Origin: an uncultured Tateyamaria sp.
GTDB lineage: Bacteria; Pseudomonadota; Alphaproteobacteria; Rhodobacterales; Rhodobacteraceae
NCBI RefSeq assembly: GCF_947503465.1
Contig: NZ_CANNDN010000001.1
Coordinates: forward strand, 1,736,001 to 1,800,000
Length of the DNA: 64,000 bases
Reading direction: 5' to 3'
Shown here in pieces: positions 1-64,000 of this stretch. The notes beneath the pieces were generated by a model. That model was not told the DNA's origin and searched no databases. It saw only the letters and a program-made list of their open reading frames with translations. How positions within the stretch are numbered: position 1 is the stretch's first letter; each line of letters starts with the position of its first letter. The position numbers and the translations under genes were made by a program.

Positions 1-2410
1 CGGACGCCTTGGGTGCCGACGACACAACCACATCGCAGCCGATCACCGCATTCGCAGCGGCGTCTTCGATGCGCACCTGATGCAACGCGTCCGGCGTCTG
101 TCCCAATCGGATGTAACTGAGAACGGTACCGAACTTCTGCGCAAAGCCGGTGAAATCCAGAACGGACGCCCCGCGCCCCTCAAGATGCGCGGCCATGGTG
201 GCAAGCGCGCCCACCGTGACCACGCCGGTTCCGCCGACGCCTGTCACCAGCAAGTCAAAAGGTGCTTCAAGCGTGGGCAGATCAGGAAGAGGCAGATCGC
301 CAAGATGCTGTGCCACGTCAAAGGCTTGCGCCTTGGGCGCTTTGCGCACCGCCCCTTCGACGGTGACAAAGCTGGGACAGAACCCCTTGAGGCAGGACAT
401 GTCCGCATTGCAGGTCGACTGGTTGATCTTCCGCTTGCGCCCCAGCGGGGTCTCCAACGGCTCGACGCTCAGGCAATTGCTTTCGACCGAGCAGTCACCG
501 CATCCCTCGCACACCTCGGGATTGATGACGGCAAAGGTTGTGACCGGCGGCAGGCTGCCCCGCTTGCGGCGGCGCCGCTTTTCGGTGGCGCAGGTCTGTT
601 CAAAGATCAGGACGGTGACGCCGGGAACATCGCGCAAAGTGCGCTGTACCGCATCCAGATCATCACGGTCATGGAAACTGGTCCCCGGCGGGAACGCTGC
701 GGTTTTGAACTTGCGCACGTCATCCGACACCAGCGCAATGCGGTCGACCCCTTCAGCGCGGGCGGACCACGCAATTGCCTCGACACTCACCGGCCCATCC
801 ACAGGTTGCCCGCCGGTCATGGCCACCGCGTCATTGAACAGCACCTTGTAGGTGATGTTGGTCCCCGCAGCGACCGCCTGCCGGATGGCGAGGCTGCCCG
901 AATGATACCATGTCCCTTCACCGAGGTTCTGGAACACATGTTTGCCGCCGTTGAACTTTGATGCTGCCGCCCAAGGCACGCCCTCGCCGCCCATCTGGGC
1001 ATAACCGCCCGTATCCCGGTCCATCCAGGCGGCCATGACATGGCAGCCGATGCCCGACGCGGCGCGCGACCCATCGGGAACCTTGGTCGAGGTGTTGTGC
1101 GGGCAGCCCGAGCAGAAATAAGGGGTGCGCTTGGCGCCTTGAATGTTCAGCAGCTTGGGCGGGCTTTGCAGCGCCTTGGCCCGCGCGGGCAAGTCCAGAT
1201 CGGGCACAAAACCGTGCAACCGCTGCGCGATCAACGGCGCCAGCAGTTTCGGCGACAGCTCTCCGGTCCACGGCACCAGCGGCGCACCTGTTTCATCATG
1301 TTTGCCCACCATACGCTCTGGTATGTCATGGGACAGGTCAAACAGCGCTTCCTTGAGCTGGCTCTCGATGATCCCGCGCTTTTCCTCGATCACCATCACC
1401 TCGCGCTTGCCCCGCGCAAAGGCGCGCGCATCACCCAAGGCAAGCGGCCACACCATGCCGATCTTGTAGATGTCGATGCCACGTGCCTTGCACGTCGCCG
1501 CATCAAGGCCAAGCAGCCGCAGCGCCTCCATCAGGTCCAGGTGCGCCTTGCCGGTGGTGACAAACCCAAAGGGCGCGTCGGCCACGTCATAGATCCGCCG
1601 GTCAATCGGGTTGGCCCGGGCAAAGGCCTGCACGGCGTCCAGCTTGTGGCCGATCCGCAACTCGATCTCGGGGCTGGGCAGGTCCGAGGGGCGGATATGC
1701 AGGCCACCCGGCGGCGCAACATAGTCCGGTTGGGCAAAGACGGGATCGGGCGGCAGAACCAGGGACGCCCCGCTTTCCACGGTTTCCGAGATGGCCTTGA
1801 ACCCCACCCAGGTCCCTGAAAAACGGCTGAGCGCGATGCCCCACGCGCCGAACTCCAGATACTCGGCCACCGATGCGGGGTTCAGCGTTGGCATGAACCA
1901 TGCCATGAAGGCCACGTCGGACTGGTGCGGCATCGAGGACGACACGCATCCATGATCATCGCCCGCCACAACCAGCACCCCGCCCAGGGGCGATGACCCG
2001 TATGCGTTTCCATGCCTGAGCGCATCCCCGGACCGGTCCACGCCGGGGCCTTTGCCATACCACATGGAAAACACGCCCTCGTACCGGCAATCAGGGTCCA
2101 GAACCGCCTGCTGCGCGCCCAGCACGGCCGTGGCGCCAAGATCCTCGTTCACGGCGGGCATGAAGGTGATATCGGCACCGTCCGTCCGATCCCGTGCCCG
2201 CCACAGTTCCAGATCAAGCCCCCCCAGGGGCGACCCCCGGTAACCCGATATGAACCCCGCCGTGTTGCGCCCCGCATCGCGGTCACGGCGGGCCTGATCC
2301 AACATGATGCGCACCAACGCCTGGGTCCCGGTCAGGAACACGCGCCCCTTGGTCCGGTCATAGCGATCGGTCAGCGCATAGGTGTCAAAGCGGTGGTGTG
2401 GGTCAGACAT
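1..2410 (-). CDS. ior: Indolepyruvate ferredoxin oxidoreductase, fused alpha/beta type (3' end outside window)
   Basis: This enzyme oxidatively decarboxylates aryl pyruvates (indolepyruvate, phenylpyruvate) to aryl-acetyl-CoA with a low-potential electron acceptor, linking aromatic amino acid transamination to aryl-acetate catabolism. The first 803 residues are present; the family's fused proteins are longer, so the C-terminus is missing. The N-terminus (MSDPHHRFDTYAL) has the thiamine-diphosphate oxidoreductase motif GFISGYRGSPLGGLD. A ferredoxin-like cysteine cluster begins near residue 634 (CEGCGDC) and continues with CNADMSCLKGFCPSF, a hallmark of the family. The start has a good GGAGG ribosome site. 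The gene is divergent from the Lrp-type regulator. Confidence 0.93.
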   Translation of the reverse strand, partial: MSDPHHRFDTYALTDRYDRTKGRVFLTGTQALVRIMLDQARRDRDAGRNTAGFISGYRGSPLGGLDLELWRARDRTDGADITFMPAVNEDLGATAVLGAQQAVLDPDCRYEGVFSMWYGKGPGVDRSGDALRHGNAYGSSPLGGVLVVAGDDHGCVSSSMPHQSDVAFMAWFMPTLNPASVAEYLEFGAWGIALSRFSGTWVGFKAISETVESGASLVLPPDPVFAQPDYVAPPGGLHIRPSDLPSPEIELRIGHKLDAVQAFARANPIDRRIYDVADAPFGFVTTGKAHLDLMEALRLLGLDAATCKARGIDIYKIGMVWPLALGDARAFARGKREVMVIEEKRGIIESQLKEALFDLSHDIPERMVGKHDETGAPLVPWTGELSPKLLAPLIAQRLHGFVPDLDLPARAKALQSPPKLLNIQGAKRTPYFCSGCPHNTSTKVPDGSRAASGIGCHVMAAWMDRDTGGYAQMGGEGVPWAAASKFNGGKHVFQNLGEGTWYHSGSLAIRQAVAAGTNITYKVLFNDAVAMTGGQPVDGPVSVEAIAWSARAEGVDRIALVSDDVRKFKTAAFPPGTSFHDRDDLDAVQRTLRDVPGVTVLIFEQTCATEKRRRRKRGSLPPVTTFAVINPEVCEGCGDCSVESNCLSVEPLETPLGRKRKINQSTCNADMSCLKGFCPSFVTVEGAVRKAPKAQAFDVAQHLGDLPLPDLPTLEAPFDLLVTGVGGTGVVTVGALATMAAHLEGRGASVLDFTGFAQKFGTVLSYIRLGQTPDALHQVRIEDAAANAVIGCDVVVSSAPKAS

Positions 2411-2533
2411 GCGGTTCCTCCTGCCCACAATATGGGGGCTCTGGCGTGACGGGAGATTTCAGATTTTCGCCGCAGCCTGATACCTTTGGATAATCCGGTC
2501 GCTAAATTGGTTAATTTTGAGTAAACATTCCTG
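2411..2533. promoter_or_regulatory. Divergent promoter region between ior and the Lrp-type regulator
   Basis: This 123-bp gap separates two divergent starts and becomes AT-rich towards the regulator (about 2500-2530), which suits an Lrp/AsnC binding region. No individual box could be assigned. Confidence 0.4.
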
Positions 2534-2992
2534 ATGACACTCGACCATCGCGATCACATCCTTTTGCGACAACTGCAAGTGGATAGCCGTATCTCGAATG
2601 CGGACCTGGCCGAAATGGCGGGCATGTCGCCCTCTGCCTGTTGGCGCAGGGTCAAGGCGCTGGAAGAGGTCGGGATCATTGACCGCTATGGTGCCATCGT
2701 CAATCCACAGGCGGCGGGGTTTCAGTTTCAGGCCATCGTGCATGTGCAATTGGCCCGCCATTCGGAGGACGATCTGTCATCGTTTATCCGCGCGGTCGAG
2801 ACACGCCGCGAGGTGGTGGAGTGTTACGCGACGACGGGGCAATCGGATTATCAGATGCGTGTCCTGTGTGCCGATCTGGATGCGTATAACGCGTTCCTTG
2901 AAACCTTCCTGTTTCGGTTGCCTGCCGTGGCCAGCGCACAAACCAACGTGGTCCTGCGCGAGATCAAACGGAACACCGGCATCGGGTTCTAG
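2534..2992 (+). CDS. Lrp/AsnC family transcriptional regulator
   Basis: This is a small amino-acid-responsive DNA-binding regulator of 152 residues, the usual family length. A winged helix-turn-helix occupies about residues 5-60 (recognition region SNADLAEMAGMSPSACWRRV), followed by the ligand-binding RAM domain (about 65-145; VECYATTGQSDYQMRV). It is divergent from the ior gene, the common arrangement for an Lrp-type regulator and its target, so control of aryl-pyruvate oxidation by an aromatic amino acid is a reasonable inference. Its 3' end overlaps the 3' end of the convergent LysR gene by 4 bp. Confidence 0.9.
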   Translation: MTLDHRDHILLRQLQVDSRISNADLAEMAGMSPSACWRRVKALEEVGIIDRYGAIVNPQAAGFQFQAIVHVQLARHSEDDLSSFIRAVETRREVVECYATTGQSDYQMRVLCADLDAYNAFLETFLFRLPAVASAQTNVVLREIKRNTGIGF

Positions 2993-3879
2993 CGCAGACG
3001 GGCGCGTAAAAAGTCGATCACGGCCCGTACCTTGGCGGGCAGATAGGCACGGCTTGGGTACAGCAACCAGGCGCCCGTGTCAAAAGTTGTGGCCGTCACC
3101 TGATGGTCGGGGAACAGGTCGACCAGGCGGCCATCCTTCAGGTCGCGCTGCGTCATCCAATCCGCCAGAAGCGCCGGGCCCAGCCCGTTCCGGGCCGCCG
3201 CCCGCAGGGCCAGTGCGTTCGAAATGAGGATGGGGCCTGTGACGCCGACCACTGTTTCCGCCTGCTGCTGGCGAAACCGCCACTCTGTGCGATATTCGGG
3301 CAATGTCATGCGCAGGCACTGGTGCGCGGACAGCCCCGCTGGCGTATCCGGCGCGCCGTGGGTCTGGACATAGGCGGGGGCCGCGACAACCCTGTACCGG
3401 GTCGCGCAAAGCCGCGCACTGATCAGATCACCCTTGGGCGCGGGTGCCAGCCTGATCGCCAGATCGATCTGCCCCCCGACCAAGTCGACGGTCTGATCGC
3501 TCAGGATCAGTTCCAGCGCAATCTCGGGCAAGGCGCTGCGCAGATCCGACAGCAACGGCACGATCATATCGTGCCCGAACGCAACGGACGCCGTCAGACG
3601 GACCCGACCCGAGGGGCGCGTGCTGATCTCTGCAGCGGCATCCCGTGCCAGATCCAGGTCGTCCAACAGCGGCCCGATCCGGTCGAGGTACAGCGCACCC
3701 GCTTCCGTCAGTGTCAGGGTGCGGGTGGAGCGTTGAAACAGTCGCAACCCCAGCTGCGCTTCGATCCCCGCCACCGTGCGGCTGACCGAGCTGGGATCAA
3801 CATCCAGCACGCGCGCAACGGCGGCAAAGCTGTGATGCTGCGCGACAAGTTGCACGGTCCGAAGGGCGGCGATGTCCAT
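2989..3879 (-). CDS. LysR family transcriptional regulator
   Basis: The protein has 296 residues, typical for LysR. The N-terminal helix-turn-helix (about 17-40, SFAAVARVLDVDPSSVSRTV) is followed by a linker helix and a periplasmic-binding-protein-like effector domain (about 88-290). It is of the subgroup with 'SVAFGHDMIVPLL' after the linker. It is divergent from the YceI-like gene at 3980 with a 100-bp gap, so regulation of the YceI/SDR pair is plausible but unproven. The effector cannot be read from sequence. Confidence 0.9.
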   Translation of the reverse strand: MDIAALRTVQLVAQHHSFAAVARVLDVDPSSVSRTVAGIEAQLGLRLFQRSTRTLTLTEAGALYLDRIGPLLDDLDLARDAAAEISTRPSGRVRLTASVAFGHDMIVPLLSDLRSALPEIALELILSDQTVDLVGGQIDLAIRLAPAPKGDLISARLCATRYRVVAAPAYVQTHGAPDTPAGLSAHQCLRMTLPEYRTEWRFRQQQAETVVGVTGPILISNALALRAAARNGLGPALLADWMTQRDLKDGRLVDLFPDHQVTATTFDTGAWLLYPSRAYLPAKVRAVIDFLRARLR

Positions 3880-3979
3880 TCATGCAGTTTATTCACTAAT
3901 GCCATGCATGCAAGCCGGTTTCTTGCGCAACGCACGGCATCTACATCGTTGGCACACGCAACCCAATTGGAGAGCCTCC

Positions 3980-4615
3980 ATGTTCCGCACCCTGCCCCTT
4001 GCCGCCCTTTTGATGGGCACCCTGCCCGCGCATGCCGCCCCGACCGAATGGACCCTGGATCTGGGTCACGCGCATATCGGATGGGAAATCAATCACATGG
4101 GCCTAAGCCGCACAGTTGGCCGGTTCAATTCCTACGATGGCACCTTCCTGATCGACGAAGAGAATCCCGCGAATTCGCAAATCACCTTCACCATCGATGC
4201 CGCCAGCATCGACAGCAACCATGCGGATCGCGATGGGCACTTGCGCCACGCGGACTATCTGCACGCTGACACCCATGCGCAGATCACCTTTGTCTCGACC
4301 GACATCCTGATGTTGACACCAAGTTCGGGCAAGTTGACCGGTGACTTGACCATGCGCGGCCAGACAGCCCCCGTGACGCTTGACTTCACGATGGTGCGCG
4401 ACCGGGTCTATCCCGATTTCATCCCCAATTATGACGAGGTGCGCGTGGTCGGCTTTGAAGCCACCGGAGAAATCCTGCGGCTGGATCACGGCATGGACTT
4501 CATCGCGTTTCTGGACAGCCCGACGGGTTTGAGCGTGGACGTGGACCTGCATTTCGACCTTGTTCAATGTGCAGACGCGCCGGACACCAATATCCCCTGC
4601 ACCTGGGGACGCTGA
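3980..4615 (+). CDS. YceI family periplasmic protein
   Basis: This is a predicted secreted lipocalin-like protein of 211 residues. YceI proteins bind isoprenoid or amphiphilic ligands in the periplasm. I chose ATG 3980 because a GGAG ribosome site precedes it and the N-terminus then reads as a signal peptide (MFRTLPLAALLMGTLPAHA, cleavage about residue 19). The body has the YceI pattern WTLDLGHAHIGWEINHMGLS and SGKLTGDLTMRGQTAPVTLD. Two cysteines near the C-terminus (CADAPDTNIPC) could form a disulphide. It lies 3 bp before the SDR gene, so the two are probably co-transcribed. Confidence 0.88.
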   Translation: MFRTLPLAALLMGTLPAHAAPTEWTLDLGHAHIGWEINHMGLSRTVGRFNSYDGTFLIDEENPANSQITFTIDAASIDSNHADRDGHLRHADYLHADTHAQITFVSTDILMLTPSSGKLTGDLTMRGQTAPVTLDFTMVRDRVYPDFIPNYDEVRVVGFEATGEILRLDHGMDFIAFLDSPTGLSVDVDLHFDLVQCADAPDTNIPCTWGR

Positions 4616-4618
4616 GCG

Positions 4619-5359
4619 ATGGAGCATGTGACAGGCAAGACAGTTGTCATCACCGGCGCCAGCAAGGGGATCGGCGCGGCAACCGCCCGGGTCCTTGCGC
4701 GGCTTGGCGCGCGCGTGGTGCTTGCAGCGCGGTCAGCGGAGGCATTGGCGGACCTTGCGACCGACATCGGCGGGATGGCCGTGCCTTGCGATGTCAGCGA
4801 TTGGGCGCAGGTCCAATCCCTGATGTCTCAGGTCGGCGACGTGGATGTTCTGGTGAACAATGCCGGGCTGATAGACCCAATCGCCCGCTTGGCAGACAGC
4901 GATCCCGACGCCTGGGGCAGCGTTGTCGATGTGAATGTGAAGGGCGTCTATCACGGCATGCGCGCGGCATTGCCGGGCATGATTGCCCGCGGGTCGGGCA
5001 CGATCATCAACATCTCGTCCGGCGCAGCCACCGGTGCACTGGAAGGTTGGAGCCATTATTGCGCGACCAAGGCCGCCGTGTTGTCGTTGACCCGCGTCGC
5101 CGACAAGGAAGCGCGCGGCGCCGGTGTGCGGGTATTGGGCCTGTCCCCCGGGACCGTCGCCACCGACATGCAGCGCGACATCGCCGCGTCGGGCATCAAT
5201 CCGGTCAGTCAATTGCCATGGGACGCGCACATCCCGCCCGAATGGGTCGGCCAGACCATTGCGGTTTTGATGGGACCATTGGGCGATGACTATCGCGGGG
5301 TGGATTTTTCCCTGAAGACAGAGGAAGGCCGCGCCGCAGCGGGCCTGCCGCCGCTGTAA
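4619..5359 (+). CDS. Short-chain dehydrogenase/reductase (SDR) family oxidoreductase
   Basis: This is an NAD(P)-dependent classical SDR of 246 residues. The cofactor glycine motif TGASKGIG is at 12-19, NNAG at 80-83, catalytic serines near 133-134, and YxxxK at Tyr147/Lys151. After the active site LSPGTVATDM fits the NAD-proximal PG motif. The substrate is unknown. The start lies 3 bp after the YceI stop, which suggests one transcript, and the gene is convergent with the glutamine-synthetase-like gene downstream. Confidence 0.9.
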   Translation: MEHVTGKTVVITGASKGIGAATARVLARLGARVVLAARSAEALADLATDIGGMAVPCDVSDWAQVQSLMSQVGDVDVLVNNAGLIDPIARLADSDPDAWGSVVDVNVKGVYHGMRAALPGMIARGSGTIINISSGAATGALEGWSHYCATKAAVLSLTRVADKEARGAGVRVLGLSPGTVATDMQRDIAASGINPVSQLPWDAHIPPEWVGQTIAVLMGPLGDDYRGVDFSLKTEEGRAAAGLPPL

Positions 5360-5399
5360 TCGCCGGAAGTCGCGTCGGCCTTTCGATTGGATGACCGCG

Positions 5400-6668
5400 C
5401 TAGACGAAGGGCAAGTAGAAGTCGCGCACCTCGTCCACTGACCTGTCCTTCAGTCGCTTCCATTCATCCTGCTTGAGGAAGATGACTGCATCACAGATCG
5501 CTTCCCCTACGGCCGTGCGCAAAGCGGTATCCGCGTCAAGCGCGGCCAATGCCTTGTCCAGCGACGACGGCACGTGGCGCGTCGCGCGGACATTGTCCAA
5601 GCCGTCCAGGTCTTCGGCAGGGGCCAACGCATGGCCGTTTTCCATCCCAAGGCGGGCGGCCTGCAATACGGCCGTTACCGCAAGATACGGATTGGTCGCG
5701 CAATCCGCCATGCGGTGTTCCAGCCGGGCGGATCGGGGCGACGTCACGCATGACCGGGTCGTGACCAATCGGTGATCGTCGGCCCAGTTCGCCCAGTATC
5801 CGGCCATCGACGCAGGCCCCAGACGGTCATAGCTGTTGACCGTCATCGCCAGCAGCCCGGCCAGCCCTTCGTGGTGGTGGATCAGCCCCGCTATGCAAGC
5901 GTTGGCGATGTCCGACAACTGCCCGTCAGGCGCAATCACGTTGGCACCCTGCGCATCCGCAAAGCTGAAATTCACGTGCAGGCCGGACCCGCCACGATCC
6001 GGAATCGGCTTTGGCAGAAAGGTCAGCAACAGCCCCATCTCGGCCGCCACGTCCCGCGCCATGCTGCGGAACAAAAATGCGTTGTCGCAGGCGGCGAGGG
6101 CCCCCTCGAACTTGAGTGTCAGCTCGAATTGGCCGTTGTCATATTCGCCGTTCATGGATTCGATGGGCAAGCCCACGGCATGGGCCGTCGACCAAAGCGC
6201 ATCCATCAGGCCCGCGGGATCGTTCTGCGGGCCTGTCCCGTAAACGAAGGCCCCCGGCGTATCATAAGGCGTCCAGATCCCGTCGGCATCCTGCTGAAAG
6301 ACATAAGCTTCCATTTCAAGGCCGACCATCGGGCTCAGTCCCCTGGCCTCCCACGCGGCAATGGCCGCCTGCAAACGCCCGCGGGCACACAACCCGAACG
6401 GCGCGCCATCCGCGTGCAACATGCCCAGCGCGATGTCGCTGTTGCCCAGCCAATCGGCGCGCCGATCCCGGTCCAGCACCAGTTCCATGTCCGGGATGCC
6501 GTCGAACACACCGGCCCCCGGCACCGGGATCAGGTCGCGGTCGAAAGTGGTGCCAAACACGCCCCGCGCAAAACCGATCTTGCCCCCAGCGGCCACATCC
6601 GGCGGCACGAACTTGCCGCGCGGCAGGTTCAGCAGATCACAGAACAAGGTACGCGTGCGGTTCGTCAT
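5400..6668 (-). CDS. Glutamine synthetase family protein (gamma-glutamylamide ligase type)
   Basis: This 422-residue protein has the GS catalytic fold: Mn-binding EMEAYVF (Glu118/Glu120), NGEYDNGQFELTL (Glu175, Glu182), GSGLHVNFSF with His231, and RLEHRMADCATNPYL. The N-terminal beta-grasp region is short. Such divergent GS-like proteins (PuuA, IpuC, aniline AtdA1/TdnQ) ligate glutamate to amines rather than to ammonia. I chose ATG 6668 (MTNRTRTLF) because it begins 5 bp after the P450 stop; a start at 6833 would overlap the P450 heavily. It is the last gene of a long leftward operon containing a P450 and a class I amidotransferase, so gamma-glutamylation of an amine substrate is inferred. 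Confidence 0.82.
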   Translation of the reverse strand: MTNRTRTLFCDLLNLPRGKFVPPDVAAGGKIGFARGVFGTTFDRDLIPVPGAGVFDGIPDMELVLDRDRRADWLGNSDIALGMLHADGAPFGLCARGRLQAAIAAWEARGLSPMVGLEMEAYVFQQDADGIWTPYDTPGAFVYGTGPQNDPAGLMDALWSTAHAVGLPIESMNGEYDNGQFELTLKFEGALAACDNAFLFRSMARDVAAEMGLLLTFLPKPIPDRGGSGLHVNFSFADAQGANVIAPDGQLSDIANACIAGLIHHHEGLAGLLAMTVNSYDRLGPASMAGYWANWADDHRLVTTRSCVTSPRSARLEHRMADCATNPYLAVTAVLQAARLGMENGHALAPAEDLDGLDNVRATRHVPSSLDKALAALDADTALRTAVGEAICDAVIFLKQDEWKRLKDRSVDEVRDFYLPFV

Positions 6669-6673
6669 GTCGG

Positions 6674-7894
6674 TCACTTCAGGCTTGGGCGGACGGTCAG
6701 GGATTTGACCCCGCAAATAAAGTTTGAACGGGTCCAGGTGGGGCTGTCCACAGCCCTGAGTGCGGTGATGCGGCCCGCCAGTTCCTGCAACACGCATTTC
6801 AGTTCCAGCTTGGCCAGCCACATGCCCAGACACACGTGCGGGCCGCCCTGTCCGAAGGCCAGATGCCGGTTCGGGCTGCGGTCCAGGTGGGCGGTGTGCG
6901 GGTCATCAAACACCGCCTCATCCCGGCTGCCCGATACGAACCACATCAGCACCTTGTCCCCTGCCCGGATCGTTTTACCGTGCATCTGGACATCCCGTGT
7001 GGCTGTGCGCCGGAAATGCAATGTGGGGGACGCAAGGCGAATGAACTCATCCGCACAGCTCTCCCATACGCCACCGCCTTGCAAGGTCTCCAGCAGACCT
7101 TTCTGCTGTGTCAGCAGATGCAAGGCCATCGCGATGGAATAGCGCGTCGTGTCATTGCCTGCCGCCACCAGAAGGCAAAAGAAATTCTTGAAATCCTGCC
7201 CCCGGATCGCGCCATCCTCTGCCCTCAGGACACGGGCCAGAATGCCCGCGTCGTCCACGTGCCGTCTGCCGCTCAGGATCTCTTGGGCATAATCATACAA
7301 CTCGACTCCCGCGGGCGACCGGAAGGGCATCATGCGATAGGCGTCGGTATCGACCTTGTCGATGACAGTGTCGGTAAAGTCGGGATCGGTGTTGCCGATC
7401 AACGCATCGCCCCGGTCCACCAGCCAATCCAGGTCCGCATCGGACACGCCAAGGATGCGCCCCAGCATCAACATCGGCAGCCGCTTGGCGATCTTGTCCA
7501 CGGCATCGAATTCCACGTGATCCAATGCCTCTGCCACGATATCACGTGCAAGGTCGCGGATCAGGGGTTCGAACTGTGCCACCACGGGTTTGGCAAAAGC
7601 CGGGTTCACCGCGCGCCGGGTTGCTGAATGCTCCGGTGGGTCCGTTTCCTGAAAGGTGCGCCGCGCCAGATACTCGGCGCGGCTCTGGTCCTCGATCCGA
7701 ATGCCCTGCGCGCTGGAAAACACACCCGTATCCTTCTGTGCGGCCATGATGTCGGCATAGCGGGTCAGTGACCAGAATCCCTTGTCCGCTCCATACGCAT
7801 CCGTCCAGTGCAGGGGATGCGCCGCGCGCATCTGGGTAAAGGTGTCATGCGGCACGCCGTCCACAAAACTGTCGTGATCGGCAAGGTTTTTCAT
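6674..7894 (-). CDS. Cytochrome P450
   Basis: This is a soluble bacterial P450 mono-oxygenase of 406 residues. It has the I-helix oxygen-activation motif AGNDT (245-249), the K-helix ExxR (Glu283-Arg286) and the haem loop FGQGGPHVC with ligand Cys355. There is no membrane anchor, so it should take electrons from separate ferredoxin and reductase proteins, which are not in this window. ATG 7894 overlaps the upstream amidotransferase stop in an ATGA arrangement and is preferred over 7924. Its position between an amidotransferase and a GS-like ligase suggests an oxidation step on a gamma-glutamylated or freed amine. Confidence 0.93.
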   Translation of the reverse strand: MKNLADHDSFVDGVPHDTFTQMRAAHPLHWTDAYGADKGFWSLTRYADIMAAQKDTGVFSSAQGIRIEDQSRAEYLARRTFQETDPPEHSATRRAVNPAFAKPVVAQFEPLIRDLARDIVAEALDHVEFDAVDKIAKRLPMLMLGRILGVSDADLDWLVDRGDALIGNTDPDFTDTVIDKVDTDAYRMMPFRSPAGVELYDYAQEILSGRRHVDDAGILARVLRAEDGAIRGQDFKNFFCLLVAAGNDTTRYSIAMALHLLTQQKGLLETLQGGGVWESCADEFIRLASPTLHFRRTATRDVQMHGKTIRAGDKVLMWFVSGSRDEAVFDDPHTAHLDRSPNRHLAFGQGGPHVCLGMWLAKLELKCVLQELAGRITALRAVDSPTWTRSNFICGVKSLTVRPSLK

Positions 7895-8604
7895 GGCGTG
7901 CCCCCGAAAAACCGCGTGACCCAATCGGCCATCAAAGGCCCGTCATTGGTGCGGTTCAACGTGGCTTCGGCCTCCGCCACCTCTTCCGCGCTCAGATGCG
8001 GCTTGGTGTAATCCAGCACACAGCGCATGAACGGATCGGAAAACTCGGGATGCGCCTGCGTGGTAAAGATGTGATTGTCCCTGGCAAATCCGGCAATCGC
8101 GCATTTCGGAGAGGTGGCATAAGCCACGCACCCGTCGGGCAGCACCGTCACCGCGTCGTGGTGAAACTGGTACAGACCAAGCGACGGCGCGGGCGGCTGC
8201 ATCCATGGCATGGCCCGTGTCACGCGCACATGATCAATGCCGATGTTCCAGTCCTGCCGCGCCACTTGCCCGCCCAAGGCAACCGCAATGGCCTGATGCC
8301 CGAAACACGCCCCGAACAGCGGTTTACGCGCCATATCGCAGGCCCGGATAAAGTCATAAAGCGCTGGCAGGAAGGACAAATCATCCAGTACGCTTAACGG
8401 CGAACCGGTGATCAGGTACGCATCCTGTTCATGCAGGTCGCGCGGCACCTCGCCCCCGATGGTCATGTAGACGCGGTAGTTGAAGCGTTGGGCCTGCGCG
8501 TCGAACAGGTCCCGGAATCGGTGCGCGTCGTCGGGAAAGGCATCGCCCACCTCGGCCGACCGGTCATGGTTCACTTGAAGGATGCCAAGGTTCAGGCGCG
8601 TCAT
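7891..8604 (-). CDS. Type 1 (class I) glutamine amidotransferase
   Basis: This 237-residue protein is a stand-alone class I amidotransferase domain, resembling the glutaminase part of GMP synthase. The nucleophile is Cys100 in GACFGHQ, and the His185/Glu187 pair lies in QAHPEF, so the triad looks complete. Such free-standing domains include gamma-glutamyl hydrolases (PuuD; AtdA2/TdnT in aniline oxidation). It is translationally coupled (ATGA) to the P450 and shares an operon with a GS-like enzyme, which supports cleavage of a gamma-glutamylamide rather than purine synthesis. The exact substrate is unknown. Confidence 0.85.
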   Translation of the reverse strand: MTRLNLGILQVNHDRSAEVGDAFPDDAHRFRDLFDAQAQRFNYRVYMTIGGEVPRDLHEQDAYLITGSPLSVLDDLSFLPALYDFIRACDMARKPLFGACFGHQAIAVALGGQVARQDWNIGIDHVRVTRAMPWMQPPAPSLGLYQFHHDAVTVLPDGCVAYATSPKCAIAGFARDNHIFTTQAHPEFSDPFMRCVLDYTKPHLSAEEVAEAEATLNRTNDGPLMADWVTRFFGGTP

Positions 8605-8623
8605 GGATTTTCCTTTGGGAAAG

Positions 8624-8645
8624 GGGGGCGGCCACGGCCACCCCC
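8624..8645 (-). terminator. Intra-operon stem-loop between tctC and the amidotransferase gene
   Basis: A GC-rich inverted repeat with ten-base arms and one mismatch fills most of the 48-bp gap after tctC. There is no T-tract. It could attenuate transcription or stabilise the upstream mRNA, which would raise binding protein relative to the enzymes. Confidence 0.4.
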
Positions 8646-8652
8646 GCTGGGG

Positions 8653-9585
8653 TCAGCGGCCCAGGATCTCGTTGATCTCCGCTGATTTGGCGCGGTCCGC
8701 TTCGATGCGTGCCTGCGCCTCTGCCTGACCCTGCCAGTAGACGGCGGCACCGGTCTCGGCCATCAGCTTTTGCGCCGCGTCCGAGGCCATGGTCTTGGCT
8801 GCAACTTCGGCAATCGTGTCGATCACCTCCTGCGGCGTACCCTTGGTCACGAACAGGCCATTCCACAACTCGACATCGTTGACGCCTGCCTGCGCGGCAA
8901 TGGTTTCAACGCCGTCCAGCTTGGCAATCGGGTTCGCGCCGATATTGCCCAGCACGTTGATGTCACCCAGGCAGGGTTCGATCAGGGCCAGCGTGGTGTT
9001 GATCACATCCGCATCGCCCGAAGACAGCGTGTTGCAGTCCAGAAGGTCAAAGGCAGAGTCGTCCGCGAATTCAAAGCCCATCTTGGCCGCCGCCGCCATG
9101 GACACGGCGGTGGGCGTCAGGCCGGCACCGAAGTGGCCCAGCACGACGTCGTTTTCTTTCGCGTATTCAGCCAGGTCCGCCATGTTGGAATAGGGCGCGT
9201 CGCCTGAAGCGGCCAGCACAAAGGGATAGGTCAGAAAGATGCCGATAGGGACAAAGCTGTCTTCTTCGATGCCGATATCGATCTTGGGGCCAACGACCGG
9301 CACACCGATCACAAACGACCCGATGACGGACCCGTCATTTGGTGCGTTCAGCACTTCCAGCGCACCGGGGAACGGACCGTCACCGCCACCGGGCCGGTTC
9401 ACGACAGACGCAGGTTGCCCTGTCGCTTCGGCCATGTCCGCGGCGATCATGCGGGTCAGGATGTCCTCGAAATCTCCGGGGGGCCACGGCACGATGAACT
9501 GCACCGGACCGGTGGGATATTCGGCCAAGGCGGGACCGGTAAGGGCAGCCAGCGCAAGGGCGGCCGAGGTCAAAAGCTTTTTCAT
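8653..9585 (-). CDS. tctC: Tripartite tricarboxylate transporter substrate-binding protein (TctC/BUG family)
   Basis: This is a periplasmic solute receptor of 310 residues for a TctABC-type secondary importer of carboxylates. ATG 9585 gives a clear signal peptide (MKKLLTSAALALAALTGPALA); the longer frame to 9669 would run into the preceding tctA 3' region. The mature part has the BUG pattern YPTGPVQFIVPWPPG and VVNRPGGGDGP. The permease genes tctB and tctA are immediately upstream in the same operon. The ligand is not predictable, but the linked aminotransferase, P450 and GS-like genes suggest an amine- or amino-acid-derived carboxylate. Confidence 0.9.
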   Translation of the reverse strand: MKKLLTSAALALAALTGPALAEYPTGPVQFIVPWPPGDFEDILTRMIAADMAEATGQPASVVNRPGGGDGPFPGALEVLNAPNDGSVIGSFVIGVPVVGPKIDIGIEEDSFVPIGIFLTYPFVLAASGDAPYSNMADLAEYAKENDVVLGHFGAGLTPTAVSMAAAAKMGFEFADDSAFDLLDCNTLSSGDADVINTTLALIEPCLGDINVLGNIGANPIAKLDGVETIAAQAGVNDVELWNGLFVTKGTPQEVIDTIAEVAAKTMASDAAQKLMAETGAAVYWQGQAEAQARIEADRAKSAEINEILGR

Positions 9586-9619
9586 GTGTACTCTCCCTGA
9601 GTGTGTTTTGCTTTTGCGA

Positions 9620-11110
9620 TTAATGTTCAAACCTCTTCGTGCGGAGGCTTTGCGCGATCGTGACACCAATCACGATCAGGATGACACCAAAAAGTGTGCC
9701 CGATACAGGCCGGTTGACCAGGTCAAAGACCGTTCTGATCTGCCCCGACCCGGCTGTCAGCTTCTCGATCATGATGGACCCCAGCACGAGGCCCAGCACA
9801 ATCGGCACCAGCGGCCAGTCAAGGCGGCGCAGGATGAACCCCAGATAACCGAACCCGGCAGCAAACATGCAATCGGCGAACGAGTTGCGGATCGAAAACA
9901 CGCCGACGAATGCGAGGATCAGAATGAAAGCACCCAACAGGCGGTTGGGGACATAGATGATCTTGGCAATCCATTTCGTGGACACCAGCAGCGTCAGGAT
10001 CACCAGCAGGTTGATGATCAAAAGCGCGATGAAAAGCGAGAACAGGAAATCCGGATTGTTGTCGAAAATGTCCGGTCCGGGTTTGATGCCGGCATCAAAA
10101 AACACAACCATCATCATCGCCGTCAGCGCTTCGCCCGGCACGCCCAGCGCCAAGAGCGGCACCATGGCCGCGGCAGGCACCGCGTTATTGCTGGCCTCGG
10201 ACGCGATCAGCCCGTCGGGCGCACCCCGTCCAAAGCGCCCTGGGTCGCGCGACATCGCCCGCGCGGTCGAGTAGCTGAAGAATTGCGCCACGAACTCGCC
10301 CACGCCGGGGATGATGCCCATGATGGTGCCATAGCCTGCGCTGATGGTGGCCACGGCAGGGTGCTTTTTCAACTCACCGAACCCGCGCAGAAGCCCGCCG
10401 TGAAGCCGCGCCTCGGGCGGGTCCGCGTCCTTTCCCGTCAGCAGGAACAGCGCTTGGCTGATGGCGAAGATGCCCACGATCACGACGATCAGGTTGAAAC
10501 CTGGATAGAGGTATTCGACCCCGAACGTATATCGGTCAATCTGCTTCAGCGATTGCCGTCCGACCAGCGCGATGAGGGCCCCAAGTCCAAAGAGCAGCGC
10601 CGCAATCCCCATCGTCTTGCGATGCGCCGCGATCAGCAGAACAGCCCCCAGGGCGGCCGCCATGAAGATGTCCCGCTGTCCGAACAGCGCCCCCAGATCG
10701 CGCAGGTAAGGGCCGAACAGCATCAGCGCGCCAAGCCCCAGCAGGATCGAAAAGCACCCGCCAAAGAACGACGCGGAGTAGGCCAGCGACAGGCCGCGCG
10801 CCGCCTCGCCCCGCCGCGTCATGGCATAGCCGTCATAGGTGGTCAGCGCATTCACAGGCGTGCCGGGCGTGTTGATCAGGATCGCGGGGATTGCACCGCC
10901 ATACATGGACGAGCCATAGACGCCCAGCAGCAGGACCAGCGACACCAGATCATCGAGGAACACGGTGGCGGGCAGCAAGATCGCGATGGCGATGGCAGGC
11001 CCAATCCCCGGCACGGCCCCGATGGCCAACCCGCCCACCGACCCGATCAGGATCGCAACCAGCACGGGCACGCTGGCAAGGTTATCAAGGCCGGTCCAGA
11101 AAGCCTCCAT
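9620..11110 (-). CDS. tctA: Tripartite tricarboxylate transporter permease, large subunit
   Basis: This is an inner-membrane permease of 496 residues with about a dozen hydrophobic segments. It carries the conserved TctA sequences VPGIGPAIAIAILLP, YGSSMYGGAIPAILINTPG and GIIPGVGEF. ATG 11110 overlaps the tctB stop as TGATG and is preferred; a GTG nine bases earlier is an alternative. It works with TctB and TctC to import carboxylates using an ion gradient. TctC follows after 34 bp. Confidence 0.93.
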   Translation of the reverse strand: MEAFWTGLDNLASVPVLVAILIGSVGGLAIGAVPGIGPAIAIAILLPATVFLDDLVSLVLLLGVYGSSMYGGAIPAILINTPGTPVNALTTYDGYAMTRRGEAARGLSLAYSASFFGGCFSILLGLGALMLFGPYLRDLGALFGQRDIFMAAALGAVLLIAAHRKTMGIAALLFGLGALIALVGRQSLKQIDRYTFGVEYLYPGFNLIVVIVGIFAISQALFLLTGKDADPPEARLHGGLLRGFGELKKHPAVATISAGYGTIMGIIPGVGEFVAQFFSYSTARAMSRDPGRFGRGAPDGLIASEASNNAVPAAAMVPLLALGVPGEALTAMMMVVFFDAGIKPGPDIFDNNPDFLFSLFIALLIINLLVILTLLVSTKWIAKIIYVPNRLLGAFILILAFVGVFSIRNSFADCMFAAGFGYLGFILRRLDWPLVPIVLGLVLGSIMIEKLTAGSGQIRTVFDLVNRPVSGTLFGVILIVIGVTIAQSLRTKRFEH

Positions 11111-11850
11111 CAGAACCACACCTGCATGAACGTCTCCAGACGTTGCGGCAGTTGGTCATACAGCCAGATATTCACCGGTGTCCTGATCTGCAGGCCCGTG
11201 CGGAACACCAGAACGATGGCAAGGCTGGCGGCAAGGCAGATGCCCATCCAGCGCAGCCCGCGATACCCCAGCCGCCAGGGCAGCAAAGTCCCCAGCAGCA
11301 GCGTGGACACCAGATAGCCCAGCACTGGCACCAACAGCGTATAGGCCACGAACCATGCGACGTATTCCAGCGCGCGCAACCATTGTATTACCTCGTGACC
11401 CATGGCCGTGGGCTGACGGAACCGCTTGCGCCACGCCTGCGCCCGCCACGCACCGCGCAGGTTCCACAGGGCCGCCGGCACCAGCACGCAAAGGCAGATC
11501 AACGGTGCGACCCAGCTTTGCTTGAGGATACGGCCCAGCCGCGCCGTTCGCCCGTCCGGTTCCGTCACGCCAAACTGGTCCATCCAGTACCGCGCCATGT
11601 TCTGCGGCAACTTGCGATCCTCCCACCCGGTCTGGGAGAAAAAGAACACAAGGAAAAACAACGCCAAGGCCGCCATGAACACGGAAAACACCAAATCCCC
11701 CCGCCCGCGGCGGAAATCGGTGATGTCGGTCACGTTGATCTTGGCATCCGCCGGGCAGGCACTGCGAAAGGCACGGGCATGCGGTGTGGACGCGATGGGC
11801 CGCGCCGTCGTCGCGCTGCGCAGCGCGGGAGACGTGGCCCGAGAGGTCAC
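11110..11850 (-). CDS. tctB: Tripartite tricarboxylate transporter small subunit (TctB family)
   Basis: This is the small membrane subunit, 246 residues. It has a polar N-terminal stretch of about 50 residues followed by four hydrophobic segments (the first near LVFSVFMAALALFFLVFFF). It is longer at the N-terminus than many TctB proteins, so the true start could be further in, but the GTG at 11850 overlaps the aminotransferase stop as GTGA, which supports it. It is encoded between the aminotransferase and tctA. Confidence 0.83.
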   Translation of the reverse strand: MTSRATSPALRSATTARPIASTPHARAFRSACPADAKINVTDITDFRRGRGDLVFSVFMAALALFFLVFFFSQTGWEDRKLPQNMARYWMDQFGVTEPDGRTARLGRILKQSWVAPLICLCVLVPAALWNLRGAWRAQAWRKRFRQPTAMGHEVIQWLRALEYVAWFVAYTLLVPVLGYLVSTLLLGTLLPWRLGYRGLRWMGICLAASLAIVLVFRTGLQIRTPVNIWLYDQLPQRLETFMQVWF

Positions 11851-13208
11851 GCCGCCTCGGCCATGGCCTTGAGGCCGGTTTCGGTGGCGGACAGGATTTT
11901 CTGCACGTGGCCCGCGTCCAAGACAAGGGGCGGCGAGAAGATGGCATTGTTGCCGGACACCCGGATCATCACCCCGTCAGCGTAAGCTGCCTTCTGGAAC
12001 ACCAGCGGCAGCGCCTTGCCGATGGGCGTCTTTTTGGCCCGGTCACTCACCAGTTCAATCGCGCACATCAGCCCCTCACCGCGCACATCGCCGATCACAT
12101 CGAACCGCGCCTGCAACGCCTCAAGCCCCGCCTTCAACTCAGGCCCCCGGGCGCGCGCAGCGTCCCATGGCCTGATGCGCATCGTCTCTTCCACCGCGGC
12201 AACAGCCGCCGCTGCCCCGACGGGATGGCCGGAATAGGTATAGCCGGAATCAACCGACCCCACGCCGCTTTCATCCTCTTCGAACACCGCCGCCACATGG
12301 TCTGCAATCATCACGGCGCCAAAAGGGAAATACCCATTTGTGATCGCCTTTGCCGTACACATCAGGTCAGGCCGCACACCCCAATGGCGCGACCCTGTTT
12401 CTGTCCCGGCCCGCCCAAAGGCCGTGATTACCTCATCCGCGATCAACAGCACGCCGTGCTTGTCACAAATGTCCCGCACCATCGGCATGAAGCTGGGATG
12501 CGGCGGGATGACCCCGCCTGCGCCCTGCACCGGTTCCATCACAAAGGCTGCAATGGTGTTGGCGCCCTGAAACGCTATCTCGCGCTCCAGCATCCCTGCA
12601 CTGAGCCGGGCCAGTTCCGCGGGATCATCCGTGCCAAACGGATTGCGATACAAGTAGGGCCCCGGAATGTGAAAGCACCCGGCCATAAGTGGCTCGTAGG
12701 TATTGCGAAACTTGGCGTTGCCGTTGACCGACGCGCCGCCGAAATGCGTCCCGTGATAGCCCTTGTCCAGACTGATGAACTTGGTCCGCGCACTGTCCCC
12801 GCGAATGCGGTGGTACTGCCGCGCCAGTTTCAACGCGATCTCGATACTGTCGGACCCGCCGGAGGTGAAAAAGCTGCGGGTCATCCCGTCGGGGCCAAAG
12901 AACTCCGCCAGCAGATAGGCCAGCTCGATCGCCTTGTCGTTCGACGTGCCGCGAAAGGTCGAATAGTAGGGCAGCGCTTCAAGTTGCGCAGAAATGGCGT
13001 CCTTCACCGGTTGGCAGGAATAGCCGAGGTTCACGTTCCACAGCCCGCCCACCGCGTCGATACTGCGGTGGCCGTCGACATCGGTGATGTATACCCCCTC
13101 ACCCCCCGTCAGGATCGTTGGCGGGTGCGCCATGCTGTCTGCGGGATGCGCCATGGGATGCCAGAACTGGCGCGCATTGTGTTCCTTCAGAAAATTGCTG
13201 TCCTTCAT
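11847..13208 (-). CDS. Class III pyridoxal-phosphate aminotransferase (omega-amino acid/amine:pyruvate type)
   Basis: This 453-residue enzyme transfers amino groups from omega-amino acids or amines to a keto acid such as pyruvate. Visible motifs are the phosphate-binding TSGGSDS (115-121), the cofactor Asp258 in LIADEV, and the Schiff-base Lys287 in CTAKAITNGYFPFGAV. It begins in an ATGA overlap with the iclR stop and ends in a GTGA overlap with tctB, so it is firmly inside the operon. By analogy with PuuE it could remove the amine of a gamma-glutamylated or free amine substrate. Substrate specificity is not readable. Confidence 0.92.
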   Translation of the reverse strand: MKDSNFLKEHNARQFWHPMAHPADSMAHPPTILTGGEGVYITDVDGHRSIDAVGGLWNVNLGYSCQPVKDAISAQLEALPYYSTFRGTSNDKAIELAYLLAEFFGPDGMTRSFFTSGGSDSIEIALKLARQYHRIRGDSARTKFISLDKGYHGTHFGGASVNGNAKFRNTYEPLMAGCFHIPGPYLYRNPFGTDDPAELARLSAGMLEREIAFQGANTIAAFVMEPVQGAGGVIPPHPSFMPMVRDICDKHGVLLIADEVITAFGRAGTETGSRHWGVRPDLMCTAKAITNGYFPFGAVMIADHVAAVFEEDESGVGSVDSGYTYSGHPVGAAAAVAAVEETMRIRPWDAARARGPELKAGLEALQARFDVIGDVRGEGLMCAIELVSDRAKKTPIGKALPLVFQKAAYADGVMIRVSGNNAIFSPPLVLDAGHVQKILSATETGLKAMAEAA

Positions 13209-14005
13209 GACGCGGCCCTTTCGCGGCTCGGGATCCAGAGGTCGAGGATGTGCGGGGGCACGCTGCCACCCATGGCTTGGCTGATCTCTTCACCGCGTTG
13301 CATCAGCAGGCGCGCAAGGTGCGCCTCGGTCGCCTTGCCGCCGCGCCCTGTGGGATAGGCGATGGAGCATGTGGCAAAGGCCCGGCTGGCCGCATCAAAG
13401 ATGGGAATCGCCACCGATGACACGCCCAATCGCAGGGTATCCCGGTTACGGGCAAAGCCTCGCTGCGCCACCAGCTTCAACTCGGCCTCGACCTCCATCC
13501 GGTTGGGCGCGGGCGCCCCCGGCAGCCGGGTGCGCGGATCGGCCAGAGCCAGATCCAGCAACCCACCCGGCGAAAACGCCAGATACGCCTTGCCCGACGC
13601 AGTCGCAAACAGGGGCGGCAGACCATAGGCGTCAAAACTGACGCGCACCGGATGGTCGTGTTGCTCGGCATGGTGGACATGGACCAGATCAAACCCCTGC
13701 AGGCGACTGACATGCACCAGCTCGCCCGCCTCGCGGCTCAGCGCATCAATGACCGCCCGCAGCATCTCGACCTCGGGCACCGTACGCACCCGCATGCCCG
13801 CAAGCCGTGTCAGGGCGGGCCCAAGGCGGTAGGCGCGCGTGCCGCTGTCCTGCTCCAAAAACCCGGCCCGTTCAAGCGCCACAAGGTGTCGATGCACCGT
13901 CGCCTTGTCCCGTCCGGTCAGGCGCTGCACATCCGACAAGCCCAGCACCGGCTGCGCCGTGCTGAACAGGTCCAACAAACCAAGAGCCTTTGCAATGGTC
14001 GACAT
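13205..14005 (-). CDS. IclR family transcriptional regulator
   Basis: The 266-residue protein has an N-terminal winged helix-turn-helix (1-65; VQRLTGRDKATVHRHLVALERAGFL) and the IclR effector domain (about 75-258; ATASGKAYLAF). I chose ATG 14005 (MSTIAKALGLLDLF), the usual IclR beginning, over 14041. It is divergent from hpaE with 89 bp between the starts and is itself the first gene of the leftward operon. It is therefore well placed to control both the homoprotocatechuate operon and the aminotransferase/P450 operon. Confidence 0.92.
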   Translation of the reverse strand: MSTIAKALGLLDLFSTAQPVLGLSDVQRLTGRDKATVHRHLVALERAGFLEQDSGTRAYRLGPALTRLAGMRVRTVPEVEMLRAVIDALSREAGELVHVSRLQGFDLVHVHHAEQHDHPVRVSFDAYGLPPLFATASGKAYLAFSPGGLLDLALADPRTRLPGAPAPNRMEVEAELKLVAQRGFARNRDTLRLGVSSVAIPIFDAASRAFATCSIAYPTGRGGKATEAHLARLLMQRGEEISQAMGGSVPPHILDLWIPSRERAAS

Positions 14006-14059
14006 GGGACAAAGCTTGACGCACCTGAAATCGCCTTGCAATATATTTTTGCATCCACC

Positions 14060-14076
14060 GGTTCAATATATGAACC
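14060..14076. promoter_or_regulatory. Putative IclR operator palindrome in the iclR-hpaE divergent promoter
   Basis: GGTTCA-N5-TGAACC is a perfect inverted repeat, partly nested inside outer arms TTGCAT (14049-14054) and ATGCAA (14078-14083). It ends 18 bp before the hpaE start and lies inside an AT-rich stretch in an otherwise GC-rich gap. The size and dyad symmetry fit an IclR-type site; assignment is inferred from position. Confidence 0.6.
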
Positions 14077-14094
14077 AATGCAAGGAAGATCGGC

Positions 14095-15606
14095 ATGTCG
14101 GCGCTCGACGAAAACATCGCAAAACTCGCCCCGCACCTCGCCCGCATAGGCAAAAGCGGCATCCTCAATCACATTGCAGGCAAACCTGTCCCTGCGGCCG
14201 CTGGCGCATGGTTCGACACGACCTCGCCCATTGACGACAGCCACATCGCCCGTGTCGCGCGCAGCGACGCAAGCGACATCGACGCAGCGGCCCAGGCCGC
14301 CAAGGCGGCGTTCCCGGCCTGGCGCGACATGCCCGCCGCCGAACGCAAACGCATCCTGCACGCCATCGCGGACGGCATCGAAGCCCGCGCCGAGGAAATC
14401 GCACTATGTGAATGCCACGACACCGGCCAGGCGCTGCGTTTCATGTCCAAGGCCGCCCTGCGCGGCGCCGCCAACTTCCGCTTCTTTGCCGACCGTGCGC
14501 CGTCGGCCCGCGATGGTCAGGCGCTGCCATCACCCACGCTGATGAACATCACCACCCGCGTGCCCATCGGCCCCGTGGGCATCATCACCCCGTGGAACAC
14601 GCCCTTCATGCTGTCGACGTGGAAAATCGCCCCGGCCCTGGCCGCAGGCTGCACAGTCGTGCACAAACCCGCCGAACTCAGCCCCTGGACCGCCCGCATC
14701 CTGATCGACATCGCCGAAGACGCAGGCCTGCCACCCGGGGTCTGGAACCTCGTCAACGGCATGGGCGAAGACGCAGGACGCGCCCTGACCGAACACCCCG
14801 ACATCAGGGCCATCGCCTTTGTCGGCGAATCCAAAACCGGCTCCGCGATCATGGCACAGGGGGCACCCACCCTGAAACGCGTCCATTTCGAACTGGGCGG
14901 CAAGAACCCGGTCATTGTCTTCGACGATGCGGACCTCGACAGCGCGCTCGACGCGGTCCTCTTCATGATCTACTCGCTGAACGGCGAACGGTGCACCTCG
15001 TCGTCGCGCCTGCTGGTGCAGGATACGATCGCCGACGACTTCGAAACCCAACTCGCCGCCCGTGCCAAGGCGATCAGGGTCGGCCATCCGCTTGATCCCG
15101 CAACCGAAGTCGGCCCCCTGATCCACGAGGCGCACCGCAAGAAGGTGATGGCCAGCTTTGACACGGCGCGGACCGAAGGGGCCACCATCGCCGCAGGCGG
15201 CACGCGCGTGGGCGACACCGGCCAATTCGTGGCCCCGACGCTCTTCACCCACGCCACGAACGACATGACCATCGCCCGGGACGAAATCTTCGGCCCCGTC
15301 CTCACCTCCATCCGCTTTTCGACCGAGGAACAAGCGCTGAACATCGCCAACGACACGGCTTATGGCCTCACCGGCTATGTCTGGACCGCGGATGTGACAC
15401 GCGCAATGCGCTTCACAGAGCAGCTCGAGGCAGGCATGATCTGGGTCAATTCCGCCAATGTGCGCCACCTGCCCACGCCGTTTGGCGGCATGAAAGCCAG
15501 CGGCATAGGACGCGACGGCGGCGACTGGTCATTCGAATTCTACATGGAGCAAAAACACATCGGCATCGCCACCGGGGACCCCAAAATCCCCAGACTCGGA
15601 ACATAA
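14095..15606 (+). CDS. hpaE: 5-carboxymethyl-2-hydroxymuconate semialdehyde dehydrogenase
   Basis: This is an aldehyde dehydrogenase of 503 residues. It has the catalytic Glu266 in FELGGKNP, nucleophile Cys300 in GERCTSS, Asn168 in PWNTP, and cofactor-loop residues near 242-248. The best fit is HpaE, which oxidises the ring-cleavage semialdehyde of homoprotocatechuate with NAD, because the next gene encodes the matching extradiol dioxygenase. An AAGGAAG ribosome site precedes ATG 14095. It is the first gene of the rightward operon and lies next to the IclR-type palindrome. Confidence 0.9.
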   Translation: MSALDENIAKLAPHLARIGKSGILNHIAGKPVPAAAGAWFDTTSPIDDSHIARVARSDASDIDAAAQAAKAAFPAWRDMPAAERKRILHAIADGIEARAEEIALCECHDTGQALRFMSKAALRGAANFRFFADRAPSARDGQALPSPTLMNITTRVPIGPVGIITPWNTPFMLSTWKIAPALAAGCTVVHKPAELSPWTARILIDIAEDAGLPPGVWNLVNGMGEDAGRALTEHPDIRAIAFVGESKTGSAIMAQGAPTLKRVHFELGGKNPVIVFDDADLDSALDAVLFMIYSLNGERCTSSSRLLVQDTIADDFETQLAARAKAIRVGHPLDPATEVGPLIHEAHRKKVMASFDTARTEGATIAAGGTRVGDTGQFVAPTLFTHATNDMTIARDEIFGPVLTSIRFSTEEQALNIANDTAYGLTGYVWTADVTRAMRFTEQLEAGMIWVNSANVRHLPTPFGGMKASGIGRDGGDWSFEFYMEQKHIGIATGDPKIPRLGT

Positions 15607-15706
15607 CCCTTCTTCTGGCCAAAATACTTCAGGGAGTTTGAGGGACAGCGTCCCTCATCAACAAGTCAAATCGCGTGCGGCGCAGCCGCCCCATTCAGGA
15701 CCAGCC

Positions 15707-16687
15707 ATGCCGATCCCCCCGCCCGAGCTTTACCCCCCGTTCAACATCGTCCGGCTCAGCCATGTGGAATACCGGGTGACGGACCTCGCCGCATCGCGCG
15801 CCTTCTACGTGGACACGCTGGGCCTTCAGGTCACGCATGAAGACGACGGCACGATCTATCTCCGGGCGATGGAAGAACGTGGCCACCATTGCATGATCCT
15901 GCGCCAGGCGGACGCGGCCAATGTCGCGCGGCTCGGCTTCAAGCTCTATGACCAGCCCGACCTCGACAAGGCGGCGCACTGGTTCGCCGAACAAGGCCGC
16001 CCCGTCGCATGGGGTGACCGCCCCTTCATGGGCCGCGTCCTGCACACAACTGACCCCTGGGGTGTGCCCCTGGAATTTTACGTCCAGATGGACCGGCTCC
16101 CGACCATTGCCCAGACATACGCCCTCTACCGTGGCGTCAAACCGCTGCGCATCGACCATTTCAACCTGTTCTCGACGGATGTGGACAGCGCCGTCGCCTT
16201 CTACACGCAGATGGGTTTCCGCACGACCGAATACACCGAAGATACCGAAACCGGCAAAACCTGGGCCGCATGGATGCACCGCAAGGGCGGCGTGCATGAC
16301 ATCGCCTTCACCAATGGCACCGGCCCCCGACTGCATCATTCCGCCTTCTGGGTGCCAACGCCGCTGAACATCATCGACCTTCTCGATCTGATGAGCACGA
16401 CAGGCTACCGCGAAAACATCGAACGCGGGCCCGGTCGGCACGGCATCTCCAACGCGTTCTTCCTCTACATCCGCGACCCGGACGGCCACCGCATCGAAAT
16501 CTACTGTTCGGATTACCAAACCGTCGATCCCGATCATGAACCGATCAAATGGGACCTCAAGGACCCGCAGCGCCAGACCCTCTGGGGCGCCCCCGCCCCA
16601 CGCAGCTGGTTCGAAGAGGGCAGCGTGTTCGACGGCGTTGCAACGTCCGAGCCCCTTCTCAAAGCCCAGCCCATCGTGGCACCGTGA
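15707..16687 (+). CDS. hpaD: 3,4-dihydroxyphenylacetate 2,3-dioxygenase
   Basis: This is an extradiol ring-cleavage dioxygenase of the vicinal-oxygen-chelate fold, 326 residues, with two glyoxalase-like halves. The metal ligands appear to be His151 (RIDHFN), His211 (LHHSAF) and Glu264 (HRIEIY), close to the spacing in known homoprotocatechuate 2,3-dioxygenases. ATG 15707 follows an AGGA ribosome site; a longer frame from 15638 is unlikely. It makes 5-carboxymethyl-2-hydroxymuconate semialdehyde, the substrate of the upstream hpaE product. Confidence 0.93.
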   Translation: MPIPPPELYPPFNIVRLSHVEYRVTDLAASRAFYVDTLGLQVTHEDDGTIYLRAMEERGHHCMILRQADAANVARLGFKLYDQPDLDKAAHWFAEQGRPVAWGDRPFMGRVLHTTDPWGVPLEFYVQMDRLPTIAQTYALYRGVKPLRIDHFNLFSTDVDSAVAFYTQMGFRTTEYTEDTETGKTWAAWMHRKGGVHDIAFTNGTGPRLHHSAFWVPTPLNIIDLLDLMSTTGYRENIERGPGRHGISNAFFLYIRDPDGHRIEIYCSDYQTVDPDHEPIKWDLKDPQRQTLWGAPAPRSWFEEGSVFDGVATSEPLLKAQPIVAP

Positions 16688-16691
16688 CATT

Positions 16692-16710
16692 GGCGGAGGA
16701 CATCTCCGCC
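16692..16710. repeat. Stem-loop after hpaD
   Basis: GGCGGAG-GACAT-CTCCGCC is a perfect 7-bp stem starting 4 bp after the hpaD stop. It lacks a T-run, so it may process or stabilise the mRNA rather than stop transcription. Confidence 0.45.
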
Positions 16711-16714
16711 TGAC

Positions 16715-16741
16715 CCGTAGGGTGCGCATTCATTGCGCACC
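16715..16741 (+). repeat. REP-like palindromic element, copy 1
   Basis: The element is CCGTAG followed by the stem GGTGCGCA-TTCAT-TGCGCACC. A 26/27 identical copy in opposite orientation lies at 63242-63268, so this is a dispersed genomic palindrome. It lies just upstream of the decarboxylase ribosome site. Confidence 0.65.
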
Positions 16742-16760
16742 ATCACCCAAAGGACACACC

Positions 16761-18158
16761 ATGAGCTGGGATGATTTTGCAAAACACGCCAGGGACGCAG
16801 CCGACTGGGGTGCCGCCTACCACAAGTCCATCCGCGACCGTCCCGTCCGCGCCCAGACCAAACCCGGCGACATCGCGGCGCAGCTGGCCGAAGCGCCGCC
16901 AGAGGACGGCACCGCCCTGACCGCCATCATGGCTGACTTCGAACGCATCGTGATGCCCGGTATCACCCACTGGCAGCACCCCCGCTTCTTTGCCTATTTC
17001 AACTCGAACGCCGCCCCCGCCTCGGTGCTGGCTGAATTCCTCGTCTCGATCATCGCGCCGCAATGCATGCTCTGGCAGACCTCTCCGGCGGCCACGGAAA
17101 TGGAAACGCGGATGATGGACTGGCTGCGCCAGGGCCTCGGCCTGCCCGATGGCTACCAGGGCGTCATCCAGGACAGCGCGTCTTCGGCCACACTTGCCGC
17201 CGTGCTGACCATGCGGGAACGTGCACTCGAGTACCGCGGCAATATCGAAGGGCTGCATGGACAACCGCAGCTGCGCATCTATTGCTCGGATCAGGTGCAC
17301 AGTTCCATCGACCGCGCCATCTGGGTCGCGGGCATCGGCCAGGACAACCTGGTCAAGATCCGCACCACCGGCGATCTGCGCCACATGGACCCGCTCGACC
17401 TAGAGGCGGCCATTTCCGAGGACCGACAGGCGGGCCGCATCCCTGCAGGCATCATCGCGGTCACCGGCGCCACCGGCATGGGGGCATGCGATGATCTTGA
17501 ATCCGTGGCGGCCGTCGCAGAAAAACACGGGCTTTATACCCATCTCGACGCCGCATGGGCGGGCACAGCCATGATCTGCCCCGAATTCCGCACGCTTTGG
17601 ACGGGCGCGGACCGATTTGACAGCATCGTTTTCAATCCGCACAAGTGGCTTGGCGCCCAATTTGACTGCGCCGCCCATTTCCTGCGCGACCCCGACCTGC
17701 TGCGCCAGACCCTTGCCATCCGGCCCGAGTACCTGAAAACCCACGGGGCAGAGGACATCATCGACTATTCCGAATGGTCAATTCCGCTGGGCCGCCGCTT
17801 CCGCGCGCTCAAGCTGTGGTTCCTGATGCGGCACTACGGGATGGAAGGGCTGCGCGCCCGTCTCCGCAATCACGTGGCCTGGAGCCAGGCCCTGTGCGAG
17901 CGCCTGCGTGCAGAAGACGATTTCGAGATCGTTACCGAGCCCATCCTGTCGCTGTGGACCTTCAAGGTGGCGGGTGCCTCGGATGAGGACACGCAACGGC
18001 TAGTTGATGCCATCAATGACGACGGGCGCATCTACCTGACCCAGACCCTGGTCGACGGGCAAAAGGTGATCCGCTTCCAGGCCGGTCAATTCGACTGCGA
18101 GGAACAGGACTTTGCCACAGCGTTTGACACCCTGACCGAGATTGCGAGGCGGTCATGA
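16761..18158 (+). CDS. Pyridoxal-dependent decarboxylase, aromatic-L-amino-acid type (group II)
   Basis: This 465-residue enzyme belongs to the group II PLP decarboxylases (DOPA, tyrosine or tryptophan decarboxylase). Asp263 in HLDAAWAG contacts the cofactor ring and Lys295 in NPHKWLG forms the Schiff base. The N-terminal WQHPRFFAYFNSN and QDSASSATLAA are family landmarks. ATG 16761 follows AAAGGA. It overlaps the next gene by ATGA, so it is an integral part of the homoprotocatechuate operon, which suggests decarboxylation of an aromatic amino acid feeding this pathway. Substrate is inferred from context only. Confidence 0.88.
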   Translation: MSWDDFAKHARDAADWGAAYHKSIRDRPVRAQTKPGDIAAQLAEAPPEDGTALTAIMADFERIVMPGITHWQHPRFFAYFNSNAAPASVLAEFLVSIIAPQCMLWQTSPAATEMETRMMDWLRQGLGLPDGYQGVIQDSASSATLAAVLTMRERALEYRGNIEGLHGQPQLRIYCSDQVHSSIDRAIWVAGIGQDNLVKIRTTGDLRHMDPLDLEAAISEDRQAGRIPAGIIAVTGATGMGACDDLESVAAVAEKHGLYTHLDAAWAGTAMICPEFRTLWTGADRFDSIVFNPHKWLGAQFDCAAHFLRDPDLLRQTLAIRPEYLKTHGAEDIIDYSEWSIPLGRRFRALKLWFLMRHYGMEGLRARLRNHVAWSQALCERLRAEDDFEIVTEPILSLWTFKVAGASDEDTQRLVDAINDDGRIYLTQTLVDGQKVIRFQAGQFDCEEQDFATAFDTLTEIARRS

Positions 18159-19006
18159 AGTTTGCCACCTACACCACGGACGGGGCCACATATTATGGCG
18201 CTGTCACAGACGACGGCATGATCCCCCTGTCCCCCAACTTCGCGCAATGGCCGACCTTGCGGGACGTTGTTGCACATGACGGTCTGCACGCGCTGGCCAA
18301 GGCGGCGCAGGGGCGCACGGCGACGCATACTGGCGTCACCTACCAGATACCCGTCCCCAACCCGGACAAGATCATCTGCGTCGGTGTCAACTTTCCCGAC
18401 CGCAACGCGGAATACAAGGACGGGCAAGAGGCGCCGCCCAACATGTCCCTCTTTCCCCGCTTTGCCCGAAGTTTCACCGGCCACAACCAGCCCGTCCTTC
18501 GCCCACCAGAAAGCGAAAAGCTGGACTACGAAGGCGAAATCGCAATCGTCATCGGCAAGGGCGGCCGCCGCATCGCCGAGGCAGACGCCTATGACCACAT
18601 CGCAGCGCTCACCCTGTGCAACGAAGGCACGATCCGCGACTGGGTCCGCCACGCCAAGTTCAACGTGACGCAGGGCAAGAACTGGGATGCGTCGGGGGCG
18701 ATGGGGCCGTGGCTTGTGCCCTTCACCCACGCCGCACAGCTTGACGACATCCGCCTCACGACCCACGTGAACGGCGCATTGCGCCAGGATGACCGCACGT
18801 CCCGCATGCTGTTCCCCATCCGCCGCCAGATCGCCTATATCTCGACCTTCACGACACTGGTGCCCGGCGACATCATCGTGACGGGCACGCCCACCGGCGC
18901 AGGTGCGCGCTTTGATCCGCCAAGGTTCCTGAAACCGGGCAACGTGATCGAGGTGACGGCAGATGGCATCGGAACCCTGCGCAGCGAGGTCGCCGATGAG
19001 AGCTGA
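18155..19006 (+). CDS. hpaG: Fumarylacetoacetate hydrolase family protein, HpaG-like isomerase/decarboxylase
   Basis: The 283-residue protein has the FAH fold. Metal-binding residues are visible as Glu126 and Glu128 in YEGEIAIVIG, with an acidic residue at Asp162 (IRDW). VTGTPTGAG near the C-terminus is a family signature. In the homoprotocatechuate pathway HpaG carries out 5-oxopent-3-ene-1,2,5-tricarboxylate decarboxylation and the following isomerisation; this single-domain protein could do one or both. It starts in the ATGA overlap with the decarboxylase and ends overlapping hpaH. Confidence 0.8.
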   Translation: MKFATYTTDGATYYGAVTDDGMIPLSPNFAQWPTLRDVVAHDGLHALAKAAQGRTATHTGVTYQIPVPNPDKIICVGVNFPDRNAEYKDGQEAPPNMSLFPRFARSFTGHNQPVLRPPESEKLDYEGEIAIVIGKGGRRIAEADAYDHIAALTLCNEGTIRDWVRHAKFNVTQGKNWDASGAMGPWLVPFTHAAQLDDIRLTTHVNGALRQDDRTSRMLFPIRRQIAYISTFTTLVPGDIIVTGTPTGAGARFDPPRFLKPGNVIEVTADGIGTLRSEVADES

Positions 19007-19790
19007 GGATCACAAGGCGGCGGCCCACGCGTTGCTCGACGCGGAACGCAGCGGGCGACAAATCGGCCTTCTGTCCGTCGCACACCCCGACATCACCATG
19101 GACGACGCCTATGCCATCCAGGACCAGTTCGTCGCGGCCAAGGTCGCGGTAGGCGATCCGGTGATCGGCTGGAAAATCGGGCTGACCAGCCGGGCCATGC
19201 AGATGGCGCTGAATATCGACATCCCCGACAGTGGTGTCCTGACCCGGTCCATGAAGTTCGACACCGGTGCCACCATCCCCGCTGGCCGCTTTATCCAGCC
19301 GCGGATCGAGGCGGAAATCGCGTTTATCATGAAGGCCGACATCGGCGGCGACGGCGTCACCCGCGACGACGTGCTGGCGGCCACGGCACATGTCGCCCCC
19401 GCCCTCGAAATCCTCGACACCCGCATTCTGCGCGCGGACCCGAACACAGGCCAGCCGCGCAAGGTCTTCGATACAATCGCCGACAATGCCGCCAATGCCG
19501 GGATTGTCATGGGCCCCGAGCGGCACCCGCCCGAAAACCTGCGCTGGGTCGGTGCGATCATCACCCGCGACGGCACCGTCGAGGAAACCGGGCTGGGGGC
19601 CGGTGTCCTGAACGATCCGGTGGAAAGCGTGGTCTGGCTCGCGCGGCGCATGGCGATCTATGGCAACACGATCAAGTCCGGTCAGGTGATCCTGTCGGGC
19701 AGCTTCATCCGGCCCATCGAATGCCCTGCAAACACCGACATCCACGCCGACTTCGGCAACTTTGGCTCTGTCGATCTGCGGTTTTCCTAA
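18996..19790 (+). CDS. hpaH: 2-oxo-hept-3-ene-1,7-dioate hydratase
   Basis: This 264-residue protein is a 2-keto-4-pentenoate-hydratase-type enzyme. It has the motif GWKIGLTSRAMQ (Lys60) and the metal-binding QPRIEAEIAF (Glu105, Glu107). In the homoprotocatechuate route it hydrates 2-oxo-hept-3-ene-1,7-dioate before aldol cleavage. ATG 18996 overlaps the previous gene by 11 bp; an earlier frame start at 18963 is not needed. The aldolase hpaI and the isomerase hpaF are not present in this window. Confidence 0.88.
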   Translation: MRAEDHKAAAHALLDAERSGRQIGLLSVAHPDITMDDAYAIQDQFVAAKVAVGDPVIGWKIGLTSRAMQMALNIDIPDSGVLTRSMKFDTGATIPAGRFIQPRIEAEIAFIMKADIGGDGVTRDDVLAATAHVAPALEILDTRILRADPNTGQPRKVFDTIADNAANAGIVMGPERHPPENLRWVGAIITRDGTVEETGLGAGVLNDPVESVVWLARRMAIYGNTIKSGQVILSGSFIRPIECPANTDIHADFGNFGSVDLRFS

Positions 19791-19831
19791 GGCGCACTTC
19801 ATCGCGCCCGGGCAAAAGGCACCTCCGCCTT
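19791..19831. terminator. Possible bidirectional terminator between convergent hpaH and glk
   Basis: The 39-bp convergent gap holds two short inverted repeats: GGCGC with GCGCC, and AAGGC-ACCTCC-GCCTT at 19816-19831, which slightly overlaps the glk stop. Position supports termination; the stems are weak. Confidence 0.35.
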
Positions 19832-20747
19832 ACGCCACACCCACCGACAGGTAACGCGCACAGCCATACAGCGCGGAAAAGTCATCTGTCAGCAGATAAG
19901 TCGGAATGCGGGCCATACGACCATCAAACCCGCCGTCCTGCGTCAACGGGGCAAGGGCGCGCGCTTCGGTGCTGTTATTCAGCAAGGTCCGCGCAAGGCT
20001 GCCGTTGAAATAGATGCCGCCTTCGGGAAGGTAGATATAGGCCAGCTCCCGCACAAAGGCCCCCAGGGCATCGGCCATGATGTCCAGGGTCTCGGGTCCG
20101 CCCACCGTGCCGCCTACATCCTCGGGCTTGCAGTCGATCCCGGTGCGGGCCTTGTGAAACTTGGCAAGACCACGACCGGACAGCAAATGTTCGACCGTGT
20201 CGAAGGCGCGCGCATCATCAACCGCACCTTCGATGATCGTGGCGACGGGATGTGGCAGGCGGGCATGGCCCATTTCCGCAGCATACACCACGCCCGACGG
20301 GCGATGGGCAACACTCACGTTGAAACCGGTACCCAGGCCCACGACCATCGCCTGCGGCTCATCCTCGATCGGTTCTCCCGACAGATGCCGCAGCGACCCT
20401 TCGCCCAGCACGCAGATGGCATGGCCAAGCGCTTCGAGATCGTTGAGCAAATGGACGCTGTCCAGCGACAGGTCCTGCGCCAAAGCATCTGCATCAAAGT
20501 GCCAGTCGCGGTTGGTCAGGCGGCCCTCGCCCTTGCCCACGGGCCCGGCAATGGCAATCGCGGCTGACGTCACACCCGGATGCGCGGCGATATAGCCACG
20601 CGCGACCTCGGCAAAACTGCCATAGGCGTCATTGGCAAAGCGGCGCACGGTGTCGCTGCGCACGCCGCCTGCATCGGCCAGGGCCAAACGGCAGTTTGTA
20701 CCGCCAACATCTGCAACAAGGTGGAGCATCTCCGCCTGGTCCCTCAT
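19830..20747 (-). CDS. glk: Glucokinase
   Basis: This is an ATP-dependent hexose kinase of the bacterial Glk family, 305 residues. It has the phosphate-binding [12 protein letters not shown] at the N-terminus, AIAGPVG, catalytic-region [10 protein letters not shown] and GLGTGFNVS. It begins 2 bp after the upstream ABC ATPase gene stops, so it is the last gene of the sugar-uptake operon. ATG 20747 is used; ATG 20729 ([10 protein letters not shown]) is a reasonable alternative. It would phosphorylate glucose brought in by the linked transporter or elsewhere. Confidence 0.9.
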
Positions 20748-20749
20748 TT

Positions 20750-21499
20750 CTACTCGGCCTCTCCGGGCGCCTTGCCCAGAATGATCATTCCCAGCAGGTC
20801 ATCGTCGGTAACGTCGGCAACGTCAACCGTGCCCACCAGCTTTCCGTTCTTCATGACGGATGCCCTGTCGCACAGGTCCATGACATCGTGGATGTCGTGG
20901 CTGATCAGGAAAATGCCGATGCCTTCGGCCTTCAATTGCTGGATCAGTTCGGACACCATCTGCGTCTCGTGTGGACCCAGGGCGGCGGTGGGTTCGTCCA
21001 TGATCAGGATGCGCGCGTTGAAATACACGGCACGCGCAATTGCCACGGACTGACGCTGACCGCCGGACAGGGCCGACACGGGATCCTTGAACTTTTGAAA
21101 GTTCGGGTTCAGCCGCGCCATGATCTTGCGGGTCTCGGCCTCCATCGCGTCATCGTCGACAAAGCCCATGCCGTTGACCAATTCGCGCCCCAGAAACAGG
21201 TTCGACGCGGCATCCAGATTGTCGGCCAGCGCAAGCGTCTGGTAGATCGTCTCGATGTTGTAGGTCCGCGCATCCCGCGGGTTGTTGATCGTGGCCTTTT
21301 CACCGTTGATCCGGATCTCGCCCGCGTCCATGGCATAGGCACCCGACAGGATCTTGATCAGCGTGGACTTGCCCGCACCATTGTGGCCCAGAAGGCCCAC
21401 GACTTCGCCCGGCTTGAGGTCAACCGACACGTGGTCGACCGCCTTGATCCCGCCAAAGCTGATCGAGATGTCTTTCATTTCGACAAGAGGTGTCGTCAT
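20750..21499 (-). CDS. Sugar ABC transporter ATP-binding protein, single domain
   Basis: The 249-residue ATPase has Walker [10 protein letters not shown], signature LSGGQRQS, Walker [13 protein letters not shown] and switch histidine ISHD. It is half the size of the two-domain XylG/RbsA ATPases normally paired with a XylH-type permease, and instead resembles the single-domain FrcA type, so it should work as a homodimer. ATG 21499 follows a GGGAGG site. It is flanked by the permease gene and glk in one operon. Confidence 0.9.
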
Positions 21500-21513
21500 T
21501 TCCAGGTCCTCCC

Positions 21514-22779
21514 TCAGACGCCAGCACGGCGGCGGTATACGATGTCGACCCAAACGGCGAACACCAGCACAAAGCCGACGACGATGTTCTGCAACGGCGC
21601 GTCAACCCCGACCGAGGCCATACCCGATTGCAGCGATTGCATGATTAGCGCGCCAATGACGGCACCATAGATCGTGCCTGCGCCACCCGACAGGGCCGTG
21701 CCCCCGATAACGGCGGCGGCAATCACGCGCAGTTCGTCCAACGTACCCAGACCCACGTCCACCGCATTCAGACGGGCCGAGGCGATGATCGACGCGATAC
21801 CGGTCAGCGCGCCCATCAGGGCAAAGACCTTGACCGTCAGCAGGCGCGTATCGATGCCCGACAGGGACGCCGCCTCGGGGTTGCCGCCCGTGGCATAGAC
21901 ATAGCGGCCAAAGCGCGTGCGCGTGGCAATTACAGTCATAAAGATGGTCACGGCCAACAGGATCACAACCGGAATGGCGACGCCGTGGTTCCAGACCATG
22001 CCATCGGTATATTCGATCCCGCGCGCTTCGGTCATGCGGCGCATGGCACCGCGCGGAATGGGATAGCTGTTCATGATCCAGACAAAGGCGATGATCAGGC
22101 CGGCGGCCATGGCCATCAGGATGCCCTCGGCCCAGACCGGTTTGACGGTAAAGCCGTGCGTGGACTTGCGACGACGGCTCAGCAGCATGATGCCAACTGC
22201 GACCAGCGCGGCAATGGTGCCGAACACCCAGCTCAGCGTTTCGCCCAGCGTGCCCTCGGCCCCACCGCCCAGAAGGCGAAAGACCGGGTCAAGCGGGGCC
22301 TGCGTCTGGCCCTTGGTGACCCACCACATCGCCCCGCGATAGATCAGGAAACCGCCCAGCGTCACGATGAAGGCGGGCACGGTCAGGTAGCCGATGACCC
22401 AGCCCTGCATCGCACCCAGGATCGCCCCCATCAGGATGGCCGCGATGACTGCGATGACCCAGATCATCGGGTGACCAAGGCCCAGTACGGATGGCAGCCA
22501 CTGCACCTGCAAGGCCGCGACCGTCATGCCGATGAATCCCAAAAGCGAGCCCACGGACAGGTCGATGTTCCGTGTCACGATCACGAACACCATGCCCGTC
22601 GCCATCACGGCAACCGACGCGGTCTGAACGCTCACGTTGAAGAAGTTGCGGGGCGACAGGAACCGCCAGTCGGTGAAAAAGCCGAACACGACCCAGATGA
22701 CGACAAGCGCCCCGATCATCCCCAAAAGCCGGGCATCCAGACCCAGCTTGTCCATCATTGATTTGGCCTGGTCGTCCAT
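21514..22779 (-). CDS. xylH: Xylose-type ABC transporter permease
   Basis: This is a 421-residue polytopic membrane protein of the ribose/xylose permease family. Characteristic segments include [31 protein letters not shown] and [21 protein letters not shown] chose ATG 22779 ([13 protein letters not shown]) over the frame start at 22833, which lacks a convincing leader. It lies between the binding protein and the single-domain ATPase and forms the membrane channel of the xylose importer. Confidence 0.9.
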
Positions 22780-22878
22780 GTGCCCTGCCCTTTGTTCCGG
22801 TTGCGGTGGCACAAAGCGTCCGTTGGCTGGCATGTGCCCGCCCGAAATGTGCCTGAATGTCTGATGAATTTTGTGTGG

Positions 22879-22910
22879 CCCGCCCCGGCGCGGTGGTGCG
22901 CCGGGGCGGG
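22879..22910. repeat. Strong stem-loop between xylF and xylH
   Basis: A perfect 13-bp all-G/C stem (22879-22891 with 22898-22910) closes a six-base loop GGTGGT. It lies 13 bp after the xylF stop and about 100 bp before xylH. No T-run follows. Hairpins at this position commonly protect binding-protein mRNA and lower expression of downstream membrane genes. Confidence 0.75.
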
Positions 22911-22923
22911 GTAACAGGTGGCC

Positions 22924-23943
22924 TTACTGGCAGACAGCCAGTGACGAGCCCGCGCACAGCGCGTCTTTTTCGATCCAGCCTGCGTCCAGAACGACGTTCA
23001 GGTTGTCGGCCGTGACCGGCACGGGGGCCAGGAAGATCGAGTTCATGGTGGTGCCGCCGGGCGACGTCCACTCGGCTGCGCCGTCAACGTCTTCACCCTT
23101 GGCCAGGGACACCGCGATCTCGCCCGCGGCCTTGCCCAATGCACGCGCGTCTTTCCAGACGGACACGGTCTGTGTGCCGGTGGCAACGCGGTTCAGCGCG
23201 GCGTGGTCACCATCCTGGCCGGAGACAGCGATGCCTTCCATGCCTTGCGCGGTCAGCGCAGCCACAACACCACCCGCGGTGCCGTCATTCGAGGCGACAA
23301 CGGCGTCGACCTTGTTGTCGTTGGTGGTCAGGATCTGTTCCATGTTGCGCTGCGCGTTCGCAGGCACCCAGCCATCGGTGTAGGCTTCGCCGACGATGGT
23401 GATGTCACCGGCGTCGATCGCCGCTTGCAACACCTCTTGCTGACCGCCACGCAGGAAGTCGGCGTTGGGGTCGGTGGGCGAACCCTTGATCATCACGTAG
23501 TTGCCCGTGGGCTGTGCTTCCAGCACGGCACGGGCCTGCATCCGGCCCACTTCGACGTTGTCGAACGTCAGGTAGAAGGCGCGCGCGTCTTCGATCAGAC
23601 GGTCATAGGCGACGACCGGAATGTCTTCGTCGGCTGCGGCCTGGACAGCCGGACCAACGGACGAGGCGTCCTGCGCCAGGATGATCAGCGCGTCCGCGCC
23701 CTGGGCGATCAGCGATTCGATGTCTGCCAGCTGCTTGGCCGAGGACGATTGCGCGTCGGCGGAAATGTAGGTGGCGCCGGCGGCGTCCAGCGCGGCCTTG
23801 ATCGCGGCCTCGTCGGTTTTCCAGCGCTCTTCCTGGAAGTTGGACCAGCTCACACCCACGGTCACCGCGTGACCGTCGGCCAGAACCGGCGAAGTAAGCA
23901 TGGTGGCAGCCGCGAGGGCGCCCAAAAGCGTGCGTCGTTTCAT
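22924..23943 (-). CDS. xylF: D-xylose ABC transporter periplasmic binding protein
   Basis: This is a 339-residue secreted sugar receptor. The signal peptide is MKRRTLLGALAAATMLTSPVLA. The mature protein follows the XylF pattern: GVSWSNFQEERWKTDEAA, VVAYDRLI, ASNDGTAGGVVAALTAQGM and GTQTVSVWKDA. A GGGAGG site precedes the start. It is the first gene of the xylF-xylH-ATPase-glk operon, divergent from the ROK repressor, with a putative operator between them. Confidence 0.93.
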   Translation of the reverse strand: MKRRTLLGALAAATMLTSPVLADGHAVTVGVSWSNFQEERWKTDEAAIKAALDAAGATYISADAQSSSAKQLADIESLIAQGADALIILAQDASSVGPAVQAAADEDIPVVAYDRLIEDARAFYLTFDNVEVGRMQARAVLEAQPTGNYVMIKGSPTDPNADFLRGGQQEVLQAAIDAGDITIVGEAYTDGWVPANAQRNMEQILTTNDNKVDAVVASNDGTAGGVVAALTAQGMEGIAVSGQDGDHAALNRVATGTQTVSVWKDARALGKAAGEIAVSLAKGEDVDGAAEWTSPGGTTMNSIFLAPVPVTADNLNVVLDAGWIEKDALCAGSSLAVCQ

Positions 23944-24008
23944 AAGTGTCCTCCCAAAGACATGCCCGCCGTCATGGTTCGTGCAGCGGGTGTCCCATTG
24001 TTAGCGAC

Positions 24009-24033
24009 TTAAATTCGAAAAGCAAATTAAATT
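24009..24033. promoter_or_regulatory. Putative XylR (ROK) operator, copy 1
   Basis: This AT-rich imperfect dyad lies in the 175-bp xylF-ROK divergent gap. It has TTAA, then TTC-N-A-N4-CAAA-Y-TAA. The same arrangement occurs upstream of xylB at 30978-31001, in the same orientation relative to the target gene, so both are proposed operators for the ROK regulator. Confidence 0.6.
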
Positions 24034-24118
24034 GGACAGCTTTCAAAAAAACCGCCATCATCACGATGTCGGGGCGCAGGTACTGCGGCGCGGCGGGAGG
24101 AAAAAAGAGAATAAAATC

Positions 24119-25321
24119 ATGGCATTCGGTCACCAAAAGGTCGAAAGCAGGCGGCTGCTTCTGCGCGAGATTTCCCAACGCGGACCGGTTCCGCGCATCG
24201 ATCTGGCAGAGCGGACTGGCATCAGCCGGGCCACGGTCACCTCGGTCACGGCGGACCTCCTGCGTGGCGGACTGATCGAAGAGGTGCCACGCGAATCACG
24301 CAGCGACGAATCGGCCCGGGGGCGCCCGAGGGTCGATTTGAAGGTGGCGGGCGACGCCCACCTGATTGCCGGGCTCAAGGTCTCGAACAGCTCGATCTCG
24401 CTGGTGCTGATGGATTTCGACGGCGTCGACGTGGCCGACCACGAAGCGGCAATACCCGCAGGGCGGCTGGCGCCCCAGGACCTGGCACTGCACATTCGTA
24501 ACGGGCTGTCTGACCTGGCAAGCAAGGCGGGCCGGACGGTGGCCGACATTTCGGCTGCGGGCGTTGGTCTTGCGGGCGTCGTCGATGCCGATCACGGGCT
24601 GGTCTACTGGTCGCCATCGCTGGACCAGCGCAACGTGGCCTTCGGGGACGTGCTGCGCGACGCATTGGGGATCGAGGTCTATCTCGACAATGATGCAAAC
24701 CTGGTGGCCATTGCCGAATTGACCTTCGGCATGGGCAAATCCCATTCCGATTTCATCGTGATCACAATTGAAAGCGGTGTCGGCATGGGCATGGTCCTGG
24801 GGGGGCAGCTCTATCGCGGCACCCGCGGGTGCGGGGCCGAATTCGGGCACACCAAAGTGCACCTGGACGGCGCATTGTGCCGCTGTGGCCAGCGCGGATG
24901 CCTCGAGGCCTACGTGGCCGACTATGCGCTTGTGCGCGAAGCATCAAGCGTCGGTGGCATGAACCTGACCACCCCGACGAACCAGGCGGTATCCGCGGTG
25001 CTGACCGCAGCCAAGGCAGGCGATCCGACGGCGCGCACCGTGGTGGACCGCGCGGGCAAGATGTTTGCCATGGGGCTCGCGAACCTCGTCAATATCTTTG
25101 ACCCGGAACTGGTGATCCTTGCGGGCGAGCAGATGCAGTTCGACCACCTCTATGCCGACACCGTCATAGAGCAGATGCGCAAAAGTATCGTGGAAATCGA
25201 CAAGCCTGCCCCGGAGGTGGTTGTGCACAAATGGGACAACCTGATGTGGGCGCGGGGGGGCGCGGCCCATGCGTTGGAATTTGTCCAGGACACTGCCGTG
25301 GAGGCACTGGAAGATGCGTGA
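24119..25321 (+). CDS. ROK family transcriptional repressor (XylR type)
   Basis: The 400-residue protein has an N-terminal MarR-like helix-turn-helix (about 10-65; RIDLAERTGISRATVTSVTADLL) and a C-terminal sugar-kinase-like ROK domain. The zinc-binding ROK signature is CRCGQRGCLEAYV. ATG 24119 (MAFGHQKVESRR) is the likely start; an earlier start at 24032 would run through the operator region. It is divergent from xylF and close to xylA/xylB, so it probably represses them in the absence of xylose. Confidence 0.88.
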   Translation: MAFGHQKVESRRLLLREISQRGPVPRIDLAERTGISRATVTSVTADLLRGGLIEEVPRESRSDESARGRPRVDLKVAGDAHLIAGLKVSNSSISLVLMDFDGVDVADHEAAIPAGRLAPQDLALHIRNGLSDLASKAGRTVADISAAGVGLAGVVDADHGLVYWSPSLDQRNVAFGDVLRDALGIEVYLDNDANLVAIAELTFGMGKSHSDFIVITIESGVGMGMVLGGQLYRGTRGCGAEFGHTKVHLDGALCRCGQRGCLEAYVADYALVREASSVGGMNLTTPTNQAVSAVLTAAKAGDPTARTVVDRAGKMFAMGLANLVNIFDPELVILAGEQMQFDHLYADTVIEQMRKSIVEIDKPAPEVVVHKWDNLMWARGGAAHALEFVQDTAVEALEDA

Positions 25322-26843
25322 CGCACACAGATCATTCAAACTCCCCGACCTGGGGCGGGGCCTCGTCGCGCTGCTCCTCGGGATCGCGCACCCGGCCCTG
25401 GCGGGGACGCCGTCCTTCACACCCGTGGACGTGCCTCTGCACATCTATGATGGCGGATGGGAACATTTCGTGGGCGGCGGTCTGGCCGTGCTTGATTGCA
25501 ACGGCGATGCCCGCCCCGATCTGGTGGCCGCGGGCGGCACCAATCCTCCGCTTCTGCTTCGGAACGTGTCCGAAGATACGGTGGCATTTGAACCGGTGGC
25601 CGATACCGGCTTGGATATACGGGGCACGACGGGGGCCTATCCGCTTGATATCGACAATGACGGGCATCTTGATCTGGTGATGCTGCGCGTTGGCCCCGAT
25701 CAGATCCTGCGCGGACGCGGCGATTGCACGTTCGAGCCGTTGCCCTACCGCTTTGACAACCGGTGGAGCACGGCGTTTTCCGCCACCTGGGAGAGGGGCG
25801 CGTCCGCCCCCACCCTCGCCTTTGGTCACTATGTGGACCGCAGCGACCCCGATGGCCCGTTCGAGGCGTGTGACATCAACCATCTGTGGCGTCCCGACGG
25901 GCCGACCTATGCCGTCACCGAACTGGTGCCGGGGCATTGTGCCCTGTCATTGCTGTTCACCGATTGGGCGCGCAACGGGCGGGCTGACCTGCGCGTGTCC
26001 AATGACCGGCACTATTATGTGCGCGACGGAGAAGAGCAGATGTGGGCGATGGACCCTGTGCCACGGCTTTACACCGAAGCGGATGGATGGGCGCGGCACA
26101 CGCTGTGGGGCATGGGTATCGCAACCCGCGATCTGGATCGCGACGGGCGGGACGAAGTGTACCTGTCTTCCATGGGCGACCAGCGGCTGATGAGGCAGAT
26201 CGGCGATGGCCCCGGTTTTCAGGACGTCCCCTTCGACATGGGTACGGCGGCGCATCGGCCCTATCTGGGCGATGATGGCCGCCCGTCCACGGGCTGGCAC
26301 ATCGCCTTTGGCGACGTGAACAATGACGGGCGGGACGATGCCTTCATTGCCAAGGGCAATGTTCAGCAAATGCCCGGCAATGCGATGGAGGACCCGAACA
26401 ACCTGTTGATCGCGCAGGCCGATGGCAGCTTTGCCGAGGCAGGTGACATCGCGGGCGTTGCGTCGCTGCATCGGGGGCGCGGGGCCGCGCTGGTGGACTT
26501 CAACGGCGATGGGTTGCTGGATCTGGCGGTCGTCAACCGGCGCGCCCCGTTGGAGATCTGGCAGAACGTGACCCGAACGGACGGAAACTGGCTGTCTGTT
26601 TCCCTGTCGCAGCCTGCCCCGAACACGCAGGCCGTGGGCGCGTGGATCGAGGTGGATGACGGGGGTGCCGTTCAGTCCCGCGAAGTGACCGTTGGGGGCG
26701 GGCATGCGGGCGGCGTTGCCGGGCCGCAGCACTTTGGGTTGGGCGCGGCGCAAACGGTGCGTCTGCGCGTGCGGTGGCCGCATGCGGCGTGGAGCGGTTG
26801 GCAAGATGTGGCAGCCGGTGCACCCGTTGTCTTGCGGCGGTAG
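25314..26843 (+). CDS. Secreted FG-GAP/VCBS repeat protein, CRTAC1/ASPIC-UnbV type
   Basis: The 509-residue protein has a signal-like N-terminus (LVALLLGIAHPALA) and calcium-binding beta-propeller repeats with DxDxDG-like loops: LDCNGDARPDL, LDIDNDGHLDL, DLDRDGRDEV, DVNNDGRDDA and DFNGDGLLDL. The C-terminal part fits the ASPIC/UnbV domain (GWQDVAAGAPVVL). Function is unknown; such proteins are extracellular. Its ATG overlaps the ROK gene's end by 8 bp, so it may be co-transcribed with the repressor. It is convergent with a MauG-like peroxidase, a partner often seen near this family. Confidence 0.8.
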   Translation: MRDAHRSFKLPDLGRGLVALLLGIAHPALAGTPSFTPVDVPLHIYDGGWEHFVGGGLAVLDCNGDARPDLVAAGGTNPPLLLRNVSEDTVAFEPVADTGLDIRGTTGAYPLDIDNDGHLDLVMLRVGPDQILRGRGDCTFEPLPYRFDNRWSTAFSATWERGASAPTLAFGHYVDRSDPDGPFEACDINHLWRPDGPTYAVTELVPGHCALSLLFTDWARNGRADLRVSNDRHYYVRDGEEQMWAMDPVPRLYTEADGWARHTLWGMGIATRDLDRDGRDEVYLSSMGDQRLMRQIGDGPGFQDVPFDMGTAAHRPYLGDDGRPSTGWHIAFGDVNNDGRDDAFIAKGNVQQMPGNAMEDPNNLLIAQADGSFAEAGDIAGVASLHRGRGAALVDFNGDGLLDLAVVNRRAPLEIWQNVTRTDGNWLSVSLSQPAPNTQAVGAWIEVDDGGAVQSREVTVGGGHAGGVAGPQHFGLGAAQTVRLRVRWPHAAWSGWQDVAAGAPVVLRR

Positions 26844-26871
26844 GGGCGCTGCCCCTCGGCGCATGCGCGCC
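26843..26871. terminator. Tandem stem-loops between convergent CRTAC1-like and peroxidase genes
   Basis: GGGGC-GCT-GCCCC (26843-26855, touching the stop codon) and GGCGC-ATGC-GCGCC (26858-26871) lie back to back in the 63-bp gap. They probably form a bidirectional terminator, though no clear T-run is present. Confidence 0.45.
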
Positions 26872-26906
26872 TCACCCCGTCGTATTTCTGGTCAGAAGAA
26901 GCGCAC

Positions 26907-28211
26907 TCATTTGTCGATCGGCAGCCCGCTGGGCACCGCGGACGGAATGCCCAGCGCGCCGCGGATGCTTTGTGGATCGGTCAGCGCGTTGAGAAAGGCG
27001 AGAATGTCGTCCACCTCGTTCTCCGACAGCGCGGTCGGGGCCAGGTCGTTGGCAGCGGCGATGGCGTTCAGCTCGTCCTCATCGCTCAGCACCCGCATGT
27101 CGTCGGCCTGAAACCCGGGCATCACGGCCTGACCGATGTCGTAATTGCGCAAGCTGGCAACCGGATCAAGGTGGTGCTGCACCACGCCTTTCAGCGTGGC
27201 ATAGGCCCCGCTGTGACCGTACGGCGCCGTCTGCGCGACATTGCGCAGGGGCGGCGTGCGAAACGCATAGGCGTCTTCTGGGTCTCCGGTGACCCGCATC
27301 CGCCCCGTGTCCTGTGCATGGCTTTCAAACCGGGCGGCCTTGCCCGGTCCGATCTGCGGCATGGCAATGGCATGAAAGCCGTGGTCGGTCTGGAACCGGC
27401 CCGAATGGCAATCGGCGCACCCCGCCTTGCCGTAAAACAGGTCCATACCGCGCATGGCCGCCGGATCCATTTCGGTTCCGTTGCGCAGATAAAGGTCAAA
27501 CGGGCTGGCCACACCGCGCCATTCGAAATCGAGGAAGGCGGCCACCGCGTCGGAAATGTCCGTGAAATGGATGGGGTCGTCCCCGATCACGCTGTCAAAC
27601 CGCGCGCGGTAGTCCGGGATTGCCGCGATCCGTCGCGACAGCAGGTCCCACGCGCCGCCGGTGCCGGTGATCAGCCCCTGCCGCACGGCCTGGGCAATCT
27701 CGTTTTCGCTGTAGTGCCCCGCCATTTCGTCCGCCGACAGCACCGGGAACATGGATTGCGCCGACAGGGCCGAGGCAAAGCCCGCCTCCATCTCCGCGCC
27801 CAGGGGCGTGCGGATGCCCGACGGGCGGCTTGCGTCCACCTCCAACCGGCCATCGTGGAAGAACACGGTGAATTCTGTCGCGCCCAGATTGAACAGCGGC
27901 GGCGCGTTGCGCGGAATGCGCTGTTCCGGCAGGTTCTCGGGATCGGCCACGCGGTCCGGCCCCAGGCCCGTCGCGCCATCGCCCAGACCCAGCGACACCC
28001 CGTCGCCTGTCGCGAACCTCGGATGGTGACAGGTCGCACAGCTAACCGTCTTCGACCCAGACAGGATCGGATCATAGAACAGCAACCGGCCCAATTCGAC
28101 CTGCGCGCTGTTCACGTCTGGAAACACGGGCTCTTCGAACGGCAAATCGGCGGCCCACACCGGGGCCGCCATCACCGCCAAAACAAGCGCCTTACACAAA
28201 ACGCGAAACAT
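26907..28211 (-). CDS. Dihaem cytochrome c peroxidase/MauG family protein
   Basis: The 434-residue periplasmic protein begins with a signal peptide ([20 protein letters not shown]) and has two c-type haem motifs, CATCH (58-62) and CADCH (265-269). It either reduces hydrogen peroxide using cytochrome c or, like MauG, oxidises a partner protein. ATG 28211 lies inside the 3' end of xylA (20-bp overlap) with a GGAG site in the xylA coding sequence, so it appears translationally coupled to xylose genes, which is unusual. It converges on the CRTAC1-like gene. Confidence 0.9.
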
Positions 28212-29499
28212 AGTTCTCCAAAATCTCCTGCCGGCCCGAATGGGGCTGCGGCGCGATCCCCTCGGCAATGACACGATCCGAAATCGTCGCAAGATCGCTC
28301 TTCAGCATGGCCTGCGCCTCGGCGGTCCCCCACCCGGCATAGCGGGCCGCCAAGGCGTCGTCCAATCCACCATCCTCGATCATCGCCGCCGCAGCTTTCA
28401 ACCCCCGCGCACAGATGTCCATGGCGCCCACATGGGCGGCGATCAAATCCTCGGCATCCAACGACTGGCGGCGCAGCTTGGCGTCGAAATTCGTACCACC
28501 CAGGCCAAGCCCCCCGGCCTTCAGGATGTGGTAGTAACACAGCGCCACCTCGGGCACATTGTTGGGGAACTGGTCCGTGTCCCACCCCGACTGGTAGTCG
28601 TTGCGGTTCATGTCGATGGACCCCAGCATCCCTTCCGATGCGGCCACCGCAATCTCGTGCTCGAACGAATGTCCGGCCAGAATGGCATGGCCCTGCTCCA
28701 GGTTCAGCTTCACCTCGCCCTCAAGGCCATATTTGCGCAAAAATCCGACACAGGTCGCCGCATCGAAATCATACTGATGCTTGCTGGGCTCCTGCGGCTT
28801 CGGCTCGACAAGGATCTGGCCCTCAAACCCGATCTTGTGCTTGTACTCGACCACCATGGACAGGAACCGGCCCATATGGTCCAGCTCCCGGCCCATGTCG
28901 GTGTTCAGCAAGGTCTCGTACCCCTCGCGCCCGCCCCACAGGACATAGTTCTGGCCGCCCAGCTTCCGGGTCGCATCCATGCACCCTTTCACGGTGGCGG
29001 CAGCATAGGCAAAGACATCCGGGTCCGGGTTGGTTGACGCGCCCGCCATCCAGCGACGGTGGCTGAACATGTTGGCGGTCCCCCACAAACACCCCACCCC
29101 GGTCGCTTCCATCTTGGGCCCGAAGTAATCGGTGATCTCGTTCAGCCGATCCAGGCTTTCTGCAAACGTCGCCCCCTCCGGCCGGATATCCGCATCATGC
29201 CAACAAAAGAACGGCACACCCAACCGCTCGAACATCTCGAAGGCGACATCGGCCTTCATCTTGGCCCGCCCCATATCGTCCTGCGGATGCCAGGGGCGAA
29301 TGAACGTCTGCCCGCCAAACGGATCACCCCCCTCCCAAGCAAGGGAATGCCAATAGGCGACGGCAAAGCGCAGATGATCCTCCATGCGCTTGCCCATCAC
29401 CACCGCGTCGGAGTTGTAGTGGCGGAAGGCCATCGGGTTGGTGCTGTCCGGTCCCTCGAAGGTGGCGGGCGGGACGGCGTCAAAGAATCCAGTGGTCAT
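28192..29499 (-). CDS. xylA: Xylose isomerase
   Basis: This is a 435-residue enzyme converting D-xylose to D-xylulose. It has the catalytic His101/Asp104 pair in [12 protein letters not shown] (same numbering as the E. coli enzyme), metal-binding [34 protein letters not shown] and SIDMNRND. Length matches the E. coli-type (group II) isomerases. It starts in an ATGA overlap with xylB and is followed by the overlapping peroxidase gene. Confidence 0.97.
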
Positions 29500-30944
29500 G
29501 GCATGGCTTTCAGTTTGGAGTAAGCGCCTGCAAAGGCAGAATAGGCGTCGTCATAGGCGGCAATCAGGTCCGCCTGCGGGGTTATCACATCAACGACCGG
29601 GGGTTTTGTCATCACGGTGCCGGGGTCCGCGCCCGTGTCACCGCACATCGCGATGCGCGCAGCGCCCAGGGCGGCGCCAAAGGCACCCTCGTCCGGGCGT
29701 TCCAGCGGAATGTTCAGGGTCGTGGCCAGCATGCGCGTCCAGTACTCCGACCGGCTGCCACCCCCGATGGCAAGGGCCGATGACAGCTGCGCACCGGTGG
29801 CTTTCAGGGCCTCGAAACTGTCACGCAAGGCAAAGCTGACACCGGCCATGACAGCCCGGGTCAGGTCCTGCGGGCCCGTGGCGACATCCAGCCCCGTCAG
29901 CCCGCCCCGCACAGCGGCATCATTATGGGGCGTCCGTTCGCCCGACAGGTAGGGATAGAATTTCACATCCCCCGGCGCATGCAGCGTATCACCCAACGCA
30001 GCGGACAAATCGCCTGCGCCTTGCCCCGTGACCCGGCTCAACCAGTTCAGGCTGTCTGTCGCGGCCAACACCACACCCATCTGGTACCACCGCCCGGGCA
30101 CGGCGTGGCAAAAGGTGTGAACAGCCGTTGCCGCATCCGGCGCATAGCGATCGCGCCCTGCCAGCACGACGCCCGACGTCCCGAGGGACACGAAACCATC
30201 GCCTTCGCCCAACGCGCCCACGCCGCACGCGGCCACCGCATTGTCCGCGCCCCCGGCCACCACCTTGCACCCCGCAGGCAGGCCCAGATCGGCACGGGCC
30301 GGCTGCACCTCGCCCACGACGTCGGTGCCCTCCAGAAGGTCCGGCATCTGGTCCCGGCGCAGTCCGCCCAGCGCCAAAAGGTCCTCCGACCAATCCCGCG
30401 CGCCCACATCCAGCCACGCAGTGCCCGCCGCATCCGACATCTCCGTGGCAAAGCGGCCTGTCAGCCACCACAACAGGTAATCCTTGGGCAACATGACCCG
30501 CGCCACCCGGGCAAAGATCTCGGGCTCATGCACTGCGACCCAGGCCAGTTTGGGCGCGGTAAATCCCGGGAACACGATATTGCCGCTGATGGCGCGCGCC
30601 ACCGGGTCGGCATCCATGGCGGATGCCTCGGCATGGCTGCGCGTGTCATTCCACAGAATGCAGGGGCGCAGCACAGCGCCATCTGCGTCAACCATGACCG
30701 CCCCGTGCATGTGACCCGAAAAGGACAGGGCGCGCACAGCACCATACGCAGCCGGATGCCTGGCCCGCAGCGCGGCCAACGCGGTGCCTACGCCCCGCAC
30801 CCAGTCGTCAGGGTCCTGCTCGCTCCAACCCGCGGCCGGGTTCGACACGTCATAGGTGGCATCGGCACCGCCGACCGCATGCCCGTCGCCATCGACCAGC
30901 AGCGCTTTCACACCCGACGTGCCCAGATCAAGTCCGAGATACAT
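29496..30944 (-). CDS. xylB: Xylulokinase
   Basis: This is an FGGY-family kinase of 482 residues that phosphorylates D-xylulose. The N-terminal phosphate loop [21 protein letters not shown] and the C-terminal signature [13 protein letters not shown] are visible. Two ATGs are possible: 30950 directly abuts the GGGAGG sequence, while 30944 lies six bases from it, so 30944 is preferred. It is the first gene of xylB-xylA-peroxidase, with a putative ROK operator about 35 bp upstream. Confidence 0.95.
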
Positions 30945-30977
30945 CGACATCCTCCCTGATCCCCACCCTTGCGCCCA

Positions 30978-31001
30978 TTAATTCAATTGTCAAACTAATT
31001 A
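30978..31001. promoter_or_regulatory. Putative XylR (ROK) operator, copy 2
   Basis: This AT-rich imperfect dyad with TTAATT and AATTA ends lies upstream of xylB. It shares TTC-N-A-N4-CAAA-Y-TAA with the motif in front of xylF at 24009-24033. The rest of the 201-bp xylB-rpe gap shows no other clear signal. Confidence 0.6.
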
Positions 31002-31151
31002 TGATGTACGCCCCTCAGAAACCGCCCGGACCTCACGCGCGAAACGGCACATCTTCATTGTTCCTCAAATATGCCCGCCGGAGGCACCTGCCCTTTCCGC
31101 CATCCCGGACAGATAGTATAGGGGCCGGACACCAGACAAAGGACAGCGCCC

Positions 31152-31841
31152 ATGCCCTTCGACCGCTCGATCAAGATCGCCCCCTCCATCCTCGCCGCTG
31201 ACTTCGCCAATTTCGGCGCGGAATGCGCCGCTGCCTGCGACCAGGGCGCGGACTGGATCCATGTCGATGTCATGGACGGCCATTTCGTGCCGAACATAAC
31301 CTTCGGTCCAGCCACCTGCGCGGCGATCCGCCCCCATATCAAGGGCGTGATGGATGTCCATCTGATGATCGCGCCCGTCGATCCCTATATCGATGCCTTT
31401 GCGGATGCAGGCGCTGACGTGCTCACCGCCCATGTCGAGGCCGGGCCCCACATCCACCGCACGCTGCAAGCCATCCGGGGCGCGGGCATGAAAGCGGGTG
31501 TGGCCCTCAACCCCGGCACCCCCGCCGCGGCGGTGGAAGAGGTGATGGACATGGTCGACCTGGTCTGCGTGATGACGGTGAACCCCGGCTTCGGCGGTCA
31601 GAAGTTCATCGATATGTCGAACAAGATCAAAGCGTTGCGCGCCATGATCGGCGACCGCCCTGTGCATGTCGAAATCGACGGCGGCGTGGACCCGACAACT
31701 GCGCCGATCGTGGCCAGGGCAGGCGCAGACGTGCTGGTCGCAGGCTCCGCCGTCTTCCGGGGCGGCTCCGTCAGCGATCCTGCCCCTTACGGTGACAACA
31801 TCCGCAACATCCGCGCCGCAGCGGAGGGGGTCTGGACGTAA
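31152..31841 (+). CDS. rpe: Ribulose-phosphate 3-epimerase
   Basis: The 229-residue TIM-barrel enzyme interconverts ribulose 5-phosphate and xylulose 5-phosphate. Motifs include KIAPSILAADFANFG, WIHVDVMDGHFVPN (His37, Asp39), MTVNPGFGGQKFI and EIDGGVDPTTAP. AAAGGA precedes the start. It is divergent from xylB, so its product meets xylulose 5-phosphate from the adjacent xylose pathway and passes it into the pentose phosphate cycle. Confidence 0.95.
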   Translation: MPFDRSIKIAPSILAADFANFGAECAAACDQGADWIHVDVMDGHFVPNITFGPATCAAIRPHIKGVMDVHLMIAPVDPYIDAFADAGADVLTAHVEAGPHIHRTLQAIRGAGMKAGVALNPGTPAAAVEEVMDMVDLVCVMTVNPGFGGQKFIDMSNKIKALRAMIGDRPVHVEIDGGVDPTTAPIVARAGADVLVAGSAVFRGGSVSDPAPYGDNIRNIRAAAEGVWT

Positions 31842-31892
31842 CAGCGTTCCTGAACAGAAAGCGGACCGGGACACGCGCCGCGCGCCTGTGCG

Positions 31893-33389
31893 TCAGACCA
31901 ACTGCTCCGCAAAGGTCTCGATCAGCTTGTGCTTGAGGATCTTGCCGGTTGGCGCCGCAGGCAAGTGCGAAGCCAACACGTAGCGCGCAGGCCGCTTGTA
32001 CCCGGCCAGCCGTCCCTTGACGAAGTCGCGCAGGTCATTCTCCATCAATACGCTTCCGTCCGGAACCTGAACAAAGGCCAGCACCTCTTCGTCCCCCCCC
32101 ACGGCGCGCCCGACCACAGCCGCCTGCACGACGTCCGGATGGTCGTTGAGCGCAGCCTCCACCTCGGGCGGGAATACGTTGAACCCCCCGTGAATGATCA
32201 ACTCTTTTGCGCGCCCCAGAATGTGCAGCTTGCCAGCCTCATCAATCTGCCCGAGGTCCCCTGTGCGCAACCAGCCATCATCGCTCAGCACCTTCGCGGT
32301 CTCATCGGGATTTCGAAAATACCCTTTCATCACATGCGGTCCGCGGGTCAGGACTTCACCCCCCGGAACACGCTCATCAATGGCGATCTCGATCCCCGGC
32401 AACGCAGGTCCGACGGACGTGTCGGGGTCCCCAAGCACGTTCCGCGTCGCCGCAGTTCCTGCGGTGCTCTCGGTCATGCCATAGCCGTTCTGGATCGCGA
32501 CGCCATAAAACGCCTCGGCCTCGCGTTTCCAAGTTGGGTCCAGTGGTGCAGCACCCGAGGACACGTAGCGAAGCGTTCTGGAACCGAGTGCTGTCTCGCC
32601 AAGCGCCTTGGCGTGGGCCATCAGAAGCGCGTGCATTTGCGGCACGGCGGAGAAGAGGGTGATGCCGTCGCGGAGCGCGTCGAAAACATCCGCCACGACA
32701 AAGCGCGGCACCAGACGCACGGGCGCACCGGCGTGGATGGCAGCGACGACGACCGAACACAACCCGAACACGTGCGTGGTGGGCAGCACGCCATAGATGA
32801 GGTCGTCGTGGGTCATGCCGCGCAACTCGGCGCTGGTCTTGCCGCCGAAGCGGACGTTGGCATGGGTGAGCATGACGCCCTTGGGATCGCCCGTGGTGCC
32901 GGTGGTATAAAGGAGGACGGCAACGTCGCTGTCCCTGGGGAAACTGTCCCCGCGGGGACAGTGTAGCGATATCTCTCCCCATATGCCGGATATGGTGCTG
33001 GCGTCTAAATCTGCGATTTTTTTCTGTGCGGTGATGCTGTGCTTTTTCGCGTCTGGCGAGATCTGTGTGGTGAAGAACACTGCCTTGGGCGCGGCATGGG
33101 CATCGACGCGGTCGATTTCGGCGGCGGTCTGGCGGGCATTCACCGGAACGGCGATGGCCCCCAAGGCCCATGTGGCAAAGAGGGCCGCGACCTTGGCGGC
33201 GCAATTCTCGGACACGATCATGACGCGGTCGCCTTGTTCGATGCCCTTGGTTTTCAGCACTTCGGCAATCTCGCCTGCGGCGGTGCTCAGGTCTGCATAG
33301 GTCAGGCGCGCGCCTGTGACATCTTCCAAGGCCAGCGCATCGGGCCGGGTTGCCACCTGATGGGCAAGGAGGTCATAGACGCTATCCAC
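31893..33389 (-). CDS. Acyl-CoA synthetase (AMP-forming, class I adenylate-forming)
   Basis: The 498-residue ligase activates a carboxylic acid to its CoA thioester. Core motifs are the P-loop YTTGTTGDPKG, NGYGMTEST, WLRTGDLG and the C-terminal GRAKELIIHGGFN and PTGKILK lysine. GTG 33389 overlaps the thioesterase stop by 8 bp and begins VDSVYDLLAHQ; earlier starts in the frame would run into the thioesterase gene. It is the last gene of the five-gene beta-oxidation operon, a likely entry step for its acid substrate. Confidence 0.9.
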   Translation of the reverse strand: MDSVYDLLAHQVATRPDALALEDVTGARLTYADLSTAAGEIAEVLKTKGIEQGDRVMIVSENCAAKVAALFATWALGAIAVPVNARQTAAEIDRVDAHAAPKAVFFTTQISPDAKKHSITAQKKIADLDASTISGIWGEISLHCPRGDSFPRDSDVAVLLYTTGTTGDPKGVMLTHANVRFGGKTSAELRGMTHDDLIYGVLPTTHVFGLCSVVVAAIHAGAPVRLVPRFVVADVFDALRDGITLFSAVPQMHALLMAHAKALGETALGSRTLRYVSSGAAPLDPTWKREAEAFYGVAIQNGYGMTESTAGTAATRNVLGDPDTSVGPALPGIEIAIDERVPGGEVLTRGPHVMKGYFRNPDETAKVLSDDGWLRTGDLGQIDEAGKLHILGRAKELIIHGGFNVFPPEVEAALNDHPDVVQAAVVGRAVGGDEEVLAFVQVPDGSVLMENDLRDFVKGRLAGYKRPARYVLASHLPAAPTGKILKHKLIETFAEQLV

Positions 33390-33804
33390 CCCGGACCCGC
33401 TTGTAGACGCCCGTGGACGTGGCAAGGACGGTGCCGCTTTCGTCCTCAAGCCGCCCTTCGGTAAAGATGGTGCTGCGTCCGCCGCCTGCGACCTCGCCCG
33501 TGGCGACCACCACTCCGCCACTGGCGGGGGCGAGGTAGTTGGTCGTCATTGTCAGGGTCGCCACCTTGCTGCTGCCATCGTCATTGCCGGTCCGCGCGGC
33601 GGCAAAGCCCATGGCGTTGTCGAGCATCGCGGACATGATGCCCCCATGCAGCCCGCCGTGGCGGTTGCCATGCTGCGCGCCGATGTCGAGCCAGCAGCGC
33701 GACACGCCGTCCGCTTCGCGGATGTCCACGACATAGCCCAGCAGCGTTTGCGCACCCGTCTCGTCGCGGATGATCCCCGGCCCTTCAGGCGGCAGAGAGG
33801 GCAA
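33382..33804 (-). CDS. PaaI-type hotdog-fold thioesterase
   Basis: This 140-residue protein has the hotdog thioesterase signature GNRHGGLHGGIMSAMLDNAMG. It would release CoA from dead-end or product thioesters. The only sensible start is a rare TTG at 33804, which has a well-spaced GGAG site and overlaps the end of the upstream acyl-CoA dehydrogenase by 20 bp. It is within the fad-like operon between the small dehydrogenase and the ligase. Confidence 0.85.
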   Translation of the reverse strand: MPSLPPEGPGIIRDETGAQTLLGYVVDIREADGVSRCWLDIGAQHGNRHGGLHGGIMSAMLDNAMGFAAARTGNDDGSSKVATLTMTTNYLAPASGGVVVATGEVAGGGRSTIFTEGRLEDESGTVLATSTGVYKRVRGG

Positions 33805-34858
33805 TGAACCGCTCCAGGTGGTAGTCAGTGTCGCCGAACCGGTGGTCGGCCATGACGATGCGCTTGGCGATATGGGCCAGTTCGTATTCCTGCGTCATGG
33901 CGATGCCGCCATGCATCTGGATCGCTTCCTCGGCCACCAGACGGCCGATGCGACCAATCAGGTTTTTCGAGGCCGACAGATGCATGTCCGCGCGCGCGTC
34001 GTCGATATAGCCGGCGGCGTTGATCACGGCAGAGCGCGCCTGTTCCAGCTCGATCAACAGATCCGCCATGCGGTGGGCAAGCGCCTGGAAGGTGCCGATG
34101 GGCCGCCCGAATTGCTTGCGCGTCATCAGATAGTCCTTGGTGAGCGCGGTGGCGGTTTCCATGGCACCCAGCGCTTCGGCGCATTGTGCGATAAGGGCGA
34201 GGCGGTTGGCGGCCTCATAGTCGGTGAGCGTCAGGCCAAGCGGCTCGCCGGGCGTGTTGTCCAGCGTGACCTCGGCGGCGCGGCCCCCGGCAAGGAGGGG
34301 GTAGCCCTGGATGTCCAGACCTGTCGCATCCTTGTTCACGAGGTAAAGCGCGATTGTATCGCCGTCCTTGGCCGAAACGATCAGGTGATCGGCGGCTTCG
34401 GCGTTCATCACGACGGCCTTGCGGCCTGTGAGTGCGTTGTCATTCGCGGTGGTGTTCACGTGGTCGAGGTCATAGCGGCTGTCGGGTTCGCCGTGGGCGA
34501 CGGCAAGGTGCAGCGCACCGCCAATCACCTGTTCGACGAGGTCCGTCTTGCCCGCCGCTGCGAGGAGGCGACCGCCGAAAAGTGCGCTGTCGAGGATGGG
34601 TTCGACGACGCCTGCCCGGCCCAGTTCCTCGAACACCACGGCGATGTCGAACCCTGCGCCGCCAAAGCCGCCCATGTCCTCGGTGAACAGCGCGCCGAGG
34701 ACGCCGAGGTCCGCCAGTTCCACCCAGATGTCGGGCGAGAACCCGGTGTCCGAGGCGAGGATTTCGTTCCGCCGTGCGGTGCCGTACTGTTCCCGCAGGT
34801 AGCGCCGCAACGTGTCTTGCAGCATCTGCCGTTCTTCGGTGAGGTTGAAGTCCATCAT
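33785..34858 (-). CDS. Acyl-CoA dehydrogenase, PimD-like small subunit
   Basis: This 357-residue flavoprotein of the acyl-CoA dehydrogenase fold (MDFNLTEERQMLQDTLRRYL; RKQFGRPIGTFQALAHRMADLL; IQMHGGIAMTQEYELAHI) is more divergent than its neighbour. The adjacent pair of one conserved and one divergent dehydrogenase matches the two-subunit pimeloyl-CoA dehydrogenase arrangement (PimC/PimD). ATG 34858 overlaps the upstream stop as ATGA; ATG 34855 is also possible. Confidence 0.87.
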   Translation of the reverse strand: MMDFNLTEERQMLQDTLRRYLREQYGTARRNEILASDTGFSPDIWVELADLGVLGALFTEDMGGFGGAGFDIAVVFEELGRAGVVEPILDSALFGGRLLAAAGKTDLVEQVIGGALHLAVAHGEPDSRYDLDHVNTTANDNALTGRKAVVMNAEAADHLIVSAKDGDTIALYLVNKDATGLDIQGYPLLAGGRAAEVTLDNTPGEPLGLTLTDYEAANRLALIAQCAEALGAMETATALTKDYLMTRKQFGRPIGTFQALAHRMADLLIELEQARSAVINAAGYIDDARADMHLSASKNLIGRIGRLVAEEAIQMHGGIAMTQEYELAHIAKRIVMADHRFGDTDYHLERFIALSAA

Positions 34859-36054
34859 GCGCCTCCGCTCATGGTCACTTTGGCGATGATGCCGCGTTGG
34901 ATTTCGTTGGAGCCACCGAAGATCGAGAGCTTGCGATTGTTGAAGTATTGCCCTGCAACGGGCCCCGCGTCGAGCGGGTCGGGAATGCGGTCATTGGCCC
35001 CTTCCACCGCTTCGGAGGCGAAGGGCATGGCATAGGGGCCGACGGCGCGACGCGCCAGGTCGTTGATTTCCTGTCGGATAATGGACCCTTTGACCTTGAG
35101 CATGGACGCTTCCAGCCCCGGTGCCTCGCCCGCTGCAGCCTGCGAGATGATGCGCAGATTTGTGGTGGCCATGGCGTGCAGGTCAATTTCCACCTGTGCG
35201 ACGCGCGCGGCAAAATGGGGGTTTTCGATCAGCGGTTTGCCGTTGTGATTGGCGGCCTTGGCGATGCGTTTGACCGTCTTGAGACCCGCCTGGGAGAACC
35301 CGACGCCGCCAAGGCCGGTGCGTTCGTGGGTGAGCAGGTACTTGGCATAGGTCCAGCCCTTGTTTTCCTCGCCCACGAGGTTGGAGGCGGGAACCCGCAC
35401 ATCCGTGAACCAGACCTCGTTCACCTCGTGACAGCCGTCGAGCAGGATGATGGGCCGCACCTCGACCCCGGGTGTGTCCATGTCGATGAGCAGGAAGCTG
35501 ATCCCTTCCTGCTGTTTGGCATCCGGGTCCGTACGGACAAGGCAGAAGATCATGTTGGCGAATTGCCCCAGCGTCGTCCATGTCTTCTGGCCGTTGACGA
35601 TATAGTGGTCGCCGTCCCGCACCGCCCTGGTTTTCAGCGAGGCGAGGTCGGAGCCTGCGCCGGGTTCGGAATAGCCCTGGCACCACCAGTCGGTGCCGTC
35701 GAGGATACGGGGCAGCCAGTGGTCTTGTTGCTCTTTCGATCCGAATTTTTGCAGGACGGGGCCGAGCATCGAGAGACCGAACGGCACGATGCGGGGGGCG
35801 TTGGCGTCGGCGGCTTCGGTGTCGTAGATATGTCGTTGGACCGCAGACCATTCGGCGCCGCCAAATGCCTTGGGCCAGTTCTGCGCCAGCCAGCCACGAT
35901 TGTTCAGGATCGCGTGCCAGCGTTCCATGTCGTCCTTGGTCAGGTCCGTGTCCAGGCGGACCTTTTCGGCGATGTCTGCGGGCAGTTCGTCAGCCAGGAA
36001 TTGCCGCACTTCGTTTTGGAAGGCGTGTTCGTCGGGGGAGTAGCTCAGGTCCAT
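34855..36054 (-). CDS. Acyl-CoA dehydrogenase, PimC-like large subunit
   Basis: The 399-residue protein has the complete acyl-CoA dehydrogenase pattern: QGYSEPGAGSDLASLKTRA for substrate/FAD binding, NGQKTWTT, and the C-terminal FGGSNEIQRGIIAK signature. It introduces the first double bond in beta-oxidation. It overlaps the second dehydrogenase by ATGA and follows the bifunctional hydratase/dehydrogenase by 3 bp. The pairing suggests a heteromeric enzyme for dicarboxyl- or cyclic acyl-CoAs, which is inferred from pim operons. Confidence 0.9.
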   Translation of the reverse strand: MDLSYSPDEHAFQNEVRQFLADELPADIAEKVRLDTDLTKDDMERWHAILNNRGWLAQNWPKAFGGAEWSAVQRHIYDTEAADANAPRIVPFGLSMLGPVLQKFGSKEQQDHWLPRILDGTDWWCQGYSEPGAGSDLASLKTRAVRDGDHYIVNGQKTWTTLGQFANMIFCLVRTDPDAKQQEGISFLLIDMDTPGVEVRPIILLDGCHEVNEVWFTDVRVPASNLVGEENKGWTYAKYLLTHERTGLGGVGFSQAGLKTVKRIAKAANHNGKPLIENPHFAARVAQVEIDLHAMATTNLRIISQAAAGEAPGLEASMLKVKGSIIRQEINDLARRAVGPYAMPFASEAVEGANDRIPDPLDAGPVAGQYFNNRKLSIFGGSNEIQRGIIAKVTMSGGA

Positions 36055-36057
36055 ATC

Positions 36058-38148
36058 TCAGCCCTTTTTGTTCAGGTCATCGAAGGTTTTGTCCGCCGCC
36101 ACCAGTTGTTCCAAGAGGGGCGCGGGGGCCCAGAAGTCGGGGTCTTCGGTGGCGTAGGATTTGATGTCGTTCAGCAGCGGTTCGAGGCCGACGATGTCCG
36201 CCCATTTGAGCGGGCCACCCCGGTAGCGCGGGAAGCCGTAGCCGAAGAGCAGTGTCATATCGACGTCGAGCGGGCGGCGCGCGATGCCTTCGCCGACGAC
36301 CTTTGCGCTTTCGTTCACCATGGCGGCCATGTAGCGGCGCACGATTTCCTCGTGCGTGAAGGCGCGTGGCGTGATGCCCAGCCGTGCGCGGTCGGCTTCG
36401 ATCATCGGCAACACGTCTGGGTTGGGCACGCGGGCCTTGTTGCCTGCGGCATAGTCGTAGTACCCCTTGCCCGTCTTCTGGCCGAAATGGCCCTGTTCGC
36501 AGAGCGTGTCGGCATAAGTTGCGTCGCGTTTGGGGGCGTGCCCCTCGGCGCGTTTGCGTTTGCGCACGGCCCAGCCGATGTCGAGCCCGGCAAGGTCGGC
36601 CACCGCGAAGGGGCCCATGGCAAAGCCGAATTCTTCGAGGGCCGCGTCGATGTCGTAGGGGGACGCGCCGTCGAGGATCATCTGGTCGGCGGCCTGCCGG
36701 TAGGTGGCAAGGATACGGTTGCCGATGAAGCCGTCGCAGACGCCCGCGCGGACGCTGATTTTCTTCAGCATCTTGCCCAGCGCAAAGCCGGTCGCCGTGA
36801 CCTCGGGCGCGGTTTTGTCGCCGACCACCACCTCAAGCAGCTTCATGACGTGGGCGGGAGAGAAGAAGTGCAGGCCCAGCACATCGCCGGGGCGCGAGGT
36901 GGTCGCCGCGATGGCGTCGATGTCCAAGTAGGAGGTGTTGGAGGCAAGGATCGCGCCCGGCTTGCAGACGCGGTCAAGCTGGGCAAAGACCTGTTTCTTG
37001 ACGTCCATGTCCTCGAACACGGCCTCGATCACCAGGTCAGCATCGCTCAGCCTGTCATAGTTGGTCACGACGACCAGCGTGTGGGTCAGGATCTGATCGT
37101 GCTGGGTGGGGGTGATCTTGCCGCGCTTGACGGCACCCGACAGGTTGCGTTCGATGCGGTCGCGGGCGGCTTGGCCGGCCTCGGCGCTCATTTCCAGCAG
37201 GGTGACCTCGAGCCCGGCGAGCAAGGCCGCCGTGGCAATCCCTGCCCCCATGGTGCCGCCGCCGATAACGCCGATATGCTGCACGGCGCGGGGTTTGACG
37301 TCCTTCAACTCGGGCAGGGTGCTGACGGCCCGTTCGGAAAAGAACGCGTGGATCATGCCCTGGCGCTGATCGGTCTGCATGAGGTCGTAGAATATCTGGC
37401 GCTCGGCTTTCAGCCCCTCGGCAAAGGGTTTTTCGACCGATGCCTGCACCGCACGCACACACCAGGCAGGGGAAATCTGGCCGCGCCCCCTGGCCAGGAT
37501 CGCCTCAAACGCGGCATCCCAATCGATGGCGGCGGGTGGCGCCATCTCGGACACGGGGCGGCGCGACGCGCCCTGATCCAGCAGCTTCTGCGTGTAGGCC
37601 AGGCCGTTGTGCACCTGGTCGCCATCCCTGACGACATCAATGATGCCCAGATCATGTGCCTTGCCCGCACCGATGTGGCGGCCCGTGGTCATCACATCCA
37701 GCGCCGCCTCGACCCCCGTCAGACGTGGCAGACGCTGTGTGCCTCCGGCCCCCGGGATCAGCCCAAGATGCACTTCGGGCAGGCCCACCTTGGCGGAGGG
37801 CACGGCAATTCGGTAATGACAGCCCAACGCCACCTCAAGCCCGCCGCCCAGCGACACACCGTGCATCGACGCCACCACCAGCAGCGGCGACGCCTCGATC
37901 CGGTTGATCAGGTCGGGCAGATGCGGCTCGAGCGGCGGCTTGCCAAATTCGGTGATGTCGGCGCCTGCAAAGAAGGCGCGCCCGTCGCCCACGATCAGGA
38001 CAGCGCGGACGCCGTCGTTGGCCTCGGCCTGGTCCATGCGGTCCCACAGGCCCTGGCGCACGGCATGGCTCAACGCATTCACAGGCGGATTTTGAACGGT
38101 CAGAACGGCGATATCGCCCTCGCGTGAATAGGCAATCTTGTCGCTCAT
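36058..38148 (-). CDS. Bifunctional enoyl-CoA hydratase/3-hydroxyacyl-CoA dehydrogenase (FadB/FadJ/PimF type)
   Basis: The 696-residue fusion performs the second and third steps of beta-oxidation. The crotonase domain (about 1-180) has oxyanion-hole sequences FFAGADITEFG and GVSLGGGLE, with catalytic acids Glu105 and Glu125. The NAD-binding motif HIGVIGGGTMGAGIA begins at 291, and the hydroxyacyl-CoA dehydrogenase C-terminal domains follow. ATG 38148 has GGAGG. It heads the leftward operon of two dehydrogenases, thioesterase and ligase. As in PimF there is no thiolase alongside. Confidence 0.93.
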   Translation of the reverse strand: MSDKIAYSREGDIAVLTVQNPPVNALSHAVRQGLWDRMDQAEANDGVRAVLIVGDGRAFFAGADITEFGKPPLEPHLPDLINRIEASPLLVVASMHGVSLGGGLEVALGCHYRIAVPSAKVGLPEVHLGLIPGAGGTQRLPRLTGVEAALDVMTTGRHIGAGKAHDLGIIDVVRDGDQVHNGLAYTQKLLDQGASRRPVSEMAPPAAIDWDAAFEAILARGRGQISPAWCVRAVQASVEKPFAEGLKAERQIFYDLMQTDQRQGMIHAFFSERAVSTLPELKDVKPRAVQHIGVIGGGTMGAGIATAALLAGLEVTLLEMSAEAGQAARDRIERNLSGAVKRGKITPTQHDQILTHTLVVVTNYDRLSDADLVIEAVFEDMDVKKQVFAQLDRVCKPGAILASNTSYLDIDAIAATTSRPGDVLGLHFFSPAHVMKLLEVVVGDKTAPEVTATGFALGKMLKKISVRAGVCDGFIGNRILATYRQAADQMILDGASPYDIDAALEEFGFAMGPFAVADLAGLDIGWAVRKRKRAEGHAPKRDATYADTLCEQGHFGQKTGKGYYDYAAGNKARVPNPDVLPMIEADRARLGITPRAFTHEEIVRRYMAAMVNESAKVVGEGIARRPLDVDMTLLFGYGFPRYRGGPLKWADIVGLEPLLNDIKSYATEDPDFWAPAPLLEQLVAADKTFDDLNKKG

Positions 38149-38335
38149 GGTCCCTCCGCCCGTGCATGACATCCGCGCAGGCTCCTCCACCTGGCGCAGG
38201 GTTCAGCCTAGGCGTGCACAGAAAAAGGGCAAGCACTTCGACATGCGCCGCAACGTCACTTGGGCGCTGATCCGCTCTTCATCTTGCCGAATAAACTCTC
38301 CCCGAAGGGTCGATTTCAGCCAGGCCGGTCGCCGG

Positions 38336-38833
38336 TCAAACGTCGCGGCGATAGATGAAGCAGCGCCCATGCACCGCACCGTCGGGCAGAGCCTGTTCGA
38401 CCAGGTGGTCGAAATACATCTTGTCCGAAGACACCATCAGACCGCCCACCGCCAACAGCGGTTCGATCACGGGCGATACGTTTTGCGCAAAGATATCGTT
38501 CTTTTTCCGGTTGTGGCCGCCCAGATCGGCATGGATCAGAACAGCCGTAGGGCCAAAACGCCGCTGCGCCTCGGGCAGCGTGTCAAAAACATCGCCCAGC
38601 AGAACCCTGTCGTCCGGCGGCGTGCTGTCGGGATGCGAGGCAACGGCCCGTTCAAACACGTAAATGTCACGTTCAGGCATGATATGACACATATGATGAT
38701 ATGTCCGCCCGTTGCCCAAGCCCAGTTCAAAGACCGGTCCCGGCATATCCGCGATCAGCGCAGCCGCGTGATCCAGGCACGCACGCTGGGACACCATGCG
38801 GTCGACAAACAGGTCAAGGCGGCTTTGTTGCAT
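38336..38833 (-). CDS. Small SAM-dependent methyltransferase (Methyltransf_17-like), paralogue 1
   Basis: This 165-residue protein has a class I methyltransferase glycine-rich loop, VFELGLGNGRTYHH (34-47), then YVFERAVASHPD. Substrate is unknown. The start at ATG 38833 is chosen because the upstream extension overlaps the divergent promoter. It is a paralogue of the protein at 55478-55957, sharing E-hydrophobic-GLGNGRTY-x-H and similar length. It stands alone here, leftward, divergent from the ABC transporter. Confidence 0.75.
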   Translation of the reverse strand: MQQSRLDLFVDRMVSQRACLDHAAALIADMPGPVFELGLGNGRTYHHMCHIMPERDIYVFERAVASHPDSTPPDDRVLLGDVFDTLPEAQRRFGPTAVLIHADLGGHNRKKNDIFAQNVSPVIEPLLAVGGLMVSSDKMYFDHLVEQALPDGAVHGRCFIYRRDV

Positions 38834-38975
38834 GATCGTTTCCTTTGTTTTTACCCTAGATGGGGCAAAACGTGATGGAACGACAGCACATTTCCGCGAC
38901 TTTCCCGTGTATGGACGTGACAAAGGAAATCGGGTTGAGTGGTATCAGCCTGTGCGCGCTAACAAAGGACCTTGA

Positions 38976-40745
38976 ATGGCCCCGCTTCTGGACGTGAAAG
39001 ACCTGTCGATCGGGTTTGGCAAAGCCCCGCCTGTTGTGGCGGGTGTCAATTTTTCCGTCGACAGTGGTGAAACGCTGGCCCTTGTCGGCGAAAGCGGGTC
39101 AGGCAAGACGCTGACCTGCCGGTCGGTTCTGCGCATCCTGCCCAAGACGGCGCAGCTGCGTCAGGGCGAGGTCATCTTTGGCACCGGTGCGTCGCGCAAG
39201 GATTTGCTGACCCTGCCGCATCGCCAGATCCGCGACATTCGGGGGGACCGGATTTCGATGATCTTTCAGGAGCCGATGCGATCCCTGTCGCCGTTGCACC
39301 GCATCGGCAATCAGGTGTCCGAAGTTCTGACCCTGCACCGGGACATGACCGCCGCCGAAGCCAAGCGCGACGTGCTTGCCACGTTCGAGCGTGTCGGTTT
39401 TGCCGATCCCGAGCGTGCCTTTCGCGCCTACCCGTTCGAGATGTCGGGCGGCATGCGCCAGCGCGCCATGATCGCGATGGCGATGGTGGCCAAGCCCGAT
39501 CTGCTGATCGCCGATGAACCGACGACGGCGCTGGATGTGACCACGCAGGCGCAGGTGCTGGGCCTGATGAAGGACCTGCAACGCGACACCGGCATGGCAA
39601 TGATCCTTGTCACCCATGATCTGGGTGTTGTTGCCAACATGGCCGACAGTGTCGTGGTGATGAACAAGGGCCACGTCATGGAAAGCGGACCTGCCCCTGC
39701 CGTTCTGGGAGAGCCCGGCCACGGCTATACCCAAAAGCTGTTTGCCGCCGCCCCGATGATTCCCAAGGACCCGAAACCGGTCGATCCGATACCGCAGGAG
39801 GATCTGATCCTGGAACTGAACGGCGTGTCCAAGACCTATACCGTGCGCGCCGGTGGCTGGCGGGCCAAGAAACAGGTGCATGCCTGTGTTGACGTCACCC
39901 TGAAACTGCCCCGTGGCAAGACATTGGCCGTGGTCGGTGAAAGCGGGTCGGGCAAGACGACCTGCGCGCGCATTGCGTTGGGGGCCGAGGTTCCCGACGC
40001 CGGGTCCGAGGTGCTGTTTCGTGCCGACCCGAGGGCCGATCCCGTCTGCATCAACCAGTTGAGCCGCGCCCAGAAGGTCGCCTTTCAGCGGCAGGCCCAG
40101 ATGGTGTTTCAGGACCCCTATTCGTCGCTGTCCCCGCGCATGCGCGTGCAGGAGGCGTTGACCGAGCCGATGGAAATTCACCGTATCGGCAGCAAGATGG
40201 CGCGCCGCGACAAGGCCGCCGAGATGTTGCGATGGGTCGGCCTTGATCCCGATATGCTCAAGCGGTATCCGCACGCCTTTTCCGGCGGTCAGCGCCAGCG
40301 TCTGTCCATTGCCCGCGCCCTGACACTGGACCCGGTTCTGCTGGTCTGTGACGAGCCGACATCCGCCCTGGATGTGTCGGTGCAAGAGCAGATCCTGTCC
40401 CTGCTGGAGCGCATTCGCGACGGGATGGGGTTGAGTTACCTGTTCATCAGCCACGATCTGGCCGTCGTTGCCCGGATCGCGGATGAGGTGGCGGTGATGC
40501 GGCAGGGTGTGGTGGTCGAACAGGCCCCCCCGCAGACCTTGTTTTACAATCCGCGCCACCCATATACCAAGGCCCTGATCGCGGCCCAACCGGAACCGGA
40601 TGTGCGCCGCCCCATTGATCTGGCCCAGGTGGCCCAGGGTGCGGGATCCTCCGGTTCCTGGCCGGACATGTTTCGCTTCGAGGGCGTGGATGCCCCCGAC
40701 CTCATTCAGATCGAACCCGGACACAAGGTGCGCTGCCATGTCTAG
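38976..40745 (+). CDS. Peptide-type ABC transporter, fused double ATP-binding protein
   Basis: The 589-residue protein fuses two ATPase domains of the DppD/DppF type, as in YejF/GsiA. Walker A ALVGESGSGKT occurs near 35-45 and again at about 318; each half has its signature (MSGGMRQR; FSGGQRQR) and Walker B (LLIADEPTTALD; LVCDEPTSALD). Oligopeptide-type C-terminal extensions (HPYTKALI) follow. It is the first gene of an operon with a binding protein and two permeases, and overlaps the next gene by 8 bp. Confidence 0.93.
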   Translation: MAPLLDVKDLSIGFGKAPPVVAGVNFSVDSGETLALVGESGSGKTLTCRSVLRILPKTAQLRQGEVIFGTGASRKDLLTLPHRQIRDIRGDRISMIFQEPMRSLSPLHRIGNQVSEVLTLHRDMTAAEAKRDVLATFERVGFADPERAFRAYPFEMSGGMRQRAMIAMAMVAKPDLLIADEPTTALDVTTQAQVLGLMKDLQRDTGMAMILVTHDLGVVANMADSVVVMNKGHVMESGPAPAVLGEPGHGYTQKLFAAAPMIPKDPKPVDPIPQEDLILELNGVSKTYTVRAGGWRAKKQVHACVDVTLKLPRGKTLAVVGESGSGKTTCARIALGAEVPDAGSEVLFRADPRADPVCINQLSRAQKVAFQRQAQMVFQDPYSSLSPRMRVQEALTEPMEIHRIGSKMARRDKAAEMLRWVGLDPDMLKRYPHAFSGGQRQRLSIARALTLDPVLLVCDEPTSALDVSVQEQILSLLERIRDGMGLSYLFISHDLAVVARIADEVAVMRQGVVVEQAPPQTLFYNPRHPYTKALIAAQPEPDVRRPIDLAQVAQGAGSSGSWPDMFRFEGVDAPDLIQIEPGHKVRCHV

Positions 40746-42669
40746 AGTGACCCGATTGACTGCCCTGTTCGTGGCGGGGCTGATGGCCCTGCCCGTTTTT
40801 GCCCAACCCATTGTTCAGGAAAGTGAATTCTGGGCCCCGGAGGTGAAGAAGGGCCAGATGGACGCGGCGGTTGACCGTATCCCCGATACACCGCTGGTTG
40901 TCGATCTTGAGGCCAAGGGCCGCCAGTTCGGCACCCAGGGCGGCACATTGCGCACCATGGTCACGCGCACCAAGGACGTGCGCCAGATGGTCGTGTACGG
41001 CTACGCCCGGCTGGTGGGCTATGACCATGAGTACGAGTTGCAACCCGACATCCTGCGCGATGTGGAGGTGGAGGCGGGCCGCATCTTTACCCTGCATCTG
41101 CGCCCCGGGCACCGCTGGTCCGATGGCGCGCCCTTTACCTCGGCCGATTTTCAGTACTGGTGGGATCATGTGGCCCAGAACGCGGAACTGAGCCCGAATG
41201 GCCCGCCCGAGGTCATGCGCATGGGGGACGACATCGCCACCATGACCTTTCCCGACGACGTGACCGTTGTTGTCGAATTTCCCCGCGCGAACCCGAATTT
41301 CCTGCAATCGCTGGCCCAGGCCAGCCCGCCCTTCATCTATCGCCCGGCGCATTACCTCAAGCAGTTCCATGTCGACTTCAACACCATGGAGCAGATGGAA
41401 GAGATGATCGACGCCAAGCGCGTGCGCGGCTGGGCCCCGTTGCACAACAAGCTTGATAACATGTACAAGTTCGACAACCACGAACTGCCCACCTTGCAAC
41501 CGTGGAAGCCCGCCTCGACCGGGGCGGCGATGCGGCATCTGTTCGTGCGCAACCCCTATTTCCATCGCATCGACGCGCGCGGCACGCACCTGCCCTATAT
41601 CGACGTGGTCGAGATGGACATCGTGGGTTCGGGCCTGGTCGCGGCCAAGGCGAATGCGGGCGAAAGCGACCTGCAGGCCCGCGGCCTTGATTTCCGCGAC
41701 ACATCCATCCTGAAAAAGGGCGAGGCCGATGGTGCGCCTTACCGCACCTACCTGTGGTCCAACGGGGCCGCCAGCCAGATCGCCATCTATCCCAACCTCA
41801 ACTTTGCCGATCCGGTCTGGCGCGAGGTCATGCGCGACGCCCGCTTCCGCCGCGCCCTGTCGCTGGGCATCGACCGGCGCATGATCAACCGGGCCCTCTA
41901 TTTCGGGCTGGGCAAGGAAGGCGGCATGACCGCCCTGGCCAAGAGCCCGCTGTTTGACCCCGCAAATCTGACGCAGTGGGCCATTTACGATCCCGATACC
42001 GCGAACCTGATGCTGGACCAGATGGGCCTGGACAGGCGCGATGCCTCGGGCACACGCCTGCTGCCGGATGGCCGCCCGATGGAATTCGTGATCGAGACTG
42101 CGGGCGAACGGCAAGAGGTCGAGAACGCGCTTGCCATCATCACCGATACGTGGCGGGACATCGGCATCAAGCTGATCATGCGGCCGCTGGATCGTGACAT
42201 CCTGCGCAACCGCGTTTTTTCCGGGGTGACCATGGCCTCGGTCTGGTACGGCTGGGACAACGGCATTCCCGGCCCCAACACGCCGCCCACCTATCTGGCC
42301 CCGACGGACCAGGTGTTCTTTGCCTGGCCGAAATGGGGACAGCATTACCAGACCCACGGATCGGCGGGAGAACCCATCGACATGCCCGAGGCCGAGCGCC
42401 TGATGGAGCTGAGCAAGGCCTGGCAACGCACCGATGACCGGCAGGAGCGTACCGCCATCTGGCGTGAAATGCTTGAGATTCACGCCGACAACCAGTTCGG
42501 CATCGGCATCCTGAGCGAGGCACCGCAGCCCGTCGTCGTGTCGGACCGCCTGCGCAACGTGCCGGAACAGGGCAAGTGGGCCTGGGACCCCGGCGCGCAT
42601 TTCGGCGTGCACCGGGTCGACGAATTCTTCTTCTCGGATGACGAACAGATCGCGCAGGTGCGCGAATGA
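40738..42669 (+). CDS. ABC transporter substrate-binding protein, family 5 (peptide/opine/oligosaccharide)
   Basis: This is a large 643-residue periplasmic receptor of the DppA/OppA class. A signal peptide (MSRVTRLTALFVAGLMALPVFA) starts at ATG 40738, inside the end of the ATPase gene. Family-5 landmarks include RPGHRWSDGAPFTSADFQYWW and DARFRRALSLGIDRRMIN. At over 600 residues it is longer than di- or oligopeptide receptors and closer to YejA- or AgpA-like proteins, so peptide, opine and oligosaccharide ligands are all possible. It overlaps the first permease by 4 bp. Confidence 0.92.
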   Translation: MSRVTRLTALFVAGLMALPVFAQPIVQESEFWAPEVKKGQMDAAVDRIPDTPLVVDLEAKGRQFGTQGGTLRTMVTRTKDVRQMVVYGYARLVGYDHEYELQPDILRDVEVEAGRIFTLHLRPGHRWSDGAPFTSADFQYWWDHVAQNAELSPNGPPEVMRMGDDIATMTFPDDVTVVVEFPRANPNFLQSLAQASPPFIYRPAHYLKQFHVDFNTMEQMEEMIDAKRVRGWAPLHNKLDNMYKFDNHELPTLQPWKPASTGAAMRHLFVRNPYFHRIDARGTHLPYIDVVEMDIVGSGLVAAKANAGESDLQARGLDFRDTSILKKGEADGAPYRTYLWSNGAASQIAIYPNLNFADPVWREVMRDARFRRALSLGIDRRMINRALYFGLGKEGGMTALAKSPLFDPANLTQWAIYDPDTANLMLDQMGLDRRDASGTRLLPDGRPMEFVIETAGERQEVENALAIITDTWRDIGIKLIMRPLDRDILRNRVFSGVTMASVWYGWDNGIPGPNTPPTYLAPTDQVFFAWPKWGQHYQTHGSAGEPIDMPEAERLMELSKAWQRTDDRQERTAIWREMLEIHADNQFGIGILSEAPQPVVVSDRLRNVPEQGKWAWDPGAHFGVHRVDEFFFSDDEQIAQVRE

Positions 42670-43694
42670 TGTTCATCCGCTATGCAGCCTACCGGCTGCT
42701 GACGATGATCCTGACCTTGATCGTGGTGTCGATGCTGATCTTCATCATCATCAACCTGCCGCCGGGTGACTACCTGTCGAACCAGATTGCAGAACTGCGC
42801 GCCACCGGTCAGGCCGAAGGCGTCGCCAAGGCCGAGTTCCTGCGGACCGAATACGCCCTCGACCGACCCTTGTGGCAGCAATACCTGATCTGGGTCGGCG
42901 TTGCCCCCGGCCCGCAGGGGTTTTCCGGCCTGTTGCAGGGCGATTTCGGATGGTCCTTTGAATTTGACGCCCCTGTTGCCGATATTGTGGGCGACGCGCT
43001 GTGGCTGACGGTTCTGGTGAACCTGGCGGCGGTCCTGTTTGTCTACATGGTCGCCCTGCCCCTTGGCGTGCTGGCCGCGGCCCGGTCGGCCACATGGGTT
43101 GACTACACCACGGCCTTTATCGGCTATCTGGGCCTTGCAACGCCCAACTTCCTTTTGGCGTTGATGCTGTTCTACTACGGCCACAAGTATCTGGGCCTGC
43201 CCATCGGCGGGCTGATGGCGCCCGAGTTCGAGGGGGAGCCCATGAGCCTTGCCAAGGTGCAAAGTGTTCTGGTCCACCTGATCGTGCCGACCTTTGTCAT
43301 CGGCACATCCGGTGCGGCCGCCATGATGCAGCGCCTGCGCGCCAACATGCTGGACGAATTGTCAAAACCCTACGTCGAGACGGGTATGGCCAAGGGATTG
43401 GCCCCTTCGCGGCTGCTGACCAAGTATCCGCTGCGCATGGCGTTCAACCCGTTTGTGGCCGATATCGGCAACCTGCTGCCCGCCATGGTGTCGGGGTCGG
43501 TCCTGGTGTCGGTGGTGCTGGGCTTGCAAACCATCGGGCCTGCGCTTTTGACGGCGCTCAAGTCGCAGGATCAGTTCCTGGCCGCCTTCGTTCTGATGTT
43601 CGTGGCGCTGCTGACGCTGATCGGCACGATGGTCTCGGACCTCTTGCTGGTCCTGCTGGATCCGCGCATCCGCTACGGCGCACGGGAAGGATAA
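42666..43694 (+). CDS. Peptide-type ABC transporter permease 1 (DppB family)
   Basis: The 342-residue membrane protein starts with a typical DppB first helix (AAYRLLTMILTLIVVSMLIFIIINLPPGD). The transport-ATPase contact loop is visible around ETGMAKGLAPSRLLTKYPLR, where the EAA motif lies. It starts in an ATGA overlap with the binding protein gene and is followed 4 bp later by the second permease. Confidence 0.92.
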   Translation: MMFIRYAAYRLLTMILTLIVVSMLIFIIINLPPGDYLSNQIAELRATGQAEGVAKAEFLRTEYALDRPLWQQYLIWVGVAPGPQGFSGLLQGDFGWSFEFDAPVADIVGDALWLTVLVNLAAVLFVYMVALPLGVLAAARSATWVDYTTAFIGYLGLATPNFLLALMLFYYGHKYLGLPIGGLMAPEFEGEPMSLAKVQSVLVHLIVPTFVIGTSGAAAMMQRLRANMLDELSKPYVETGMAKGLAPSRLLTKYPLRMAFNPFVADIGNLLPAMVSGSVLVSVVLGLQTIGPALLTALKSQDQFLAAFVLMFVALLTLIGTMVSDLLLVLLDPRIRYGAREG

Positions 43695-43698
43695 GACC

Positions 43699-44853
43699 AT
43701 GAGCACCCTGCCCGACGGCCGCTATATCGATGACGCGCCCTATGACCCGAATGTGGACCTGTCCGCGCCCGAGCGGTCGGACATGGATGCGCCCAACTGG
43801 ATTCTGGTCTGGCGCAAGTTCCGCAAGCACAGGCTGGGCCTGATCTCGGGCATCTTCCTGCTGTTGGCGTATATGGCGATCCCATTCGCCGGGTTCATCT
43901 CGCCCTATACGCCCAATGAACGCAGCGCCGATCATCTGTACCACCCGCCCCAGGCCATCAAGTTCTGGCACGAGGGCGATTTCATCGGTCCGTTTGTCTA
44001 TCCGACAACCGGGCAGGCCGATCTGGAGAACTTTCAGTGGGTGTACGAAACCGACACCTCCCGCCCGATGCCGTTGCAGTTCTTTTGTGAGCGGACGGAA
44101 TACAAGCTGTTCTTTCTGATCCCTGCCGACCGCCACCTGTTCTGCGCGCCCGAAGGGGCGACGGTGTTCATCTTTGGGTCGGACCGCCTGGGGCGTGACG
44201 TGTTTTCACGCATTTCCTATGGCGCGCAACTGTCGCTGACCGTGGGCCTGATCGGCATCACCGTGTCGTTTGTTCTTGGTATCGGGTTTGGCGCCATTGC
44301 CGGTTACTTTGGCGGTTGGGTTGACTGGGTGGTCAACCGCGCCATCGAAATCCTGCGGTCGTTGCCGGAACTGCCCCTTTGGCTGGCGCTGTCCGCTGCG
44401 GTGCCATCGAATTGGGGGCCGGTGTCCGTCTTTTTCATCATCTCCATCATCCTCGGCCTTCTGGATTGGCCGGGCCTGGCGCGGGCGGTCCGAAGTAAGT
44501 TCCTCTCGTTGAGAGAGGAGGAATATGTGCGCGCGGCAGAGATGATGGGGGCAAGACCGTCCCGCGTGATCCGGCGGCATTTGTTGCCGAATTTCATGTC
44601 ACACCTGATTGCCTCGGCCACATTGTCGATCCCCGCGATGATCCTGGGCGAGACGGCGCTGTCGTTCCTGGGCCTGGGCCTGCGGGCGCCTGCGGTGTCC
44701 TGGGGCGTGATGCTGAACGACGCGCAGAACCTGGCATCCATCGAGATCTATCCGTGGACTGCCATCCCGATGCTGCCGATCATCATCGTGGTGCTGGCGT
44801 TCAACTTTCTGGGCGATGGCCTGCGCGATAGTCTGGATCCCTACACGTCCTGA
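43699..44853 (+). CDS. Peptide-type ABC transporter permease 2 (DppC family) with an inserted periplasmic segment
   Basis: The 384-residue permease has the DppC layout: a polar N-terminus, a first helix (GLISGIFLLLAYMAIPFAGF), and a C-terminal core with the EAA loop (YVRAAEMMGARPSRVIRRHLLPN). About 110 residues between the first helix and the core form a periplasmic insert with two cysteines (FFCERTEY; LFCAPEGA) not present in ordinary DppC. FGSDRLGRDVFSRI begins the core. It ends 6 bp before the convergent helicase gene. Confidence 0.92.
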   Translation: MSTLPDGRYIDDAPYDPNVDLSAPERSDMDAPNWILVWRKFRKHRLGLISGIFLLLAYMAIPFAGFISPYTPNERSADHLYHPPQAIKFWHEGDFIGPFVYPTTGQADLENFQWVYETDTSRPMPLQFFCERTEYKLFFLIPADRHLFCAPEGATVFIFGSDRLGRDVFSRISYGAQLSLTVGLIGITVSFVLGIGFGAIAGYFGGWVDWVVNRAIEILRSLPELPLWLALSAAVPSNWGPVSVFFIISIILGLLDWPGLARAVRSKFLSLREEEYVRAAEMMGARPSRVIRRHLLPNFMSHLIASATLSIPAMILGETALSFLGLGLRAPAVSWGVMLNDAQNLASIEIYPWTAIPMLPIIIVVLAFNFLGDGLRDSLDPYTS

Positions 44854-44859
44854 ACCGGT

Positions 44860-46809
44860 TTACGCTTTGCGTCGGGGTGGCTGACCGCCACCCTGCGCCG
44901 CGGCGCGCCGGGCCTTGTTCTTCTTGCTGCTGAACTTGCCGGCCTTCGGGGCACCACTGGTCGGCTTGCCCTTGCCGCTGGCCTTGTGGCGCGGCTTTTT
45001 CGGTGTCGTCACACTGCCGTCCTTGATCGCCTTTTCGAGGGTGGAGGGCGCCTTGGCGTGTCGCGGTTTGCCCTTGGGCGCGTCACCCGGTTTGGGTTTG
45101 CGCGGGCGGGGCGCGGGGTCATCGTTCCAATCGACGGGCTTGGTGTCACCCCTTGGTTTCGCGGGGCGCATGTCGTCCCGGACCCGTTTGCCCGAAGGTT
45201 TCGGGGCAAAGCGTGGTTTCGGCTGGCTTGCCGCCGCGGGCACGTGATCGAGCCGGGTCACCGTTGCGCCACCCTCGACCTGCATCCCCGCGCCCAGCGC
45301 GCGCACGAAGCCATCGGCGCTGTCGGCCTTCAGCTCCACAAAGGAGGTGTCGCCGGTGATGCGGATCGCGCCGATATCGTCCTTGGTGATGTCACCCGCA
45401 TTGCACAGGATGGGCAGAAGACGCCGCACCTCGACCCCCTGATCGCGCCCGCCCGTGACCGAGAACCAGACACTGGGCCCGAAGGGCGCGCGCGCCTTGG
45501 GGGCCGTGTCGCCCGTCACCGGCGACAGGTGCTCTGGCGCTGAATGGCGCAGACCGTGGATGCGCAGCAGGGCGGCGGCAAGCTGGTCCGCCGAGAATTG
45601 CGCGGAGAGCTTTGCGACCATGTCCGCCTCGCCCTCGGTCACCGGATCGGTCCAGATCGGATCGCTCAATAACCGCACTTCGTCCTGCGCGCGCACGGCA
45701 TCGGCCGACGGTGCGTCGATCCATTCGGCTTCCAGTTTCGCGCCCTTGAGGATGCGCAGCGCCTTGGACCGCACCTTGGCCGTGACGATCAGGGCGCTGG
45801 TGCCCTTGCGCCCCGCGCGGCCTGTCCGGCCCGAACGGTGCAACAGCGTTTCGTGGTTCGAAGGCAGTTCGGCATGTACCACCAGATCGAGGTTCGGCAG
45901 GTCGATCCCGCGTGCTGCCACGTCGGTTGCCACGCAGACCCGCGCGCGCCCGTCGCGCATGGCCTGCAGCGCATTGGTGCGTTCGGACTGGGTCAACTCG
46001 CCCGACAGGGCCACAACCGGAAATCCACGGTTCGAAAGCCGCGTGGTGACGCGGTTGACCATGGCGCGCGTATTGCAGAACACGATGGCATTGGGGGCCT
46101 CGTGAAAGCGCAGGATGTTGATGATCGCGTTTTCGGCGTCGTGATTGGCCACCGTCATCGCCTGATAGGTAATATCGGCATGCTGGCTTTCGCCCGTGGT
46201 GGTCGTGATGCGCACGGCGTCACGCTGGTAGGTTTTGGCCAGCCGTGCGATCTGCGCGGGCACGGTGGCCGAGAACATCAACGTGCGGCGGCTGTCGGGG
46301 CATTCGCCCAGTATGAACTCCAGGTCCTCGCGAAAGCCGAGGTCCAGCATCTCGTCCGCCTCGTCGAGAACCACGCCACGGATGGCGGTCAGATCGATGG
46401 ATCCGCGCATGATATGGTCGCGCAAGCGGCCCGGCGTGGCCACGACGATATGGGCACCGCGGGCCAGCGCGCGGCGTTCATCGCGCATGTCCATCCCGCC
46501 GACGCAGGATGCCATGACCACACCCGTCTCGGCGTAGAGCCAGCCAAGTTCGCGCTTGACCTGCATTGCCAGTTCGCGCGTCGGCGCGATGATCAGGGCC
46601 AGGGGCGCATCCGCCAGCTCAAACAGCGGCTCGTCGCCCAGCAAGGTGGGGCCGAGGGCCAGACCGAAACCAACGGTCTTGCCCGATCCGGTCTGGGCCG
46701 ACACCAGCAGGTCCGCGCCGGCAAGGTCGGGGTCGGTCACGGCAGTCTGCACGGGCGTCAGGTCGGTATAGCCGCGCGCGGTCAGCGCGGCCTGAAGGGG
46801 AGCGATCAC
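44860..46809 (-). CDS. DEAD-box ATP-dependent RNA helicase with DbpA-type RNA-binding domain
   Basis: The 649-residue helicase remodels RNA, probably in ribosome assembly or cold response. It has a Q-motif region near 14-21, Walker A AQTGSGKT (38-45), PTRELAMQV, DEAD (149-152), SAT, and motif VI HRSGRTGRAGRKG. A DbpA-like RNA-binding domain lies near 460-540, and the last 110 residues are lysine-, arginine- and proline-rich (low complexity, RNA-binding). It is intermediate between DeaD/CsdA and DbpA, so no gene symbol is given. Confidence 0.93.
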   Translation of the reverse strand: MIAPLQAALTARGYTDLTPVQTAVTDPDLAGADLLVSAQTGSGKTVGFGLALGPTLLGDEPLFELADAPLALIIAPTRELAMQVKRELGWLYAETGVVMASCVGGMDMRDERRALARGAHIVVATPGRLRDHIMRGSIDLTAIRGVVLDEADEMLDLGFREDLEFILGECPDSRRTLMFSATVPAQIARLAKTYQRDAVRITTTTGESQHADITYQAMTVANHDAENAIINILRFHEAPNAIVFCNTRAMVNRVTTRLSNRGFPVVALSGELTQSERTNALQAMRDGRARVCVATDVAARGIDLPNLDLVVHAELPSNHETLLHRSGRTGRAGRKGTSALIVTAKVRSKALRILKGAKLEAEWIDAPSADAVRAQDEVRLLSDPIWTDPVTEGEADMVAKLSAQFSADQLAAALLRIHGLRHSAPEHLSPVTGDTAPKARAPFGPSVWFSVTGGRDQGVEVRRLLPILCNAGDITKDDIGAIRITGDTSFVELKADSADGFVRALGAGMQVEGGATVTRLDHVPAAASQPKPRFAPKPSGKRVRDDMRPAKPRGDTKPVDWNDDPAPRPRKPKPGDAPKGKPRHAKAPSTLEKAIKDGSVTTPKKPRHKASGKGKPTSGAPKAGKFSSKKNKARRAAAQGGGQPPRRKA

Positions 46810-46888
46810 GGGATGTGTCCTGTCATTGGGGCGGTGCGGTCACCAAGCCTGCGCGCCTATGCTCTTTCGCGACGGGTGTCGAGAGGCA

Positions 46889-49222
46889 TTATCGGTCGTC
46901 CGCGAAGTCCGCCGCGTCTTCCAGCATGTCTTCCTCCAGCGAGGCCTGCGCCGCCGCGGTGATCGCCTTGCGGTCCTCATCCGTCAAATCCTGGGCTTTC
47001 TGACCGTCTGCAAGGCGCACCGTCACCTCGCGGTGAGCGAATTTGATGCCCTCGCGTTCAAAGAGCGCGCGTATCTCCTCGTAGACCTTCTTGCGCACCA
47101 GCCACTGATCCCCCGGCTTGGTCATGAACTTGACCCGGATGATCATGGCGCTGTCCTGCATTTCGATCACGCCCTGCGACTTCAGGGGCTGGATGAAGTT
47201 TTCACCGATGACGGGATCATCCAGCAGGTCCACACCCAAGGTCTTGATCAGTTTGCGCACCTTTTCCACATCCGTGTCGTAGGTCACGCGCAGGGGCAGC
47301 TTCATGATGACCCAGTCGCGGGAATAGTTGGTCAGCACCTGGATCTCGCCGAAGGGGATCGTGTGCAGCGCGCCCAGGTGGTGGCGCAGCTGAAAGCTGC
47401 GGACGCTGATGTTTTCCACCGTCCCCTTCACGCCGCCCACATCGATGTATTCACCCTTGCGGAACGCATCATCGAACAGGAAGAAGGCCCCGGAAAAGAT
47501 GTCGCGCACCAGCGATTGCGAGCCAAAGCCAACGGCCACACCTACGATGCCCGCACCGGCAAAGAGCGGTCCCACATTGATCCCCAATTGCATCAGCATG
47601 ATCAGAAGCATCGTCACCACGATGACAATCAGGACAAAATTACGAAAGAGCGGCAGCAGCGTCGCAAGGCGCGAGGCCGAGGACCCACCACCTTCATCAC
47701 CCAGTTCGACCTCTTGCATGTCGCCCTGTTCTTCGCGGATCTTGTCGTCGATCCAGATCCGGAACGTGTTGTAGATGATGTATCCGATGAACAGGATCAC
47801 GATGATGTCGAGCAGACGATCGGTCCAGCTTTCGCCCATCACCGGGGTTTGCGGGCTCCAGATCGTGACAAATGCATAGATCCCCGCGACAAAGGCAAGG
47901 ATGCCCGCAACCCGTTGCGCCAGACCTTCGAATGTTGTGATCCGTGGACCGGAATGGACCTGCGGGGGCTCCGGGTCGGGGTCCAGTTCGGCATCGACCA
48001 CCACGTTGTGCTCGCGCACCAGGCGCGCGCGGGCAAAGCTGCGTTCGATGAAGAAATTGATCACGCCGTAGACAACGATGATTGTGGTCAGAATGCCCCA
48101 CGCGGCGGCCAGCAGCGGCACACCCAACGGATCGCCAATGACCAGGTGGTAGGTCTGTTCGCCCCACGCAAACAGGAAGTACAGCACCGCCAGAGGCGCC
48201 CAGACCCGCGCCAGGCTGCGCAGCACCCAGGTCGCGTCGGCGGCGGATTTGCCATTCAGGATCGCACCGGTGATCGCGCGACCGTTCACCGTGACCAGAA
48301 CGATGTTGAGGAACATCACGAACAGGCTGAGCAGCGAAAAGAGGAACACATAGACTTCGTTGTTCAGGCCCAGCTCTTCGATCCAGACGCCAAACAGGAT
48401 GGCAAAGAAGCTGAACGCCGCCACACCCGACAGCCACAGATGCAACCGCCGCGCATCCCGGTCATTCAGCAGCGGGATGCGATATTGCGGCAGGTATGGT
48501 GACAGGATCATCCGCCACACCCCGGCCACGACACGTGCCAGGAAATAGCCGATATTGATCAGCGTGACGGTGAATTGCATGGCGGAGTCTTCGAGCGGGC
48601 CGAAGATGAGAAAACCCAGCACATAGGCCACCGCCATCGACACCAGCGTGCCCACCACCCCAAGAACAAAGCGAAACACCAAAAAGGGCATCTTTTCGAC
48701 ATAGCCTTCCGGGTTCTGCTGAATGCGGGCCACCACAAATCGCTTGGCGATCCGCTTGCCGAAGATCTGGGATTCAAACACCATCCCGGCCGCAAACAGT
48801 GCCAGACTGATGAACAAGGCCTGCACATAGGCAAAGATCGTGCCGTCGGGGCTGGTGGCCCGCAGGATGTAGATCACCTCGTTAAAGGCCGTGGGCAGGT
48901 TCAAGAGTCGGTCCACCAGCGCCGTGCGGAACGCCACCGCATCGTCCTGAATGGCCATCAGCGTTGTTCCACTGCCGGGCTCTGATTGCGGTGCAGACGA
49001 TGACCCGGCTTGTGTGATCACCCGGCCATCGCTGTCGATCACAATGACACTGACACCGTTTTGCGCAGCGGATTCCACCGCCTGGGACAGGTCGTTTTCA
49101 CTGGTGGTCGCCCCGCCGCCGGGCAGCAGGCTGCCCAATCCCTGGGCGTGCACCGCCCCTGGCAGACAAAGCGCACAGCAGAGGAAAAGCGCCGCCAGAC
49201 GGTGAAATAGGGAATGTGTCAT
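46889..49222 (-). CDS. Mechanosensitive ion channel, MscS family, large form
   Basis: This is a large 777-residue inner-membrane channel opened by membrane tension, protecting against hypo-osmotic shock. It starts with a signal peptide (HRLAALFLCCALCLPGAVHA), then a periplasmic segment and many hydrophobic helices. The MscS pore and beta-domain are at the C-terminal third: AGAGIVGVAVGFGSQSLVRDIFSG followed by GEYIDVGGVKGTVENIS. ATG 49222 is chosen over a GTG at 49240. It lies 79 bp upstream of the helicase gene on the same strand. Confidence 0.92.
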   Translation of the reverse strand: MTHSLFHRLAALFLCCALCLPGAVHAQGLGSLLPGGGATTSENDLSQAVESAAQNGVSVIVIDSDGRVITQAGSSSAPQSEPGSGTTLMAIQDDAVAFRTALVDRLLNLPTAFNEVIYILRATSPDGTIFAYVQALFISLALFAAGMVFESQIFGKRIAKRFVVARIQQNPEGYVEKMPFLVFRFVLGVVGTLVSMAVAYVLGFLIFGPLEDSAMQFTVTLINIGYFLARVVAGVWRMILSPYLPQYRIPLLNDRDARRLHLWLSGVAAFSFFAILFGVWIEELGLNNEVYVFLFSLLSLFVMFLNIVLVTVNGRAITGAILNGKSAADATWVLRSLARVWAPLAVLYFLFAWGEQTYHLVIGDPLGVPLLAAAWGILTTIIVVYGVINFFIERSFARARLVREHNVVVDAELDPDPEPPQVHSGPRITTFEGLAQRVAGILAFVAGIYAFVTIWSPQTPVMGESWTDRLLDIIVILFIGYIIYNTFRIWIDDKIREEQGDMQEVELGDEGGGSSASRLATLLPLFRNFVLIVIVVTMLLIMLMQLGINVGPLFAGAGIVGVAVGFGSQSLVRDIFSGAFFLFDDAFRKGEYIDVGGVKGTVENISVRSFQLRHHLGALHTIPFGEIQVLTNYSRDWVIMKLPLRVTYDTDVEKVRKLIKTLGVDLLDDPVIGENFIQPLKSQGVIEMQDSAMIIRVKFMTKPGDQWLVRKKVYEEIRALFEREGIKFAHREVTVRLADGQKAQDLTDEDRKAITAAAQASLEEDMLEDAADFADDR

Positions 49223-49410
49223 AATGCGAAACCGCAGCACTGTCAGAGTCAGATGACGCTACGCCACCCGGCCCGGCATGACAATTGTAACCACCTGGAA
49301 TTGAATGCGCGCGATCAACGGCTTTCGCGTGCCTTTTACAAACTGCCCGAATTTTGCGATAGCGGTAACACGTGCCATGGGTTTTGCACGGAAACGCGGC
49401 TCTTGTGAGG

Positions 49411-49438
49411 TTGGGTCGTGCAAACTCTGTGCTATACG
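49411..49438 (+). promoter_or_regulatory. Candidate promoter for the glycan locus
   Basis: TTGGGT and TATACG separated by 16 bp resemble -35 and -10 boxes, in the 284-bp divergent gap before the first glycosyltransferase. This is a pattern match only. Confidence 0.3.
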
Positions 49439-49506
49439 GCTTTGAGGGATTCTGAGCGCGCCAGGGGTGGTACTGTCCGCAAGGGCAGGGGTAAGAGACG
49501 ACGAAT

Positions 49507-50730
49507 ATGGGCAAAAACGCACCTTCTTCGCCAATGTCGCTGGGCGCACGCCCCGGCCGTGTCGTGCTGTACAGCCATGACACATTCGGCCTGGGCCATC
49601 TGCGCCGCAGCCGCGCCCTGGCATCTGCCTTGACCCAATCGGGTGTGGCCGAAAGCGCCATCATCCTGACCGGCAGCCCCGTGGCGGGCCGCTTTACCTT
49701 TCCGCCCGCCGTGGACCATGTGCGCCTGCCCGGCGTCAAGAAGCTGGCCGATGGCACCTATGTCAGTCAGACCAGCGGCATGGATATCGACGCCACCACG
49801 TCGTTGCGGTCCGCCCTGATCGCCTCGACCATCGCGCACTACGAGCCGGATTTGCTGATCGTGGACAAGGAGCCCACCGGCTTTCGCGGCGAATTGTCCG
49901 AGACCTTGCAGCGCTTGCGTGCCCGCACTCAGACCCGGCTGGTTCTGGGCCTGCGCGATGTGCTGGACGAACCCGATGTGTTGGCCGCCGAGTGGGCCCG
50001 CAAGGGTGCGGTCGAAGCGACGGAGGCCTTTTACGACGAGATCTGGGTCTATGGGCCGCGGTCCGTCTATGACCCGACGCAGGGCTTGCCCCTGTCCGAT
50101 CAGGCGCGCGACCGCACCGTCTGGACCGGCTATTTGCGCCGCAGCATCGTGGATCCTGCAGATGTGCCCGACACGCCCTATATCCTGGTGACCCCGGGCG
50201 GGGGCGGTGATGGGGCGGCCATGGTTGATCTGGTTCTGTCCGCATACGAGCATGATCCCGATCTTGGCCCGCATGCCGTGCTGGTCTACGGCCCGTTCCT
50301 GTCGGGCGAAGTGCGCGAGAAGTTCGAGACGCGCGTCGACGCCCTTGGCGGCCGCGTCACATCCACCGGCTTTGACAGCAAGATCGAGCCCCTGTTCGCC
50401 GCGGCCCAGGGTGTGATCTGCATGGGTGGCTACAACACGTTTTGCGAGCTGTTGTCGTTTGACCAGCGCGCCGTGATTGTCCCCCGGACCGAACCACGTC
50501 TGGAGCAGTGGATTCGCGCCCACCGGGCCGAGGAACTGGGATTGGTCCGCAATCTGGACCGGTTCCGGGACGGGCTGACAACCGAAGCCATGGTGGACGC
50601 CATTCGCGCCCTGCCGCATCAGCAGCGCCCGTCCGAAGCCGGTGCGGATGGGTTGCTGGACGGGCTGGACGTGGTCATTTCCCGCGCCCGCGCCCTGATG
50701 CAGCAACCGCTGACCGACGCCGCAGAATGA
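49507..50730 (+). CDS. Glycosyltransferase, GT-B fold, MurG-like (COG4671 type)
   Basis: The 407-residue protein has the N-terminal GT-B donor/acceptor glycine loop SHDTFGLGHLRRSRALASAL and a C-terminal UDP-sugar-type region (GVICMGGYNTFCELLSFDQRAVIVPRT). It would transfer a sugar from a nucleotide-activated donor to an unknown acceptor. It is the first gene of a seven-gene overlapping cluster, ends in an ATGA overlap with the next glycosyltransferase, and is a paralogue of the gene at 53607. Confidence 0.82.
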   Translation: MGKNAPSSPMSLGARPGRVVLYSHDTFGLGHLRRSRALASALTQSGVAESAIILTGSPVAGRFTFPPAVDHVRLPGVKKLADGTYVSQTSGMDIDATTSLRSALIASTIAHYEPDLLIVDKEPTGFRGELSETLQRLRARTQTRLVLGLRDVLDEPDVLAAEWARKGAVEATEAFYDEIWVYGPRSVYDPTQGLPLSDQARDRTVWTGYLRRSIVDPADVPDTPYILVTPGGGGDGAAMVDLVLSAYEHDPDLGPHAVLVYGPFLSGEVREKFETRVDALGGRVTSTGFDSKIEPLFAAAQGVICMGGYNTFCELLSFDQRAVIVPRTEPRLEQWIRAHRAEELGLVRNLDRFRDGLTTEAMVDAIRALPHQQRPSEAGADGLLDGLDVVISRARALMQQPLTDAAE

Positions 50731-51968
50731 CGTCCACGCCTCCTCGGCTTGCCATTGCGGTCAAGGGCTGGCCCCGTTTGTCCGAGACGTTCATCGCCCA
50801 GGAACTGGTGGCTTTGGAAGAGGCCGGTTTGGATTTCGCCATCTGGTCCCTGCGCCATCCCACGGACACCAAGACCCATCCCCTGCATGACCGCCTGGCC
50901 GCGCAGGTGCACTACTTGCCCGAGTACCTGCGCGATGAACCCGTGCGTGTCGTCCGGGCCGTGCTGTCCACGATGGGCGGGGCCGGGTTCTGGCGGGCGA
51001 TGGCGCAGTTCCTGCGCGATCTGGCCCGCGACCGGACCCGCAACCGGGTGCGCCGTTTCGGGCAGGCCTGTGTGATGGCCCGTGAATTGCCCGCAGGCAC
51101 CACCGCGCTTTACGCTCATTTCCTGCACACGCCGTCCTCGGTCGCGCGTTATGCGGCGATGATACGCGGTCTACCGTGGTCTTTTTCCGCCCATGCCAAG
51201 GATATCTGGACCTCGCCCGAGTGGGAGTTGCGTGAAAAGCTGGATGCCGCGACGGCGGGGGCCGCCTTTGGCGCGACCTGCACCGCATTCGGGGCGACGC
51301 ACCTGAACGATCTGGCGCAGGACACGCCGGTCGACCTTGTCTATCACGGATTGGACCTTGGGCGTTTTCCCCCTGCCCCCGACCGCGCGCCGCGCGGACC
51401 CGCGGACCCGTTCCAAATGGTGTCGGTGGGCAGGCTGGTGGAAAAGAAAGGCTTTGACCGGCTGCTTGAGGCGCTGGCACTGCTGCCGCTGGACCTGGAT
51501 TGGCACTGGACCCATATCGGCGGCGGCGCGTTGAAACGGCAGATGCAGGACCATGCCGCCCGACTGAGCGTGTCGGACCGGATCACCTGGCGCGGGGCCT
51601 GCGACCAGCCCGAGGTGATCGAGGCGATGCGCGCCGCGCACCTGTTTGTTCTGCCCAGCCGCATCGCGGCAGATGGGGACCGCGACGGCCTGCCGAACGT
51701 GTTGATGGAAGCCGCAAGTCAGAAGCTGCCGATCCTCAGCACGCCGGTGTCCGCCATCCCCGAATTCATCGACGACGGCGTGCACGGGATGCTGCGCGAC
51801 GATGCGCCAGAGCACCTGGCCCAAGCGATGATCGACATTGCACGCGACCCCGCCCTTGGCCCGCGTCTGGCCGAGGCCGCCCACACAAGACTGCATGCCG
51901 ACTTCACGATGCAGCCCGGCATCACCCATCTGGCGAAACGCCTGCGCGGCATCATGGGGCCCGCGTGA
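50727..51968 (+). CDS. Glycosyltransferase family 4, WcaL-like
   Basis: The 413-residue GT-B enzyme has an N-terminus of the WcaL/AmsK type (GWPRLSETFIAQELVALEEAG) and a GT4 C-terminal domain: SVGRLVEKKGFDRLLEALA and LPSRIAADGDRDGLPNVLMEAASQKLP with the E-x7-E-like pair. WcaL-type enzymes act in extracellular polysaccharide assembly. ATG 50727 overlaps the previous stop. It ends in a GTGA overlap with the third glycosyltransferase. Confidence 0.88.
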   Translation: MTSTPPRLAIAVKGWPRLSETFIAQELVALEEAGLDFAIWSLRHPTDTKTHPLHDRLAAQVHYLPEYLRDEPVRVVRAVLSTMGGAGFWRAMAQFLRDLARDRTRNRVRRFGQACVMARELPAGTTALYAHFLHTPSSVARYAAMIRGLPWSFSAHAKDIWTSPEWELREKLDAATAGAAFGATCTAFGATHLNDLAQDTPVDLVYHGLDLGRFPPAPDRAPRGPADPFQMVSVGRLVEKKGFDRLLEALALLPLDLDWHWTHIGGGALKRQMQDHAARLSVSDRITWRGACDQPEVIEAMRAAHLFVLPSRIAADGDRDGLPNVLMEAASQKLPILSTPVSAIPEFIDDGVHGMLRDDAPEHLAQAMIDIARDPALGPRLAEAAHTRLHADFTMQPGITHLAKRLRGIMGPA

Positions 51969-53032
51969 CTGTCGCGTTCTACGCCCCCCTCAAGGCCCCC
52001 GACCACCCGGTCCCTTCGGGGGACCGCACCATGGCGCGTGCGTTGATCGCCGCCCTTGAACATGCCGGATACACGGCCTGTATCGCGTCGGACCTGCGCA
52101 TCTATGATGGCGTCGGCGACAGGCAGGTCCAGGATGACCTGATGCGCCGGTCTCAGGCAGAGGTCGACCGCATCCTGGCGCGCCCGGACAGCAAGAACTG
52201 GCGCTGCTGGCTGACATATCACAACTATTACAAAGGCCCGGACCTGATCGGGCCAGCGGTCTGCAACGCCTTGGGCCTTCCCTACCTTCAGGTGGAAAGC
52301 ACCCGCGCGGCCAAGCGTCTGACCGGCCCCTGGGCCCGCTTTGCCGAAGCCGCCGAAGCGGCCAGCGATCAGGCCCATACCATCCTTTTCGTGACCCACC
52401 GCGATGCCGAAACCCTGCGCCGCGACGCACCGGACCAACAGGTCCTGACCCATCTGCGCCCGTTCCTGCAGCGTGCTGACCTGCCCGAACAGTCCGACCA
52501 CAGCGGTGCCATGCTGAGCGTGGGGATGATGCGCCCCGGAGACAAGCTCGCGTCCTACCAGTTGATCGCAGAGACCCTTGCCCGCCTTGATCCGGATATC
52601 GCGTGGCACCTTGATATTGCCGGCGACGGGCCAGCGCAGGCCGGGGTGACGCGGCTGATGGCCCCTTTCGGTGACCGGGTCCGGCTGCTGGGCGCGTTGA
52701 CATCTGACGCGCTGAACGAACGCTATGCCACGGCACGGCTGTTGTTCTGGCCAGGTGTGAACGAGGCGTTTGGCTATGCCTATCTCGAGGCGCAAGCGGC
52801 GGGCCTGCCCGTTGTGGCGCAGGACAGGCCGGGGGTGCGCGATGTGGTGTCGGGCATTCAGCCCGCCGTGCCCGATGGAGCGGACGCCATGGCCGCGCGC
52901 CTGACTGCGTATCTGCAAGATCCTGCTTTGGTCGAAACAGCGGGGGCGGAAGCGCGCGACATGGTCAGTGCGCAGCACCTTTTGCCAACCGCTGCCACGG
53001 TCCTGCGTCAGGCCATCGAGGCCGCGACATGA
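51965..53032 (+). CDS. Glycosyltransferase family 4 protein
   Basis: The 355-residue protein is a retaining GT-B enzyme: a short N-terminal half (MTVAFYAPLKAPDHPVPSGD; alternate start GTG 51965) and a C-terminal GT4 domain with SVGMMRPGDKLASYQLI, then WPGVNEAFGYAYLEAQAAGLPVVAQ. The GTG start overlaps the preceding stop by 4 bp and the stop overlaps the phosphatase start. Donor and acceptor are unknown. Confidence 0.82.
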   Translation: MTVAFYAPLKAPDHPVPSGDRTMARALIAALEHAGYTACIASDLRIYDGVGDRQVQDDLMRRSQAEVDRILARPDSKNWRCWLTYHNYYKGPDLIGPAVCNALGLPYLQVESTRAAKRLTGPWARFAEAAEAASDQAHTILFVTHRDAETLRRDAPDQQVLTHLRPFLQRADLPEQSDHSGAMLSVGMMRPGDKLASYQLIAETLARLDPDIAWHLDIAGDGPAQAGVTRLMAPFGDRVRLLGALTSDALNERYATARLLFWPGVNEAFGYAYLEAQAAGLPVVAQDRPGVRDVVSGIQPAVPDGADAMAARLTAYLQDPALVETAGAEARDMVSAQHLLPTAATVLRQAIEAAT

Positions 53033-53607
53033 TCCGGCTGGCCCTTTTGCGTCATGGTCACACGTCATGGAACCGCACCGGGCGGTTGCAGGGGCGCAGC
53101 GACATTCCGCTGGACGAGGACGCGTATGATGCGTTGTCCAAATTGCGTCTTCCCGCCGCTTGGAACGGCGCGGATCTGGTGTCGAGCCCGCTGCGCCGCG
53201 CCGTTGAGACCGCCCAGCTGATCAGCGGCCGCGCGCCCGACATCGAACCTGCGTTGATCGAGATGAACTGGGGCGCTTGGGAAGGTCAGCATGGCGCGAC
53301 ACTCGCCGCCGATGACACCAGCGGGTTCCGCCACATCGAGGATTGGGGCTGGGCGTATTGCCCGCCCCAAGGCGAACCCCCCGCCGCCCTGCGCGACCGG
53401 TTGCAACCCTGGGTGACCGGCCTGCGCCGGGACACGGTTGCTGTCTGCCACATCGGGACGATGCGCGTGCTGCTTGCCATGGCGACAGGCTGGAATTTTG
53501 ACGGCCCCGCCCCCTTTCAGATCAAGCGCAACCGCCTGTTTGTACTGCACATCAAGGAGTCCTCGCTGACCCTGGACCCGGCACCGGTGCGGTTGGAGCT
53601 GCGCTGA
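53029..53607 (+). CDS. Histidine phosphatase family protein
   Basis: This 192-residue protein has the RHG nucleophile motif (8-10, LLRHGHTSWN), an acidic helper in EMNWGAWEG and a second catalytic histidine in VCHIGTMR, as in PhoE/CobC-type phosphatases. In this cluster it could dephosphorylate a sugar phosphate or a lipid/glycan intermediate. It is coupled by overlap to glycosyltransferases on both sides, which makes a role in the glycan pathway likely rather than housekeeping. Confidence 0.87.
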   Translation: MIRLALLRHGHTSWNRTGRLQGRSDIPLDEDAYDALSKLRLPAAWNGADLVSSPLRRAVETAQLISGRAPDIEPALIEMNWGAWEGQHGATLAADDTSGFRHIEDWGWAYCPPQGEPPAALRDRLQPWVTGLRRDTVAVCHIGTMRVLLAMATGWNFDGPAPFQIKRNRLFVLHIKESSLTLDPAPVRLELR

Positions 53608-54743
53608 TGCGGGTTGTGATTGTCGTCACACATCTGCTGGGCACGGGGCATCTGGCCCGCGCGCTGACACTGGGCCGTGCCTTTGCCGCCGCGGGGGATG
53701 GCGTAACCATCCTGAGCGGGGGTGGCCCGGTGCCGCATTTCGATACGGATGGCATGACTTTTGTCCAGCTGCCGCCCCTGCGATCAAACGGTGTGGACTT
53801 TTCCAACCTGTTAATCGGGGACGGAACGACGGCAGACGCGCCCTATCTTGACCGGCGGGCGGCGGAGTTGATCCGGCACGCCATGGCCGCTGATCCTGAC
53901 GTTCTGATCACCGAATTGTTCCCCTTTGGGCGTCGGTCCCTCAAGCGGGAATTTCAGGCGCTGTTGGAAGCCATGTCTGCCCGGCCGACGCCGCCCTTGG
54001 TGGTATCCTCGGTCCGGGACATTCTGGCGCCGCCGTCGAAACCGGCCAAGGTAGCCTTTGCAGACGCTCTTGTCGCCGGTTTCTACGACCGTGTTCTGGT
54101 GCATTCGGATGCAGAGGTTGTGCCCCTGGACGCCAGCTGGCCCGTGTCCGACATGCTGCGTGCCAAGTTGGAGTACACCGGGTTTGTGGCCCCTGCCCCC
54201 CCGACACCTGCCACGAGGCGAGGCGACGACATCCTTGTCAGCGCCGGGGGGGGATCGGTTGGCGATGCGGTGTTTGACGCGGCCTGCGCGGCGGCGTCCC
54301 ATGACCCGTCCCGACCCTGGCGGTTGCTTGTGGGTGGGGCGCAGGCGCGACGGGACAGGTATGCCCGACAGGCGCCTGCGCATGTGACGGTTGAAGGCCC
54401 GCGCCCTGATTTCCGCGACCTGCTGGCCCGCGCGCACGCGTCGGTGTCGATGTGCGGGTACAACACGGCGCTGGATGTCTTGCAGACCGGCGTGCCCGCC
54501 GTGCTGGTCCCCTTTGACGACGGGGGCGAGGTGGAACAGGGGTTGCGTGCCCGCGCCCTCGCAACGCTGCCCGGTATTGCCGTATTGAAGCAGTCGGACC
54601 TGTCCGGCGCGGCGCTGGCCGATGCCGTGGCCGCGTTGGCACAGGCCCCCCGCCGCGCGCCACGCGTCGCTGGAATGGACGGCGCCGCCCGCACGGTGGA
54701 CATTGTGCATCGCCTGCGCGAAGGGAGCGGCGATGCAGATTGA
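53607..54743 (+). CDS. Glycosyltransferase, MurG-like (COG4671 type)
   Basis: The 378-residue protein shares its layout with the first gene of the cluster: GTGHLARALTLGRAFAAAGD at the N-terminus and SMCGYNTALDVLQTGVPAVLVPF near the C-terminus. It begins at a one-base overlap with the phosphatase stop (TGATG) and ends overlapping the deacetylase-like gene by 11 bp. As a second enzyme of this type in the same cluster it may add another residue of the same glycan. Confidence 0.8.
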   Translation: MRVVIVVTHLLGTGHLARALTLGRAFAAAGDGVTILSGGGPVPHFDTDGMTFVQLPPLRSNGVDFSNLLIGDGTTADAPYLDRRAAELIRHAMAADPDVLITELFPFGRRSLKREFQALLEAMSARPTPPLVVSSVRDILAPPSKPAKVAFADALVAGFYDRVLVHSDAEVVPLDASWPVSDMLRAKLEYTGFVAPAPPTPATRRGDDILVSAGGGSVGDAVFDAACAAASHDPSRPWRLLVGGAQARRDRYARQAPAHVTVEGPRPDFRDLLARAHASVSMCGYNTALDVLQTGVPAVLVPFDDGGEVEQGLRARALATLPGIAVLKQSDLSGAALADAVAALAQAPRRAPRVAGMDGAARTVDIVHRLREGSGDAD

Positions 54744-55476
54744 CTGGACCCCCTTGCGGACCGAATTGGCCGCCTGCCGACGCGACGCGGTGGTTGTGCC
54801 GTTCTGGTGGCGCGACGATGATGCCATCGCGCCGACAGAACCGCTGGACCATCTTGAGACGATCGCGCAGCGGGTTGGACTGTCCGTGCATATGGCCGTG
54901 ATCCCGGCCCACGCCACGCCTGCCCTTGCCGACCGTATGGACGGGCAGCGGTTGATCCCGCTGGTACATGGCTGGGCCCATCATGATCACAGCGGGCCGC
55001 GCGAAAAGAAGAACGAGTTTTTGACCGAACGGCCCGGTCTGGCGCAGGACAGCGCCCGCGCGCTGGACCGCATGTTGGCCCTGTTTGGTGCGGGCGTGCG
55101 GCCGATGTTCGTGCCCCCCTGGAACCGCATACAGCCCGCGCTGCTGTCTGGTCTGGCGGACCAGGGATACACCGCTGTATCGACGTTCGGCCCACGTGCC
55201 CGTGCCGAGGCGGCACCGGGCCTTGCGCAGATCAACACCCATATCGACCCGATCTGGTGGAAGGGCACCCGCGACCTGGTGGAGCCGGATGCAGTGATCG
55301 CGACGGCCTGTGCGCATCTGTCCGCACGGCGACACGGAGCCGAGGACGCCACGGAACCGTTCGGGCTTTTGACACACCACCTGGTTCACACCCCTGCGAT
55401 CTGGGCTTTTACAACAGGTTTTCTACACGAAATGCTGTCTGGCGGCGCACGGCCGTGGACGATGGAGACGACATAA
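54733..55476 (+). CDS. Polysaccharide deacetylase-like protein
   Basis: This 247-residue protein has the layout of a carbohydrate esterase 4 enzyme with divergent motifs: an acidic cluster WWRDDDA (28-30), histidines in LVHGWAHHDHSG (His79, His83) and FVPPWNRI. It may remove acetyl groups from a glycan or a sugar intermediate. There is no signal peptide, so it would be cytoplasmic unless exported otherwise. It starts 11 bp before the previous gene ends and lies 1 bp before the methyltransferase gene. Confidence 0.72.
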   Translation: MQIDWTPLRTELAACRRDAVVVPFWWRDDDAIAPTEPLDHLETIAQRVGLSVHMAVIPAHATPALADRMDGQRLIPLVHGWAHHDHSGPREKKNEFLTERPGLAQDSARALDRMLALFGAGVRPMFVPPWNRIQPALLSGLADQGYTAVSTFGPRARAEAAPGLAQINTHIDPIWWKGTRDLVEPDAVIATACAHLSARRHGAEDATEPFGLLTHHLVHTPAIWAFTTGFLHEMLSGGARPWTMETT

Positions 55477-55477
55477 G

Positions 55478-55957
55478 ATGAGCAGACTGGAATCCATGCG
55501 ACGCCGATTGACCGCACAGATCGACGGGATCAACTGGGCGGCGGCCAAGGTGGCCGACCTGGACGGCGATGTCCTTGAGATGGGATTGGGGAACGGGCGG
55601 ACCTATGATCACCTGCGCCAGGAATTGCCCGACCGGCGTATCTGGGTCATCGACCGCATCCTGAAATGCCACCCAAGCTGCGTGCCGCCCGAACAGGATT
55701 TTCTCGAAGGCGAGGCGGAACCGATGCTGCAGAGGATGGCTGCAGCCAACCGCAGGATCATTCTGGCCCATTACGACTTTGGCTTTGGCATCAAGGAGAA
55801 GGACGTTGAAGAGGGCAAGCGGCTGAGCCCTCTGATCGCGGCGGTGATGCAACCCGGCGGCCTGATCCTGTCGCAACAACCGCTGGTCGGGTTCGACCAG
55901 ATCACCGGGCCGGATACGATCGCACCGGATCGGTATCTCTTCTACCGAAAGGTGTAG
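55478..55957 (+). CDS. Small SAM-dependent methyltransferase (Methyltransf_17-like), paralogue 2
   Basis: This 159-residue protein has the glycine loop VLEMGLGNGRTYDHLRQ (33-48) and an acidic ribose contact region (WVIDRI). It is similar in motif and length to the protein at 38336-38833. It is the last gene of the glycan locus, starting 1 bp after the deacetylase-like gene stops, so it may methylate a sugar or an acceptor. The target cannot be read from sequence. Confidence 0.75.
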   Translation: MSRLESMRRRLTAQIDGINWAAAKVADLDGDVLEMGLGNGRTYDHLRQELPDRRIWVIDRILKCHPSCVPPEQDFLEGEAEPMLQRMAAANRRIILAHYDFGFGIKEKDVEEGKRLSPLIAAVMQPGGLILSQQPLVGFDQITGPDTIAPDRYLFYRKV

Positions 55958-56026
55958 TTTGATCACATTTCCCGACTGTCCTGTTGTCACCGGCTGGCAC
56001 TGCCACGTACACTCGCGGTGATTCAA

Positions 56027-56047
56027 CGACCGCGCCACAAGCGGTCG
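56027..56047. repeat. Stem-loop upstream of the PA14-like gene
   Basis: CGACCGC-N7-GCGGTCG forms a 7-bp stem ending 16 bp before the start codon and after the glycan cluster. It may end the cluster's transcript or shape the next mRNA leader. Confidence 0.4.
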
Positions 56048-56063
56048 GGTCCAACGGGAGTAT

Positions 56064-56630
56064 ATGATGAAGATGTTGAAGACGGCCGCTTTGGCCGCCA
56101 CGGCGCTTGTGCTGGCAACAGCCACCTTCGCCGCCCCCCTGAAACTGACCCCAGCCAATCCGCAACCTTCGGGTTTGAAACCCGGATTGGCTGTCAAATA
56201 CGCCTACCCGCCAGATGTCAAAAGCCTGAACCAGGCCAACCGCGCCCTGAAACGGGCCACGGCCGGGCCGGCGCTCAAGGGCCTCGACTATCGCGATACG
56301 TCGGACGGGGACAAAACGCTGACATCCAAGCAAGCGCACCACGTGGTGGCGGGCATCTCCGGCTATGTCAAATTCGATGCCGCCGGCACCTATAACATCG
56401 ACTTTCTGACCAATGACGGCCTGGATGCCAAGGTGGGTGGCCAGACGGTCGGGTATTTCGACGGGCGGCAAAAATGCTTTGAAACGCGTGCCGTACAGGT
56501 CGAGGTGCCGCAAGCGGGCTGGTACCCGGTCGACATCACTTACTTCCAGCGTGTGGGCACGGCATGCCTGCATATGCGTGCGGGCCAGGGTGCACCCGAC
56601 TGGATGCCCAACTCGGCCTTCGGGCACTAG
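56064..56630 (+). CDS. Secreted PA14-domain-like protein
   Basis: This 188-residue protein starts with a signal peptide (MMKMLKTAALAATALVLATATFA). The mature part has the pattern of a PA14-type carbohydrate-binding beta-barrel: GISGYVKFDAAGTYNIDFLTNDGLDAKVGG, then WYPVDITYFQRVG. Two cysteines (KCFETR, ACLHM) are near the C-terminus. It follows the glycan locus after a 106-bp gap and may bind its product; that link is inference. ATG 56067 is an alternative with better spacing from GGGAG. Confidence 0.72.
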   Translation: MMKMLKTAALAATALVLATATFAAPLKLTPANPQPSGLKPGLAVKYAYPPDVKSLNQANRALKRATAGPALKGLDYRDTSDGDKTLTSKQAHHVVAGISGYVKFDAAGTYNIDFLTNDGLDAKVGGQTVGYFDGRQKCFETRAVQVEVPQAGWYPVDITYFQRVGTACLHMRAGQGAPDWMPNSAFGH

Positions 56631-57575
56631 GGGTTCTGTCCGAGGTGGGACAGATGGCGCGGCGGCAGCAATGCCCCGCGCCTTTTGCTTGTGGCAGGTC
56701 TTGTGAAAAAGCCGGCACACTGAACGCCGAACACAGCGCCGTGGTGGCGGCCATGGGGTACGGTGCCAAGCCCGTCGCCCCGGTGCGCATCGGCGCGGCG
56801 ACACCCCGTGCCGATGTTGGTCTGTTGCGCGGTGAAGTGTCCTAGACAAGCGAAAGGCGCCAGGTGCGCGAACCGAAATCCGTGCCGTGCCCGAGGACAC
56901 ACCCTGACGCCTCGTTGAACCTCATCATCCCCCCAGAGGGCGACATTTGGCCCAGCTTGCAGGTGGCGTTACCGCCAACCGCCAAGGCAATCCGACTTGC
57001 GCCAAACCGCCCCCCGCATCGACCCTGCTGATACCGCCCGTTCGCCACGCCCCTTTCGAAGCCACACGATCCGACCTGCATCCAGTAACCCGTTGATGCG
57101 AAACCTAAATCTTGCGATCCATCTTTCGCGTCCCGTGGCCACCGGGGCCTTTGCGTCCACCGCTTTGTTCAAGGAACTCTGCGCCGGTGACCCAAGGTTG
57201 GGCGACAACGACCGCTTCAGGCAAACAAAAAATGCCTCAACAGCAAAGTTTTCTGGGGATAAGCTGTTGATTTCACGTGAGGATTCCTTGGGGATAAGTG
57301 GGGGAAAAGCCCGAAAAACCGTGCAACGCCCAAAGGTTAACACGGGTCAGATTCGGTGACCTGTAACGGATTTGTAAAAATCGGGTTCAAACGGCGCACG
57401 TGGCGTTCACCCGGGCCTGACCGGAACCGTTTAGACAGAGAATCGTACCAATTGCCGCCCGTTTCGTACGAGTCCAGACCGCTGATTCCAGCCCGTTTCG
57501 GGACGAATCCACAGGGTCGTACAAAACAGGCGCCGTTTCGTACACACCCCGACACCGACCAAAGGGCGCGACATC
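56631..57575. other. Long non-coding or unassigned region (945 bp) before the Phd-like gene
   Basis: No convincing gene is seen. Short open frames exist on both strands; 56842-57081 (minus) encodes a Gly/Ser-rich 79-residue peptide with two cysteines that could be a gene remnant. The right half contains TGGGGATAA twice (57254-57262 and 57289-57297) and four TCGTAC motifs (57443-57543). Composition turns less GC-rich from about 57200. Confidence 0.5.
57443..57543. promoter_or_regulatory. Iterated TCGTAC motifs upstream of the Phd-like gene
   Basis: TCGTAC is at 57443, 57464, 57517 and 57538, with a variant TCGGGA at 57498, at intervals of 21, 34, 19 and 21 bp. Longer repeats of CGTTTCG surround three of them. 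They end 33 bp before the start codon, fitting an autoregulatory operator array; the regulator is inferred to be the antitoxin itself. Confidence 0.5.
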
Positions 57576-57932
57576 ATGGCCACCGAAATTCGCAAAATTT
57601 CGTATTCCGACTTCCGAAAGCACCTGGGGACAGAAATGAAATTCGTCCACGAAGAGATGGGCCACCTGTGGCTGTTCCAGCACGGGCACCCGCGCGGCGT
57701 GGTGATCCCGATGCGCGACGAAGCGGTGCTGCACCGCGCCGTGGGGCTGAACCCGGTCGAGAGCTTTCACCGGGCGATGGTTGCCTGCGACCGGACAATT
57801 GCGGCCATCAATGAACGGTCGCGCTGGGTTTCGACCGAGGTGATGACGCAGCCGGGGCACATGTGGCCGGCGCTGGGGATGACGGATGAGAGCTATGCCC
57901 AGTGGCGGGCCATGGATCGGAGCCGGGGTTGA
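57576..57932 (+). CDS. Phd/YefM-like antitoxin, apparently without a toxin partner
   Basis: This 118-residue protein begins with a pattern like Phd/YefM antitoxins: KISYSDFRKHLGTEMKFVHEEM, then LWLFQHGHPRGVVIPMRDEAVLHRA. In such proteins the N-terminal domain binds DNA as a dimer and the C-terminal part neutralises a toxin. Here the C-terminal half (residues 50-118) is longer than usual and has no recognised toxin gene directly after it. Iterated TCGTAC motifs upstream suggest autoregulation. Assignment is moderate; a solitary regulator is an alternative. Confidence 0.6.
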   Translation: MATEIRKISYSDFRKHLGTEMKFVHEEMGHLWLFQHGHPRGVVIPMRDEAVLHRAVGLNPVESFHRAMVACDRTIAAINERSRWVSTEVMTQPGHMWPALGMTDESYAQWRAMDRSRG

Positions 57933-58474
57933 CCGGTGTGCACACGAGTGGTGGACCATGACAATAACGGTCGCTTGCTCGATCCATTCGGGTCCGTCTG
58001 GAAGCGCAGCAATGTCGCCAAGAACCTTTGCCTGCGCCCCCGGCGGCACCGGCGCACTCTGCCACACCCCGGCCTGGATGACCGGATCGGTCAGGGTGTT
58101 CCGGTGGCGGGACAGATAGACGGCCACCCGGTCGCGCCTTGCGTCATAGACGGCGTTCGATGCGGCAGCGCCGATGGCACGGGCTGGCAGGGTGAGCGGG
58201 TTGCCAAGGTGGCCGGTGTCGCAGGCGACGAGGACCGGGAGGAGGCGTGCCAATCCGTCGGGTGGAGTTTCGGCTTGCCGATGTGGTTGGACATGCAATG
58301 GTGGGGTGAACCCGGTGAAGCATGGGGTTGTGGAATAGCCCGAGGCGCAGCTGTTTTCAAGTGTGCATTGGGATGTGTGGTTTCGGGTGGGGGATGGGTT
58401 TGGGGGCGCAGGGCGGGGTTTCACCCCGCCAGTGCCGTGCCGATCGGTGGAGTGAAATAGCGCCCTTTGCTCTA
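57933..58474. other. Unassigned 542-bp region between the Phd-like and HEPN genes
   Basis: No confident gene is seen. A minus-strand frame (part of 57387-58547) reads as protein-like between about 57950 and 58300 but continues antisense through the Phd-like gene, and a plus-strand frame (57936-58460) has unusual composition. A degraded gene or toxin remnant is possible. Confidence 0.4.
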
Positions 58475-59260
58475 TTACCTGGTTGGAATTGAAAATTTGC
58501 AATTCCCCCAAAGCTCTTCCGCGCAGACTTTTGCATAATCCACGCAATCACCCCCTATATCAAAGCTTGCCCCATTCACCCAACAATAAAGATCTTGAAC
58601 TACCTGAATAGATACTTTCAACAGATGTTTTTCGTCACCATATTTCATTTTCGGGACGATAGAACTTTGCTCCCTTCTAGTATGAGTTAAGTGGTGCGCC
58701 AAGTGATCACGAAGGTTCTTGATTGAGTTTGTTTGCTCTCGGTCAATAATTTCTCTCGATTCTTTGAGCGCACCCGCGAGTCCAGCATGTGCTTTATTTG
58801 CTTGATCCTCCGCTATTTTATTTTGAGTGCGAATTGTCGCCTCATCAATTGCTTTTTGAATACCGGGATCATTGCTGGGGTTTAAAGAGCGTGGCTTGAG
58901 CGCCATATATGCTGACCGTGTCTCGTCCACAAGCGCAGAAAGTACGCCAGTATCATCAATCAACTCGACCACAGTTGGTATGGAAATCACGTTGTCATCA
59001 GCTCGATCCCATAACGCGATGCACTTAATTACTTCAGAAGTATACATTGCATTCTGAAATACCGCGAACGCGCTTGCGGCGTATGATTTTGGGACTTGCT
59101 TAGCTAGCTTGTCGCTGAATACGATGATTTTGTTGGCTTCGTGAAGGTCAATCACGTCTAGCACTCTGTAAGTCAGTTCTTTAGTGATTGATTTTGCCCG
59201 CTCTATCCTGTCAGAGACAGGCAAATTTCTGATTCTTTCTGAGTACGGTTTTCTTCCCAT
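58475..59260 (-). CDS. HEPN-domain protein, AbiU2-like (candidate abortive-infection gene)
   Basis: This 261-residue protein is visibly more AT-rich than its neighbours, suggesting acquisition by transfer. It is helical with a coiled-coil-like middle. The HEPN ribonuclease pattern R-x4-H is at Arg184-His189 (NLRDHLAHH), in the position expected for AbiU2-type HEPN proteins. Such proteins are usually RNases in phage defence or toxin modules. ATG 59260 is used; GTG 59287 is possible. It lies downstream of lepA on the same strand, separated by lepA's probable terminator. Confidence 0.68.
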   Translation of the reverse strand: MGRKPYSERIRNLPVSDRIERAKSITKELTYRVLDVIDLHEANKIIVFSDKLAKQVPKSYAASAFAVFQNAMYTSEVIKCIALWDRADDNVISIPTVVELIDDTGVLSALVDETRSAYMALKPRSLNPSNDPGIQKAIDEATIRTQNKIAEDQANKAHAGLAGALKESREIIDREQTNSIKNLRDHLAHHLTHTRREQSSIVPKMKYGDEKHLLKVSIQVVQDLYCWVNGASFDIGGDCVDYAKVCAEELWGNCKFSIPTR

Positions 59261-59392
59261 CCACCTTAAACCCCAAAAGCGCGACACCCCAACCCGGTGC
59301 CGCTACGCGCATCGCTGCGCGATACGACTTTCGCGCACTGCTTCCATTTCCGCCCGATATGGACTATCCGGGGCTCCGCCCGTTCGCACCTC

Positions 59393-59430
59393 AAACGCTC
59401 CACTGGAGCGTTTGCCGGGCTAACGCCCGG
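59393..59430 (-). terminator. Probable lepA terminator, two tandem stem-loops
   Basis: A near-perfect palindrome AAACGCTCCA-C-TGGAGCGTTT (59393-59413) is followed by CCGGGC-TAAC-GCCCGG (59415-59430), directly downstream of lepA on the minus strand. The first stem ends in a T-rich stretch when read from lepA. Confidence 0.65.
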
Positions 59431-59438
59431 ACAGGCGC

Positions 59439-61235
<1,797 letters not shown>

Positions 61236-61590
61236 GGGTGGGATATGTAGGGGATTTCGGGGTTGGTCAATGGGCCTGAGAGCCGCGCCGCGCAACGCGC
61301 GGTGGGGTGTTGCGCGGTGACGTGGGGAATCGAGGGTTAACGCCCGTGTTTCATGGAGAAACGGGGGTGCACAGGGCGTGCACATGCTGTGCACCGTCCG
61401 TACACCGGTTGTGCACGGGAGGGCGGGTTAACGGAGCGTGCGGTGTGGTTTGTTACGGTTGGGTTAATGGGGGGTGGGTTCGCGGCCAACACGGAATGTG
61501 CGTTTGCGGATGTGGCAGGGCGATGCCATGGTTGGCCGTGGATGGCAGGGCCTGTGGAAATGTTGATTTTTGTGCGAATGAATTTGCTAC
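61236..61590. other. lepA upstream region (355 bp) with short repeats
   Basis: There is no credible gene here. The region holds the lepA promoter and the divergent promoter of the repeat protein. It contains an array of five GTGCAC-type motifs with 11-bp spacing and three GGGTTAA motifs (61334, 61425, 61461). Confidence 0.7.
61367..61421 (+). repeat. Five tandem 11-bp repeats with core GTGCAC
   Basis: GTGCAC starts at 61367, 61378, 61389 and 61411, with GTACAC at 61400, exactly 11 bp apart. The five bases between cores vary. The core is palindromic, so all sites would face about one side of the helix. The array is about 130 bp upstream of lepA (minus) and 170 bp upstream of the repeat-protein gene (plus). 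Confidence 0.85.
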
Positions 61591-62919
61591 ATGGCTGACG
61601 TTGATTTTTCCGATCTTGCAGCGGCCGCGGCTTGGTTCGAACAACAAACGTCGGAAAAGCGCTGTCTTATGTCCGGCCGGGCCGCTTTGCGCGTAATGGC
61701 GACCATCGGCTTGTTGGGAGCTGAAGTGAAGGAAAGGCTTGCCCTGGCCGCGCTGCGCGCAACTCTCTCATCCGCGGGACGCGGCGTGGGACGACCCGCA
61801 GATGTGGAGGACTTAAGGCGTACCGCCGCCCACTCCGCTCACTCCGCCGCCCGCTCCGCCGCCTACTTTGCAGACTCCGCCGCCCGCTCCGCCGACTCCG
61901 CCGCCCACTCCGCCGCCCACTCTGCCGGCTCCGCCACCCACTCTGCCGACTCCGCCGCCCGCTCTGCCGACTCCGCCGCCCGCTCCGCCACCCACTCTGC
62001 CGACTCCGCCGCCTACTTTGCAGACTCCGCCGCCCGCTTCACTGCTCACTCCGCCGCCGCAGCTGACGCTGATCTTTCAGAAAAGCAGTTGCTTGAGCGC
62101 CCGGTCTGGTCAGGTGTGGATATTCCATCGGCACTGATTTCGGCACACGACATCTGGCTGACCTTTCTGAGCAGCGATGCCGATTGGGCGTTCTGGCACC
62201 GCTGGTACAGTCAGATGTGGGAGGGCACGTTCCGCGACTGGGACCTTGCGATTGAAGTGGCGAAGCTGCCGGATGAGCTTTGGGAGGGCGAAGGTGCGTT
62301 GGCGAAGGTTGCCGAGGCGATCCGGGAGATTGAGGCGCGCCAAGCCGAAAACATGTCTGACATCGAACCAGAACACGTACCGGTCGACAATGTTCTTCCA
62401 CTCTTCGACCGCGCGCGTTTTGTTCAAGCGAGTATGACCGCAATGTCCGAAGCGGTTTCCCTGCGTCTTGAGGCATTTTCGTCGATGGCTCGACCGAACG
62501 AGCGTATTCAGTTCGTTGAATCACTCAGCAACATGCCTGAAACGGCACAACGTATTTATGACATCCTCGAAAAGGGGCCATCAGTTCCAAATGCTGATAC
62601 CGCCCTCGCGTTGGAAGTTGGACGGCTTCGGGCAGAAAACGAACAGCTTAAGCGGGATTTGAAATCGGCCCTCGCAAACATAGAGGAACTTCGCAAGAAG
62701 CCTTGGTATGGAAAATCAGGCGCATTGTTCGCCGGGGGTATTTTGTCCGCAATCGGTTTGGCGCTGATGACGGTTTCCGATGACGAATTCAGTTTGGAGC
62801 AGCGCTGGAAGGACAGCGTTGAAGAGTTGGAGTTCTTGGTGTCTCAGTTTCAGGGTGATGATCAAGTGATTGTCCCTGACGAGTTCCGTTTACGTTTTCC
62901 AGACCTTGAAGATGAATAA
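61591..62919 (+). CDS. Ser-Ala heptad-repeat protein with coiled coil and C-terminal membrane segment
   Basis: I do not recognise a characterised family. The 442-residue protein has an N-terminal helical part (1-78), a low-complexity block (79-160) of SA pairs spaced alternately 3 and 4 residues (SAARSAD, SAAHSAA; AYFADSAAR occurs twice at 91-99 and 141-149), a conserved-looking tryptophan-rich part (ADWAFWHRWYSQMW, DWDLAIEVAKLPDELWEG; 198-235), a coiled coil (338-370) and one hydrophobic segment (378-395), then a short acidic tail. Similar Ala-rich repeats followed by the tryptophan-rich part occur in uncharacterised, possibly immunity-related proteins (recollection, not a search). It is divergent from lepA. 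Confidence 0.75.
   Translation: MADVDFSDLAAAAAWFEQQTSEKRCLMSGRAALRVMATIGLLGAEVKERLALAALRATLSSAGRGVGRPADVEDLRRTAAHSAHSAARSAAYFADSAARSADSAAHSAAHSAGSATHSADSAARSADSAARSATHSADSAAYFADSAARFTAHSAAAADADLSEKQLLERPVWSGVDIPSALISAHDIWLTFLSSDADWAFWHRWYSQMWEGTFRDWDLAIEVAKLPDELWEGEGALAKVAEAIREIEARQAENMSDIEPEHVPVDNVLPLFDRARFVQASMTAMSEAVSLRLEAFSSMARPNERIQFVESLSNMPETAQRIYDILEKGPSVPNADTALALEVGRLRAENEQLKRDLKSALANIEELRKKPWYGKSGALFAGGILSAIGLALMTVSDDEFSLEQRWKDSVEELEFLVSQFQGDDQVIVPDEFRLRFPDLEDE
61825..62070 (+). repeat. Imperfect DNA tandem repeat coding for the SA heptads
   Basis: Units such as GACTCCGCCGCCCGCTCCGC recur at 15- to 21-bp intervals inside the repeat-protein gene. The near-identical copies suggest expansion by slippage or recombination, so copy number may differ between strains. 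Confidence 0.75.
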
Positions 62920-63064
62920 ATCGAGTGAAGACGCCTCAAATGGTCTTCATATTGACTAGCCGCGCATCGGCAGGCCCTAGGCTGTCGATCCAACCTTTGT
63001 GCAGCAGCGCTTTATGGCTGCCAAGTACATCTTCCGTTTCACCTGTGTGCCAGGATCGGCCAAA

Positions 63065-63091
63065 TCGACAGGCCGCGGGAGGGCCTGTCGA
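63065..63091. repeat. Perfect stem-loop
   Basis: TCGACAGGCC and GGCCTGTCGA pair over 10 bp around a seven-base loop. A related imperfect hairpin lies about 100 bp earlier at 62966-62989. Confidence 0.6.
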
Positions 63092-63241
63092 TGCGCGGCG
63101 GCCTGCGGCCTTGATTCCGCGCCGGGGTGTGTAGAATGGCGGTTGGATCGGGTTATCGAATTTACACGGCGGGGTGGAACCCCACCCTACGGTCACATCT
63201 GCCGCGCGGGTCAGCGTTTCGGCGTTGATTGACAGCATTGC

Positions 63242-63268
63242 GGTGCGCAGTGAATGCGCACCCTACGG
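63242..63268 (-). repeat. REP-like palindromic element, copy 2
   Basis: This is the inverted copy of the element at 16715-16741, differing at one of 27 positions. The stem is GGTGCGCA-GTGAA-TGCGCACC followed by CTACGG. Confidence 0.65.
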
Positions 63269-63322
63269 CCTGGGCGTTGGGGCGCGCGCCTTGACCAGGG
63301 CGGCGGGGGAACCTGCGCCTTT

Positions 63323-63371
63323 CCCTCTCGTGCATCGGCTGCGCCGATACCCTGTCGGGGGGGACGCGCGC
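63323..63371 (+). repeat. 49-bp direct repeat, copy A, before the entericidin gene
   Basis: The repeat starts CCCTCTCG and ends GACGCGCG. A similar, imperfect copy lies at 63618-63665. Both contain GCATCGGCT and CCGATAC. They flank the small entericidin-type gene. Confidence 0.55.
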
Positions 63372-63388
63372 CGCCTATGGCGGCACGC

Positions 63389-63514
63389 TCAGATCGCCCG
63401 ATCCACCGCGTCTGCGGCGCGGGTGATGTCGCGGCCGAAGCCTTTGGCCGTTTCGCAAGCGGTCAGAGCCGTGGCGGCAAGGACGGCCATCAAGATCAGG
63501 CGGGTGCGGGTCAT
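63389..63514 (-). CDS. Entericidin A/B family lipoprotein
   Basis: This small gene encodes 41 residues. The N-terminus MTRTRLILMAVLAATALTAC is a lipoprotein signal with lipobox LTAC (lipid-attached Cys20), followed by ETAKGFGRDI, the entericidin signature (C-x-T-x-x-G-x-G-x-D). Entericidins are small envelope lipoproteins, originally described as a bacteriolysis toxin/antidote pair, though many genomes carry one copy of unknown role. A GGAGAG ribosome site lies at the right distance. It is flanked by direct repeats. Confidence 0.88.
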   Translation of the reverse strand: MTRTRLILMAVLAATALTACETAKGFGRDITRAADAVDRAI

Positions 63515-63617
63515 GTCTGCTCTCCGATCATTTTGCACAAGGTCATAGCCAGACGGGCGCGACTGGTCAAATGTCGGGGCGGTGGATCGGCGGTGTAGCG
63601 CATTTTCCGACGCTGGC

Positions 63618-63665
63618 CCCTCTCGCGCATCGGCTACCCCGATACTCTGCCGGGGCGACGCGCGC
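63618..63665 (+). repeat. 49-bp direct repeat, copy B, after the entericidin promoter
   Basis: This is the second imperfect copy of the repeat at 63323-63371, in the same orientation. The 262-bp gap between the entericidin start and the next gene holds this repeat and the two divergent promoters. Confidence 0.55.
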
Positions 63666-63776
63666 AGCCCCTTTGGGGCCGCGCGCTGGTTCGTGAATTG
63701 CCCTTGTGCCCGGTTTCCGGCATATTACCTGCACATCAGAGCGGGCAAACCCGCCAGAGCAGAGGCGAGCGGAGAT

Positions 63777-64000
63777 ATGACATTCTCTAAGACATTGATT
63801 GCCGGGGCGGCGGCGCTGGGGCTGACCGCATGTGGCGGCGGGACGTCCTATTCAAGCCAGCGGGCCGTGGCGGCCGCACCGGTCCTGTTTGCGACCGGTC
63901 CCATCTATTCCGCGTGCCGCGGCGCGGGCCGGTCACAGGCCAGCCGGGCGCGCTGTGGCTGTGTGCAGGCGGTGGCGAACCAGTCGCTGACCAGCAGTGA
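63777..64000 (+). CDS. Small Cys-rich lipoprotein (3' end outside window)
   Basis: The first 74 residues are present. MTFSKTLIAGAAALGLTAC is a lipoprotein signal peptide with lipobox LTAC (Cys19), then a Gly/Ala-rich linker and a conserved-looking part with three cysteines, SACRGAGRSQASRARCGCVQAVANQSL. The same pattern occurs in small rhodobacterial lipoproteins of unknown function, sometimes labelled arginine transporter without evidence. A GCGGAGAT site precedes ATG 63777. Confidence 0.75.
   Translation, partial: MTFSKTLIAGAAALGLTACGGGTSYSSQRAVAAAPVLFATGPIYSACRGAGRSQASRARCGCVQAVANQSLTSS

Follow-up and report, generated by a model that had tools for sequence, protein, structure and literature searches.

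The seven-gene locus

The window, by which we mean the whole stretch of 64,000 nucleotides that was analysed, carries seven open reading frames, here called g1 to g7, all on the forward strand between positions 49507 and 55957. An ORF check of the window returned each of them at the coordinates below.

49507..50730, + strand: g1, MurG-like (GT28-C) glycosyltransferase, 407 aa; weak match to Pfam PF04101 Glyco_tran_28_C, 24.9 bits (cut-off 22)
50727..51968, + strand: g2, GT4 glycosyltransferase, 413 aa; best Pfam score 92.1 bits
51965..53032, + strand: g3, GT4 glycosyltransferase, 355 aa, GTG start; Pfam PF13692, 64.3 bits
53029..53607, + strand: g4, histidine phosphatase branch 1, 192 aa; His_Phos_1, 121.8 bits (cut-off 21.7)
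53607..54743, + strand: g5, second MurG/GT1-fold glycosyltransferase, 378 aa; weak Glyco_tran_28_C, 32.2 bits (cut-off 22)
54733..55476, + strand: g6, predicted cytoplasmic NodB/CE4-fold deacetylase, 247 aa; AlphaFold2 fold and invariant motifs
55478..55957, + strand: g7, Methyltransf_17 SAM methyltransferase, 159 aa; PF12692, 235.3 bits

An earlier note on this DNA had described the genes as overlapping or nearly touching, and the spacings confirm it: from g1 to g7 they are -4, -4, -4, -1, -11 and +1 bases. The closest NCBIfam models of g2 and g3 are GT4 enzymes of the EpsE and WcaL types or similar, EPS_EpsE being the nearest to g2 at 137 bits against a cut-off of 400. With the NCBIfam equivalog model of the alpha-ribazole phosphatase CobC, g4 scores 88 bits, short of the cut-off of 162.9; g7 is related to structure 3iht (80 bits, phmmer). 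In a hydropathy scan of all seven products, no 19-residue window exceeds 1.6: by that simple measure there is no evident signal peptide or transmembrane helix, as expected from the earlier description of intracellular enzymes with a deacetylase that lacks a signal peptide.

Conservation of the gene order

Homologues of g1 were found in 50 of 198 genomes of the family, and in 127 of 385 genomes of the class. Two sets of loci were compared: 80 named loci, the top-scoring 80 among at least 588 g1 matches, in which the counts of flanking genes vary with the length of the stretch read, and 20 class loci, chosen from the 127 g1-positive genomes with long contigs favoured.

The order g1 to g6 is retained in 70 of the best 80 loci, mostly from the Roseobacter group, which bears out the claim that the genes act as one unit. 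Among the other ten, nine are truncated stretches of 3.6-13.5 kb, and L161 shows no g4 to g6 after g3. Within the same best 80, g2 accompanies g1 in every locus, g3 is present in 76, and g7 directly follows g6 in 57. The search for conserved gene order that the earlier note had proposed thus finds the order kept across many genera, which excludes a chance arrangement. The seven genes form a conserved pathway, old and common to many alphaproteobacteria; no description of the locus was found in the open-licence literature, judged largely by titles and the starts of abstracts.

A histidine phosphatase in such a set had been considered unusual. The enzyme is indeed present, but it is a steady member, found in 75 of the best 80 named loci and in 17 of the 20 class loci, three of which (L192, L203 and L206) lack several genes within the stretch read; this steadiness argues that g4 belongs to the pathway.

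A probable glycosyltransferase and deacetylase pair

The AlphaFold2 model of g5 (pLDDT 93.2) has the GT-B fold of MurG and GT1 enzymes, with Z-scores of 23.7 to 26.2 among the rows listed; a sterol glucosyltransferase and MurG are among its matches (Z 25.8 and 25.4, respectively). The fold is shared with MurG, but g5 scores 28.1 bits with the NCBIfam murG equivalog, against a cut-off of 250.25.

No Pfam or NCBIfam family, Polysacc_deac_1 and DUF2334 included, matches g6 at E 0.1. Its relative in Sinorhizobium meliloti falls below the DUF2334 cut-off (21.6 against 26), and its relative in L241 exceeds both cut-offs. The AlphaFold2 model of g6 (pLDDT 95.6) has a NodB-like deacetylase fold, matching 3qbu (Z 17.2, rmsd 3.2, 215 aligned) and 3rxz (Z 17.1). 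The VIA-align rows listed, with Z from 17.2 to 13.5, are mostly deacetylases, together with some other enzymes such as the allantoinase PuuE (Z 16.4) and GH57; ArnD also appears (Z 15.4), and the best Foldseek rows include CE4 enzymes. Three motifs are invariant in 42 of 42 aligned sequences: WWRDDD (D28-D30), H79-x3-H83 and H215-H216. By analogy, the Asp pair, the His-x3-His metal ligands and the distal His would have catalytic roles.

The genes g5 and g6 form a single ORF in L176, and a GT28-DUF2334 fusion of the same type occurs in the Nitrospirota plasmid L220. Because of these two fusions and of the fold of g6, we infer that the enzymes act as a pair: a residue would be added by g5, and its acyl group, probably N-acetyl, would then be removed by g6 in the cytoplasm, before export.

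Nucleotide-sugar dehydrogenases and lyases

In 19 of the best 80 named loci, g1 is preceded at a distance of 24-270 bases by a gene for a nucleotide-sugar dehydrogenase, a match to either of two queries being accepted. Ten of the 19 were typed afterwards, and all ten are nearest to TviB, at 462-503 bits (cut-off 592) versus 83-112 for TuaD. In all, 12 roseobacter-type dehydrogenases were typed, and TviB is the best model for each of the 12, with scores of 460-522 bits that stay under the cut-off of 592; the genome of the window has one clear member, nearest to TviB at 522 bits. A first assignment as UDP-glucose dehydrogenase, which would supply plain glucuronic acid, was replaced, since NCBIfam favours a TviB-like amino-sugar enzyme. 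The dehydrogenase queries matched none of the 20 class loci, which lowers our confidence in a uronate.

A PF14099 lyase adjoins the loci of S. meliloti R28 and NGR234, a heparinase II/III-like lyase is found in L220 and L241, and the genome of the window has one PF14099 gene. The lyase queries found nothing in the best 80 named loci or in the 20 class loci, and AlgE-type queries had no match in alphaproteobacterial loci.

The importer

Upstream of g1, the window contains an importer, listed here with two further genes.

38345..38827, - strand: paralogue of g7 (Methyltransf_17); PF12692, 223.8 bits
38976..40745, + strand: importer ATPase with two ABC domains, YejF/DppDF-like; PF00005, 180.5 bits, 2 stretches
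40735..42669, + strand: importer solute-binding protein, SBP_bac_5 family; PF00496, 157.5 bits
42666..43694, + strand: importer permease; BPD_transp_1, 86.5 bits
43699..44853, + strand: importer permease; BPD_transp_1, 115.6 bits, and OppC_N
46889..49240, - strand: MscS-like channel, divergent from g1; Pfam MS_channel domains

Related importer ATPases are present in 64 of the best 80 named loci and in 17 of the 20 class loci, the second permease in 67 of the best 80, and the solute-binding protein in 13 of the 20 class loci. The MscS-like channel is a steady neighbour in the Roseobacter group (74 of the best 80) and is seen in none of the 20 class loci. The paralogue of g7 is probably part of the wider system: its type accompanies the importer permease in 13 of the best 80 named loci, and of the 36 family genomes in which PF12692 matches at all, 29 contain two matches.

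The solute-binding protein scores 274.6 bits with PDB 5ipw, and 191.7 bits with the pectin-binding protein SPH1118. According to two reports (PMC7055323, PMC9314435), SPH1118 serves pectin chemotaxis and assimilation; the second gives its ligand contacts as Arg57, Arg438, Arg466, Arg496 and Trp594, with Arg438 and Arg466 touching the uronate. In our alignment, Arg438, Arg466 and Trp594 have R459, R487 and W617 as counterparts in the window; read by eye, the alignment places Arg57 opposite a gap and Arg496 opposite Pro. The positions of Arg438 and Arg466 are Arg in all 63 solute-binding proteins compared from the named loci. At the position of R459, the four rhizobial plasmid proteins and L077 have Ser, and the three class proteins compared have Gly or Asp, these three and seven plasmid proteins being the only ones of their kinds to pass the length and coverage filter.

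This relationship invites a catabolic reading, in which importer and lyases scavenge foreign acidic glycans of algae or plants, and g1 to g7 convert the imported oligosaccharide to a storage or signal compound. Many hosts in the match lists do come from plants, soil or sea. Pfam recognises no catabolic enzyme among the seven genes, however, and four glycosyltransferases, a nucleotide-sugar dehydrogenase and the exporter-like protein described below point to synthesis and outward transport; we judge scavenging to be quite improbable.

An exporter-like protein

An ABC-exporter-like protein, which we call ABCx, adjoins g1 in 12 of the 20 class loci, usually with a cyclic-nucleotide-binding protein; a gene for the latter is present in 14 of the 20, and a PF12692-type gene in 12. 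The genome of the window has two copies of ABCx, both outside the window (ABC_membrane 73.9 and 63.7 bits), the nearer being 476 kb from g1; one copy is at 2364476-2367511 of contig C1. In 19 chosen genomes, ABCx lies within 45 kb of g1 in 11, and is absent from the contig of g1 in two.

Among the 198 family genomes, ABCx was found in 39, the solute-binding protein in 42, and PF12692 in 36 (counting G144, which is below the cut-off), all within the 50 that have g1; Fisher statistics on this co-occurrence ignore shared ancestry, and one clade may partly account for the pattern. No ABCx match was obtained in 11 of the 50, a search that scored four candidates per genome and may have missed some; five of these 11 carry the sister system discussed below. 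The earlier statement that the locus has no flippase, polymerase or exporter therefore holds in part: no Wzx/Wzy-type gene is recognised among the genes scanned, but the absence of an exporter is only local.

On plasmids, the components travel together. In Azospirillum lipoferum (L213), a methyltransferase, ABCx fused to a cyclic-nucleotide-binding domain, the importer and g1 to g6 lie on one strand; a Sulfitobacter plasmid (L221) has the importer, MscS, the dehydrogenase, g1 to g6 and a fused ABCx. Such block movement, with an importer of its own, counts against a modification or extension of LPS or O-antigen, in which g6 and g4 would trim a core or linker sugar. GT4 enzymes of the EpsE and WcaL types, the models nearest to g2 and g3, are found in EPS and related clusters and would suit such a role, but Pfam and NCBIfam recognise no waa, Wzx/Wzy or Wzm/Wzt among the locus genes scanned. 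We regard this explanation as highly improbable.

The Walker A motif GK[ST] and the LSGGQ signature are absent from all 25 aligned ABCx (the alignment excludes a 26th, L215, read as 342 aa), whereas the five ordinary ABC exporters aligned alongside all have GK[ST] and LSGGQ, LSGGE or LSNGQ. The ATPase domain is thus degenerate, which makes ATP-driven export by ABCx doubtful, and the idea of an ordinary ATP-driven transporter was dropped. Also dropped was a joint action of the copy in L111 with adjacent TamA/TamB-like genes, spotted by eye and absent beside the other copies read. The nucleotide-binding domain of ABCx contains an insertion of about 300 residues.

Among NCBIfam models, the membrane domain of ABCx is nearest to MsbA, at 124 bits against a cut-off of 602. 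This raises the possibility of a glycolipid: a short oligosaccharide built on a membrane lipid and flipped by the MsbA-like protein, with the importer an unrelated neighbour. Enzymes of the MurG/GT1 fold often glycosylate lipids, and ArnD is a lipid-linked sugar deformylase, so that the matches of the g5 model to sterol glucosyltransferase and MurG, and of g6 to ArnD, agree with this idea, as does the lack of a recognised polymerase. It leaves unexplained the lyases of some related loci, the steady association of the importer and its relationship to SPH1118, and we find it rather unlikely. The earlier note had taken the lack of an exporter to suggest a small glycan or metabolite; the lyases and the pectin-type binding protein fit a polymer better.

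Comparison with known systems

A sister locus, for which we found no published name, has the composition GT28-GT4-GT4-ABC-APH kinases (E. coli plasmid L219, Nitrospirota plasmid L220, L241, L242 and L078-L082). In common with the system of the window, its first two genes are of the g1 and g2 types (identity about 31-38%) and an ABC exporter belongs to it; parts resembling g5 and g6 are present in L220, as a fusion, and in L241. Unlike ABCx, its exporter has intact Walker A and signature motifs in the four aligned (L219, L078, L081 and L082). It further differs by its APH kinases, by an Alginate_exp protein in L219 and L220, and by the absence of a match to a cyclic-nucleotide-binding protein; some members carry an AlgE-like protein or a heparinase-type lyase.

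The Vi capsule locus consists of tviBCDE-vexABCDE. Some g1 loci share with it a TviB-like dehydrogenase, beside g1, as well as GT4 enzymes and an ABC-type protein. TviC, TviD and Vex are not recognised in the g1 locus, whose transporter is different and degenerate, and which has in addition a deacetylase, a phosphatase and an importer. In ABC-dependent (group 2) capsules, cytoplasmic glycosyltransferases make the chain and an ABC-type protein moves it, as we propose for the g1 system; ABCx differs by its degenerate ATPase domain and its cyclic-nucleotide-binding domain or partner.

The S. meliloti pSymB cluster (about 837 kb, NC_003078) resembles the system of the window in having g1, GT4, g5-like, ABCx, a cyclic-nucleotide-binding protein, the importer and the dehydrogenase; its content is that of the strain R28 annotation, and the same gene was found in strain 1021. 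It differs by an extra adenylate/guanylate cyclase and a PF14099 lyase, the deacetylase and one GT4 lie apart, and the stretch read has no phosphatase. A link to the capsule receptor of the Rhodobacter capsulatus gene-transfer agent was dropped: a literature search gave nothing that ties it to the locus.

Proposed function

From gene content, gene order, co-occurrence, folds and motifs, we conjecture, at about even chances, that g1 to g7 form the biosynthetic core of a system, conserved in alphaproteobacteria, that makes an acidic polysaccharide for the cell surface or for secretion, with re-uptake. The sugars, the order of the steps, the transport and the re-uptake would be as follows. The glycosyltransferases g1, g2, g3 and g5 would use nucleotide sugars to build the chain in the cytoplasm; these sugars would probably include an N-acetylated amino-uronic acid supplied by the TviB-like dehydrogenase. 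Besides the paired steps attributed to g5 and g6, g4 may take a phosphate off the glycan or a sugar intermediate, and g7 may methylate an acceptor, both roles being suggested by family membership. The chain, finished or lipid-linked, would exit through ABCx or under its control; the membrane domain of ABCx is MsbA-like and its ATPase domain degenerate, and a cyclic-nucleotide-binding domain is either fused to it or encoded nearby. The importer at 38976-44853 would recover the oligosaccharides that lyases release from the polymer.

A bolder version, which we hold to be unlikely, is that an acidic aminouronate polymer is made, secreted and taken up again in many alphaproteobacteria by means of a transporter that has the ABC fold, lacks the ATPase motor and is gated by a cyclic nucleotide; operon, importer and ABCx would then form a single glycan cycle controlled by a second messenger.

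If the proposal is correct, a large share of Alphaproteobacteria (g1 is present in 127 of the 385 class genomes sampled), including S. meliloti and marine roseobacters, would carry a surface-glycan pathway for which our literature searches gave no description, and in which a fixed enzyme set is joined by a sugar-type importer and by an exporter-like protein whose ATPase is degenerate. Three questions could then be tested in model strains: which polymer is made, how an ABC protein can function when it lacks the usual motor motifs, and whether a cyclic nucleotide controls export.

Gene content and order of the locus

Reading the open reading frames confirms the claim of an earlier note that seven genes overlap or nearly touch between positions 49507 and 55957; all lie on the + strand, with successive spacings of -4, -4, -4, -1, -11 and +1 bases. 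Assignments come from family searches, except that of g6, which comes from a predicted model fold and motifs.

Genes of the locus, in order, with a second methyltransferase gene of the window
g1, + strand: MurG-like, 407 amino acids
g2, + strand: GT4
g3, + strand: GT4
g4, + strand: histidine phosphatase
g5, + strand: MurG-like
g6, + strand: putative deacetylase
g7, + strand: Methyltransf_17
38345-38827, - strand: second Methyltransf_17 gene

A simple hydropathy measure detects no signal peptide or transmembrane segment in any of the seven proteins, in agreement with the earlier remark that the deacetylase lacks a signal peptide. Pfam and NCBIfam give no match for g6 at E 0.1. Its model (pLDDT 95.6) has, by structure comparison, a NodB/CE4-type deacetylase fold, and its Asp and His motifs are invariant across 42 aligned sequences; the fold is not exclusive to deacetylases, and also matches the allantoinase PuuE (Z 16.4). 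The model of g5 (pLDDT 93.2) has a MurG/GT1 fold. Since g5 and g6 form a single open reading frame of 642 codons in one Roseobacter-group locus (L176), and since a Nitrospirota locus (L220) encodes a GT28-DUF2334 protein, the putative deacetylation can be tied to the residue that g5 would add.

An alignment of g1 (query A1), used to scan contigs of named genomes, matched at least 588 times; the best 80 matches were retained and are called here the named loci. They belong to Tateyamaria, Sulfitobacter, Roseobacter, Ruegeria, Phaeobacter, Leisingera, Shimia, Amylibacter and other genera. In keeping with the earlier idea that the genes act as one pathway, the order g1-g2-g3-g4-g5-g6 is kept in 70 of these best 80 loci, and g7 joins it in 57. 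Nine of the ten others are truncated by the extent of the available sequence; in the tenth, L161, g4-g6 were not seen after g3. More widely, g1 is present in 127 of 385 genomes of the class, and a scan of 299 genomes of the phylum matched it in 22 genomes of this class and two others (24 in all).

The gene after g7 (56064-56630, + strand) encodes a PA14-domain protein whose start resembles a signal peptide. It also comes after g7 in every one of the 18 short loci from the same genus that cover both g6 and g7 completely (L005-L013, L015, L016, L018, L020-L025); among the best 80 named loci it was matched in just two.

Neighbouring genes and plasmid-borne versions

An ABC importer occupies positions 38976-44853; between it and g1 lie a DEAD-box helicase gene and the gene of an MscS-like channel of 783 amino acids (46889-49240, - strand), divergent from g1. 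Among the best 80 of at least 588 loci, the importer binding protein is found in 66 and the channel in 74. The channel was not found in any of 20 class loci selected among the 127 g1-positive genomes; of these loci, 17 have an oligopeptide-type importer ATPase, 13 its binding protein, 12 a PF12692-type gene and 14 a cyclic-nucleotide-binding gene. In 12 of the 20, the gene divergent from g1 encodes ABCx, an ABC-exporter-like protein fused to, or near, a cyclic-nucleotide-binding domain.

Several plasmids carry these parts together. Azospirillum lipoferum AZO_p4 has, all on the same strand, a methyltransferase gene, an ABCx fused to the cyclic-nucleotide domain, four importer genes and g1-g6. 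Sulfitobacter pDSM110093_c has the importer, MscS, a nucleotide-sugar dehydrogenase, g1-g6 and a fused ABCx, and the megaplasmid of Ruegeria sp. TM1040, the importer, MscS and g1-g7. A shorter version on Rhizobiaceae plasmids consists of a dehydrogenase, the importer, g1, two further glycosyltransferases, ABCx and a separate cyclic-nucleotide-binding protein; the S. meliloti R28 version adds a cyclase and a lyase, that of R. leguminosarum a cyclase. The adenylate/guanylate cyclase gene lies near the importer in rhizobial loci L215-L217 (Sinorhizobium and Rhizobium plasmids).

An exporter-like protein with a degenerate ATPase domain

Outside the window, the same genome has two fused ABCx genes, matched at C1:2364476-2367511 and C1:1309147-1312161. 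In a tree, the first clusters with the in-locus Sulfitobacter ABCx (support 92/80; 57% identity), and the second branches one fork deeper; the match of the latter crosses a stop near its end, where a 980-residue open reading frame closes.

Of 198 genomes of the family, 50 were found to have g1. Within these 50 fall all genomes positive for ABCx (39), the importer binding protein (42) or PF12692 (36, counting G144, which scores below the cut-off). Fisher values are below 1e-27, to be read as description only, since members of a single family are not independent samples. ABCx has no match in 11 of the 50, five of which (G078, G108, G115, G146, G147) have in its place a sister system, a related GT28-GT4-GT4-ABC-kinase locus. 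Of 19 genomes tabulated, 11 have an ABCx copy no more than 45 kb from g1; the window's genome is not among these, its nearest copy being 476 kb away.

We aligned 25 ABCx sequences (L110, L111, L123, L125, L221 and 20 others, with fused or neighbouring cyclic-nucleotide-binding domain) with five ordinary ABC exporters taken from the loci analysed. The ordinary exporters retain Walker A, Walker B and the signature (LSGGQ, LSGGE or LSNGQ), whereas none of the 25 ABCx has the Walker A GK[ST], the best having GKE or GKD and the Roseobacter copies no GK, none has LSGGQ, and 22 lack the Walker B aspartate, retained in L110, L111 and L202. At E 0.001, Pfam finds no ATPase domain in the Sulfitobacter copy or in one copy of the window's genome, and only a weak match to it in the other. 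Ordinary ATPases align to the ABCx of L091 over two segments only, roughly residues 347-472 and 765-880; a stretch of some 300 residues thus interrupts the domain. Free-standing cyclic-nucleotide domains retain the motif GEIA...R-T/N-A-T, and fused Roseobacter ones part of it.

The chief difficulty is how a protein devoid of ATPase motifs could move a glycan; ABCx may instead be a scaffold or a sensor with another energy source.

Nature of the sugar

Of the best 80 named loci, 19 have a dehydrogenase gene 24-270 bases before g1. The ten that were typed are all nearest TviB, a UDP-GlcNAc C6-dehydrogenase, at 462-503 bits, under its cut-off of 592, and score 83-112 against the UDP-glucose dehydrogenase TuaD; the Sulfitobacter plasmid enzyme scores 460 and 80. 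The dehydrogenase of S. meliloti is nearest the general-family and UDP-ManNAc-type models, below every equivalog cut-off, and in Shinella such a gene has a TuaD-like one nearby (510 bits against a cut-off of 700). In the window's genome, one clear dehydrogenase lies on a different contig (522 bits to TviB), and a second site is above the Pfam cut-off only with its in-frame neighbours (28.7 bits). Dehydrogenase queries had no match in the 20 class loci. Because the typed enzymes are mostly nearest TviB rather than TuaD, an N-acetylated amino-uronic acid seems more likely than plain glucuronic acid, as far as sequence similarity can tell.

The importer binding protein (SBP_bac_5, 40735-42669) is nearest, among solved structures, to 5ipw (274.6 bits) and to SPH1118 (191.7 bits), described in PMC7055323 and PMC9314435 as a pectin-binding protein that holds galacturonate oligomers through, among others, Arg57, Arg438, Arg466, Arg496 and Trp594. 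In the alignment, R459, R487 and W617 of the window's protein are the counterparts of Arg438, Arg466 and Trp594, and Arg57 and Arg496 have none. Both R459 and R487 are Arg in all 63 proteins compared from the best 80 named loci. At the R459 position, however, the four rhizobial plasmid proteins and L077 have Ser, the Azospirillum protein has Lys, and three class proteins have Gly or Asp; R487 is missing as well from two of these three. The conserved arginines favour, without proving, an acidic sugar as ligand in the Roseobacter group.

Lyases appear in some relatives: PF14099 in the S. meliloti R28 and NGR234 loci, and a heparinase II/III-like lyase in L220 and L241, with a homologous stretch in L242. 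No acidic-polysaccharide lyase was found in the best 80 named loci or the 20 class loci. The single PF14099 match of the window's genome (L240:3601-4410, C7) is not on the contig that carries the glycan locus, and adjoins genes that resemble, by eye, fusA, rpsG and rpsL.

A proposed pathway

The observed gene content, gene order, folds and motifs suggest a pathway whose sugars, substrates and order of steps we infer. Four glycosyltransferases would build a chain in the cytoplasm, where g6 would deacylate the residue added by g5; g4 would perform a dephosphorylation and g7 a methylation. The chain would then pass through ABCx, presumably outwards, or be controlled by it, and the importer might take fragments back up.

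Vi-type and group 2 capsule systems have parts in common with this one, but not the full set. The sister locus, found inside and outside the class, has an ordinary ABC exporter and kinases, and some members also have an AlgE-like protein or a heparinase-type lyase: on the E. coli plasmid p1RM9088 (L219) it reads GT28-GT4-GT4-ABC-phosphotransferases-Alginate_exp-dehydrogenase, and the Nitrospirota plasmid (L220) carries a form with lyase. Our searches of an open-licence literature library found no name or description for this sister locus. The g1-g7 system would possibly be new in category, and then only if ABCx truly works without ATP.
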